Origin: Zanthoxylum bungeanum | Lineage: Eukaryota; Streptophyta; Magnoliopsida; Sapindales; Rutaceae | Assembly: GCA_019454045.1 (NCBI GenBank) | Contig: SKCR01038117.1 | Coordinates: forward strand, 1-64,000 | Direction: 5' to 3' | Length of the DNA: 64,000 bases | Part shown: piece by piece, positions 1 to 64,000 of the stretch | Position numbering within the stretch: position 1 is the first letter of the stretch | Layout: the number at the start of each line of letters is the position of its first letter | Position numbers and translations under genes: made by a program | Notes under the pieces: model-generated | The model's input: only the letters and a program-made list of their open reading frames with translations | Told to the model about the DNA's origin: nothing | The model's database searches: none

Positions 1-600
1 TGAAGTACGGTTCTTCCTTTCAATTTGTTTTGCATGAATAATTACTAGTAATAAATTTGCTTTAACGACGATGGAAAATTGATGATTTGAGATCATTATT
101 TTCGTAAAATATTATTAAGAAGTACTCGAAAATTTTTAATTGTAAACGAATAGTCGCAAAAATCTGCGTTTCTTGAAGGTTGTGTCACAATCCCACACTG
201 AAATTTCACTGCTTATCACAATTAGCACCGAATCCAAAATTTATTTATATACATATAAAAAAGGAAAATCATATTTGCTCGCTCGAATGGAAAAGCCGAG
301 TAGCACAGCGGATGCATTAAAGTCAGGAAAATGAGGGCCGGCTTTTTTTAGTAATGGGGAGCAGAATGCGTCATTTCCGAGGTTGGTTGGTGGTGGAAAA
401 GGGGTTCCAATTGCCATAAGATGACACCACAAAGCAATACGTAGGGAGCATTATTAAAATTCTAAAGGGTAAGATTTGAATATATGGGGTCGAAAATGAT
501 GAGAAATTTGTATCAAATTAAATATGCTAATGGGTTGTTTTATTAATTATTATTTATTTGAAGATAGTATTTATTGTGATCATAAATTTGGAGAGATGAA

Positions 601-735
601 TCTAGGGCCGGCTCTGCTCAACACCGAATTTAAATTTAAACTAAATTTAAAGATACGATTAGGGTTGCTATTGGCCATTAATTACAGAGAGATCTGGGAG
701 CCAGCGATAAGTTGACTCTAGGGCCGGCTCTGCTC
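601..735 (+). repeat. Direct repeat of a 19-bp GC-rich word, 116 bp apart
   Basis: The word TCTAGGGCCGGCTCTGCTC occurs at 601-619 and again, identical, at 717-735. It contains a GGCCGGC palindromic core and stands out from the AT-rich surroundings. No function is evident. Confidence 0.7.
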
Positions 736-1377
736 TCGATGCGCAAATCATTTGAGAAAAAAGGATTTTTCATAAGCTTGTAATGGGGATTGATTTTGTG
801 TTTTTAATGAGAAATGATATGATGATTCATGTATTTGGCGATGTTATAGCATCAATTGTGTTTGGATTTAAGTTGAAAACTTCAAAGGTTGTAATGGCCG
901 AATGGTCTTTAAGGTTGAGGGCTTCTGCTTGTCTTAATGTTGTTTAGAATGTGTATGTAGTGCAACGGTTATGCTTGTAATGCTTAGTGGGATGTTAAAA
1001 TTCATGAAGCCCATATTAAGAAGGCCGTGGCCGAATGTTGTGATGTGTGGCATGATGATAAGCATGAGAAAATGTGTCATATGATGATAATACACGTGTG
1101 CGTGCGCACTTTAGCCTTGGCTAAATGATGGGCTAGAGTGATATGGCCGAATTAGGCATTTGGTTGATAAATATGTTGGGCATTTCAAGTGACTAAATAC
1201 GTTATGTTGAAATGGCCCTCTTTAAGCACGTCATTATCATAATATGTCACATCACGAGCATGCCACGTCATGTGCATCAATAGCTCAGTCAGGTTAAGTA
1301 GCATGTTGGTATAGTTTCAGATGCTAAGTAAACATATTAAGTTATCACGTTAGCCATGTCATTACGTATATAGCTTG

Positions 1378-1521
1378 AAGATGCATTCATGGCATTCCCT
1401 ATCATGTTCAGTATTCTTATTGTTCGAGTATGTTAACCATACTTGAAACTAAAGATGCATTCATGGCATTCCCTTTCATGTTCAATATTCTTATTGTTCG
1501 AGTATGTTAACCATACTTGAA
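1378..1521 (+). repeat. Tandem duplication, 74-bp period
   Basis: Two copies of a 70-bp segment lie at 1378-1447 and 1452-1521, separated by 4 bp and differing at two positions by eye (CCCTATC/CCCTTTC and CAGTATT/CAATATT). Each copy contains the word TTGTTCGAGTATGTTAACC. It is a recent local duplication in non-coding DNA. Confidence 0.85.
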
Positions 1522-2759
1522 CATTGGTCATGTTAGGCATTTCACATAAATCCTTTTAGGCGCATTCAAGCATGCTGGCGATATACGCCAATCTGTGAGT
1601 GAATGCTTCTTTTCTCTCTCTCTCTTTCATTTTTCAGTTATCTATGTTTTGTTGATTCCATTTTTAGTATACTTTTCCAATTCATATGTTCAGTTAATAC
1701 TTTTAGTCTATGCTTTCTTTTTGTATTCAGTTTTTAATTTTCATTGATGCTTTCTTTTAGTTTATGTGTTCAGTTTTTAGTTTCCATTTCAATTACGTTT
1801 TTAGTTCATGTTAGTAATTCATGACTTAAGTTTTAGTTTCAGATCATGTAGTTAGCATTCCAGCCGTGTACTTAAGATTCATGTACATTCATATTTTTCT
1901 TGTTCTCCCAAGTCATGTTAGGCATTCAGTTTATGTCACAGGTTTCTAGTTCAGGTTTCCATATTAGTCAAGTTATGCTCAGGTCATTCATGTACCATAC
2001 ATGTTAATTTTCAGAACATGTTTTTTTTTCATGCTTTTGTGAATATGTTTCATGTCTTCAGATTTCAAGTACGACATATGATTTTAGAAAATGATTTTAT
2101 AAGTATGCATATGATTTTCAAACCACCTATTTAGTTTTGTCCTCTCACATCTAGCATCCTGAGTTTGCTCAGATAGCCTGGGGCACTGATCACCCCCATA
2201 GGCTCAGCATGTTCATGTTTATGTTCCCATGCCTACGCGGTTCAAAGTCTCGCTAGATAGGTTCCATGTCCCCTAAGTTACTATACTAGTGTGATTTTTC
2301 ATGTTTCCAAGGCACGTGTATGCATATGCGGGGGATGACAGCTCAATCATGGTACGTATAGCGATGCGAGGGAGACGTCTCAGTCTCGGTCGTTGCACAT
2401 GTATGTTTTACTACACAGACGCACTTTTATGAGATATGAATTTCAAACATATTCATGAATTTCAGGACTCATGTCATGACTATGTTTTCATGTCTATGTT
2501 GTATGTTTTCAGATCATGTACTTGTTTTTATAGATTTTCAGTCCATTTTTTCATGTTTACATGTATAGCCATGTTTCACTACATCTGCATTCATGTCACG
2601 ACATGTCATAGCTTCAGTTAGGCATGTTAAGTTCAGTTACCCATATTCAGATCATGTAGTTTCAGGTTATATCAGACAGTTTCAGATCAGGATCACACAA
2701 GGTGTAGGTCATGTTTCAAGCATGCCGTGTTAGTTCCAGGTTAGGTTCATGTATTGCAG

Positions 2760-4623
2760 TGTTAGTCTCTAAGACATGCTTCCAAGATCCTAAACATGAT
2801 TTGTGTGTGAAATAACCAATAAAAGTTGCGGAATCACTTACATTGATTTTATGGAGAAATTCAAAAGTTTTCCTTTGTAGGATGAAATTCCAAGCTTTTG
2901 TTGAGTTGTTTAACCCTTGGGTGAGTTTCTCTATCACCTTATTTGACTCTCCAAGTGCTAGCTTTCAAGAAAATTTGAAGCAAAATTTTCTTCCCAATTT
3001 GAGAGAGAATTCGGCCAAGGTAAGAGAAAGAGATAGATGAGTGAATAGTTGGTCAAGTTGGTTGTTGTGTGTTTTAAATGCAACATTTAAAATTGCCAAC
3101 TACTTCCATCACACTTTGACAAGTGATGTAAGTCAAGGGTCCCACCACTTTTAAATTCCAAATTTAAGTTGGCTTACTTAACACACAACTTAGCTTGGGC
3201 CCGGGTTCGTTCAATTCCTAATTAAACGAATTTGTCGTTGGGATATAATTAAATCTAATTTAATTAAATAATTATGTCTAGCAAAATTATTACGATAGTC
3301 GCTTACGAATTAATTCCAAATTAATTCGTTCGCTCGAATTAAAATCCAATTTTAATTTCGTGTTGAAATCCGATTTCAATTAATATATCCGATATATTAT
3401 TTTAGCCCAAATAAATAAATTAAATAGAAAAATCCAATGTAACTATTAAATTTATTTTATCGATTAATTCCAAATTAATCGCGTTCTCTCTTCTAAACGA
3501 ATTTAATCATAGATAAATTCTTGCCGCAATTGATCCCAGATTAATTTTCTCTCTCATAATTAATCCCAGATTAATTCTATATGAGTCAAATGTCATTGGT
3601 GAATCTTTGGGAAGCGACCCAAGAAATTTCTGGATATTTTGGCAGTAAATACGGTCATCGGACCATCCGAACACGTGCGTACCCCATACCACGTTCTCAC
3701 CGATTTACAAGACATGGTTGGCTTATAGCAAAACACCGTGCCTACCCAATTCTCCAGAAATATCCACCGAGGAATATTATTTGTATCAGGCGTAATAATA
3801 CAATGTAATGCGTAATACGATCCAGTATCGGATGTCACATGCTAGGCCTAGGGCTGGCTCTATGTCTGCCCCGTATGAAGCATATATCGGATCCCGAGTA
3901 ACTAGTCTCTGTAATCGGAAAGTCATGACCTAGTCATACTTTCCCGATAGCTGCAGCATTTAAGAGTACTAGTTTCGTATCCTGTGTGACTATCATCTCC
4001 ATATGACTGAAGTGATACTCCCATCTTGACATCACATCCAATACACTACGATTCTCAGTAAACCCAATAGAGGCGTCTACAGAACCTGTTAAAGCTCCAG
4101 ACGACCAATATCAAAATAAACTGATTGTCGCAAGTAATAGCGATGTAAGTTTTAGGTTAAAGATCACATACACCTACCCTGATTCGGATTCCCATAGACA
4201 CATAGTCATACTACTAATGGGATTCCGATGGGGTCAATCCAGAGCGAAATTGTTCCCGGTCCAACGGCTAACAGAACTTCTTATTACACTTGCATAAGTA
4301 TCCAATACCTAAATATATGAGAATTATGTCGTTAAGCTTCCATAACGCGCACAAGTGTAATACTAGTCTATTCTGCATTATCGATGTCCAGTCTCGATAA
4401 TACTGCGACCATGGATATTTAATGATTAAACCGTTCGTGGATTAATACTGTCTCATATCTTATTAATCCGATTTCACCATATGGACTTTTATCATTATAT
4501 ATATCCAAGTAATTCAATTACAATAATGATAAAATAACAATTTCCTTTTGTCACATAGTTAATTTGTACAAAAACACAATGTCTTTTACAAATAGTGATT
4601 CTATGGGTCATAATTGTCCAACA
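2760..4623 (-). repeat. E1 3' LTR (1864 bp)
   Basis: Reading plus, it starts TGTTAGTCTCTAAG, which matches the reverse complement of the E4 LTR end with one change in the terminal TGTTGG, and it ends in TGTCCAACA at 4623, followed at once by the reverse polypurine tract. It contains the micro-palindrome ladder (about 3210-3590) shared by every Copia LTR here. Confidence 0.88.
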
Positions 4624-4640
4624 ATCTCCCACTTGGCCTA
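4624..4640 (-). other. E1 polypurine tract
   Basis: On the minus strand this is a purine-rich AAGTGGGAGAT directly abutting the LTR start TGTTGGACA. It is the primer site for plus-strand DNA synthesis in LTR elements. The same tract precedes the 3' LTRs of E2 and E3 and, as AAGTGAGAGAT, that of E4. Confidence 0.8.
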
Positions 4641-6300
4641 TAGCCAATCACTTAGGTATCTAACACCTGAACTATGTACATGTCGCTCAAACTTTTGCTG
4701 AGATATAGCTTTCGTCAACGGATCAACAATGTTATCATCTGATGCGATCTTCTCGATCTTCACATCGCCACGATGTATGATCTCACGAATTAGATGAAAT
4801 CATCGAAGTACATGTTTGGATAGTTGATGAGACCGTGGTTCCTTAGCCTGTGCTATAGCCCCATTATTGTCATAATACAAATGTACGGGCTCAGCTGCTA
4901 ACGGAACTACTCCTAATCCAATTAGGAATTTACGGATCCAAACTGCTTCTTTTACTGCCTCAGCTGCAGCAATATATTCCGCTTCGGTTGTTTAATCGAC
5001 AACAGTCTCTTGCTTGGAAGATTTCCAGCTTACTGCTCCGTTGTTCAAATAAAATATGTACCCTGATTGCGACTTACAGTCGTATTTATCGGTTTGGAAA
5101 CTTACATCGGCGAACCCAGTCACCTCAAGTTCCCCTTCCCCATAGACTAAGAAAGCATCCTTAGTTCGTCTAAGATACTTAAGGATGTTCTTTACAGCAA
5201 TCTAGTGATCATCACCTGGATCGGCCTGATAGCGACTGCACATGCTTAAAGCATATGAGACATCAGATCATGTACATATCATGGCCTACATGATCGATCC
5301 GACTGCGGAAGCATACGGGATCCAAATCATTGCATCTCTCTCATCTTGATTTTTAGGACACATATCCTTAGATAGAGACACGCCATGTGACACCGGAAGA
5401 AGCCCCTTTTGGACTGATCCATGTTGAATCTCTTCAACACTTTGTCAATGTACGAGCTCTGGGAGAGTCCAAGCAGCTTTCTAGATCTATCCCGGTAGAT
5501 CCTTATTCCTAGAATAAAGGCTGCCTCTCCCAGGTCTTTCATGGAGAATTTTAATGAAAGCCAAGCTTTCACCGATTGTAGCATGGGAATGTCATTGCCA
5601 AGAAGCAATACATCATCAACGTATAGGACAATGAATGTCAGTGCGCTCCCACTAACCTTCTTATATACACAAGAATCATCTTCGTTTTGAATGAAACCAT
5701 ATTCTTTTATGATCTCATCAAAACGCTGGTTCCAAGAACGCGATACTTGCTTTAATCCATAAATGGATCGGTTTAACTTGCAAACCTTATTTGTATGTTT
5801 GGTACGACAAAACCATCAGGCTGTTGCATATAAACATCCTCCAAAAGGTTTCCGTTAAGGAAAGTGGTTTTGACGTCCATCTGCCATATTTCATAATCGA
5901 AATATGCAGCAATAGCAAGCATTATCCGAATGGATTTCATCATGGCAACGGGTGAAAAAGTTTCGTCGTAATCGACACCATGTCGTTGACGATAACCTTT
6001 AGCTACAGGCCTAGCTTTTTACGTTTGTATGTTGCCTTTCATGTATGTCTTCTTTTTGAAGACCCATTTTCAACCAATAGGCTTAATGCCTTCTGGTGCA
6101 TCAAAAATTGTCCAAACTTGGTTGGTATACATGGAATCCATTTCGGACTTCATGGCTCCTTGCCATAAAGCAGAGTCGATACCTTGTATCGCTTCCTCAT
6201 AAGTAGCCGGTTCATCTTCATCAATAAGATTAATGGCTACATGAGGTAAGATCAGAAACCCATACCTCTCAGGTTGTTTTCTGACTCTCTCCAACTTACG
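4640..6300 (-). pseudogene. E1 reverse transcriptase and RNase H remnant
   Basis: Minus-strand Copia RT followed by RNase H. The RT begins near 6294 with the conserved VKPIG region; the catalytic YVDD box is intact at 5612-5623, and the GNDIPML...MKDLGEA...GLSQS region follows (5327-5608). The RNase H part includes the TEAEY region near 4980, where the codon after VVD has become a stop. Several frameshifts and stops break the frame, so no complete polymerase could be made. It would copy retrotransposon RNA into DNA in cytoplasmic particles. Confidence 0.85.
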
Positions 6301-6321
6301 CGGTTCTTATGTATTAGAAGA

Positions 6322-7577
6322 TTATGCAACAGTCTCATCCCTGATGGACTGTTCGTGTTCCGTGAGGGGTTCAGTGTCAGGAATAGTATCACTCCGATTT
6401 TCATCGAGTTCTACTTTCCTCCCACTTACCACTGTATTTATGAATTCCTTTTCGAGGAAAACTACATGAAGAGCAACAAATATTTTGTTTTCTTGTGGGT
6501 TGTAGAAATAATATCCTTTGGTTTCTCTAGGATAATCTAAAATAGGCACTTATTCGATTTGGGTTCTAGTTTGGTACTATCCAAACGTTTAACATATGCC
6601 CAGCATCCCCAAATCTTCAGGAATAAGAAACCCAGTTTCTTTCATGTCCATATTTCATATGAAGTCTGTCCAATAGACTTTGACAGAACCTTATTCAAAA
6701 TAAGTATTGCATTGTTTAATGCGTATCCCCAGAAGGAAATCAGTAGCTCTGTGCGACTCATCATTGACCTTACCATGTCCAACAAAGTTCGGTTTCTCCG
6801 TTCGGACACACCGTTCAATTGAGGTGTTCCGGGAGGAGTCCACTGTGAAAGAATACCATATTCTTTTAAGTAATCTTGAAACTCATTGCTTAAGTATTCT
6901 CCACCACGGTCCGACCACAATGTTTTAATACTTTTGCCAGTCTGTTTTTCTACTTCGTGTCGAAACTCTTTGAATTTCTCAAAAGTTTCCGACTTGTGTT
7001 TCATAAGATACACATAACCATAACGCGATGCATCATCCGTAAAAGTTACGAAATATTCATATCCACCTCTAGCCTGGCTAGACATGGGCCCACATACGTC
7101 ACTATAAACGAGGGCTAACAGCTCGGTGGCACGTACACCTTTACCACTAAAAGGTGTTTTAGGCATTTGGCCTAATAAACAAGATTCGCAGACATCATAT
7201 GAATTATGATCAAATCCGTCCAAGTATCTATACTTCGAAAGTGTGGATATACGAGTTTTGTTAATGTATCTCAGAAGACAATGCCACAAATAAGTCTCAT
7301 CTGTTTTACTCAATTTGAGCCTTTTATTTGTCATGTTATATGTTTGAGATTCGTTTATATTCATAATATAAAGACCATTATTTACATCTGCTGTACATAT
7401 CAAAACATCATCTTTATATACAAAACACCCAGTGTTCCGGAATACAAAGGTATACCCGCATCGGGTTAAACTAGATACATAGATGATATTCCTAGTCAAA
7501 CTAGGTACAAAATAAAAGTCCCATAATGTTAGTACATGCCCCGAGGGCAGATTCAAAACATAGGTGCCAACGGCCAA
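6322..7577 (-). pseudogene. E1 integrase, nearly intact core
   Basis: The longest uninterrupted retrotransposon frame in the window (6642-7577, 311 codons, minus) with its C-terminal extension at 6322-6549. It holds the GAG-pre-integrase zinc finger region, then the catalytic core with all three acidic residues: SDVCGP, WSDRGGEY and SERRNR. The zinc-finger WH-x-RLGH pattern reads WHCLLRY, so the second histidine is replaced by tyrosine; E4 keeps the histidine. A break separates the core from the C-terminal part. Integrase joins element DNA to host chromosomes; this copy is probably inactive. Confidence 0.87.
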
Positions 7578-7619
7578 AACGGCGACTCTCGTCCCATTTC
7601 CGACACGCAGGTCAATCTC

Positions 7620-8590
7620 TCCTGAAGCCAGTCTCCTACTAATCTACAGATCCTGCACATCAGTACATATGTGAGTACCACATCCAAAATCAAAAATCCA
7701 ATTTTTAAAACCAGTAGTGGACATGTTTATTTCAATAACAAACATACCTGAAGCCGGAACCTTGCCTGCCTTCGCTTCCTTCAAGTCCGCCTGGTACTTA
7801 CGGCAGTCACGCTTCCAGTGACCCCGTTTGCCACAGTGTAGGCAGACTTCTTGGGATATGTCCTTCGTCTTCCTAGAAGACTGTGATTGTTTAGCCTTGC
7901 CCTTCTTTTTCTTCTTCTTCACACCCCCAGAAGCCTTTGGCCAAGCTTTAGCCTTCTGGGATGTCGAAGTAAGATGCGCCTCACGCTTCTTGCCTTTCAG
8001 AAGCTCTGGCTCTGCCTCTTTCAGCATAGCCATTAACTCTCCAAGAGTTTTCTCTTGGTTCATCCTATTATAGTTCATGATGAACCCGCCCCGACAATCG
8101 AGTAGAGACTGTAAGATGAAATCTATGGAAGTCTCGGCCTCGAAGGTAATGCCCAGCTGACCTAGCTGTTCAATGTCAGCAATCATCTGTGACACATAGT
8201 GTTCGACAGATGTACCCTCTGACACACGAGCGAAAGAGCTTCTTTTGCAAATCATACTTCTGAGATATAAGATTAGATCTAATGAAGATCCTTCAATTTC
8301 AACATCATATTATAAGGATCAAATCCCATGTTTTGACGACGAAAATGAGGAGTCATTGCAGCAATCATAACGGATTGAGCAGTAAAGTTATCATCTCGAT
8401 GAGTCTTCCAAAGCTCATGATCAACTGGTCGCTCAAGTCCGGTCTCAGGCCCGAGAGGTCTCTCTATAACATAGAGCAACTTCTCAGCTCCCAGGACTAT
8501 CCTGAGATTTATTTCCCAGTCTGGGAAATTTGCGCCGTTAAAGACATTATCGCCCATGATTATGTCCCTAACGCTAATCTTTCGAGCCAT
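7620..8590 (-). pseudogene. E1 gag and protease remnant
   Basis: The gag start is the ATG at 8590 (MARKISVRDIIMGDN). The frame runs to a stop at 8279, where comparison with E4 indicates a one-base insertion, and continues in another frame from 8255. That part carries a lysine-rich stretch and the CCHC zinc knuckle CLHCGKRGHWKRDC. The protease signature follows: the expected FDSGCGTH reads FDFGCGTH, losing the DSG serine, and a stop follows at TDVQDL. Gag forms the particle shell; the protease would process the polyprotein. Confidence 0.85.
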
Positions 8591-9955
8591 CTTGATTGCT
8601 ATAGTCCAACTATCCAATCAAATATTTCGGGTACACTCAAATGCAATGGTTACTATAGTCCAACTATATAACCAACTACAAATGGAGTAGTTTTTAGTAC
8701 AGTCTAACTATTCAAAGAAAATAATAAAATAATATTAGTCCAACTAATATATATAATAACGAGAAATAATAGAGCGCGCATTGACAAATATTAAACGAAA
8801 TTGTAAATTTAATACTAGCCTCCCACTATTTTTCGGTGAGCCTCTAACCCTCCGTTAAGTACTCGGGAAACCTAGTTTCCTAGTGGGCTAGGATCCCGTT
8901 AAATAATACACAACCTTGACTTTAGCCAACAAGATGTATAAAATAACTAGGTAGATCTCTAAGATCAATTGGATCTCATCCAATTCCTAGATCCGGTAGG
9001 TGGACATCCAAGTCTGAAACATATATCCAATATATTTCCTAACCTGATTCCTCTGAATCAACTAAGCCTTGGCTTTGGCTCAACAAGCTTAATGATTCCA
9101 GTTAAGCGCGACTCATTGACAGTGGGAAAGCTTCGTAATCCACGTCGATGTACAGACATGACCTTGACTTTGGCCGACAAGTCATAACTGCCCAAGACAT
9201 GCGATGTTAACAAAGCTTTCATGGTTCAAACATATCCGCGATAGACAATGATCTTGACTTTGGCCAACAAATCAAAGCCAATCTTGGATTTTCAGAGAAA
9301 CCCCTCAATGGAAGGAAACGCTTAATATTAAATGTGAGGGCGTTTTCGTAAATTGGTAACCAATTTATTATCTTTGATTAGGTCTCATCATACACCCTTA
9401 AGCATGCATTCTAAAAGCATAATAATATGCGATAAATTTAATAATGATATGCGGATAGATATTCACATTTTGTTCCTAGAACAAAACTCTCTCTTTTTCT
9501 CTCTCCCGCTAGCATTTTACATTCTTCTAAAACCCAATTACATAACACTATAAGAAATCTCATTTACATTTAGGGGAATTGTTGAGAAGAGAAATACAAT
9601 GAGAATGAGAGGTGATAGGCTGGACGAGCAGGTCCAATTTCAAATAAATACCATATTTACAATAATTTCCAAAATTACCCCCACCCATCTAATATCTATC
9701 CGATATACATTATTCAACAAATACATCCAAGTATTCACACATAGCATGTTGTCAATCAATCTAATCCAATTAATTAATTCTTCAATTAATGACCATCCAA
9801 TGTTCATACAACTATTTGATTTGAGCGAGTCCTACTCGTTTAAGAATAAATACTAAAAGTAAATATTCTTGAATTATATCGAACTACAATTTTAAATCCA
9901 ATTTAAATTATATCCAATACTAATTCATGTTTAATTCCAAATTAAATAATTACAC
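8591..9955 (-). other. E1 5' untranslated leader (truncated)
   Basis: Non-coding leader upstream of gag on the minus strand. It contains three reverse copies of the family leader motif TTGTTGGCCAAAGTCAAG (8915-8933, 9163-9180, 9253-9270, each slightly variable) and the block around GGATCCTAGCCCACTAGG that recurs in E2-E4. It ends abruptly at 9955 at the join to a plus-strand Copia LTR. Confidence 0.75.
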
Positions 9956-11710
9956 CTAGTATTGCACTTGTGCGCGTTGTGAGGGCACAACGACATAGTT
10001 CTCATATATTTGAGTATAGGATACTCATGCAAGTGTAATAGGAGGTTGTATTTTACCGATGGTACAGGAAACAGCTTCGCTCTGGATAGACCCCTTCGGA
10101 ATTCCATTGGTAGTATAACTATATTTCTATGGAAGTCCGAATTCATGGTAGGTGTATTTGGTCTTAACCTGAGACTTGCACCGCTAATACTTGCGACAAT
10201 CAATATGCTTTGGTCTTGGTCGTCCATGGCTTTAACCGGTTCTGTGTACGCCTCTTCTAGGTATATTGAGAATCGTAGTGTATTGGGTGTGATGTCAAGA
10301 CGGAAGTATCACTTCAGTTATAGTGGAGATGATGATCACATAGGATACGGAACTTGTTCTCTTATATGCTGCAGCTATCGGGATATTATGACTAGGTCAT
10401 GTATATCTGATTATAGAGACTAGTTACCAGAGATCCTTCATGTGCTTCGTACGGGGCAGACACAATTCCAGCCCCAGGCCTAGCACGTGACATCCGATAC
10501 TGGATCAAAATACGCAATACTACGTATACTACGCCTGATATAGATCGCTTATTCCTGTAAGCATGTTTCTGGAGAATTGGGTAGGCATGGCGCTTTCCTA
10601 GAAGCCAACCTTGTCTTGTAAATTGGTACAAACGTAGTACTAGGTACTTACGTGTTCGGATAGTCCGACGACCGGATTTACTGCCAACATATCCGGGGAT
10701 CTCATGGGTCGCTTCCCAAAGATTCACCGATGACGTATGACTCGCACTTTATTAATCTGGGATTAATTATTGATGAGAGAGAAATTAATCTGGGATTAAT
10801 TATGGAGATATTTTATCTGGGATAAAATATCATTTAAAGAGAGAAAACGATTAATTTGGAATTAATCGATAAAATAATATATTTGATATATTATACGAAA
10901 TTGGATTTCGACGTGGAATTAAAATTAGATTTTAATTCGGGCGAACGAGTTAATTTAGAATTAATTCGTTAGCGACGTGAATAGTGATTTTGCTAGGCAT
11001 AATTAATTAATTACGTCGCAACGAAAAATTCGTTAATTTGGAATTAGCGAACCCGAGCCCGAGAGTGTTTGCGAGCGCATTCGCATTTCGAATTCGAGTA
11101 CGGCACGCAAGTCACATCAAGCGTCAAATCATTAGTCACATCAATCGTCAAATCACATGTCACTTTGAGTGATGTGACAATTTGATTGATTGATTGATTG
11201 ATGGTGGTAGTTGGCAACCTTTAATGGCTTGTACTTTTGACTTTTTGAAAATCAAAAATTGGTATATGTTAATTGATTTTAGAAATCAATTATAATATAC
11301 ACAACTCAACTCTCTCTCTTCACTTTCTTTTCATCTCTCTCACGCCCTTTATGGGCTGTTTTTCCTTCATTTTTCTCAGCTCACTGCCGAGTTTTGAGAG
11401 GAAGAAATAGGCAATTTTGTGGCAAAAATTGCCAAGTGTTAGCACACCTTTTGAATCTTGCGAATGTGATAGGGAAACCAACCAGTGGGCTTGGAATTCA
11501 CTTGAAAAAGATTGGAGCTTGATGATGATCCATTGCCATTTTGGAGACCAAAACCAGTGAGTTTGCCGAGCACCAAGGAGGCAGAAAAAGATTTTTGTTG
11601 TCCACCGCATCACTCAACCAATCGATGTAAGTATTCCGCAACTTCGTTCGATGTATTCGCATATTGTTTCTTGCTTGTTATTCGATCCTCGGGACTGTAG
11701 AACTCCAACA
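9956..11710 (+). repeat. Partial Copia LTR, plus orientation
   Basis: Matches the E2 5' LTR from CTAGTATTACACTTG to the terminal CCAACA at 11710, lacking about the first 250 bp. Unlike true 5' LTRs it is not followed by a TGGTATCAGAGC primer site; Gypsy G1 sequence begins at 11711. It is therefore the right end of a lost 3' or solo LTR. The micro-palindrome ladder lies at about 10750-11060. Confidence 0.85.
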
Positions 11711-11904
11711 TTTTCAACTGGGACAAGTTTGCACCGCGCAATGGCGTGGTTAAATGCTTTAAAATGATAATGGGCCAACCTATACATTCTATACATCTCA
11801 TGCATCATATGCACGCATAGATGCTAATATATGGTTTTAAAGACACCATAGATTCCCGTTGGGTAAGGGAAGAGGGAAGACTCACTAAGAGACTGATAGC
11901 AAAC

Positions 11905-13044
11905 ATGAGTGAATCAGAGAATGAGGTATCCCGTATGGATCAGTTTAAGAACAGTCTCACCAAGATTACTGAACAGTTACAAGCCTTGACTGCTGCTGTG
12001 GCTAATATGGTTGTGCCCCGTGCTGGGGGAAATTCTGAGAATGTGAGGCGTGAGGAGCCTCCGAATGGGTTGGGGGATGATATCCACACTTTTGATGATG
12101 ACATGGCAGGATACGCGACATGAAGAATGATTGGGTCTCAGGCAGAATTTCAGAAGCTTCGGGATCAGGTAGAAACGGTTACCCGCAAAATGAGGGGTAA
12201 ACATGAAGAGTTGTTAGATTATGAAGCAATGACCTTTGAAGAACAGCTGCCAGCTCAGTTCAAGATGCCTGATATGGCCAAGTTCAATGGGAATGGGGAC
12301 CCGAGGGTCCATCTTCGACAATACGTCTCGGTAATGAGTTCAGTGGGCCTATCATAGCGCCAAGTTCAGAAAATGTTTGGGATGTCGCTTGAGGGGGCAC
12401 CCGTAGTTTGGTATCATAGCCTTGAGAGAAAGGTTAAGGAAGATTGGAGGGAACTGGCAGACGCCTTTTTGAAACAGTATGTTACAGACTTGGAGATTGA
12501 CTTATCGCCCCGCGACTTGGAGAATACCAAGCAGAAGCCGGAAGAAAACTTCAAGAAGTACGTAGATCGCTGGAGAAGCCAGCTTCTAAAAATGCAGACT
12601 CGGCCTTCGGAGAAGGACCAAATAAATATGATCATCAAAGGTACCAAGCCTTCCATCTATGGCAAGTTGAGGATGATGACCTCCATGATTGCGGATTTCC
12701 GATAGATGAGGGAAACTATCATGGATATTGAAGAAGAGGAAGCCGAGAATCGAAAGTTTTATAGTCTGAATAGTAGGACTGTTGGAGGATCCTCAGATGC
12801 TAAGCCTGTTTCTGCTGAAGTTACTGCCATTAAGAACCGACTGTTTTCCAACCTAGGCAGACCTTTATCCAAAATGCTTGAGAAATTGACAAGGCAAGGA
12901 CTCTTGAAACCCTTGGAGCCTAAAATACTCCCAAATCCTCCCCCACCACACCTCAACATGAACCGTTATTGTCACTTCCACCAACATAACGGTCATGACA
13001 CCGATAGCTGTGCTCGCCTCAGATATGAAATCCAGACCTCATAG
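11905..13044 (+). pseudogene. G1 gag, three in-frame stops, no frameshift
   Basis: One frame of 380 codons from ATG 11905 (MSESENEV) to the stop at 13042, interrupted by stops at 12121, 12355 and 12703, two of them TAG and one TGA. There is a short predicted coiled-coil-like N-terminus (KITEQLQALTAAVANMV), then the Retrotrans_gag core (VWYHSLERKVKEDWRELADAF, partly), and near the end the cysteine-histidine knuckle YCHFHQHNGHDTDSC typical of Tat/Ogre-type gags. Gag builds the virus-like particle. Absence of indels suggests fairly recent loss of function. Confidence 0.85.
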
Positions 13045-13827
13045 ACTCCCATAAGATACCTGACCCTGAAAAAGAACAGCCCAATACAAACCATAACCCT
13101 TTACCTAACTATCACTCTGTCCCACCGCCTACCTACATGATTAGCTCTGGCCTACCCGAAAGCTTTGTCCTCCAAACTTTCAACCACCAAACTTCTTGCA
13201 TGAGGATATGGGATGACGATAGTGAAGAACCATAAGCCAAGGAAGAAGGCGATGTCGTGGATGATGAAGTTGTTCTCCATAATTTATTTGATCCTGCATT
13301 TTTAATAAAGACATTGATTTTGTCTACTTGTTCCAACATTTTCTTAATGATAATAAAGATGTTCATTTTGCTTACCTGCCGGAGTCTCTTCCTTTCAACC
13401 TGCAACATGAGTATATTTGACAAAAGCATTCAGCACTGGTACTATGATAACTCAGCGATGTTTAGAACACGGGGAATCCTTGGAAGAAGCAAGCAGAAAG
13501 ACAGGGTAGCCATTCAGAAAATGGGAAATGGGGTAGTAAGACTGTCAGACTTGGAAGGGAATGAGTTCACCAAGCCAATCAACGTAGAGAGATTGAAACA
13601 ATACTTTTCTTGAGGAAGGGAAGACCGAGCAGTCACCAAGAGAATTGGTGGAAGACCTAACCCAACGGAATATGAAACTCATTCATGCAAGCATGCATAC
13701 ATGTAACACACTTGCATTCTTTTTGTGTTTTGTGTTTGTTTTGTATTCACAGGTTTTGAAGAAGGAAAAGAGAAGGCGGCAAAGACAAGCCAATCAGAAG
13801 CAACAACAGTGCATCCGTCTCAGGATT
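13045..13827 (+). pseudogene. G1 pol relic: integrase C-terminal end
   Basis: Mostly non-coding. A frame ending at 13613 reads VVRLSDLEGNEF then PINVERLKQYFS and a stop, which resembles the last residues of Gypsy Tat-lineage integrases. No RT YxDD box, protease DTG or integrase D,D,E residues are visible, so nearly all of pol has been deleted. The remainder to 13827 is untranslated DNA leading into the minisatellites. Family recognition of the tail is from memory and moderate. Confidence 0.6.
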
Positions 13828-14215
13828 GAATCAGAATCAGTATCAGTTGAGGGCTAGCCCCACATCAGTATCAGTTGAGGGCGAGGCCCATATCAGTGTC
13901 AATCCGGGGGAGAGACCCACATCAATATCAGTTTGGGGGCGAAGCCCACATCAGCATCAATCTGGGGGCGAGGCCCACATCAGTATCAGTTGAGGGCGAG
14001 GCCCATATCAGTATCAATCTGGGGATGAGTCCCGAGGGTGAGGCCCATATCAGTATCAATATCAGTTTTAGGGATAAGTCTCGGGGGGGCCCACGTCAGC
14101 ATCAATATCAGTATTGCCAGGTATGGAACTCTGGGGCGAGTCCCACATCAGCATCAGTATCAGTTTTTCCAGGTATGGCACTCTGGGGGCGAGTCCCACA
14201 TCAGCATCAGTATCA
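13828..14215 (+). repeat. Minisatellite, ~29-bp unit
   Basis: Degenerate tandem units of about 29 bp, each with CATCAGTATCA followed by a GGGCGAGGCCC-like inverted repeat (arms GGGC/GCCC). Some units are lengthened by insertions. Open frames across it are repeat artefacts. Confidence 0.85.
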
Positions 14216-14221
14216 GTTTCT

Positions 14222-14736
14222 TCGGGTATGGAGACACAACCGCGAGGCATCGGGTATGAGGTTTAGCATGCCGGGTATGGCACTCCGGGTATGGAGATAT
14301 TACTGCGACACTCTGGGTATGGAGACGCAACCGCGAGGCCTCGGGTATGAGGTTTAGCATGTCGGGTATGGCACTCCGAGTATGGAGATATTACTGTGAC
14401 ACTCTGGGTATAGAGACGCAACTGCGACGCCTCATTTATGAGGTTTAGCATGCCGGGTATGGCACTCCAGGTATGGAGATATTACTGCGACACTCTGGGT
14501 ATAGAGACGCAACCGCGATGCCTCGGGTATGAGGTTTAGCATGCTGGGTATGACACTCCGGGTATGGAGATATTACTGCGACACTCTGGGTATGGAGATG
14601 CAACCGCGATGCCTCGGGTATGAGGTTTAGCATGCCGGGTATGACACCCCGAGTATGGAGATATCACTGCGACACTCTTGGTATGGTGACGCAATCGCGA
14701 CACCTCAGGTATGGGGTTTAGCACGCTAGGTATGGC
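14222..14736 (+). repeat. Minisatellite, exact 91-bp period
   Basis: The landmark GGAGACGCAA (with variants) recurs at 14230, 14321, 14412, 14503, 14594 and 14685, exactly 91 bp apart with no indels. Each unit itself contains several GGGTATGG words. Because 91 is not a multiple of three, protein coding is unlikely. The array sits just before the 3' LTR of G1. Confidence 0.93.
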
Positions 14737-14860
14737 GCAACCAAAATCAACTCAACACAACAGGCAAGTCACGTGGCAGCTGGCGAGCCAGGTAATTAAA
14801 AAAATGCATTGCACAACTTTGATAGGATTGTCATTGTCACACACTGCACAAGTCCCATCA

Positions 14861-14873
14861 AAGTGGGGGTGAC
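14861..14873 (+). other. G1 polypurine tract
   Basis: AAGTGGGGGTGAC directly precedes the LTR start TGTAGG at 14874. Position and purine content fit a plus-strand primer site, though the last bases include pyrimidines. Confidence 0.6.
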
Positions 14874-17749
14874 TGTAGGCACTACATTTTGCATATAAGT
14901 CCCGATGATGAGTCTTGTACAGAGGCATTACTCTTTAGGTTGCGAAAGTCTTGGGAAACGAATGTCGGAAGGGGAAATTCAGAATAAGTATGTCATCAGA
15001 TTCAATTCACATGTTCACTGCTTTCGTTCGTGCTGCGTTTGTGAACACGTTCGAACGCCAATCAGATTGCGGGCGTTCGTGCAGCGTTCAAATAGGCATT
15101 CGAACGGTGTCAGTACTTCTGGTTTTGTTGCTAGCCTCACGCCCAAGCCCATTTAGCCCACCAAAATCCACCCAAAAATGATTAAAACATTTAAAAAAAA
15201 TAATTAAAATAATATCCTTCCTAAATTAAATAAATCACATCCCAATCTAAATAATTCACATACCTAAATAACAAATCAAATATATGACCTTCCCAATCAA
15301 ACCAAATCTCCTCCCTAACTTAAGAAGATTTTTCCTTGTGAGACAATAATCAATATTCCCCCCATAATTACTTGATCCATTCCTATTCAAACCTTAGAAA
15401 CCCTAGCCTTTTCCTATAAAAAGAAGCCTAAACCAACCTTTCACACCCTGGCACATACATACAAATCACAGAAAATTCTGCAAAGCATTAGCACCCAAAA
15501 CTCTCCTAGCATCTCAAGCCCAACACAAGAAACAACAAACAAATAATTCCCCTTCTCCTCTCTCGGCAATAGCCGAATACTCATCCCTCAAGACCCCCTC
15601 CATTTCCGCATAAAATCAGCCCATTTACCTCATCAAAACAGTCCCCAGACCACACCATAACACCACCGAAAATCATCCTTAACAGTAGCTGAAACGACAA
15701 AAAATAGTGAACAAAATTTGCACTTTAAAACCCTTAAATCACCGCAAAACAGCAGTAAAACAGCAGCAAAACAGAGGAAATGACAGCTCAAACACTGAAG
15801 CAGTGAACGAGAGCAGTGGACCAGTGAACCGGAGGAATTACGGAGCACCAACCCTTCCGACGGCCGTGTGACGCACTTTCGAGAGACGACCTAAGAGGTT
15901 AGACCTGAGGGCAACCCTTTTTATTTATTCTAAATCTTTTTTGTTGTTTATTAGAATTCCCTCGCATGAGAGTCATTTATTGATATATGTTGTGGTCCTT
16001 GAATGAATGAAATATGTGTTCTCTCTTGTGGTATATCGGATGGAAACCCGGACGTAAATTCCGTAGCCGAATCCGAATGGACGGTATTGCGGTCTGCACT
16101 CGGGACACAATGCCACATATCACTTGAGAGATTCACACATTTTGTTTCATCCAACCTTGTATTCGAGCATGATTGGGTTGCTAGCATGTTATTTATCTTT
16201 TAAGCATGATTTATTCGTTAGTATGCTATTGCTTTCTGCATGTTTCTTATTTGTGCATGATGATATAGTGCGTATGGGCTAACTAGGGTAGATTAAAGGT
16301 CCTCTATTCGAGGGAAATGCCTAAAATGCTACATTTTCCATGATGTTTTGCCGCGCCGGACGGAGTATGTTTGATTGAATATGAGATATGTTTAATCGAG
16401 CATACGAGGTCCTATATTATTGTTGTCTTTATTTTATATGCATGGTAACATAATGCTCATGGGCTAACTAGGGTGGATTAAAGGTCCTCTATTCGAGGGA
16501 AATGCCTGAAGGCTACCTTTACCACGATGTTTTGCCGCGCCTTTTATTATGTCATTTACCCTTTGCATATTATTGCTTTATTTACGCATGCATTGCATTC
16601 TTGTGCGCATGGGCTAACTAGGGTGGATTAAAGGTCCTCTATTCGAGGGAAATGCCTAAAAGGCTACCTTTTCCATGATATTTTGCCACGCCGGACGAGG
16701 TGCACCCGATTGAATGTGAAATATGTTCCATCGGGCACACGAGGTCCTACATTATGGATTTGCTTATCTATGTATGTGTTGCGTCGTCTATCATGCATCA
16801 TGTCTTGTCCCGTTCGAACGCGTTCTTGAACGCTATACGAATGCGAACCTTCTGTTTACCGTTCGAACGCTTTTACGAACGCTACTCGAATGCGTATGTG
16901 TTTTCTTTGTTTTATCATGCATCAGGTCTTGTCCCGTTCGAATGCGTTCTCGAACGCTATACGAACACGAACCTTATGTTTACTGTTCGAATGCGTTCTC
17001 GAAGGCTATACGAACGCGAACCTTCTGTTTACCGTTCGAACGCGTTTACTAACGCAACTCGAACGCGCACGTATCTTCTTTGTCTTATCATGCATCAGGT
17101 CTGGTCCTGTTCGAACGCGTTCTCAAACGCTATACGAACGCGAACCTTCTATTTTCCGTTCGAATGCGCACACACTGGACAGATTCCTTTATCATGTTTC
17201 ATGCATGTTTGTTCTCCTAGTCATTCCCTTCCCTATCATATGTTTAGTTAGCTCTCGTCAATATTTATGCACTTAATTGCCTCTCTTTAATATGCATGCT
17301 TATACAATCATTGTCCATTTGCGTTTCCATGATCATCAATGTAATGCGTTTGTGAAATTATGTGTTTATCGTTATTTCAATCTACTTTTATGCATGCAAG
17401 CTTAGGCATAGGTTATATGCAAATAGGTTATAGGCAAACATAGATACGAGCTTTGTTTCTATGCATGTGAACTTAGAAATAGAATACCCTCGGGAATGTA
17501 TGTTGCTAGATTCGATTAAATTATTACACAAATCACATCATTACAAGTGGCATAAGTATGAGACCATTCCGAACCCAATGGTTTGAGGTCTTCCATTGCG
17601 AGGGGTGAGTGCGGCCTTAAATCTGTTTCCCGGTTCACACCGGGTGGCGACTCCATATTATTTCTCCGGTTTAGTTCCCCCGCGGGCTACTCCGTACTCC
17701 AAACCGGGCCGCGAGCCCGGAACAACGTCATCAACATCTATGTCCTACA
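14874..17749 (+). repeat. G1 3' LTR (2876 bp)
   Basis: Begins TGTAGG and ends CCTACA, a perfect terminal inverted pair. It contains three copies of a conserved ~48-bp word starting GGGCTAACTAGGGT (16276, 16461, 16611) and a CpG-rich region of TTCGAACG palindromes. Much of it matches 61512-64000 in reverse. It is followed by CAGGC and then Copia fragment C5, not by a PBS, so it is a 3' LTR. Confidence 0.82.
16805..17170 (+). repeat. CpG-rich TTCGAACG repeat block in the G1 LTR
   Basis: Degenerate units built from CGTTCGAACGCGTT and CTATACGAACGCGAACC, with repeated self-complementary TTCGAACG. The long open frames here (up to 183 codons) come from the repetition, and I do not regard them as genes. 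The related LTR at the right end carries a 53-bp version. Confidence 0.8.
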
Positions 17750-18756
17750 CAGGCAAATGAGACATAATCAAATTACGGCACAGCCGTTCATCAAACACAA
17801 TGTCCTGTCATTCTAGATATCGAATCTGGTCGATCAAGTTCAAAACATGAGTGCTGACAGCTCCTCCCTCCTTGAGTTCAGCACAGAACAATTCCTTAGA
17901 CCTTCGATAAAGTTCCATCTCTTGATTTGCCTCAAACAACTCCTTGAGTATTCGCATGATGCTCCAAACATCCGGTACTTCTATGTACTGTCTAAGCAAA
18001 AATCTGGAACCATCGATCCTAAGATGTAGGATTTCACCTTTAGGTTATCATCCTTCCATCTATCAAAAGTTTTCTCGCTCTTCTGGAGTGGAGTCAAGAT
18101 CGATATCAACAGGCAGTGGATTGACCGTGACATAAGTCAACTTTTCATACTCTAAGACAAGACATATGTTCATTTCCCATTCGATATAGTTCTCAGCTCC
18201 TTTTAGCTTATAGGAATCCAAAGTTTCATCAATGGATTAGTGGCAGCCATCTACAAGACAACATTTTTGAGCAGTAGCAGATATTTTTCATTTCAAAAGT
18301 GATAAAACTAATTGATTATGGAATTTTAAATCTATTAATGCCCTCCCACTACTTTACGTAATTCTGTAATCTCCCTTAACAGAAAAATATAAATTTGACT
18401 ATCAAAATTTCATAGGGGAAGTGGATCCCATGACATTTACTCCAGCCTCACACTAATGACGATATTGGCATTTGTAAACTCATTAGATAGACCTTCAAGG
18501 TCAACCACTTCATGTGACTCTTGGTTTGGTCCTGAACCGTTTCTTATCCTCACACTAATGACGATATTGGATTAAGACGTGTTCTTGGTATATACTTGTC
18601 AATGTGCACTAATGAGCTTCATATGTACACCCTCACACTAATGACAATATTGGGTGACTACGTTAACTCATCACGCTACATCCAATGTTTTACCGGAGTG
18701 ACCTAAGTTTCGAGCACTTATACCCTCACACTAATGATGATATTGGATATAAGTAG
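17750..18756 (-). pseudogene. Copia fragment C5: gag N-terminus and leader
   Basis: A minus-strand Copia gag of a different family. The ATG at 18250 starts MAATNP; farther on, 17808-17999 encodes a UBN2-type gag segment (FEANQEMELYRRSKELF). Stops and a frameshift break the frame near 18130-18200. The leader above the ATG (18251-18756) contains four interspersed copies of CACTAATGACGATATTGG and is cut off by E2. C5 is therefore older than E2, and probably older than G1. Confidence 0.7.
18448..18750 (-). repeat. Four interspersed leader repeats in C5
   Basis: CACTAATGACGATATTGG, preceded by CCTCA, recurs near 18448, 18550, 18638 and 18724 with one or two substitutions and unequal spacing (about 85-100 bp). 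The repeats lie in the untranslated leader of the gag fragment. Confidence 0.8.
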
Positions 18757-20783
18757 TGTTGGACAGTTATGACCCATAGCGTCACTATTTGTACAGATCA
18801 TGGTGTTTGTTGTACAAATTAACTATGTGACAAAGGAGATTGCTCACTTATCATTTGTGATTAGATCACTAAGAAATATAAATGATAGGAGGTCCATATG
18901 ATTAGTTCCTGGATTGAGATGATATGAGACAGTATCAATCCACGAAGGATTAATCATTAAATATCCCTAGTCAGAGTATTATCGAGATTGGACATCGATA
19001 ATGCGTAAAAGACTAGTATTACACTTGTGCGCGTTGTGAGGGCATAACAACATAGTTCTCATATATTTGGGTATAGGATACTCATGCAAGTGTAGTAGGA
19101 GGTTGTGTTTTACCGATGGTACGGAAAACAGCTTCGCTCTGGATAGACCCCTCGAATTCCATTGGTAGTATGACTATGTGTCTATGGAAGTCCAAAATCA
19201 TGGTAGGTGTATTTGGTCTTAACCTGAGACTTGCACCGCTAATACTTGCGACAATCAATATACTTTGGTTTTAGGTCGTCCAGGGCTTTAACAGGTTCTG
19301 TGTACGCCTCTGCTGGGTATATTGAGAATCATAGTGTGTTGGGTGTGATGTCAAGACGGAAGTATCACTCCAGTCATAGTGGAGATGATGGCCACGTAGG
19401 ATACGGAACTGGTTCTCTTATGTACTGCAGTCATCGGGATAAAATGACTAGGTCATGTTTATCCGATTATAGAGACTAGTTACCAGACACCCGATATGTG
19501 CTTCGTACGGGGCAGACACAATTCCAGCCCCAGGCCTAGCACGTGACATCCGATACTGGATCGAGATACGCAATACTACGTATACTACGCCTGCTATAGA
19601 TCACATATTCCTGTAAGGATATTTCTGGAGAATTGGGTAGGCATGGCGCTTTGCTAGAAGCCAACCTTGTCTTGTAAATCGGTACAAAAGTAGTACTAGG
19701 TACTTACGTGTTCGGATAGTCCGACGACCGGATTTACTGCCAACATATCCGGGGATCTCATGGGTCGCTTCCCGAAGATTCACCGATGACGTATGACTCG
19801 CACTTTATTAATCTGGGATTAATTAAATGAGAGAGAAAATTAATCTTGGATTAATTACGGAGATATTTTATCTGGGATAAAATATTAATAAAAGATAGAG
19901 AACGATTAATTTGGAATTAATCGATAAAATAATATATTCGATATATTATACGAAATTGTATTTCGACGCGGAATTAAAATTAGATTTTAATTCGGGCGAA
20001 CGAGTTAATTTAGAATTAATTCGTTGGCGACGTGAATAGTGATTTTGCTAGGCATAATTATTTAATTACGTCGCAACGGAAAATTCGTTAATTTGGAATT
20101 AGCGAACCCGAGCCTGGGAGTATTTACGAGCGCATTCGCATTTCAAATTCGAGTGCGGCACGCAAGTCACATCAAGCGTCAAATCGCTAGTCGCATCAAA
20201 CGTCAAATCATTAGTCACTTTGAGTGATGTGACAACTTGTCACTTGATTGATTGATTGATGGGAGTTGTTGGGAGCTTTTAAAGCTTGTACCTTGTTGAC
20301 TTTTTGAAAGCTTACATTTGGTATATGTTTTGATTTTAGAAAATAAATTTCAACACAACACATTTACTCTTTCTCTATCCCTTTTACACGGTTTTGGAGC
20401 CAAAACTCCTTCTTCTCACACGGTCTAATACCAATTTCTTCCTTCTGTTTTCTGGTTTACCGAGAATGAATGGAAGCAAAGAGTGATTTTTATGGCAAAA
20501 ATCAAGAGTGCTAGCTCACATCGGAGTCTTGCGAAGGTGATAGAGAAACCCACCTGTGGGTTTGGAATACCATTTGAAAAGCTTCGAGCTTCATGGATCA
20601 CCATGGCCGAATTTGGAGAAGCTGAAAAATAGTGGACTGCCGAGCATCAAGGAGGCAGAAAAAGATTTTGTTATCCACCGCATCATTCAACCGCTCGATG
20701 TAAGTATTCCGCAACTTCCTCGATGTATTCACATGTATGTTTTATGCTTGTTATTCGATCCTTGGGACTGTAGAACTCCAACA
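18757..20783 (+). repeat. E2 5' LTR (2027 bp)
   Basis: Starts TGTTGGACAG and ends CTCCAACA, immediately before the PBS. The micro-palindrome ladder lies at 19805-20112. The LTR carries a broken sense frame near 19246-19479 and an indel-free antisense frame (19601-19783) found in every copy. Confidence 0.92.
19805..20112 (+). repeat. Micro-palindrome ladder in the Copia LTR (type copy)
   Basis: Consecutive short inverted repeats, each with a 3-nt centre: ATTAATC (19807-19813), AATTAATC (19838-19845), ATATTTTATC (19863-19872), CGATTAATT (19903-19911), ATAATATAT (19929-19937), CGAAAT (19951-19956), GAATTAAAAT (19971-19980), then a 12-bp arm around TAG and a last one ending AGCGAA. Centres are TGG, TTG, TCG, TGT or TAG. 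Each listed arm is followed, after 3 nt, by its exact complement. Confidence 0.9.
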
Positions 20784-20784
20784 A

Positions 20785-20796
20785 TGGTATCAGAGC
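20785..20796 (+). other. E2 primer binding site
   Basis: TGGTATCAGAGC one base after the LTR end, complementary to the 3' end of plant initiator methionine tRNA. It primes minus-strand DNA synthesis. Confidence 0.9.
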
Positions 20797-23672
20797 GAGT
20801 AAAAGCATGAAACTTGATTTAGGGTTAAAATTGGGTAAATTGATTTTGATCATGATTTGGTTGAATTGTATGATTAAGTATGCTTAAATGATGTTGTATT
20901 GAAGTTTGATTTGATCAATTTCATGAAAATTGATTTGGAACAATTTTCCCCAAATTACATGGCTTGGCCGAATTCAAATGTTGCCCTAATGTCTTGGAAT
21001 TTTTGATTTTTGATTCATTGGATGAGTTGGAATCATGTTGGGAAAGTTGATTGTGGATTTAATTGGATTAAAACTGAATCAATTTAAAAATACCCTAATT
21101 GCCGAGACACTTAAAGCATGTAATGTGTTTGATTTTTGATAAAATGTGTTGGACATGTTTTGTTGTTAATGAGCATGATTAATTAGGCTAATTGATGTTT
21201 TGGAAATATTGATTTTGGTGATTAATTATGGAATTACACTTTGGTTAATTAAATATGAAATTTGGAATTTTGTAGTTTAATTAATTGGGCTTAAATTGGA
21301 TTTGGGCTTGTAAAGTTGTTATTGGGCTTATTGGGCTTGGTTGTACCAAGATGGGTTTAGGCAAATTGGTTGGATCCAATTGGGTCCAAAACCACATCTA
21401 TAAAGTCCAATTATCACTTAATGGACCTTTAAATTTTAATTGGGCCTAATAGGCCGAAATTGGTTTCTAGGCTTATGGGGTTATTCCTTGATTGGGCTTT
21501 GGTTATTGGGTTTGACCCAAGTTGACCAAAAGTCCACGCCTTAAAGAAATTAATTGAAAGCCCATTGGACTTTAATTAATTAACGTTGGAATCAATTGGG
21601 AATTGTTGATTGTGGATTTAATTGGATTGAAACCGTATCGATTTGAAAAATCCCCAAATTACCGAGAGTTAAAGCATGAAATTGGGTTTGATTTTTTGTT
21701 AAAATGTGTTGGACATGTTTTAATGTTGATAAGCATGATTAATTAGGCTAATTGGTGTTTTAGAAATATTGATTTGGGTAATTAATTATGTTATACACTT
21801 TAGGTTAATTAAATTGTGAAATTGGAATTTTGTGATTTAATTAATTGGGCTTTAAATTGGATTTGGGCTTGAAAAGTTGTTATTGGGCTTTAATGGGCTT
21901 GGTTGTACCAAGATGGGTTTAGGCTAAATTGGTTGGATCCAATTGGGCCCAAAACCGTTTCCATAAAGTCCAAATGCGACTAATGGACCTTAATTATTTA
22001 ATTGGGCCTAATGGGCCTAAATTGATTTCTAGGCTAATGGGGTTATTCCTTGATTGGGCTTTGGTTATTGGGTTTGACCCAAGTTGACCAAAAGTCCACG
22101 ACTTAAAGAAATTAATTAAAAGCCCATTGGACTTTAATTAAATAAACATTGGATGTTATTCGGTCTTTGAGACCCGTAACGATTAAATTTGGAATTTAAG
22201 TCGTAAAGGTTCGTTAATAAAGTGTAATATTTAATTTGGAATTAAATAGTGAATTAGTATTAAATGCAAATTGAATTGGATTTAATGTTGTAGTTTAATT
22301 TAATTCAAGAATTCGTACTTTGAGTACTTATTCGCAAAACGAGTTTGACTCGCGTAAAATCAAATCGTTGTTTGAACATTGGATGGTCATTAATTATCAG
22401 ATTAATTAATTGGATTAGATTGATTGATAACATGCTTGTGTGAATACATGGTTACGATGCATGAATAATGTATATCAGATGGATATTAGATGGGTGGGGC
22501 AATTTTGGAAATTGTTGTAATAAATTTAGAATTTATTAATTGGACCTGCGTGTCCAGCCTATTACCTCCATACTCTATGTATTTCTCTTCTCACCTATTC
22601 CCCTCAATGTAAATGAGGTTTCTTTAGAAGTGTTATGTAACGGGTAGAAGTAATACTTGTGCTAGCGGGAGAAGGGAAATGGAGAGATTTGATCTAGGAT
22701 CAATATGTTAAGTATCCATCCGCATATCATTATTATTTATTTATATGCGCCTTATTATGTGTTTAGAATGCATGTTTAAGGGTGTATGATGATGAGACCT
22801 TAACAAAGATAATAAATTGGTTGCCAATTTGCACTCGAAAAACCCTCATAAAATATTAAGCGTTTTTCCTTCCATTGAGTGATTCTTACTCAAGATCTAA
22901 GACTGGCATTGGTTTGTTGGCCAAAGTCAAGACCTTTGTCCATCGAGGATGTGTTTGAATCACGAGAGCTTTGTTCCATATCAGTGTCTTGTCCAAGTTG
23001 TGGTTTGTTGGCCAAAGTCAAGACCACTCCTTGTCCATCGACATTGATTACGAAGCTTTCCATGGTCAATGGGTTCCGCTTAACTGGGATCACTAAGTTT
23101 GTTGTGCCAAAGCCAAGGCTTAGTTGATTCAGAGGAAAAAGGTTAGGTAATATATTGGATATATTGGCATATATAAGATATATGTTTTGGACTTGGATGT
23201 CCCCCCTACTAGATCTAGGAATTGGATGGGATCCAATTGATCTTAGAGATCTACCTAATTAATTATCATACAATTTGTTGGCCAAAGTCAAGATTGTGTG
23301 ACATTTAACGGGATCCTAGCCCACTAGGAAACACGGTTTCCCGAGTACTCAACAGAGGGTTAGAGGCTCGCCGAAAAATAGTGGGAGGCAAGTATTAAAT
23401 TTGCAATATTCGTTTAATAACTTGCCATACGCGCTCAATCATAATATTATGTCAAATAAATTATTTATTAGTTGGACTAATATTTAATCGTTGTTTTAAA
23501 CAGTTGGACTGTATTCAAACTATTCATTTATAGTTGATTATATAATTGGATTATAGTAATCAATATAATTGAATTTAACCAATTAAATTATAGTTGATTA
23601 TATAGTTGGACTATAGTAATCATTATAATGAATAGTACCTAAATCGTTGATTAAATAGTTGGACTATTAGAA
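20797..23672 (+). other. E2 5' leader with tandem duplication and repeated motif
   Basis: Non-coding, AT-rich leader rich in TTGGGCTT words. It contains a ~558-bp tandem duplication, micro-palindromes with a TGG centre (22183-22199 and 22229-22247), and three copies of TTGTTGGCCAAAGTCAAG (22913, 23004, 23274), all upstream of the decayed gag. Confidence 0.8.
21040..22155 (+). repeat. Tandem duplication of ~558 bp in the E2 leader
   Basis: The word TTGATTGTGGATTTAATTGG occurs at 21047 and 21605, and the following ~550 bp, including GCATGATTAATTAGGCTAAT and GGTTTGACCCAAGTTGACC, repeat in the same order with scattered changes. E3 and E4 appear to have a single copy, so the duplication seems specific to E2. 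Confidence 0.85.
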
Positions 23673-24781
23673 TCAAGATAAAAATGAAAGATTAGTGTTT
23701 AAAACATAATCCTGGGGAAAATGTATTTAAACGACTTTAATTTTCAAATTGGGAATAAAATTTCAGGATGGTCCTGGAAACTAATAAGTTACTTTATTTG
23801 ATAAAATAACATATTAGGCCTAAGCCCGAAGTTAAGCAAATAGTAAAACATGATATTTGGAATATTCATGTGATGATAACTTTAGTGCTTAATCCATTAA
23901 GCTTGCCAAATAGACTCATTAATTTCTTAATCAGAACTAAGGATTAGATCCTTAAAGTATGATAATGAAATTGAAGGATCTTCATAAATCTATTTTAGAT
24001 CTTAGAAGTACTAAATTGCAATAGTAAACTCTTGGAGAGTTAGTGGCTATTCTCAAGGAGACAAAGTCAAAGTTTTCAATAAGGCAAGAAGCGCAAGGCG
24101 CACCTTACTTCGACATTCTAAAAGGCCAAGGCTTGGCCAAAGGCTTCTGGAATGTGGAAAATGGCAAAGGCAAAATCATTATAATCTTCTGGGAAGATAA
24201 ATGACATATCCCAAAATGTCTGCCTAAACTGTGGCAAACGGAATCGCGGAAGCGTGACTGCCGTTTGGACAAAGCAGACATGAAGGAATTGAAGACGGGA
24301 AAGGCTCTGACTTCATATATGTTTGTCATAAATATGTTCACTACTAGTATTAAAATTGGATTTTAAATACTTAGTGTGGTACATAAATATGTATTGATGT
24401 GCAGAATCTGTTATGAGCAGTATACCGACTTCAGTAGAGGTTTATCTGCGAATCGGAAACGGGACAACTGTCGCTGTTTTAATCATAGATACCTAAGTTT
24501 AGGAACTACCCTTCAGGTGTGTACTTAAATTAGGAAACTGTTATAATGTAACTAGTTTGACTAGATACATTATCTCTATATCAGGATTTAACCCGTTGCG
24601 GGTATACCTTTATATTCTAGAACACTAAAGTGTTTCATTATATAAAGATGATATTGAGATAAACACATTAGATGTGAATAACAATATTTATATTTTGAAT
24701 ATAAATAAAATCTCAAACATATAACATGACAAACAAATAGCTCAAACTGAATTAATCAGTTGAGACTTATAAGTGGCATTG
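23673..24781 (+). pseudogene. E2 gag, protease and integrase N-terminus, decayed
   Basis: Aligns by eye with E4 gag. Between TTGCAATAG and ACTCTTGGAGAG (near 24018-24032) about 197 bp of gag present in E4 (roughly 57517-57713) are missing; E3 has the same gap. The zinc knuckle is degraded (GTGGCAAACGGAATCGCGG near 24232) and the protease region follows near 24350. No frame stays open. N interrupts the integrase zinc finger at 24786. Confidence 0.75.
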
Positions 24782-24786
24782 CTGTA

Positions 24787-25453
24787 TGTGGATGCTGGAT
24801 TTTGGCCGAGGTCCACAATCGAGAATTTGTAGGTTGGGGGCACTAGCGATCCTGCAAGACAAAGGTAGAGTGAGCGGGAGTAGACTACCCACCGGTGTGG
24901 TGGGTGCCGGGGGCACTCCGACGCCCAAGTCAGTAGTATGAAATGAGCAGTAAATGAGTAAAATGTGAAAGCAAGGTTTGTTGTTACCTTGACCTCTTGG
25001 GTGGCCGTGAGGACGGTGACAGGTGTTTAAGGGAATGAGAAGCTCTGAGAGCTTGTGTCAGAGGGCAGAAGTTTGTAAGAGAGAAGTGAAGCTTGGATTG
25101 GAGAACTCTGACTTTCCCTCCCCTGTATGCTAAGTTACGTATCCTTTTATAGATTTGAAAAAGGTTGCTTTATAGTTGTAACAAAATCTGTACAAGAGAC
25201 CCACAACGTGCTGTGATTTCTGGCAATGGGCCCTCTCACATGTTTATTGTTTCTGCTTTCGGTGGGAAGATAATTTGCATGTGGGGATATATTCTTTGTT
25301 GGGGAAAAGAGAGAAAAGGTTAAATGGGTTTGTCCTTTTGTTTTTGTAAATGGTTTAGAGTTTAATAGGCTGGGTTATATTTTTGGGCCTCAACTGGTGT
25401 TGGGTTCGAAGTGAAAGGATGATTTTTCCCTTGGACCAAATTTCGCCCGTACA
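24787..25453 (-). repeat. Element N 3' LTR
   Basis: Same length as the right copy. Plus-strand ends are TGTGGATGCTGG and CCCGTACA. A TATA-like CCTTTTATA (reverse TATAAAAGG) lies at 25143-25151. Confidence 0.9.
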
Positions 25454-25599
25454 GTTTGTCCCATACTCTCTAAGTCAAGAAGCCATTGACTTGGAGAGTA
25501 ATTGTCAAGCATGTCGTATGAAGCGAAATATATGAAAATATCTGTAGGTAAAATTTTGAGTCTTGAACTTGTTTCTTTAAGAGCCATGCGAGATGTTCC

Positions 25600-28140
25600 C
25601 ACTTGATTGAACCATATGAAGGTTTAGGAGTAAATTTATTCATACTACAATGTTGTATGGACTGAGGGAAGTCCATGTCTTCATTTGACTCGATATGAGT
25701 CTATGAGGGATGTCCTCGGTCGACTGAACCAGATGAAGGTTCAAGAGTTATTTCACACGACATTGTCGTTTGGACTGTAGGATAGTCCAGGTCTTCAACT
25801 TGACTCGACATGAGTCTATGGGGGATGTCCCCGGTCGACTGAACCAGATAAAGGTCAGGAAAATCTCCATACTACTGGTCAAGGATCAGATGAGTCTTCA
25901 AATTTTTCTAGACCAGATGAAGGTCATATGTTGACTCTACTTGAGCCATGGGGGATGTCCCCAGTCCACTGAACCAGATGAAGGTTCAAGTCTTCCATTT
26001 GACTCTACATGAGCCATGGGGAATGTTCCCAGTCAACTAAACCAGATGAAGGTCATGACAATCTCCATACTACTGGTCAAGAACCAGGGGAGTCTTCAAA
26101 TTTTTCTAGACCAGATGAAGGTCATATGTTGACTCTACATGAGCCATGGGAGATGTTCCCAGTCGACTGAACCAGATAAAGGTTCAGGTCTTCCATTTGA
26201 CTCTACATGAGCCATGGGGAATGTTCCCAGTCGACTGAACAAGATGAAGGTCAGGACAATCTCCATACTACTGGTCAAGGACCAGGGGAGTCTTCAAATT
26301 TTTCTAGACCAGATGAAGGTCATATGTTGACTCTACATGAGCCATGGGGGATGTTCCCAGTCAACTGAACCAGATGAAGGTTCAGGTCTTCCATTTGACT
26401 CTACATGAGCCATGGGGAATGTTCCCAGTCGACTGAACCAGATGAAGGTTCAGGGTACACTCCATACGACGGGGAGTCTTCAATGTCGTCTGGACTAGGA
26501 GTAGTCCAGGTCTTCAACTATGTCATATGACATTGCTTGCAAATTTCAAAACCATAATCATGATAAATAAGGAAATGAGAACATTGGTACCTGTCGTCTG
26601 GAGGATTTTTCGGGTTACTTAGTCAATGACTCTTCAATGTAAGAAGCAGACTCTGTTTGACTGAAACAATGAGATATCCTTTACTTGCCTGTTGTGTCGA
26701 CTGGGCAAAAGGTTGATAATGAAGTCCCATACGGAGGATGTTTCTTTGTCTTATGTTTCAAGTCAACTATACATATTGATGAAGGTACAAGAGAGTCTAC
26801 AGATACCAGATCTGATGGATGTCTAAGAAGATTTCATTCTACAACACTTGAAGAAAGTAAATCAGAGTCTACATGACCCGATGAAGGTCCAAGAAAGTCT
26901 ACACACTCCACTATACCTGATAAAGGTACATGGGAGTCTACTCCTCCCGACCCGATGAAGGTCCAAGAAAAATTTTCATTTTACTATACTTGAAGAAGGT
27001 ACATCAGAGTCTATACTCCACATGACCCAATGAAGGTCCAAGAAAATATACACACTCCACTATACCTGAAGAAGGTACGTGGGAGTCTACACACTCCATT
27101 ATACCTGATGTAGGTACATGGGAGTCTACACACTCCATGTATAATGAAGATCCATGAGGGTCTTCATTCCTCACTCTACAGGATCTAACATGAGTCAATG
27201 ATGATCTTTACTCTACTAGACCTGAAGAAGTTCTATGAGAGTCTTTCCTTCTCATACTACTAGATCCGATGAAGGTCCAATAGACTACTTTCGAATGGGC
27301 TATCAAATGGACCTGATGAAGGTCCATGAAGGTCATCATTCATTCTCCTGATGAGGATTTATGAGACTACGGTCGAATTGACTTGATGAAAGTCAAAAGA
27401 AGTCATCACTCACTCTCCTGATGAAGGTCCATGAGACTAGGGTAGAATGAACTTGAAGAAAGCTATCAATGTCATCTCTATTCTACAAGACTACTGTCGA
27501 ATGGAGTCGTCGAATGGAACTGACGAAGGTCCATGAAGCTACGGTTGAATGAACCTGATGAAGGTCCATGTGAATCTTCATTCTACCTGACCTGATGAAG
27601 GTCAGAAGACTACGGTCGAATGAACCTGATGAAGGTTCATGAAGCTATAATCGAATGAACCTGATGAAGGTCCAAATGAATCTTCATTCTACCTGACATG
27701 ATGAAGGTCATAAGACTACGGTCGAATGAACCTGATGTAAGTCTCAGTGAATCTTCATTCTACTAGATCTGATGAAGGTCCAAGACAATTTTCACTCTAC
27801 CTATCTATGAGACTATAGTCGAATGGACCTGACAAAGGCCCAAAAGACGCCGTCGAATGAACCTAATAAAGTTCTGTGAGAATCTTCACTCTAATAGACC
27901 TGATGAAGGTCCATGAAGCTATGGTCGAATGAACTTGATGTAAGTTCAAGTGAATCTTCATTCTACCTGACCATGAGACTATTGTCGAATGGACCTGTCA
28001 AAGGTCCATTAGACACGGTCATATGAACCTAATGAATGTCTATGAGAATCACCACTCTACTAGACCTGATGAAGGTCCAAAAGAATTTTCATACTACCTA
28101 ACTTGATAAAGGTCGGTCGATTGAACCTAAAGGAGATCCA
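25600..28140 (-). repeat. Element N internal array of GATGA-centred hairpin repeats
   Basis: About 29 occurrences of GAAGGT by eye, mostly in (A/C)CTGATGAAGGT contexts. The left part is a higher-order repeat: TTTTTCTAGACCAG recurs at 25903, 26101 and 26299, exactly 198 bp apart. The middle (about 26880-27140) has a ~39-bp unit and the right part (27240-28140) a looser unit containing GGTCGAATGAACCTGATG. Many units form inverted repeats around GATGA. No open frame over about 65 codons spans it. Confidence 0.88.
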
Positions 28141-30156
28141 AGAGAGTTATTCATTCTACTAGGCAAGATCAAATATTCTCTATGTAGTATGGAGTTGGCA
28201 ATATTAAATCAACGTAGTATGGAGATGATGACTAACCTTTGATTTAGTCTGGAGGAGTTGACAATCATTCCAAGTAGTCTATGAGAGATGGGAGTTTTCC
28301 ATGTAGCCTGAAGTTGATAGCCATCCACCTTGTTGTTTGGGAATTAAATGAACAAGATGTTTTATCATCCCATACATATCGAGTGAGACCACATGAGATG
28401 ATGCTACAAGTGTTCTTGAAAAAAAAAATTGTTTGGAATAAAGGAATTACTTCAATCGACAATCATAGTATTGCGTCGAATGGACTTTTACTCATTCCCT
28501 TGCTCTTTATGAATATAATCGATGGGCTTTGCTTATCATGCACTACGTGAGTTGGTTTTGTTTTACTCATTCCCTTGCTCTTTATGAATATAATCGATGT
28601 GGGACTCTACTTAACATGCTCACATCTGATTTGTGGCGTATGACTTGGTAGGCGCGTGAGTCGATGGGTTGATTCTTTTTTATTTTCATTAAATATTTCA
28701 AGAAGCTTGGTCACATACTACTTGATTGTCTCTTGCGAGGCTACCTTGTCAAGTGGGCCATCAAAATATTTAATTAATTCTTCTTTGAGTGATAGAATTC
28801 TCAAGCTTGGGTAGTGAGCTAAGTTTGAATTATTATAAAAAGGCCATGCTTGGTAATTTTGAAATTGGTGAGTGGGCCATTCACCTTGTTGTATGTGGTT
28901 TTGTCGAGTGGGGCTCCATTTGCACTATGGGAAGAGAGCTGTTATAACTTGACTTGGCCTCACTTTATCTCCATTTTGTCGCCTGTGAGGTTCTTTTGTC
29001 GTATGAATTTTCTTTAATAGCCATGTGAGTATGGGTTTTTGATTTGTCCTTATGTATTTTGGAATTTTGTGGATGGCTTATGTGTTTTGACATTTGGTGG
29101 ATGGCTTATGCGTTTTGGCATTTGGTGGATGGCTTATGTGTTTTAGCATTTGGTGGATAGCTTATGCATTTTGCATATGCAAACTATTCTTCACGTGGCT
29201 ATATGCCTTATTTGTTTAAATTTTGGCAACTTGCATGCTTGGTGGCAACATGCATCAAATTTATGTGTGGCCTTCTAGTTTGGAACTCTTGGACACATAC
29301 GTGTATGACTGGACAAAGCAGCAGGGCCATTCGACATGTATGATATGTCATTAAATTTGCTCCACTGTGTTGGTCTCTCTTGGAACTTGGTGCTTATATG
29401 GAGGGTGCGTGTATCACTTTACAATTTTGGTTTTGTCACAAGCGGTGATCTTTGTAGAATGGGACTGCTGTTTTGAATAAAATTATATGTAGCAAATGAT
29501 GACTTCCCAAAGAAAAGAATAAACTCCATTTGATAATTCTTAGAGCTTGATCGACGGGGCTCTTGGTGCATGCATAAACAGTAGACTGTTGGGATCCAAT
29601 GAATATTGTTCCATGTTGTTCGTGAAGAACAAGAATATTTGCCGTATGAGGAATATGGGAGTTCGTGATCTTTGAGGAAGACTCCCCTGTTTATCATAGC
29701 TCACTTCTTTCAAACCGTCCCCAGTCCACTGGACCTGGTGAAAATCATATTTGAATTCCTGCATTTTCTTTTGTTTGGTGGAGGTGATTTGTTGAGCTTG
29801 GTTGATTGGAGAAATGTGATGGCTTCTTTGGTGATTAAATGGATGGTCGCTTGATAGTGGATTTTCACTTGCCATATTCTTGAATGCTCCTAAGAGGTTG
29901 GGTTGATAAGATAGTTGAAATGACTGGTAGCCTCACACCTTTGAATTGCTGAAGAATGAATGTTCCAGATACTATTGGAGATAAGTAATGGAGTTTTACA
30001 TGGATCAATTTTCATCTTCCATTGATTGTAACTGTTTTGTATAGTGGCTAATTGTGCCACCACAGGGTCTGGTGTCTGTCTGTTGCATGAAGTTATGGAT
30101 AGTTATGTTTGTAAGGATTGTAGACTGAGGGGTCTTTGCTAACTATGAATCGCTAA
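28141..30156 (-). other. Element N leader-side interior, no gene recognised
   Basis: Unique sequence between the array and the PBS. It includes four units of a 28-bp repeat (GGATGGCTTATG at 29071, 29099, 29127 and 29155, the last as GGATAGC). A 111-codon minus frame (29540-29875) begins about 300 bp after the PBS but matches nothing I recognise. Confidence 0.6.
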
Positions 30157-30178
30157 GGCCCCACGGTGGGCACCAAAT
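30157..30178 (-). other. Element N primer binding site region
   Basis: On the minus strand, directly after the 5' LTR, TTGGTGCCCACCGTGGGGCC. Similar GCCCACCGTGGGGC words follow the 5' LTRs of some plant Gypsy elements. The priming tRNA is not identified. Confidence 0.55.
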
Positions 30179-30845
30179 TGTGGATGCTGGATTTCGGCCG
30201 AGGTCCACAATCGAGAATTTGTAGGTTGGGGGCACTAGCGATCCTGCAAGACAAAGGTAGAGTGAGCGGGAGTAGACTACCCACCGGTGTAGTGGGTGTC
30301 GGGGGCACTCCGACGCCCAAGTCAGTAGTATGAAATGAGCAGTAAATGAGTAAAATGTGAAAGCAAGGTTGTTGTTACCTTGATCTCTTTGGGTGGCCGT
30401 GAGGACGGTGACAGGTGTTTAAGGGAATGAGAAGCTCTGAGAGCTTGTGTCAGAGGGCAGAAGTTTGTAAGAGAGAAGTGAAGCTTGGATTGGAGAACTC
30501 TGACTTTCCCTCCCATGTATGCTGAGTTACGTATCCTTTTATAGATTTAAAAGAGGTTGCTTTACTGTTGTAACAGAAGCTGTACATGAGACCCACAACG
30601 TGCTGTGATTTCTGGCAATGAGGCCTCTCACATGTTTATTGTTTCTACTTTCGGTGGGAAGATAATTTGCATGTGGGGATATATTCTTTGTTGGGGAAAA
30701 GAGAGAAAAGGTTAAAGGGGTTTGTCCTTTTGTTTTTGTAAATGGTTTAGAGTTTAAAGGGATGGGTTATATTTTTGGGCCTCAACTGGTGTTGGGTTCG
30801 AAGTGAAAGGACGATTTTTCCCTTGGACCAAATTTGGCCCGTACA
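30179..30845 (-). repeat. Element N 5' LTR
   Basis: 667 bp, TG...CA, adjoining the PBS on the minus strand. Followed by TTGTA, the right half of the target duplication. Confidence 0.9.
30535..30543 (-). promoter_or_regulatory. Candidate TATA box of element N
   Basis: Minus strand TATAAAAGG, about 300 bp into the 5' LTR. The same word is kept in the other LTR at 25143-25151. Position suits a U3 promoter; no expression evidence. Confidence 0.5.
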
Positions 30846-30850
30846 TTGTA

Positions 30851-31281
30851 TGGGACACAATTTAAACAAGACTCGTATATACACACTTTCGAATAGTGGA
30901 TACTAGGACAAATTTGATTCTATTCAAATAAAGTCTACGAATCTAGTTTATTGGGCAAGGTGCCTAAAACACCTTTACTTGGTAAAAGTGTAAATGCCAC
31001 CGATCTATTAGCCCTAGTTCATAGTGAAGCAAGTGGGCCCATGTCTAGCTAGGCTAGAGGTGTATATGAATATTTCGTGACCTTTACGGATGTGGCATCG
31101 CGTTATGGTTATGTGTTTCTTTTGAAACACAAATCGGAAACTTTTACAGTTTCGACACGAAGTAGACAAACAGATCGGCTAAAGTATTAAATCATCACGG
31201 TTAGACGATGATGAAAAACTTAAGCAATAAGTTTCTAAAATACTTGAAAGAGTATAATATTCTTTCAAATGAGGACTCCTC
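30851..31281 (+). pseudogene. E2 integrase, middle part
   Basis: Continues the zinc finger interrupted by N and runs into the catalytic core (the words for YGYV and KHKSET are recognisable near 31100-31145). It is frameshifted with short deletions. It ends at the TCCTC duplication that borders X. Confidence 0.75.
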
Positions 31282-33334
31282 TGACCGGCGTAAACACACA
31301 CGTATAACGCAAGCGCACGTATCGTTCAAGTAGTATAAAAATATCGATCCCACGAGGACTTAATATCTAAACTATTATTTTATGAGGTCAAATGATACTA
31401 ATATCTAACAAGTTGATTGATTGATTTGAAATGGTGACGATTCTAAATTTAAAAGCAAGTAAATAAAATAGTCGAAAATAGTTTTAAGAAAATTCAATAT
31501 TAAAAACTATCTAGGATTGTGATTTCTTCCAATATCATTTTAAGATGAAGTGGTTATCTTAAAGTTGGGTAATATATTGATTTATTAACCTGGAACACTA
31601 AATTATGTGTGAGCCTCTGTCGATGGTCAGACACAAATACCCAGTTTAACCCAATTGAACCATATGTCTATGTCAACCAAATTATCTGGATTCATTAAGT
31701 TTAAGTTCCAATTATGGCTACCCCCGCCCGACAGGTATATTCCTATCCTGTAAGGAAATTTATTAAAGGGTTATCTATCCTCAAGGAAGATCGTGGGCTA
31801 TTGAGTCTAAGGCTGAACCTAAAATCCCCATGTCTAGTTCATTTTAGATTTACCAGATCAATTTTATTAATGGCCAATTAATGAAAAAGCATTAAGATTA
31901 AGACTCAATAAATAAATCTTTATATTACCCAAACTATAATCTAACCTTATAAAACGGTGATATTGGATTCATCACAACCCCAGATAACTAATTTAGTTCC
32001 AACACATAACTAGGGCTAGTAAAAACTTGAAAATAAGACATAAAGTAAAAATGCGGTAAAGTAAATACTGAAAAGTAAATTACAATAAAATAAAATGCTA
32101 AGGTAAAGGAATTACTTTTACTACTACTAATTTAGATATCTCCCATAATATAATATATAAACTTGTGATAACATTACCAACCAGCCATATAGGCGGTAAC
32201 CTGATTAAGTTAAATTAAGTCCAACTGGCCATTAAGGCGGTAAAAAGATTTGTCCATGAACCTGCCATATAGGCGGTAAGAAAGTTTAATTACCAACCGA
32301 CCAATCTGGCGGTATCCTTGATTAGTCAGGTTAAAACCAGATTAAAATGAATTACCAACCGACCAAAATAGCGGTATCCTTTTTAAGTCAATATTTTAAA
32401 TAGTGAATATATTATATTTAAGGGAGATTAATCTAAATAGCAATAGTAAAAGAATTACCTTTCACCCTAGCTGGGGAAGTTACCTCCTCATTACTGAAAA
32501 GTAAAAACTGAAAAATTAAAGAAAGAAAAGTACTGTGCGTAAAAGTAAATTGCGGAAAGTAAAAACTGAAAAGTAAAGAAAAGAAAGTGTGAAACTGGAA
32601 TTTAATTACTGAAAACTAAAAATAAACAACTAGATACAATCTTCTTATTTATTCATTAAGAATTTCAAAGAAGAAAGTATGAATTTTACAAATGAAATGG
32701 CTTGGTATTTATAGGCAAAATTTTGCCACCATCAAATCATCCATCAAATTCTCCACCAAATCCATTATTAATTTCTCCACTAATTACTCCACCAAATCCA
32801 TAATTGCTCCACTAATTGCTTATCTTGTTTGGTGTTGATTTGATAATTTTTATTAATTATTAATTAATTAATATTTTGCTTTGAAAATGATTGATAATGA
32901 CTTTTAATAATTACACTCCACACACTTCTGGATGGTTCATCAATTTCGGTCATGAAATCATCAGAATTCGAAAATATTTTCTCTTTCAAAGTTGTAGAAC
33001 TTTGAGTCTTCTTTAATCTGGCACTTGAATCAGCTCAATCCAATATCTGAGTAAAACGTTATACCCAAAATACGACAGATACACAAAATTGGAATTTCCA
33101 AAACTGCACTTCGTCAAAACGCCCTTTCAAGTTTCCAATCTCCAAAATTAAAATATCAAGTCCAATAATTGCCTTTATTTGACCAGATTTCATCCTAAAT
33201 GATTTCATTAAGACCCGATATTATTTTATCTGCAAAATAAACTAAAATATATCAAAACGTTCATAAAACCCGAGAAACTAAACAAAATATTAAGTAAAAG
33301 GGGCGGTAAATATTGATATATTTTCCGCTCATCA
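31282..33334 (-). mobile_element. Element X copy 1, probable solo LTR (2053 bp)
   Basis: Plus-strand ends TGACCGGCG...GCTCATCA, flanked by perfect 5-bp duplications TCCTC (31277-31281 and 33335-33339). A second copy with the same ends lies in E4 at 53949-55958 in the opposite orientation. Ends of TG...CA, 5-bp duplications, one promoter and no coding capacity fit a solo LTR. The terminal half near TGACCGGCG is well conserved between copies; the U3 part (about 32740-33150) differs. It interrupts E2 integrase. Confidence 0.85.
32706..32713 (-). promoter_or_regulatory. Candidate TATA box in X copy 1
   Basis: Minus strand GCCTATAAATA. The same GCCTATAAAT word is kept in X copy 2 at 54557-54566 although nearby sequence differs, which supports a promoter and sets the transcription direction. 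Confidence 0.5.
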
Positions 33335-35103
33335 TCCTCCCGAAACACGTCATTTTGACGGTGTGTCAGAACGGAGAAACCGAATTTTGTTAGACATGAT
33401 AAGGTTATACATGAGTCGCTCTGAGCTACCATTTCCTTCAACGGATACGCATAAACAGTGCATAACTTATTTTGAATAAGGTTCCATAAAAATCTGTTTG
33501 ACAGATTTCATATTAGATATGAACAGGAAAGAAACCGGGTTTTCTCATTCCTGATGCTTTGGGATGCTAGGCATATGTTTGGATGATACCAAACTAGAAC
33601 CCAAATCGGATAAGTGCCAAATTGTTGGTTATCCTAGGGATACCAAAGTATAATACTTATACAACTCACTAGAGAACAATGCAATTGTTGCTCGCCATGC
33701 GGTTTTCCTAAGAGGAATACCGATATGCAATGGTAAGTGGGAGGATAGTAAAACTCGATGAAAATCGGAGTAATACTATTCCAGGCACCGAATCTTAATG
33801 GAACACAAATAGTTCATCTAGGATGAAACTATACCATAATCTTCGAATACACAAGAACCACGTAAGTCGGAGAGAGTCAGAAAACAACCAGGGGTATGGG
33901 TTTCTGATCTCACCTCATAAATATGTCAATCTTTTTTAGGAACATGAACTGACTACGTATAAGGAAGTGATACAAGGTATCGACTCCCAAATATGGCAAA
34001 GTACCATAAATCCAAAATGGATTCCATGTATACCAACTATGTTTAGACACTAGTTATTGTATCACAAGGAATTGTGCCTACTGGTACTATAAGTCTTCAA
34101 GGAAGACATACATGGAAGGCAACATACCAACGTACTAAGCTAGGCTTGTAGCGAAAAGGTATCGTTATCAACATTATGTCGATTACGATGAAACCTTTTA
34201 CCCGTTGCCACGTTATATCCATTTGGACAATGCTTTCTGATGCTGCATGTTTCATTCATGAAATATGACAGCTGAACGTCAAAATCGCTTTCCTTAAACG
34301 GAAACCTTTTGGAGGATGTTTACAACATCATGACAGTTTTGTTGTACCAAAACCAGCAAACAAGGTTTGCAGGTTATTCGATCCATAGATGGATTGAAGC
34401 AAGCATTGCGTTCTTGGAACGATATCGTTTTGATGTAATCATAATAGTATATAATTTAATTCAAAACGAAAATGATTCTTGTGTATATAAGGAGGTTAGT
34501 GGGAGCGCACTGACAGTAAATGTCCTATATAATAATGACATATCATTTCTTGGAAATGACATTCCCATAAATACAATCGGTGAAAGCTTGGCTTTCATGA
34601 AAAATTCTCCGTAGAATTCTTGGGAGTAACAACCTTTATTCTAGGAATAAAGATCTACTGGGATAGATTTAAAGTTGTTAAAAGTCTCCGAGAACTCGTA
34701 CATTGAAATAAATGTACGCGACATGGTGTCTTATACGCTTTGAGCATATGGAGTCACAAACAGGCCAATCCAAGTGATAATCACTGGATTGATATTAAGA
34801 ACATCCGTTAGTATCTTAGAGAACTAATGATGATGTCTTAAACTATGGAGAAGGAGAACTTGAAGTGACTGGGATCACTGTTGCAAGTTTCCTAACCGAT
34901 AAAACGACTATAAGTCGTAAAGAATTAATGGTCTCATCAACGATCCAGATATATACTTCGATATTCATCTGATTCTTTCGGATCATACATCGTGGCGATG
35001 TGATGATCGAATAAATCGCATCAGATGATAGTCATGCAAATCCGCTGACGAAAGCCTTTTCTCAGTAATTTGAGCGAACCGTACATAGTTCGGGTGTAAG
35101 ACA
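33335..35103 (+). pseudogene. E2 integrase end, RT and RNase H, heavily decayed
   Basis: Integrase resumes after X; RT-like words appear from about 33960 and the RNase H end to about 35100. A 4-bp deletion near 34320 (GATGTTTACAACATC where E1 has GATGTTTATATGCAACAG) shifts the RT frame and is shared with E3. About 200 bp of RNase H are missing after 34918, unlike E3. The YVDD box region near 34525 is no longer readable. Confidence 0.78.
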
Positions 35104-35125
35104 CTCGAGTGACTGGCTATAGGCC

Positions 35126-35136
35126 AAGTGGGAGAT
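35126..35136 (+). other. E2 polypurine tract
   Basis: AAGTGGGAGAT immediately before the 3' LTR start TGTTGGACAG. Confidence 0.85.
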
Positions 35137-36604
35137 TGTTGGACAGTTATGACCCATAGCGTCACTATTTGTACAGATCATGGTGTTTGTTGTACAAATT
35201 AACTATGTGACAAATGAGATTGCTCTCTTATCATTTGTGATTAGATCACCAAGATATATAAATGATAGGAGGTCCATATGATTAGTTCATGGATTGAGAT
35301 GATATGAGACAGTATCAATCCATGAAGGATTAATCATTGAATATCCCTAGTCAGAGTATTATCGAGATTGGACATCGATAATACGTAAAAGACTAGTATT
35401 ACACTTGTGCGCGTTGTGAGCGCATAACAGCATAGTTTTCATATATTTCGGTATAGGATACTCATGCAAGTGTAGTAGGAGGTTGTGTTTTACCGATGGT
35501 ACGGAAAACAGCTTCGCTCTGGATAGACCCCTTGGAATTCCATTGGTAGTATGACTATGTGTCTATGGAAGTCCGAAATCAGGGTATGTGTATTTGGTCT
35601 TAACCTGAGACTTGCACCGCTAATACGTGCGACAATCAATATACTTTGGTTTTAGGTCGTCCAGGGCTTTAACAGGTTCTGTGTACGCCTCTGCTGGGTA
35701 TATTGAGAATCGTAGTGTGTTGAGTGTGATATCAAGATGGAAGTATCACTCCAGTCATAGTGAAGATGATGGTCACGTAGGATACAGAACTGGTTCTCTT
35801 ATGTACTGCAGTCATCGGGATAAAATGACTAGGTCATGTTTATCCGATTATAGAGACTAGTTACCAGACATCCGATATGTGCTTCGTACGGGGCAGACAC
35901 AATTCCAGCCCCAGGCCTAGCACGTGACATCTGATACTGGATCGAGATACGCAATACTACGTATACTACGCCTGATATAGATCACATATTCCTGTAAGGA
36001 TATTTCTGGAGAATTGGGTAGGCATGGCGCTTTGCTAGAAGCCAACCTTGTCTTGTAAATCGGTACAAATGTAGTACTAGGTACTTACGTGTTTGGATAG
36101 TCCGACGACCGGATTTACTGCCAATATATCCGAGGATCTCATGGGTCGCTTCCCGAAGATTCACCGATGACGTATGACTCACACTTTATTAATCTGGGAT
36201 TAATTAAATGAGAGAGAAAATTAATCTGGGATTAATTACGGAGATATTTTATCTGGGATAAAATATTAATAAAAGAGAGAGAACGATTAATTTGGAATTA
36301 ATCGATAAAATAATATATTTGATATATTATACGAAATTGAATTTCGACGCGGAATTAAAATTAGATTTTAATTCGGGCGAACGAGTTAATTTAGAATTAA
36401 TTCGTTGGCGACGTGAATAGTGATTTTGCTAGGCATAATTATTTAATTACTACGCAACGGAAAATTCGTTAATTTGGAATTAGCGAACCCGAGCCCAGGA
36501 GTATTTGCGAGCGTATTCGCATTTCGAATTCGAGTGCGGCACGCAAGTCACATCAAGCGTCAAATCGCTAGTCGCATCAAGCGTCAAATCATTAGTCACT
36601 TTGA
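35137..36604 (+). repeat. E2 3' LTR, truncated
   Basis: Follows the 5' LTR closely up to TTAGTCACTTTGA, then stops and changes to Gypsy T sequence. About 560 bp are missing. The micro-palindrome ladder is at about 36185-36492. Confidence 0.9.
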
Positions 36605-36689
36605 AAATGAAATGGTGGGGTTTGGTTAGGTTTGATTGATAAGAAGAATAATAATTTGATAAGATAAAGAAAAAAAATGAGGTATTACA
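36605..36689 (-). repeat. Remnant of the Gypsy T 3' LTR
   Basis: Minus strand begins TGTAATACCTC just after the typical pre-LTR word GGTGGGTAGAT, as in Tekay/Del elements. Only ~85 bp remain before the E2 LTR. Confidence 0.7.
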
Positions 36690-36727
36690 ATCTACCCACC
36701 TTACAAAAATTTCGTCCTCGAAATTTC

Positions 36728-38040
36728 TCAATCCTCAAACAGCTCTGGGTATTTCTCCCCAATATCCTGTTCCACTTCCCAAGTCGCATCCTGAATGTGA
36801 TGATTCAACCACATGACCTTCACAAGAAGAATACGTCTGGATCTGAACTCTTGAACATTTTAATGTACGATCTACACAAGCTTTCCTTATAAGTCTAGTT
36901 CTCGCTCAGCTTCATCAGTTGACTCTCTAAAATGTGAGAAGGGTTTGGTACATACTTCTTTGGTACAAATATATGAAACACTTTATGAATCCTTTTAAAA
37001 TCCAGTGGCATTGCCAAACGATATGCCACTCTGCCCACCTTTTCTAAAATCTCAAAAGGACTAATACAGCGCGGCGAAAACTTTCTCTTGCAACCAAATC
37101 TCAATACTCTCTCCAAATAAGAAATTTTCAAGAATACTTTATCTATAACTTGGAACTCCAGGTCATACCCCCTTCTGTTGAAAAAACTCTTTCGTCGACT
37201 CTGGTTATCTAACAGTCTCGCTCGGTTCAATCTGATCCTCTCAGTTGTCATATCCACCAAGTCTGAGCCATGAATCTGTCTATCTCCAATCTCACCCCAA
37301 CAAACAGAAGTCCTACATCTCCTCTCACGCAAAGCCTTAAATTGAGTCATGCTGATACTAGTTAAAAAGTTATGGTTGTAGGCGAACTCGATCAAATGCA
37401 AAGGTTCATCCCAACTCCCAATGAATGTCAAAACACACGATCTCAGCAAATCTTCTAACGTCTGAATAGTTTTCTCTGACTGGCCATCGGTATGAGGGTG
37501 GATTGAGGTGCTCGTAGAAATATTTGATCCTATAGTCTTCTAAAAATTTTACCGAAATGAGAAGTAAATTTGACATCTCTATCTGATACAATCAATAAGG
37601 GTACACCATGTAATCGTACAATCTGCGCCTCAAATAATTTTGCTAGTCTCCCTGGTCCCTATATAACTCGAATCGCTAGAAAATGAGCAGATCTAGACAA
37701 TCGATCCACTACTATCCAAATTGCATCATAACCCTACTGTGTCCTCGGCAGCCCTACTTCAAAATCCATCGCGATATTTTCCCATGGCCACTCAGGTATA
37801 GGTAAAGGCTGAAGTAATCCGGCTGAATGTTGATGTTCTAATTTAACCTGCTGACAAACCAAACAGCGAGATATAAACTCTGAAATCTCTCTCCATTCCC
37901 AGCCACCAAAGTCTTCCTTAGATTTTGATACATCTTGGTGCTCCCAAAATGCGTATAATAAGGAATATCATGAGCCTCATCCAAGATCTCATACTTGACC
38001 ATCCCAGTAGGTGGTATCACAACTCTATCACCAAATAGTT
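36728..38040 (-). pseudogene. Gypsy T integrase with chromodomain
   Basis: Minus strand, from about 38040 to the stop at 36728. Visible in order are the zinc-finger-side region (DEAHDIPYYTHFGSTKMYQ), the core with TDGQSEKTIQTLED near 37480, the GPF/Y-type module (SPFEILEKVGRVAYRL near 37050), the VPNPSHIL segment and a chromodomain end (DATWEVEQDIGEKYPELF near 36740-36800). Frameshifts and stops break it. Chromodomain integrases are known to target heterochromatin. Confidence 0.83.
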
Positions 38041-38418
38041 ATACATCCTCTGAACTCCATCAGAAAGTAGTAGTCTCATTCCTTACAATTTATGCTCTCC
38101 ATTTTTTTTACATGAGCCACAACTTACAAACCAACTATCTCATCTCCTAACAAAAAGGCTCCACCTAGGGTCCTGCACAGACAATAGCTGTAAAGAGCTT
38201 TTAGCAATTTACGTAAAATCCACCACCTTAAGTTTCATACTACTGAAAAAAGGATTTGTAGGTCCCTCATATTTTGCTTTACATCTTATCGCCGCGACAA
38301 TTATTATCCTTTCCAATTATGCATGGATACTGTGAAAGTGTATTTTCATGAAGAAATTATTGGTATCTCTCCTATAAGGAGATGTATAAGTTCTTAGTGA
38401 GTACTCAAAACTTCTTTC
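38041..38418. other. Junction between Gypsy T pol and a foreign ORF
   Basis: No clear protein similarity on the minus strand, where Gypsy RNase H would be expected. A short plus-strand frame overlaps the start of the next ORF. The exact boundary of the foreign segment cannot be placed. Confidence 0.4.
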
Positions 38419-39414
38419 ATGGCATCCTCCTCTGCCAATCCTAACCCATGTTCAAAGTCTGCCAGAGCTAAGATGATATAGCAAAATCTTTGTAAATGGC
38501 CAGTCACTGATCGAGCAGTTATAGACTCTAAATATGTTCGAGACCTTTGGAGAGATATCTATGATTGTCTCAATGAAGCTCCATCCACTCTTTTGCCTAA
38601 AGAGATTGCAATGAATATCGTGGCAAGAGTTCCTACAAACTTCATTAGATGGTGTTTCATTCTTAGAACCATTTGGAATGGAAAAAAAGATGGTTTAATC
38701 TAATATAAAAATAATTCTACGATTGTTCACTGTGGATATCACAGTTTTCATCAACAGTCACAATTTCTTCAATCATTGCCAGTGGAGTCTCGGCACCTTG
38801 TTTGAGCTCGTTTCCTAAGTGGATTTATTCTTGGACCAAGTCCAATCCATCCCAACTATCCTAGTATCTCAGAAGCCAGCCTAAGTGAGCTTCCTCCCTT
38901 CATCAGTAATATTTTGTATCGATGGTATAAACGCCACAAAATCATTACTGTTTGGATCAAAACCATTACTCCAGAGTGGTTAGATGACTATTCGCTCGTT
39001 TACCACCCAATTCATCTAATAAGAATCATACCATCACGTCAACTCATTGATTGGAAACTCATTAGTTGGCCATCTAGACCGAAGCTTAGAGTTTACTATG
39101 AATACGATGATATTTTCCAAGAAGATATTACTTTTCGTCATTCCTGTGATCTTAGAGCTCTCTCCGCAGACTCAATCCGTCGAAGTCTAGAAAGCAATAC
39201 CAATGATAGAGCTTGACAACTCTTCACTACTATCGAAGAGTCATCTATAAGTATCGTCCAGGGCTACAATAAAATCAAGTTTCCTGAAAGTCTCGAAATC
39301 AAAATCATCGATGGTCTCATTCCGATGTCTCTACGTACGAAAAGTCAATGGGAAGATCATCAATTTGAAGATGATCATGTCCTTGCAACGCAACCAAGTT
39401 GTTATATTCCATAA
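38419..39414 (+). pseudogene. Unidentified ORF, 332 codons with four stops, antisense in Gypsy T
   Basis: From ATG 38419 (MASSSANPNP) a single frame runs to TAA at 39412, interrupted by stops at 38479, 38701, 38803 and 39214 but with no frameshift. The composition looks protein-like: tryptophan- and tyrosine-rich patches, a YRWYKRH segment, an acidic YEYDD patch and a serine-rich tail. I do not recognise the family. It lies opposite to the surrounding Gypsy T gag and integrase, where protease and RT should be. It could be a captured host gene, an ORF of another retroelement or an endogenous pararetrovirus-like piece. Confidence 0.6.
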
Positions 39415-39544
39415 TGTGATCTTAACTGTTACATTTTATTATTTTGTTGACATTATTGCATTTTTTTTGCTTATACAAGAGTGTCAGCAAGGTCTTTTTT
39501 CTCCTTTCTCGAACACCAAAGTTCTAATATCTTCGACCTACTAA

Positions 39545-39870
39545 CGCATGACGATGTTATAACTATGACATGAGGTATATATCAAGTACAACCATAGAAA
39601 TCACATCAGATGCAGCTACATGAATATCGATGTGGGCAACTGTCAAAACTACTGGAGGTAAAAGTCTAGAACCATCGTTATCTTCAACAATCGGCGGAAT
39701 ACCAAATAAAGCTATATCAAATTCAAGATCTATCGACTAAGTGTGAGGTCTCTCTGTACTATATCTCGATATTCTCATGCATCGACAAACTATCCCTCTC
39801 CCACGTTGAGTACCAGTATCACGGCCACGGCCAGATATTTTCCTACGGACACAAAACTACCATTTTAATA
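39545..39870 (-). pseudogene. Gypsy T gag N-terminus
   Basis: Minus frame with a basic RG-rich start (RKISGRGRDTGTQRGRG near 39780-39850), common at chromovirus gag N-termini, then an acidic stretch. It is stopped and truncated. It lies within about 60 bp of the PBS-like site. Confidence 0.5.
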
Positions 39871-39927
39871 CCCTCATCTAATGCAATGTGTCTATACAAC
39901 TTAAACCCTAAGCTTCGATACCAAATC

Positions 39928-40286
39928 TGTCACGACCCCCTCCATAGAGTGGGCCCAACCCTAGAAAGAGGTTCGCAGACTTCTTTAGCTCGAGCATTCT
40001 ATATGTCAATCCAACCAAACAATGTGCACAAAATTACATCATTTACAAATACATGAATTATACACCAATTATATGGTTTACAACAGCAGTCTTAAAAATA
40101 TGCAAATGATGACTCAAATGTCTGGACCAACCCGAAAAATAACTGTGGCATGTGGATCCAATTCTGGTACTGCTTCTGCTGTGCTCGCGAACTACCTGGA
40201 ATATTTGGGGGAAAAGGGGGAGTGAGCTTAAAAAGCTCAGCAAGTAATGCACTCATACTCTCAACATGACCTCACCAACAAAATAG

Positions 40287-40338
<52 letters not shown>

Positions 40339-40880
40339 ATATAATACATGAAAATAAAATATACTATAATAACAACTCAAGCAAACATCCCACAACAACA
40401 CAACCATCAATCAAACATGGTTGCTAATCCGTGTCCAGTATAACAGTGGATTGAAACCAATGGGGGAGTCCTCGCATATCCCCAAGGTTTCCAACCATAA
40501 CAAACTCAAAAATATGTGTGGGTGAGTTAAAACCAATGAGGGAGTCCCTCTCATACCCCCAAGGTTTTTCACCATATAATCTCTCAAAATATCTCATCTC
40601 ATCTCATCTCAAATCCGACCACAACTATACAAAATCCGGCAGCACAATACAACAACATGTATCATCCAATACAATCACATCTCACATCCAATCCATCAAT
40701 CTCATCTCAACAATCATGAATTCATTTTTATCATGCTTTCAATTAATCAATATTTATATCTCCACAATATATATATATATATAAAATTATAATTATACAA
40801 TATATTTTTATATGGACTTTCACAACAACCATCAATCAACAAACAATTATGTTAAGGGAATCATCGTGCAGTGTACTTAC
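39928..40880 (-). repeat. Gypsy T 5' LTR, proximal part
   Basis: Plus strand starts TGTCACGACC, preceded by the reverse PBS-like GCTTCGATACCAAAT. It contains an (AT)n microsatellite at 40288-40333. Interrupted at 40880 by E3 and resumed at 50048. Confidence 0.75.
40288..40333. repeat. (AT)n microsatellite
   Basis: About 23 AT dinucleotides followed by ATAATATAAT variants. Confidence 0.95.
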
Positions 40881-42905
40881 TGTTGGAGATTCTAAGCATC
40901 CCAAGATCAATAATCAAGCATGAACATGTGTGAATACATTCGAGGACGTCGAGGGAATACTTACATCGAGCGGTTGAGCGACGCGGGAGGCAAAAAAACT
41001 TCATATTCTACCCTGGGATTGCTCGGCAGTGAGCTGAATTCCCTCACTGGTTTCGGCCTTCATCAACAAGAAAACAACCTCCAAGCTTCGTCATTTGATT
41101 CCCGGCTCATGGGTGGTATTCCCTATCACATTCGCATGATCCCGGAGTGTGCTAGAACTCTTGATTTTGCCACAAAATCGCACTTGCTTCCCTTCTAATT
41201 TCGGTTCTGCCCAGCAGAAAATAAAACCAAAAAATGCCTAAGAGGGGCGTGAGAGAGATGAAGAATTTTGGAGAAGAGAGAGATAAAATGTGTTAATTAA
41301 TTTTGGTATTTGATTTCTAAAACATATACCAAAATTTTGGCTTTGAAAAGTCAAACAATCAAAGCCATTAATGCGCACAACAACCACATCAATCAATCAA
41401 TCCAATCAATTGTTACATCACTCAAAGTGACATGATTTGACGCTTGATGTGACGCTAGATGCGACTAGCGATTTGACGCTTGATTTGACTTACGTGACGC
41501 ACTCGAACTCGAAATACGAATGCGCTCGCAAATAATCTCGGGCTCGGGTTCGATAATTCCAAATTAACAAATTTTCCGTTGCGACGCAATTAAATGATTA
41601 CGCCTAGCAAAGTCACTATTCACGTCGCTAACGAATTAATTCTAAATTAATTCGTTCGCCCGAATTAAAATCTAATTTTAATTCCGCGTCGAAATCCAAT
41701 TTCATATAATATATCTAATATATTAATTAATCGATAAATTCCAAATTAATCGTTTGCTCTCTTTAATTGATATTTTATCCCAGATAAAATATCTCCGCAA
41801 TTAATCCCATATTAATTTTCTCTCTCATCTAATTAATCCCAGATTAATTAAAAGTGCGAGTCATACGTCATCGGTGAATCTTCGGGAAGCGACCCATGAG
41901 ATCCTCGGATATGTTGGCAGTAAATTCGGTCGTCGGACTATCCGAACATGTAAGTACCTTGTACTACGTTTATACCGAATTACAAGACAAGGTTGGCTTC
42001 TAGCAAAGCACCATGCCTACCCAATTCTCCAGAAATATCCTTACAGGAATAAATAATCTATATCAGGCGTAGTATACGTAGTATTGCGTATTTCTGTCCA
42101 GTATCGGATGATCACATGCAAGGCCTGGGGCTGGTACAATGTCTGCCCCGTACGAAGCATATATCGGATGACAATCAACTAGTCTCTTTAATATCGGATA
42201 ATCATGACCAAGTCATATTATCCCGACGGTTGCAACCCTTTTAGAGAACCAGTTCTGTATCCCTGCGCGATCATCATCTCCATATGACTGGAGTGACACT
42301 TCCCTCTTGACATCACACCCAACACACTACGATTCTCAATATACCCAGCATTGGTGTACACAGAACCTGTTAAAGCCCTGGACGACCGCAACCAAAGTAT
42401 ATTGATTGTCGCAAGTATTAGCGGTGCAAGTCTCAGGTTAAGACCAAATACACTTACCCTGATTTCGGACTTCCATAGACACATAGTCATACTACCAATG
42501 GAATTCCGAGGGGGTCTATCCAGAGTGAAGCTATTTCCCGTACCATCGGTGAAACACAACCTCCTATTACACTTGCATGATTATCCTATACCCAAATATA
42601 TGAGAACTATACCGTTGTGCCCTCACAACGCGCACAAGTGTAATACTAGTCTTTTACGTATTTATCGATGCCCAATCTCGATAATGCTCTGACTAGGGAT
42701 ATTTAATGATTTATCCTTCGTGGATTGATACTGTCTCATATCATTCTCAATCCAGGAACAAATAACAGGGACCTCCTATCATTTATATATTAGGTGATCT
42801 AATCACAAATGATAAGAGTACAATCTCCTTTGTCACATAGTTAATTTGTACAACAACACCATGATATGTACAAATAGTGACGCTATGGGTCATAATTGTC
42901 CAACA
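40881..42905 (-). repeat. E3 3' LTR (2025 bp)
   Basis: Plus-strand ends TGTTGGAGATTC and TGTCCAACA. Contains the full micro-palindrome ladder (about 41545-41850). Adjoins the reverse polypurine tract ATCTCCCACTT at 42906. Confidence 0.93.
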
Positions 42906-44130
42906 ATCTCCCACTTGGCCTATAGCCATTCACTCGAGTGTCTTACACCCGAACTATGTACGGTTGGCTCAAATTGCTGAGGAAATGCTTTCGTCAGCGG
43001 ATTTTCATGATTATCATCTGATGCGATTTATACGATCATCACATCGCCACGATGTATGATCCGAACGAATCAGATGAATATTCGAGGTATGTATCTGGAT
43101 CGTTGATGAGACCATTAATTCTTTAGCCTATGCTGACGCCTAGCTCAGCTACTAACAGAATTATATCTAATCTAATTAGATTTATATCGACCCAGAAGGC
43201 TTCTATTGCCGCCTCAGCTGCAGCAATAACCCGCATTTGTTGTTTAAACGGTAACAATATCTTGCTTGGAAGATTTCCAGCTCACTATACCGTTATTCAA
43301 ACTGTATAGTACCGTTTGCGACTTTTAGTCGTCTTTATCGGTTTAGGAAACTTGCAGTAGTGATCTCAGTCACTTCAAGTTCTCATTCTCCATAGTTTAA
43401 GACATCATCCTTAGTTCTCTAAGACACTAAGTATGTTCTTAACTTCAATCCAGTGACTATCACTAGGATTGGCCTGTTTGTGACTCCATATGCTCAAAGC
43501 GTATGAGACACCAAGTCGCGTACATTTTTCAATGTACGAGTTCTCAGAGAGTTTTCTGAAAGCCAAGCTTTCACCGATAGTTTTTATGGGAATATCATTT
43601 CCAAGAAATGATATATATCATATTATATACGACAGCCACTGACAGTGCGCTCCCACTAACCTCCTTATATACACAAGAATCATTTCGTTTTGAATTAAAT
43701 CATAAACCATTATGATTGCATCAAAACGATAATTCCTAGAACTTATGCTTGCTTCAATCCAAACATGGATCGAATAACCTGCAAACCTTGTTTGCTATTT
43801 ATGGTACGACAAAATCGACAAGATGTTGTAAACATCCTCCATAAGGTTTCCTTTTCAGGAAAATGATTTTCCCGTTAAGCTGACATATTTCATAAATGAA
43901 ACACGTAGCTTTAGCAAGCATTATCCAAATGGATTTACCGTCGCAACAGGTAAAAGGTTGAATTGTAATCAACACAATGTTGATAACAATACATTTTCGC
44001 TAAAAGCCTAGCTTTATACGTTGGTATGTTGCCATCCATGTATGTCTTCCTTGAAGACTTATAAAGTACCAATAGGCACAATGCCTTGTGGTACATCAAC
44101 TAGTATCCAAACTTGTTGATATACATGGAA
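42906..44130 (-). pseudogene. E3 RNase H and RT remnant
   Basis: Minus strand. It retains more RNase H sequence than E2 but has many indels. The shared 4-bp RT deletion lies near 43824-43840 (reverse GATGTTTACAACATC). A full YVDD box is not readable near 43620. Confidence 0.78.
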
Positions 44131-44199
44131 TCTATTTCGGACTCATGACACTTTGTCATAATAGGGAGTCGATACCTTGTATCACTTCCTCATATGTAG

Positions 44200-45480
44200 T
44201 CAGTTGGTATACCTCAATAAGATTGACATCTTTTCGAGGTGAGATCAGAAACCCATACCCCAGGTTGTTTTCTGACTCTCTCTGACATACGCGGTTCTTG
44301 TGTATTCGAAGATTAATGGAATAGTTTCATCCTTGATGAACTATTTATGTTCCATTAAGATTTGGTGCCTTGGAATAGTATTACTCCGATTTTCATCGAG
44401 TTTTACTATCCTCCCACTTACCACTGCATATCGGTATTCCTCTTAGAAAGACCGCATGGTGAGCAACAATCTAATTGTTCTCTTATGAGTTGTATAAGTA
44501 CTATACTTATGTATCCCTAGGATAACCTACATTTGACACTTCTCCAATTTGGGTTTTAGTTTGGTATCATCCAAACGTATGCCTAGCATTCCCAAATTAT
44601 CAGGAATGAGAAACCCGGTTTCTTTCCCGTTCATATCTAATATGAAATCTGTCAAACAGATTTTATGGAACCTTATTCTAAATAAGTTTGCACTGTTTAT
44701 GCTTATTCGTTGAAGGAAATGGTAACTCATAGCGACTCATGATTAACCTTATCATGTCCAAAAAATTCGGTTACTCAGTTCGGACACACCGTCACTTTGA
44801 CGTGTTCCGGGAGGAGTCCTATTTGAAAGAATACTATACTCTTTCAAGTATATTAGAAACTTACTACTTAAGTATTTTCCATTACGGTCTTACCGTGACG
44901 GTTTTATACTAAAGCCGATCTATTTGTCTATTTCATTTCGAACTTATAAAAGTTTTCGATTTGTGTTTCAAAAGAAACACGTAACCATAACGCGATGCCA
45001 CATCCGTAAAGGTCACGAAATATTCATATCCACCTCTAGCCTAGCTAGATATGGGCCCACTTGCTTCACTATGAACTAGGGCTAACAGATTGGTGGCATT
45101 TACACTTTTACCAATTAAATAGTGTTATAGGCACATTGCCCAATAAACTAGATTCGTAGACTTTATTTGAATAAAATCAAAACAGTCCTAGTATCCACTC
45201 TTCAAAAGTGTGGATATACAATTCTTGTTTAATTGTGTCCCAGACAACAATGCCACAATTAGTCTCTTCTGATCAAATCAGTTTGAGCTATTTGTTTGTC
45301 ATGTTATATATTTGAGATTTATTTATATTCAAAATATAAATTATGTTATTCACATCTATTGTGTTTATCTCAATATAAAGGTTCACCCGCAGCGGGTTAA
45401 ACACTGATATAGAGATAATGTATCTAGTCAAACTAGTTCATTATAACAGTTTCCTAATTTAAGTACACACCCGAAGGTAG
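44200..45480 (-). pseudogene. E3 integrase remnant
   Basis: Minus strand, aligned by eye with the E1 and E4 integrase: C-terminal part near 44400-44730, core near 44760-45110, zinc-finger side near 45120-45300. Frequent small deletions leave no open frame beyond about 67 codons. Confidence 0.75.
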
Positions 45481-46330
45481 TTCCTAAAATTAGGTATCTA
45501 CGGTTAAAACAGCGACTTTCGTCCCGTTTCCAATTCGCAGATTATCTCAATTGAAGTCAGTATCCTGTTCAAAACAGATTCTGAACATCAATATATATAT
45601 ATATATATCACACTAAGTATCTAAAATCCAATTTTAATACTAGTAGTGAATATTTTTATGACAAATATATTTGAAGTCAGAGCCTTGCTCGTCTTTAATT
45701 CCTTCATGTCTACTTTGTCCAAACGGCAGTCACGCTTCCGCGATCCCGTTTGCCACAATTCAGGCAGACATTTTGGGATATGTCATTTATCTTCCTAGAA
45801 GATATAATGATTTTGCCTTTGCCCTTTTTCACATTCCAGAAGCCTTTGGCCAAGCCTCGGGTTCTAGAATATCGAAGTAAGGGCGCCTTGCGCTACTTGC
45901 CCAATTGCAAACTTTGACTTTATCTCCTTGAGAATAGTCATTAACTCTCTCCAAGAGTTATTATTGCAATTTAGTACTTCTAAAACCTAAGGATAGATTT
46001 ATGAAGATCCTTCAATTTCGTTATCATACTTTAAGGATCTAATCCTTAGTTATGATTCAGAAATTAAGAGTCTACTACGACAAGCTTAATGGATTAAGCA
46101 CTAAAGTTATCATCACATAATTTTCAAAGATTATGCTTTACTATTTGCTTAACTCTGAGCTTAGGCCTAATATGTTATTTTATCAAATAAATTAACTTAT
46201 TAGTTTCCAGGACCATCCTGAAGTTTTATTCCAAATTTTGAAAATTAAACCATTTAAATACATTTTCCCTAGGATTATGTTTTAAATGTCAATCTTTCAA
46301 TTTTTATCTTGATTTTAATAGTCCAACTAT
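45480..46330 (-). pseudogene. E3 protease and gag remnant
   Basis: Minus strand. The degraded zinc-knuckle region lies near 45730-45770, the lysine-rich part is shortened, and the gag gap shared with E2 is at about 45957-45966 (between AACTCTT and TTGCAAT in minus order). An (AT)n run at 45590-45608 interrupts the protease region. Confidence 0.72.
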
Positions 46331-48643
46331 TTAATCAACGATTTCGGTACTATCTATTATAATGATTACAATAGTCCAACTATTTAATCAACTATAATTT
46401 AATAGATTAAATCACTTATATTGATTACTATAATCCAATTATAAAATCAACTATAAATGAATAGTTTGAATATAGTCCAACTATTTATTAAAACAACAAT
46501 TAAATATTAGTCCAACTAACATTTAATTTATAATGACGAATGATATTTGTTTGAGCGCGTATGGCAAGTAATTAAAAGAATATTGCAAATTTAATTCTTG
46601 CCTCCCACTATTTTTCGGCGAGCCTCTAACCCTCTGTCGAGTACTCGGGAAACCGTGTTTCCTAGTGGGCTAGGATCCCGTTAAATATCACACAATCTTG
46701 ACTTTGGCCAACAAATTGTATGATAATTAACTAGGTAGATCTCTAAAATCAATTGGATCCAATCCAATTCCTAGATCCGGTAGGGGGACATCCAAGTCCG
46801 AAACATATATCTTATATATGCCAATACATCCAAAGTATTACCTAACCTTTTTCCTCTGAATCAACTAAGCCTTGGCTTTGGCACAACAAACTTAGTGATC
46901 CCAGTTAAGCGCGACCCATTGACCATGGAAAGCTTCGTAATCAATGTCGATGGACAAGAAGTGGTCTTGACTTTGGCCAACAAACCACAACTTGGACAAG
47001 ACACTGATATGGAACAAAGCCTTCGTGATTCAAACACATCCTTGATGGACAAAGGCCTTGACTTTGGCCAACAAACCAATGCCGTCTTAGATCTTGAGTG
47101 AGAATCACTCAATGGAAGGAAAGACGCTTAATATTTTCGGAGGGTTTTTCGTGTGCAAATTGGCAACCAATTTATTATCTTTATTAAGGTCTCATCATCA
47201 TACACCCTTAAACATGCATTCTAAACACATAATAAAGGGCGTATAAATAAATAATAATGATATGCGGATGAATACTTTACACATTGATCCTAGATCAAAT
47301 CTCTCCCTTTCTCTCTCTCCCTCTAGCTAGCACAGTATTACTTCTACCCGTTACACTACACTTCTAAAGAAACCTCATTTACATTGAGGGAAATAGGTGA
47401 GAAGAGAATACAAAGAATAAGGAGGTGATAAGGCTCGACACGACACGCAGGTCCAATTAATAAATTCCAATTTATTACAACAATTTCTAAAATTGCCCCA
47501 CCCATCTAATATCCATCTGATATACATTTTCATGCATCGCAACCATGTATTCACACAAGCATGTTATCAATCAATCTAATCAAATTAATTAATCTGATAA
47601 TTAGTGATCATCCAATGTTCAAACAACGATTTGATTTTGCTCGAGTCAAACTCGTTTTGCGAATAAGTACTTAAAGTACGAATTCTTGAATTAAATTAAA
47701 CTACAACATGAAATCCAATTTAATATGTATTTAATTCTAATCCGCTATTTAATTCCAAATTAAATACTACACTTTATTAACGAACCTTTACGACATAAAT
47801 TCCAAATTTAATCGTTACGGGTCTCAAAGCCCGATTAACGTCCAACGTCAATTTAATTAACGTCCAATGGGCTTTTAATTAATTTCTTAAGGCGTTGACT
47901 TTTGGTCAACTCGGGTCAAACCGAATAACCAAAATCCAATCCGGGAGTTACCCCATAAGCCTAGAAATCAATCTTGGCCCATTAGGCCCAATTAAACTTT
48001 AAAGGTCCATTAAGTCGCATTTGGGCTTTATGGAGGCGGTTTTGGGCCCAATTGGATCCAATCCATTTGGCCTAAACCTAACTTGGTACAACCAAGTCCA
48101 ATAAGCCCAATACAACACAACAAGCCCAAATCCAATTTAAGGCCCAAATAATTAAATTCCAAAAATCCAATTTTCCAATTTAATTACAGTAAAGTGTATG
48201 ACATAATTAATTACATAAATCAACATTTCCAAATCATCAATTGACACAACTAATCATGCTCTTTTAAACAAAACATGTCCAACACATTTCATCAAAAAAT
48301 CAAACCCAATTCATGCTATTACATTCTCGGTAATTTGGGGATTTTACGTCCGATTCAGTTTAAATCCAATTAATTCCACAATCGACATTAAATCATATTC
48401 CCGAATGATTTCCAACACATCCAATGATCAAAAATCAAAAATCCCAAGACAACATAGGGCTCAACCTATTCGGCCAACACACAATTTGGGGAAAAATGAT
48501 CGAATCAAATTTTCATGAAATTGATCCAATCAATCTTCAATTCAACATCAATTAAGCATACAAAATCATCAAATTTCATTTAAACATGCTCAAAATCAAT
48601 TTGCCAAATTTTAACCCTAAATTTTTTTCATGCTTTTAACCAT
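46331..48643 (-). other. E3 5' leader
   Basis: Non-coding. Three reverse copies of the leader motif lie at 46697-46715, 46966-46984 and 47057-47075. The ~550-bp block duplicated in E2 appears once (about 47850-48440). Palindromes with a 3-nt centre recur near 47750-47810. Confidence 0.8.
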
Positions 48644-48656
48644 GCTCTTGATACCA
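48644..48656 (-). other. E3 primer binding site (altered)
   Basis: Minus strand TGGTATCAAGAGC, one base longer than the family TGGTATCAGAGC, beside the 5' LTR. Confidence 0.85.
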
Positions 48657-48657
48657 T

Positions 48658-50042
48658 TGTTGGAGATTCTAAGCATCCCAAGATCAATAATCAAGCATGA
48701 ACATGTGTGAATACATTCAAGGAAGTCGCAGAATACTTACATCAAGCGGTTGAGCGATGCGGGAGACAACAAAACTTCACATTCTGCCCTGGGACTGCTC
48801 GGCAATGAGCTGAATTCCCTCATTGGTTTCGGCCTTCATCAACAAGAAAACAATCTCCAAGCTTCGTCATTTGATTCCCGGCTCATAGGTGGACTTCCCT
48901 ATCACCATCGCATGATCCCGGAGTGTGCTAGCACTCTTGATTTTGCCACAAAATCGCACTTGCTTCCCTTCTAATTTCGGTTTTGCCCAGCAGAAAATAA
49001 AACCAGAAAATGCCCCAAGAGGGGTTTGAGAGAGATGAAGAATTTTGGAGAAGAGAGAGATAAAATGTGTTAATTAATTTTGGTATTTGATTTCTAAAAC
49101 ATATACCAAAATTTTGGCTTTTGAAAAGTCAAACAATCAAAGCCATTAATGCCCACAACAACCACATCAATCAATCAATCCAATCAATTGTTACATCACT
49201 CAAAGTGACATGATTTGACGCTAGATGCGACTAACGATTTGACGCTTGATTTGCCTTGCGTGCCGCACTCAAACTCGAAATGCGAATGCACTCGCAAATA
49301 ATCTCGGGCTCAGGTTCGCTAATTCCAAATTAACGAATTTTCCGTGGCGACGCAATTAAATGATTACGCCTAGCGAAGTCACTATTCACGTCGCTAACGA
49401 ATTAATTATAAATTCATATGACTGGAGTGACACTTCCGTCTTGACATCACACCCAACACACTACGATTATCAATATACCCAGCATTGGCGTACACAAAAC
49501 CTGTTAAAGCCCTGGACGACCGCAACCAAAGTATATTGATTGTCGCAAGTATTAGCGGTGCAAGTCTCAGGTTAAGACCAAATACACCTACCCTGATTTC
49601 GGACTTCCATAGACACATAATCATACTACCAATGAAATTCCAAGGGGGTCTATCCAGAGCGAAGCTGTTTCCCATACCATCGGTGAAACACAACCTCCTA
49701 TTACACTTGCATTAGTATCCTATACCCAAATATATGAGAACTATGCCGTTGTGCCCTCACAACGCGCACAAGTGTAATACTAGTCTTTTACGCATTCATC
49801 AATGTCCAATCTCGATAATGCTCTGACTAGGGATATTTAATGATTTATCATTCGTGGATTGATACTGTCTCATATCATTCTCAATCCAGGAACAAATCAC
49901 AGGGACCTCCTATCATTTTTATATATCTAGGTGATCTAATCACAAATGATAAGAGTACAATCTCCTTTGTCACATAGTTAATTTGTATAATAACACCATG
50001 ATCTGTACAAATAGTGACGCTATGGGTCATAATTGTCCAACA
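48658..50042 (-). repeat. E3 5' LTR with a ~640-bp internal deletion
   Basis: 1385 bp against 2025 bp in the other LTR. The join at 49411-49414 goes from TAAATT straight to CATATGACTGG, removing the left-LTR equivalent of about 41649-42283. One breakpoint falls inside a palindrome arm of the ladder, which is mostly lost. Confidence 0.9.
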
Positions 50043-50047
50043 CTTAC

Positions 50048-51027
50048 CTCTATCCATGTAAAAGCCCTTAATATGTCTATATCCTCGTTAAGAATTTGAA
50101 AAACGTAAAATTACGATCAGGTCCCTCAATTTATCCTAAATTACAATTTTACCCCTAAACTTCCTAAATTTCCATTTTAGACCCTAAAATTTTCTAACAT
50201 GTCCAAATAGTCCTAAAACTCTTAAATATTACTTATTAACCCCTGAAAAATCAGAAATTACAGTTTTACCCTATTAATTATGCAAATATACAATTATGTC
50301 CAAAACTTTCAATTTCTATCATTTACACCCCCAAAACGGTAATAATTACGTACCGAGCTCCAACGACCTCCAAATCTCACAACGAAAGAGCTCCTGGTCA
50401 GCACACAACTCAAGGATCATGGCGATGGTGGAGGTAGGGGCTGAAATATGGCGGTTATTGACAATCGGCTAAACATCAATAACAATCGTATTTTGCTCGT
50501 TCTCAACAACCGAAGGTCCGATTTGGGCAAATGAAGTGTCTAACTCACGTATGTCGACGAGGGGAAAAATCTGGTCCGGGAGGTGTCATACACTCGCGGC
50601 GGCGCGTGAAATGCTTGGTCACCGGCGCGTGGCCGGCGCGTGAGGGCTCGTCCGACGGTGGATCGGCGGCGGTCCGGTGGAAATAGATTCGTCTCGTCGA
50701 GGGGATTCTCCATATGTGGTCACTTGCCAGAAACAGAGATCGGACGACATCGAAAACTTCATTTCTCTCTCTGTCAATGTATTTTCTCTCTCTTCTGGAT
50801 AATTCCCTCTCATCCTCTCAGTTTCTCTCTCTAAAACTCCATGAAATTACTCTCAAAACTCTCTGGAATTACTCTCAAACTCCTCTGGAATTGTCGTCAC
50901 CTCACTCCTCACCCTCACCTCTAAACTTACAACTCAACACTTCTTGTATAACCATGAAATATGTGGTACCCTTAGCCAAAACATTCAAAGCTTGCAACTC
51001 TCTCTCTCTTTCTTCAATAGATACGAC
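50048..51027 (-). repeat. Gypsy T 5' LTR, distal part
   Basis: Continues the Gypsy T LTR after E3. It includes a short CpG-rich patch at about 50587-50700 and CT-rich tracts at 50760-50830. No gene is recognised. It is cut by E4 at 51028; the expected GGTATTACA end is not present. Confidence 0.65.
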
Positions 51028-52964
51028 TGTTGGAGAATTATGACCCATAGCGTCACTATTTGTAAAAGACATTGTGGTTTTTGTACAAATTAACTATGTG
51101 ACAATGGAAATTGCTATTTTATCGTTTTGTAATTAGATTACTTGAATATATAAATGATAAAAGTCCTTATGATTAGTTTCAGATTAATAAGATATGAGAC
51201 GATATCAATGCACAAAGGTTTAATCATTAAATATCCCTAGTCGTAGTATTATCGAGACTGGACATCGATAATGCGAAATAGACTAGTATTGCATTTGTGC
51301 ATGTTACGGAAGCGTAACAACATAGTTCTCATATATTTAAGTATTGGATACTTATGCAAGTGTGATAGGAGGTTGTGTTTGTCGATGGTACGGAAACAGC
51401 TTCGCTCTGGATAGACCCCTCAGAATCCCATTGGTAGTATGCCTGTGTGTCTTTGGGAATCCAAATCAGGGTAGATGTATTTGGTCTTAACTTGAGACTT
51501 GAATCGCTAATACTTGCGACAATTAATACGCTTTGGTTTTGGTCGTCCGGGACTTTAACAGGTTCTGTGTACGCCTCTTCCGGGTTTATTGAGAATCATA
51601 GTGTATTGGGTGTGATGTCAAGACGGAAGTATCACTTCAGTCATATGGAGATGATGATCACATAGGTATACAGAACTGGTTCTCTATCGGGATAATATGA
51701 CAAGGTCATGATTATCCAATTATAGAGACTAGTTGCTTGTGATCCGATATATGCTTCATACGAGGCATACACTATTCCAGCCCCAGGCCTTGCATGTGAC
51801 ATCAGATACTGGATCACAATATGCAATACTATGCATATTACGCCTGTTATAGATTATATATTCCTTAAAGAATATTTCTGGAGAATTGGGTGGGCACGAC
51901 GCTTTGCTAGAAGCCAACCATGTCTCATAAATCGGTAAGAACGTGGTACCGGGTACGCACGTGTTCGGATAGTCCGACAACCAGATTTACTGCCAACATA
52001 TCCAGGGATCTCATGGGTTGCTTCCCGAAGATTCATCGATGATGTATGACTCGAACAAAATTAATCTAGGATTAATTATAAGAGAGAAAATTAATATATG
52101 ATTAATTGCGGAAAGATTTTATCTGGGATAAAATTCAATTAATAAAGAGAGAACGATTAATTCGGAATTAATCGATAAAATAATATATTCAATATATTAA
52201 ATAAAATTAGATTTCATAACAGAATTAAAATTGGATTTTATTTCGGGCGAACGAATTAATTTAGAATTAATTCGCGAGCGACTTTAATAGTAATTTTGCT
52301 AGGCATAATTATTTAATTAAATTTGATTTAATTACGTCGCAACGGAAAATTCGTTAATTCAGAATTAACGAACCCGAGCCCAGAATGTGTTTGCGGGCCC
52401 ACTCAGATTTTGAATTAAAGTAGGGCCCCCAAGTCACATCACTAGTCAATCATTTGCCTTTTTGGTGATGGAAGTTAGTGATGACTTGTTGATGACTTGT
52501 TTCTTACACAATTGTTTTAATAATGATAGACTTGAGTGACATTTACCAAAAAAAAAGGATTTGGTATATGTCTATTATTTTTGGAAAATCAAATTCAATT
52601 CATTCACTTCTCTCTCTCTCATTTTGGGCGTGAACAAAGCCTCTCCCTCTCTTAATTCTTGGCTTGGCCGAGAGTTGCAAGAACAAAGGAAATAATTTGT
52701 TGCAAATTTTTCCAAGTGCTAGCACACATTAAATCATACAAATGTGATAGGGAAACATTCCCTAGAGTTTGGAATCTCAAACTTCAAGCTTGGAGCTTCA
52801 ACATACATCAAAGAGAGGAGCTTGGAGCAACTTCTCAAAGTGAAATTTTTGAACTCTACATCTACATCTAACCGAGCATTGTAAGTATTTTTCGCTAACT
52901 TCTTTGCGTATTCACACCTATTTTATGCTTATTAGATCTTGGGATTGATCTTAGAGACCCAACA
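51028..52964 (+). repeat. E4 5' LTR (1937 bp)
   Basis: TGTTGGAGAATT to ACCCAACA, more diverged than the E2/E3 LTRs. Micro-palindrome ladder at about 52060-52375 with centres such as TAG, TGG, CGG and CAG. Preceded by ACGAC. Confidence 0.92.
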
Positions 52965-52965
52965 A

Positions 52966-52978
52966 TGGTATCAGAGCC
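52966..52978 (+). other. E4 primer binding site
   Basis: TGGTATCAGAGCC one base after the LTR end. Confidence 0.9.
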
Positions 52979-53948
52979 TATTTAATCATGAAATTGAATT
53001 ATGGTTCTTAATCTTGAATTTGGGTATTTTTGATTTGAGCATGATTTAATCAAATTGTTTGTTTGAGTATGCTTAGATGATGTTAACTTAGAGTTATGCA
53101 TGATCAATTTTATGAAAAATTAATTGGATTAATTTTCCCCAAATCCATAGGCTTGGCCGAATGTAGAAGGTACCCTAAGCTCATGGTGATTTTAATTTTT
53201 AGACTATTGGATGAGTTTAAAATGAATGGATAAATTGATTTGTTATTTAATTGGATTAAAATCAAAATTAATGAAAAAAATCCTAAATTGCTGTGAGCAT
53301 TAGAGCATGTTAATGACTTGATTTTGTTTCAATAATGTTGGACATGTATTGAAAATAATAAAGCATGATTAATTATGTAAATTGGCATTTTGGAAATGTT
53401 AATTTAAATAATTAATTATGGCTATACACTTTAATTAATTAAATTGTGAAATTTGGAATATTAGAATTTAATTAATTTAGGCTTAATTTGGAATTGGGCT
53501 AAAATTATTGTATTTGGGCCTAATGGGTTTGGTTGGGCCAAGTTGGTTTAGGACAATTGGATTGGATCCAAATTGGGCCTAAACCATTCCATTAAGTTCA
53601 AATATAATAAATGGGCATTTTAAAATTTAATTGGGCCTAATGGGCCAAAATTAATTTTGTGGCAAAGGGTGATTCTTTATTGGGCTTTGGTTGCCAAAGT
53701 CCATGCCTTAAGAAATTATTTGAAAGCCCATTGGACTTTAATTAAATTGACATTGGATGTTAATTGGGCTTTGAGACCCATTAAGATTAGATTTAGAATC
53801 TAAATCGTAAAGGCACATTAAAAGTGTAATTATTTAATTTGGAATTAAATAAAGAATAGTATTGAATACAAATTAAATTGGATTTAAAATTGTAGTTCGA
53901 TATAATTCAAGAATTCGTACTTTGAGTACTTATTCTTAAACGAGTTGG

Positions 53949-55958
53949 TGATGAGTGGTAAATCTATCACTATTTCCCACTCATTTAACTTAATATTTTG
54001 TATAGTTTCTTGAGTTTTGTGAATATTTTGATGTGTTTTATGTTATTTTGTAGATAAATAAAGTTTCAGGACATTCTGGAGGTGATTTGGAGCAAAACAG
54101 TGAAAATTGGCAAAAAGGGCATTTTGGTAATTTGGGCACGTCGCGACGCCCAAACCCTTGGCGTCGCGACGCCTAACGTGCGCCGAGTGCTGCTAACGTG
54201 CGCCGGGTCCACAAGTCCGAATCTGAAAAGTTGACTTTGCTAACGTGCGTCGTGCCACGTGTCACCATCACAGCCAATCCGCTAACATGCACCGTGACAT
54301 GTGTCATCATCCTAAGATGCCGACAATCATCATCTACCCTAAAATGCACCTGCCACATGTCAACATCTCAGCGAATCATGCTAACGAACGCCTGGACACG
54401 TGTCTCCATCACATGTTGTCGACATCAATAATTCAACTGCCGACATAAGCGTGACACGTGTCATGATCTCGTGAAGCCAAAGCAATGCGTGTCAGTGATC
54501 AACGCGCATCGCGACGCCCAAACCCTTGGCGTCGCGACTCCCAGAGCCTACCGAGGCCTATAAATTCAGCTCGATGTTTCAGTTTTAGATGTACCATTCT
54601 CTCTAAATTCTCTGATGTAAATAAAGAGTTTTCTATCTAGTTTCTTTTAGTTTTTAGTTTTGTAATTAATTTTAATTACGTTTTGTAATAATAATAATTT
54701 ACTTTCTTTACTTTTTATAGTTTTTACTATTCACCATGAGGAGTTAACTTCCCCAGCTAGGGTGAAAGGTAATTCTTTTACTATTGCTATTTCGATTAAT
54801 CTCCCTTAAAAATAATATATTCACTATTTAAAATATTGACTTAAAAAGGATACCGCCATATTGGTCGGTTGGTAAATCATTTTAATCTGGTTTAAACCTG
54901 ACTAATCAAGGATACCGCTAGATTGTTCGGTTGGTAATTAAATTTTCTTACCGCCTATATGGCATGTTTATTTTGGTTCCGCCTTTATGGCTGGTTGGAC
55001 TTAATTTGACTTAATCAGGTTACCGCCTATATGGCTGGTTGGTAAAATAATCACAAGTTAATATATTATATTAAGGGAGATATCTAAATAGTAAATAGTA
55101 AAAGTTGATCCTTTTACTTTAGCATTTTATTTTATTTTATTTTCAGCTTTTACTTTATGTCTTTTACTTTTCAGCATTTTAACTTTATGTCTTTTACTTT
55201 TAAGTTTTTACTAGCCCTAGTTATGTGTTAGTTATCTGGGGTTGTAATGAATTCTAATATCACGGTTTATAAGGGGTTATTTTATAGTTTGGGTAATTTA
55301 AAGGTTTACTTATTAAGTCTTAAGCTTAATGCTTCTTGTTGTCTGATCACCAATAAGATTGATATGGTAAATCTAAAATGAACTAGACATAGGGATTTTA
55401 GGTTTTAGCCTTAGACTTAATAGCCCACGATCTTCCTTGAGGATAGATAACCCTTTAATAGATTTCCTTACAGGATAGACATATACTTGTCGGGCGGGGG
55501 TAGCCATAATTGGAACTTAAACTTAATGAATCCAGATAATTTGGTTGACATAGACATATGGTTCAATTGGGTTAAACTGGGTATTTGCGTCTGACCATCG
55601 ACAGAGGCTTTCGCATAATTTCGTGTTCCAGGTTAGTAAACCGATTTATTACACAAACATAAAATAATCACTTCATCTTTTAAAAGATATTAGAAAGATT
55701 CACAACCTAGATCTTTGAGTCTTTTGTTATTTTCCTTAGTATTTTCTTTTGTTTATTTTATTTATTTTAATTAAGGAAAACCACATTCAACCAACCAATC
55801 AAACAATCATTCTCTTCACCCTATAATTAGATACATGTAAATAAATAGTATCAATAATTAATAACAACAGTAGGAATTAAGTCCTCGTGGGATCAATAAT
55901 TTTATACTACTTGAACGATACGTGCGCTTGCGTTATACGTGTGTGTTTACGCCGGTCA
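53949..55958 (+). mobile_element. Element X copy 2, probable solo LTR (2010 bp)
   Basis: TGATGAGTGG...GCCGGTCA with perfect GTTGG duplications at 53944-53948 and 55959-55963. A TATA box (GCCTATAAAT, 54557-54566) and AATAAA downstream (about 54619) fit LTR promoter and poly(A) signals. Its U3 carries GC-rich hairpins and repeated GCTAACGTGC words absent from copy 1. Shared parts include the TACCGCCTATATGGC repeats near 54850-55040. Confidence 0.85.
54140..54538 (+). repeat. Paired GC-rich hairpins in the X copy 2 U3
   Basis: Stem GTCGCGACGCC at 54140-54150 pairs exactly with 54160-54170 around a 9-nt loop, CAAACCCTT. A second copy with one mismatch (ATCGCGACGCC) is at 54508-54538 with the same loop. 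Between them are several GCTAACGTGC and CACGTGTC words. Confidence 0.85.
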
Positions 55959-57171
55959 GTTGGACTCGCGCAAATCAAAACGTTGTTTGAATATTGGATG
56001 ATCACTTAATTCAAAGATTAATTAATTGGATTAGATTGATTGAATAACATGCTTTGTGTGAATACATGGATGTATTGTATGAATAATGTATATCGGATGG
56101 ATATTAGATATGTGAGAGCAATTTTGGAAATTGTTGTAATAAATTTAGAATTTATTAAATTGGACCTGCGTGTCCAGCATTTATCTCTCGATTCTATGTA
56201 ATTCTCTTCTCACCAATTCCCCTCAATGTAATGGGGTTTCTTTATTGTATTATGTAATTGGGTAGAAGTTAGAATAATGCTAGCCGGGGAGAGGAAAAAG
56301 AGTGATTTATTCTAGGAATAATTTGTGAGATATCCATCCGCATATCATTATTAATTTTATTTATCGCACCTTATTATGCTTTTAGAATGCATGCTTAAGG
56401 GTGTATGATGAGACCTAATCAAAGATAATAAATTGGTTGCCAATTTACGTGAAAAACCCTCAACAAATATTAAGCGTTTTCCTTCCATTGAGTGATTCAT
56501 TCTCAAGATCCAAGATTGGCATTGGTTTGTTGGCCAAAGTCAAGACCTTTGTCCATCGCGGATGTGTTTGAATCATGAAGGCTTTGTTCCATATCGCATG
56601 TCTTGGCCAAGTTGTGATTTGTTGGCCAAAGTCAAGATCACTTCTTGTTCATCGACATCGATTACGAAGCTTTCCAAAGTCAATGGGTCCCGCTTAACTG
56701 GAATCATTAAGCTTGTTGAGCCAAAGCCAAGGCTTAGTTGATTCAGAGGAAAAAGGTTAGGAAAATATATTGGATATATTGGCATATATATTGTATATAT
56801 ATTCGGACTTGGAGGTCCACCTACCGGATCTAGGAATTGGATGAGATCCAATTGATCTTAGAGATCTACCTAGTTAAATATCATACAGCTTGTTGGCCAA
56901 AGTCAAGGTTGTGTGTTATTTAACGGGATCCTAGCCCACTAGGAAACTAGGTTTCCCGAGTACTCAACAGAGGGTTGGAGGCTCGCCGAAAATTAGTGGG
57001 AGGCCAGTATTGAATTTGCAATTTCATTCAAATACTTGCCAATACGCGCTTTCAAATTATTTCGTCATTTTATATATTTAATTATTTGGACTAATATTCT
57101 ATTATTTTTCTTGTAACAGTTGGACTGTACCCAAAAATCGTTAATTGAATAGTTAGACTATTGCGATTAAG

Positions 57172-58060
57172 ATGACTGGAAAGATCGGGGTTAGAGACAT
57201 TATCATGTGCGAAAATGTCGTTAATGGTGTGAACTTTCCTGACTGGGATATGAATCTCAGGATTGTCCTGGGGACTGAGAGGATGCTCTATACGATAGAG
57301 AGACCTATCGGGCCTAAGCCCGAAAATTAGCAGCCGCTTGAGCTTGAGCTTTGGAAGACTCATAGCGATGACAACTCAACTGCTCAATCTGTCATGCTCG
57401 CTGCGATAACCCCTCAATTTCATCGCCAAAATAAGGGATTGTATCCCTATACTATGATGGCAAAATTGAAGGACCTTCATCGATCTAACCTTAGATCGCA
57501 AATGTATGAATTGCAGAAGAAGCTCTTTCACTCTCCAATGTCAGAGGGTACATCTGTTGAGCACCATGTGTCGCAGATGATTGCTGAAATTGAACAACTA
57601 GGTCAGCTAGGCATAACTTTTGAGGCTGAGACTTCTATAGATTTGATCTTGCAGTCTCTACCTGATAGCTGGAGTGGGTTCATCATGAACTACAATATGA
57701 TGAACCAAGACCATACTCTTGGAGAGTTGATGGCAATGCTGCGTGAAGCAGAAAAAGAGCTATTGAAGGGCAAAAAGTGCGAGGCACACTTCGCTTCAAC
57801 ATCTCAGTCTCTGAGGGCTTGGCCCAAGGCAACTGGAGGTGTAAAGAAGAAGAAGAAGAAGGGCAAGGCCAAATCGTCAAAGTCTTATGGGAAGGCAAAG
57901 GATAAATCCCAAGATGTATGCCTGTAGTGTGGCAAACGGGGTCACTGGAAGCGTGACTGCCGTGAGTACAAGGCACACATGAAGGAAATCAAAGCGGGCA
58001 AGGCACCGGCTTCAAGTATGTTTGTTATAGAAATAAACATGTCTACTTCTAGTTTTAAAG
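57172..58060 (+). pseudogene. E4 gag and start of protease
   Basis: ATG at 57172 (MTGKIGVRDIIM). The frame has stops at 57328 and at 57925, the latter inside the zinc knuckle, which otherwise reads VCL-stop-CGKRGHWKRDC. A lysine-rich run (VKKKKKKGKAK) precedes the knuckle. The UBN2-type gag core (LFHSPMSEGTSVEHHVSQM) is intact. The frame ends at a one-base loss near 58066, just before the protease. Confidence 0.87.
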
Positions 58061-61000
58061 TTAGATTTTTGATTCTGGTTGTGGTACTCATATATATACT
58101 GATGTGCATGATCTGCAGATTAGCATGAGACTGGCCTCATGAGAGATTGACCTCCGCGTTGGAAATGGGACTCGAGTCACCGTTTTGGCCGTTGGGACTT
58201 ATATTTTGGAACTACCCTCGTGGCATGTACTAAATCTTTCAGACTGTTATTATGTACCTAGTTTGACTAGGAATATTATATCTGTATCTTTATTAGCCCA
58301 ATGTGGGTATACTTTTGTATTTAGAAATACTGGGTGTTTTATATATAAAAATGATATGGAGATATGCAGTGCTGATGTGAATAATAGTCTTTATATTTTG
58401 AATATAAATCAATATCAAACATATAATGTAACAAACAAAAAGCTTAAATTAAGTAACAAATATGAAACTTATATGTGGCATTGTCGTATGGGACACATTA
58501 ACAAGACTCGCATATCCACACTTTCGAAGAGTGGGTACTTAGACGGATTTGATCCAAATTCATATGACGTCTGCGAATCTTGTTTATTAGGCAAAATGCC
58601 TAAAACACCTTTTAGCGATTAAGGTGTAAGTGCCACCGAACTGTTAACCCTCGTTCATAGTGACGTATGTAGGCCCATGTCTAGCCAGGCTAGAGGTGGA
58701 TATGAATACTTCGTAACCTTTACGGATGATGCATCGCGTTATGGTTATGTGTATCTTATGAGACACAAGTCGAAAACCTTTGAGAAACTCAAAGAGTTTC
58801 GACACGAAGTAGAAAAATAGACAGGCAATAGTATTAAAATATTACGGTCGGACCATGATGGATAATACTTGAGCAATGAGTTTCTTGATTACTTTAAAGA
58901 GTATGGTATTCTTTCACAGTGGACTCTTCCCGGAATACCGCAATTAAATGGTGTATCCGAACGGAGAAACCGAACTTTATTGGACATGGTAAGGTCTATG
59001 ATGAATCGCACAAAGCTACCTATTTCCTTCTGGGGATATGAATTGAACAGTGCAATACTTATTTTGAATAAGGTTCCATCAAAGTCTGTTCAAAAGACTC
59101 CATATGAAATATGGACAGGAAATAAACCGGGTTTCTCATTCCTGAAGATTTGGGGTTGCTGGGCATACGTTAAATGTTTGGATGGTACCAAACTTGAACC
59201 CAAATCGGATAAGTGTCTATTTGTAGGTTATCCTAGGGAAACCAAAGTATTTGTTGCTATACATGTAATTTTCCTTGAGAATGAATTCCTAAATGTAGTG
59301 GTTAGTGGGAGGAAAGTAGAACTCGATGAAAGTCGGAGTGATACTATTCCTGACACAGAATCCTTAACGAAACATCAACAGTTCATTAGGGATGAGACTG
59401 TACCACAATCTTCGAATACACAAGAACCGCGTAGGTTGGAGAGAGTCAGAAAATAACCTGAGAGGTATGGGTTTCTAATCTCACCTCATGTGGATATTAA
59501 TCTTTTTGAGGAAGACGAACCGGCTACGTATGAGGAAGCGATACAAGGTATCGACTCCGATTTATGGCAAGATGTCATGAAGTCCGAAATGGATTCCATG
59601 TACACCAACCAAGTTTGGACACTGGTTGATGCACCAGAAGGCGTAAAGCCTATTGGTTGTAAATGGGTCTTCAAGAAGAAGACCGGCATGGATGGCAACA
59701 TACAAACGTATAAAGCTAGGCTTGTAGTGAAAGGGTATCGTCAACGACATGGTGTCGATTACGACGAAACTTTTTCACTTGTTGCCATGATTAAATCCAT
59801 TCGGATAATGCTTGCTATTGCTGCATATTTCGATTACGAAATATGGCAGATGGACGTCAAAACCGCTTTCCTTAACGGAAACCTTTTGGAGGATTTTTAT
59901 ATGCAACAGCCTGACGATTTTTTTGTACCTAAACATGCAGACAAGGTTTGCAAGTTAAATCGATCCATTTATGGATTAAAGCAAGCATCTCGTTCTTGGA
60001 ACTAACGTTTTGATGCGATCATAAAATAATATGATTTCGTGCAAAACGAGGATGATCCTTGTGTATATAAGTAGGTTAGTGGGAGTGCACTGACATTCAT
60101 TGTCCTTTACGTTGATGATGTATTGCTTATTGGCAATGACATTCCCATGCTACAATCGGTGAAAGCTTGGCTTTCATTAAAATTCTCCATGAAGGATCTG
60201 GGAGAAGCAGCCTTTATTCTGGGAATAAAGATCTACCGGGATAGATCTAGAAAGCTGCTTGGACTCTCCCAGAGCACGTACATTGAAAAAGTGTTGAAGA
60301 GATTCAACATGGATCAGTCCAAGAGGGGACTGTTTCCAGTGTCGTATGGCGTCACTCTATCTAAGGACATGTGTCCTAAAACTCAAGATGAGAGAGACAA
60401 CATGAGTCGGATCCCGTTTGCCTCGGCAGTCGGATCGATCATGTATGCCATGATATGTACGCGACCTGATGTCTCGTATGCTTTGAGCATGTGTAGTCGC
60501 TATCAGGCCGATCCAGGTGATGGTCACTGGATGGCTGTTAAGAATATCCTTAAATATCTTAGACAAACTAAGGATGCTTTCTTAATATATGGAGATGGAG
60601 AACTTGAGGTAACTGGGTATACCGATGCAAGTTTCTAAACCGATAAAGATGACCGTAAGTCGCAATCCGGGTACATATTTTGTTTGAACAACAGAGCAGT
60701 AAGCTGGAAATCTTCCAAGCAAGAGACTGTTGTCGATTCAACAACAGAAGCGGAATACATTGCTGCAGCTGAAGCAGCAAAAGAGGCAGTTTGGATCCGT
60801 AAATTCCTAATTGGATTAGGAGTAGTTCCGTTAGCAGCTGAGCCCGTTTAATTGTATTGTGACAATAACGGGGCTATGGCACAGGCTAAGGAACCGCGGT
60901 CTCATCAATGATCCAAGCATGTTCTTCGACGTTTCCATCTGATTCATGAGATCATTCATCGTGGCGATGTGAAGATCGAGAAGGTCGTATCAGATGACAA

Positions 61001-61094
61001 CATTGCAGATCCGCTGACGAAAGCTATTCCTCAGCAAAAGTTTGAGCGGCATGTACATAGTTCAAGTGTTAGATACTTGAGTGAGTGGCTATAG
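58061..61094 (+). pseudogene. E4 pol: protease, integrase, RT, RNase H in one frame
   Basis: After the shift, one frame runs to TAG at 61092. The protease keeps DSGCGTH near 58071. Integrase keeps its zinc finger (WHCRMGHIN) and catalytic Asp 58662, Asp 58851 and Glu 58959, with 35 residues between the last two. RT keeps YVDD at 60108-60119; RNase H keeps TEAEY. Point stops include 58620, 58818, 58863, 59454 and 60003, several of them CAA or CAG changed to TAA or TAG. Twelve codons near 59250 (GYYFYNPQENK region in E1) are missing in frame. Confidence 0.9.
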
Positions 61095-61097
61095 GCC

Positions 61098-61108
61098 AAG
61101 TGAGAGAT
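61098..61108 (+). other. E4 polypurine tract
   Basis: AAGTGAGAGAT directly before the 3' LTR start TGTTGGACAA; the family form is AAGTGGGAGAT. Confidence 0.82.
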
Positions 61109-61511
61109 TGTTGGACAATTATGACCTATAATGTCACTATTTGTAAAAGACATTGTGGTTTTTGTACAAATTAACTATGTGACAATGGAAATTGCTATTT
61201 TATCATTTTGTGATTAGATTACTTGAATATATAAATGATAAAAGTCCTTATGATTAGTTCCGGATTAATAAGATATGAGACGATATCAATCCATAAAGGT
61301 TTAATCATTAAATATCCCTAGTCGTAGTCTTATCGAGACTGGACATCAATAATGCGGAATAGGCTAGTATTACACTTGTGCGTGTTACGGAAGCGTAACG
61401 ACATTGTTCTCATATATTTAAGTATTGGATACTTATGCAAGTGTGATATGAGGTTGTGTTTTCCGATGGTACGGAAACAGCTTCGCTCTGGATAAACCCC
61501 TCCGAATCCCA
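61109..61511 (+). repeat. E4 3' LTR, truncated at 403 bp
   Basis: Matches the E4 5' LTR to TCCGAATCCCA, then changes to Gypsy LTR sequence. About 1.5 kb are missing. Confidence 0.9.
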
Positions 61512-64000
61512 CAGAAATCTGGGGCGACGCATGCTGTCCCGGGCTCGCGGCCCGGTCTGGAGTACGGAGTAGCCAAGGGGGACTAAACCGGAGAATGATG
61601 GAGTCGCAACCCAGTGTGAACCGGGAAAATGAGATTTAAGGCCGCACTCACCCTTCGCAAGGGAAGACCTCAAACCGTTGGGTTCGGAATGGTCCCTTAC
61701 TTATGCCATTTGTAATGAAAGGATTTACATAATAATTTAATCAGGCTTAAGTAACACTTATTCCTAAGAATATCATGCTTCTATATTCATTGGTACAAAA
61801 TAACACTCATACATACATTTCACATATATCTCATATCTAATAACACATGCCTAAAAATACCTCAAAGTAACAATGAACATACAACTTCATTCAGCATATC
61901 ATATTCATGAAAACACAAGCATACATAATATCCACACAAGCATACATGTGAGCACTTTTCCAAGTGATACGTGGAATTGTATCCCAAGTACATACAGCAT
62001 TACCATCCATTCGGAATCAGCTACGGAATTTATGTCTGGGTTTCCATCAGATATATCACAAGAAATAATACTCCAAAGTCAAAGTCATCATGGCATAGGC
62101 ATATGAATCGTAATGCGTTAAATCAAGACTAAGGCAAACGACGCAACTAATGGAATAAACATGCTTTTCATTATTATGTGCACAAAGATAAGAATGACTA
62201 TGTGTAGTTCCATAAAAAATCACCTAAGAAACAATTATACGTGGCATGTGATGAATATGTCTCAGTTCAGTGTGTTCGCGTTCCTGTAGCGTTCGTAAAC
62301 GCCTTCGAACGGAAATGAAACAGAATGCTCACGTTCGTATGGCGTTTGTTAACGCGTTCGAACGGAAATGAAACAGAATGCTCACGTTCGTATGGCGTTT
62401 GTTAACGCGTTCGAACGGAATGAAACAGAATGTTAGTTCGTATGGCGTTTGTTAACGCGTTTGAACGGAAATGAAATAGAATGCTCACGTTCGTATGGCG
62501 TTCGTGAACGCGTTCGAACGGAAATGAGACCTGATGCATGATAAGGAAAAATGTATGCGCGTTCGAGTTGCGTTCGTAAACGCGTTCGAACGGGAACAGA
62601 CCTGATGCATGAAATGGGACGCAATACATAAACAACAAAATAAAGGGGTGCGGCGAAGTACTGCCGTAAATGTGGCCTTTTGGGGCTCTTGGTCTCTCAA
62701 GAGAGGACCTTTAGACCAACATACTAAGCCCATGCGCGTCACATCACACATACAAAATAGAGCCAATCATATCAAAACCAAGTATGCCCGATTGAACACA
62801 TCTTACATCCAATCCGAACACACATCAACCGGCGCGGCAAAGCATCGTGGTAAAGGGTTTTAACCCCTCCCCAGAAGGGATCTTTCCTTCCACTTACTAA
62901 GCCCATGCGCTTCATTGAACCATGCATAAAAAGATAAAGTCAATAATATCAAACTAAGTATGCCCGATTGAACGTATCTTGCATCCAACCGAACACACAT
63001 CAACCGGCGCGGCGAAGTAGTGTCACAAAGGTGGCCTTTTCGGCTCTTCGTCTCTCAAATAGAGGACCTTTGGACTAACTCACTAAGCTCATGCACTTGA
63101 TTGAATCATGCATAAATAAACAACATACAGAATTCAAGTGACGAAAAATAAACAAACCAAAGCAACACAAGGCAAAAGATAGTGCCGTTTACTCAAGCGG
63201 TACGTGGAGTTGTGTCCCGAGTACATATCATATTACCGTCCATTCGGAATCGGCTATGAAATTTATGTCCGGGTTTCCATCCGATATACCGCGAGAGTTA
63301 ACACATTTCTCATTCATCCCATACCCACAACACACATCATACATAAACAGGATTCAACGAATAAGTAAAATATAATCAAAATAAATAACAAAAATCACGT
63401 AGAGATGGGTGTGAAAAGTACCCTCAGGTCTAACCTTTTAAGCCGTCTCTCGGACTCGCGTTTCACGAAGATCGGAAGAGGTAAAGCTCCGCAACTTTTC
63501 TGGTTCACTGGTTCAGCGTCCTAGCTCACTGCTTTGCTGTTTTGCTTGCGGTTCGAACTCCGTTCTGCTCCTGTTCGGCCTCTGTCTTGCTGCTCACTGC
63601 TCGGGCCACCTGTTTTAACGTTTTCAATGAACTGTTCCAAGTTTGTGTGGGTTCTTAGTGCAGTTGTGTGTGATTATTTTTAAGATTATCTATGCAGTTT
63701 TTATGTTACTGTTTTCAAGGATTTGGGCTGCTGTTTTAAGGTAATTCAGGGGCTGTTTTTGAGTGTTTGGTAGGGGGTGTTTTAGTGGTTGTAAGGGCTG
63801 TATGGGGGGATGTGTTCTTGGTGCAGGAGGGGAGTGTTTTGATTTGGCTAAGGAGGGTTATTGCTTGTGGTGGTCTCGGTTATGGTGGAGGATTGAGGCT
63901 CTTGTTGTCTCGGCTATGGAGGAGGTGGTTAGGGCTCTTTGTTCTCTTTTTTGTGTATATGTGAAGTGTCTTGGGCGTGTATTAGAGAGAGTTGGGCGTG
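61512..64000 (-). repeat. G1-family LTR in reverse (G2), running off the window
   Basis: The reverse complement matches the G1 LTR from its right end: CGGGCTCGCGGCCCGG at about 61540 matches 17705-17720, the GGGCTAACTAGGGT-type word appears three times (about 62680-63090), and CCCTCAGGTCTAACC (63422) matches 15895-15912. The last ~25 bp of the LTR end are diverged or lost at the junction. The left part of the LTR would lie beyond 64000. No gene is seen. Confidence 0.82.
62290..62600 (-). repeat. 53-bp CpG-rich tandem repeat in the G2 LTR
   Basis: GAACGG landmarks at 62307, 62360, 62413, 62463 and 62516 give a 53-bp unit (one 50 bp) containing GCGTTCGAACGG. It is the counterpart of 16805-17170 in G1. 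Confidence 0.88.

Follow-up and report, generated by a model that had tools for sequence, protein, structure and literature searches.

A tandem array of short palindromes fills over half of the interior of an LTR element in Zanthoxylum bungeanum, and the two arms of its units are matched beyond what their shared core supplies. The array (25590-28160) lies in an element that we call element N, within the 64,000 nt of contig SKCR01038117.1 analysed here (the window). Covariation of the arms is probably real but modest, and is carried mainly by stem pair 5. We tentatively read the array as the palindromic 3′ minisatellite of a gene-less LTR element whose arms may have been partly re-matched by copying of one arm from the other. 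We see in it a curious variant of a familiar kind of repeat array, and not a proven RNA signal. The element is laid out as follows, in window coordinates.

24787-30845, sense on the minus strand: element N, whole, 6.06 kb with two LTRs
24787..25453, minus strand: 3′ LTR, TG...CA ends, 96.4% identity with 30179-30845
25590..26520, minus strand: left part of the array, with 115-nt, 68-69-nt and 198-nt repeats and several hairpin kinds
26760..27300, minus strand: middle part of the array, with 39/76-nt repeats, GACCC..AGGTCC alternating with the TATACCT..AGGTACA type (plus-strand letters)
27300..28160, minus strand: right part of the array, unit spacing mostly 34-37 nt, 70/71/106-nt repeats, core ACCTGATGAAGGT (plus-strand letters)
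28161..30157, minus strand: remaining interior, longest ORF at most 111 aa, no credible Pfam match among the ORFs tested, no hairpin excess
30158..30175, minus strand: primer-binding-like site, sense TGGTGCCCACCGTGGGGC, three bases past the 5′ LTR end
30179..30845, minus strand: 5′ LTR, 96.4% identity with 24787-25453
24782..24786: left copy of the target-site duplication, CTGTA, four of five bases as in the right copy
30846..30850: right copy of the target-site duplication, TTGTA, one mismatch to the left copy

Element N interrupts a copia element at 24787-30845 and consists of 667-bp LTRs around an interior of 4725 bp. A primer-binding site is recognised by TGG 0-5 bases past the 5′ LTR, followed by similarity to a tRNA 3′ end (PMC6317226), and the site in element N is assigned on the first half of this criterion, with TGG at three bases. 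Because it follows the 30179-30845 LTR on the minus strand, the element most likely reads from right to left; its sense strand would thus be the minus strand, which places the array directly before the 3′ LTR. The purine-rich stretch ahead of that LTR is weak. The sequence-only reading had described a non-coding LTR element, and the LTR pair and coding content bear this out: the longest ORF within 24787-30845 measures 111 aa, and none of the 11 ORFs tested among the 25 listed gave a credible Pfam match. Neither pol nor a TRP28-type ORF was found among the ORFs tested, including, for the latter, six antisense ORFs in 28161-30157, and Rfam gave no match at E ≤ 1 over 24700-30900. One 57-aa ORF matched a hepadnavirus Pfam model (E 0.049), but its 13 bits fall short of the 29.1 cut-off, and the match was discarded as noise. 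A second tandem array, with a 28-nt period and 4.5 copies, lies inside the element at 29049-29173.

On anatomy alone, element N is very likely a non-autonomous, gene-less LTR retrotransposon. LARD elements, which have an interior of over 4 kb without gag or pol, are presumed to be mobilised in trans. Element N shares with them TG/CA LTRs, a target-site duplication (with one mismatch) and a long interior between the LTRs in which no gag or pol match was obtained; it differs in that a tandem array makes up over half of this interior, and it is known here from one copy. The primer-binding-site and array-core patterns found no further copies in a viral contig set. The LTR-end pattern matched ten viral contigs, all phage-like (GC 0.48-0.57, long ORFs), and the five of these that were tested had no direct repeats of at least 80 nt; we regard these matches as chance. 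The LTR end presumably resembles those of Tat/Retand LTRs.

Tat-lineage Ty3/gypsy elements (Ogre, Retand) carry family-specific tandem repeats between pol and the 3′ LTR (PMC11963269). Such repeats are common near the 3′ LTR in the Tat lineage (PMC7004042) and before it in Retand elements, where they adjoin it in about half of the recently active copies (PMC11963269). Element N likewise has tandem repeats by its 3′ LTR, given the orientation from the primer-binding-like site, with several periods and higher-order repeats, and its LTR length falls within the Retand range of 315-1194 bp (PMC11963269). These likenesses suggest a placement in the Tat lineage. In contrast, its interior measures 4.7 kb vs 7.4-12.9 kb in Retand (PMC11963269), and it lacks pol and the antisense TRP28-type ORF among the ORFs tested. 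Its units are also palindromic, whereas the main text of PMC11963269 uses neither 'hairpin' nor 'secondary structure'. That source describes the origin and possible function of Retand 3′ tandem repeats as unknown. Palindromic units with measurable arm covariation offer a testable link either to the origin of such repeats, through hairpin strand transfer, or to a function, as an RNA signal, and bear on the continued mobilisation of gene-less plant elements and on the abundance of tandem repeats before 3′ LTRs.

The array unit is a short imperfect palindrome of ~35 nt whose plus-strand core resembles ACCT-GATGA-AGGT. Tandem Repeats Finder gives periods of 37-39, 68-76, 106, 115 and 198, nested within one another. 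Hairpin kinds in the left part include TGAACC-AGATGAA-GGTTCA, GACTC-GATAT-GAGTC, TGGGG-GATGT-CCCCA and TGGACT...AGTCCA. All seven hairpins named in the sequence-only reading are present:

27307..27327, minus strand: ATGGACCT-GATGA-AGGTCCAT (plus-strand letters)
27620..27640, minus strand: ATGAACCT-GATGA-AGGTTCAT (plus-strand letters)
27378..27396, minus strand: TTGACTT-GATGA-AAGTCAA, differing at three stem pairs from the ATGAACCT/AGGTTCAT unit
27587-27605: CTGACCT/AGGTCAG
27930-27948: TGAACTT/AAGTTCA
27102-27116: TACCT/AGGTA
25970-25988: TGAACC-AGATGAA-GGTTCA

They had been offered as hairpins with a constant centre and co-varying arms. The hairpins and a modest covariation stand, but a special constancy of the centre does not. 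The examples, though real, were also picked: among the 14 units of the largest type, plus-strand stem pair 5 reads A-C in 6, G-C in 5 and A-T in 3 (tallies read by eye from the unit listing).

Perfect inverted repeats (arms of at least 6, loops of 3-9) are in excess over shuffled sequence in the left part (9 vs 2.3, 25590-26520) and the right part (7 vs 2.0, 27300-28160), with no excess in the middle part (1 vs 1.3, 26760-27300) or the other interior (3 vs 3.9). Non-overlapping repeats with arms of at least 5 and loops of 3-8 number 15 vs 6.4, 8 vs 3.4 and 9 vs 5.2 (p = 0.053) in these left, middle and right parts, and 7 vs 10.6 in the interior control. In single periods, free of repeat inflation, the corresponding counts are 3 vs 0.7 (p = 0.010), 2 vs 1.3 (p = 0.40) and 1 vs 0.4 (p = 0.36). 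This excess does not set the array apart, because the remaining window shows a similar or larger one: by the first definition, 160 vs 50.0 to the left of element N and 263 vs 67.0 to the right.

For the analysis of the arms, 50 in-register units were taken from a profile built without pair information; those at 25889, 27455 and 27187 score under the best of 20 shuffles (11.1), and those at 27350 and 26778 barely over it. All 50 entered the arm shuffles, within-type shuffles, mutual information and tree-aware nulls. The slid-register covariation and RNAalifold used an alignment of 45 units, omitting 25615, 25889, 26312, 26778 and 27187, and its results favour pairing because three of the omitted units pair at just 2 of 9 positions.

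Much of the pairing is what a plain minisatellite would give, in which an ancestral palindromic unit was duplicated and decayed and covariation reflects the descent of subtypes, with no process acting between arms. Across eight stem positions in the 50 units, 258 of 400 pairs are Watson-Crick, and shuffling the right arms gives 225 ± 6.5 (maximum of 2000 shuffles, 248). Because column make-up alone thus yields 225 of the 258, most array pairing is inheritance from the repeated palindromic unit. By position, stem pairs 2 and 5 stand out against this shuffle and pair 8 slightly; the others do not. The remainder is harder to reconcile with descent. Shuffling within unit types leaves 258 pairs vs 242.8 ± 4.0 (reached in 0 of 5000), the excess lying in outer pairs 5-8 (103 vs 91.3 ± 3.1, p = 0.0002) and not in inner pairs 1-4 (155 vs 151.5, p = 0.096). 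A first tree null, in which some root states were ill-chosen, gave too little pairing (179) and was replaced by four tree-aware nulls. These produce 182-199 Watson-Crick pairs vs the 258 observed, and summed covariation of 0.45-0.63 vs 1.33, a value reached by 2, 0, 0 and 0 of 300. By pair, 5 is clear (p 0-0.007) and 8 (0.023-0.1) and 2 (0.047-0.077) are borderline, on a tree of 35-nt units that is poorly resolved. In the 45-unit alignment, the covariation score of 0.368 exceeds shuffles (0.217; 0 of 500) and slid registers (at most 0.136), as does the number of paired cells (0 of 500), although a consensus-derived structure beats slid registers by that fact alone.

Other measures side with the plain minisatellite. 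Corrected mutual information over 595 column pairs ranks stem pair 5 third and pair 2 eighteenth, with the other six 157th or lower; correlation is also seen in many column pairs outside the stem, and the mutual information summed over the stem pairs was not above the first tree null (p = 0.11). The measures least inflated by relatedness, double-change pairs (6 vs 5.0, reached by 127 of 500 shuffles) and further pair types (19 vs 16.4, 36 of 500), are not above shuffles in the 45 units. Eight comparisons of related repeats gave 56 changed ungapped stem-pair cells, 43 of them one-sided, 4 two-sided and unpaired, and 9 two-sided and paired. The 9 paired doubles exceed the 2.5 expected (p = 0.001) in comparisons that are not independent, each stem pair being counted in both directions and copies being shared between comparisons. 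Two of the eight are significant alone, both with one common copy, and six are not. The earlier claim that arm complementarity exceeds the shared core therefore holds, within types and on trees, though the excess is modest; set against a minisatellite null, the summed covariation rises above it but the least-inflated measures do not reach significance. We judge a plain minisatellite unlikely, though not markedly so.

Alternatively, the array may be a set of selected RNA hairpins, with UCAUC/ACAUC-type loops bound by the capsid or nucleocapsid of a partner for packaging, or used in dimerisation. Dispersed stem-loops with a common loop motif and varying stems serve as packaging signals in the assembly of ssRNA viruses (PMC6281560). 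In the array, the stems do covary, modestly and with some measures not significant, and the covariation peaks at stem pair 5, whose states are GC, AU, UA and GU. The plus-strand A-C at this pair, the commonest plus-strand mismatch, is a G-U wobble on the sense strand; there, sense G-U is kept (11 vs 13.6 expected) and A-C is lost (1 vs 5.1), an imbalance that leans toward RNA. In context, 26 of 50 units fold on the sense strand vs 20 of 50 on the antisense strand, and strand-specific hairpins with a constant loop occur in the copia family of the same window (see below).

These points are offset by the loop and by the array as a whole. Parsimony changes per column are 5, 7, 8, 1, 4 in the loop, 2, 5, 7, 3 and 6, 9, 4, 1 in the four inner positions of each arm, and 8, 12, 11, 11 and 8, 11, 10, 10 in the outer stem. 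The loop is thus less variable than the outer stem but no more constant than the inner stem, contrary to the earlier claim of a constant GATGA centre. The raw G-U surplus is a composition effect, since arm shuffles over all pairs expect 55.0 sense G-U vs 47 observed; sense A-C stands at 20 vs 29.3. The two mismatches are nearly equal in tree steps on the sense strand (Watson-Crick to G-U 16-19, to A-C 15-18) and in single changes between related repeats (plus-strand G-T, sense A-C, 13; plus-strand A-C, sense G-U, 11). Wobbles in the left-array TGGGGAATGTTCCCA hairpins lie on the strand opposite to sense. RNAalifold gave no consensus structure for the 45 units. Folding energy was rejected as support for an RNA signal, the array being no outlier in the window: of 638 strand-windows of 200 nt, the 40 most structured all lie elsewhere. 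With ~50 redundant units, selection on each would also be weak. Unlike viral packaging signals, then, the array has no clear RNA-strand signature or special loop conservation; the signature is mixed to absent. A selected RNA hairpin array is quite unlikely, and the array seems to lack a selected RNA function. The sequence-only interpretation survives in part: the arms match above the core, but the effect is modest and little favours RNA selection over a DNA-level process.

Short palindrome clusters, one with a 3-nt spacer, are also known from Sirevirus plant LTR elements (PMC10760457, PMC2829016), in variable, fast-evolving regions (PMC5311732). In maize these clusters show a small-RNA excess, and CHH methylation peaks at predicted hairpin regions of maize elements (PMC10760457). 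By analogy, the palindromes of element N could be DNA-level cis-regulatory or host-recognised sites, which we consider very unlikely: Sirevirus palindromes are mainly found in the LTR ahead of the TATA box (two elements have them at the ENV gene start as well) and follow a family consensus, mostly built on a CGG-CCG core, whereas the element N array stands outside the LTRs, by the 3′ LTR, with another core, 5-7-nt centres and no single motif kept past the core, and its 5-9 bp arms would be poor Dicer substrates.

We return to a palindromic minisatellite with arm-to-arm copying, which we favour while placing it somewhat short of an even chance. The array would be the 3′ tandem-repeat region that precedes the 3′ LTR in Tat/Retand/Ogre-type plant elements, and each duplication of its palindromic ~35-nt unit would yield another potential hairpin. 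Atop the inherited pairing, a modest extra process would keep the arms matched; likeliest, one arm is now and then rewritten from the other by hairpin-templated template switching, at reverse transcription or repair. A hypothesis cited in PMC7004042 derives tandem repeats from two copies packaged together, between which illegitimate recombination or an abnormal strand transfer takes place; transfer within one hairpin, as may have happened here, is our extension of it. Template switching has been proposed, with support, to create and restore stems in RNA genes, and would account for arms that change in pairs about a centre (PMC8794818). Copying on DNA or cDNA fits somewhat better than RNA selection because the residual matching shows little strand asymmetry; against it, the 11 sense G-U vs 1 A-C at stem pair 5 lean to RNA. 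The footprints reported as enriched for template switching are multi-pair restorations and, though few (69), loop inversions alone (PMC8794818). In the array, by contrast, double changes are single-pair save for one two-pair branch on one of the four trees, and an inverted loop (the reverse complement of GATGA) occurs in 0 of 50 units. Because the multi-pair footprint is absent, we hold the mechanism of arm matching with moderate confidence only, as much less certain than the anatomy, and a single copy of element N does not tell which way each change went. The literature searches turned up no description of a hairpin array with covarying arms inside a gene-less LTR element.

A stronger case of the constant-loop, covarying-arm pattern is found in the copia elements that fill the window, in which gag (PF14223) and reverse transcriptase (PF07727) were recognised in two ORFs. 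Examples of the copies are as follows.

18757-24786, plus strand: copia copy
30846-36604, plus strand: copia copy
51028-61511, plus strand: copia copy
3196-9955, minus strand: copia copy
40881-50056, minus strand: copia copy

Searching for loci that code for relatives of the copia reverse transcriptase fragment gave no hits. Beyond element N, 104 inverted repeats combine arms of at least 7 with a spacer of three bases exactly, vs 3.2 in shuffled sequence. In 15 oriented copia stretches, T[GAT]G triloops with arms of at least 5 occur 186 times on the sense strand vs 2.5 shuffled, while their reverse complements occur 0 times vs 1.6; other triloops there number 84 vs 26.6. The T[GAT]G sites have free stems and are spread over LTR (71), leader (54) and gag-pol coding sequence (61). 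The 15 stretches are homologous copies rather than independent samples, and beyond element N the triloops fall into 102 groups.

Across copies, pairing-preserving double changes account for 31 states in 27 of the 87 groups with a homologue, and G-U stands at 35 vs 20 for A-C (p = 0.058). Among changed cells at arms of at least 6, such doubles make up 27 of 117 in triloops and 7 of 170 at spacers of 5-8; the contrast is not absolute, with 10 of 72 at spacer 4 and 8 of 64 in other three-base loops. Maize copia (Sirevirus) elements include a palindrome whose spacer is three bases long (PMC10760457). A literature search found no paper that mentions triloops and hairpins together with retrotransposons and Copia, which is thin evidence of absence. 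If the copia pattern is true in other genomes, it would be a sizeable surprise by itself.

Sets of hairpins with a constant loop and free stems could, by a wider reading, form a distributed packaging code of LTR retrotransposons. The sense U[G/A/U]G triloops across the copia LTR, leader and gag-pol would then be one such code, and the concentrated UCAUC/ACAUC-type array of the gene-less element N would capture the capsid of a partner not found in the window. Hairpin codes would in that event be lineage-specific addresses for virus-like particles. Taken jointly, these proposals are a long shot.

Several other features were noted in the window. Tandem arrays at 16810-17168 (periods 49/173) and 62289-62527 (53/103) have common CGTTCGAACG-type palindromic motifs, and the periods of adjacent tandem arrays at 13836-14736 include 29, 52 and 91 bp. 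GC-rich perfect inverted repeats at 54139-54171 and 54509-54537 contain an identical 9-nt spacer, CAAACCCTT. A Gypsy-type fragment on the minus strand at 36895-37449 encodes a Tf2-1-like SH3 domain.
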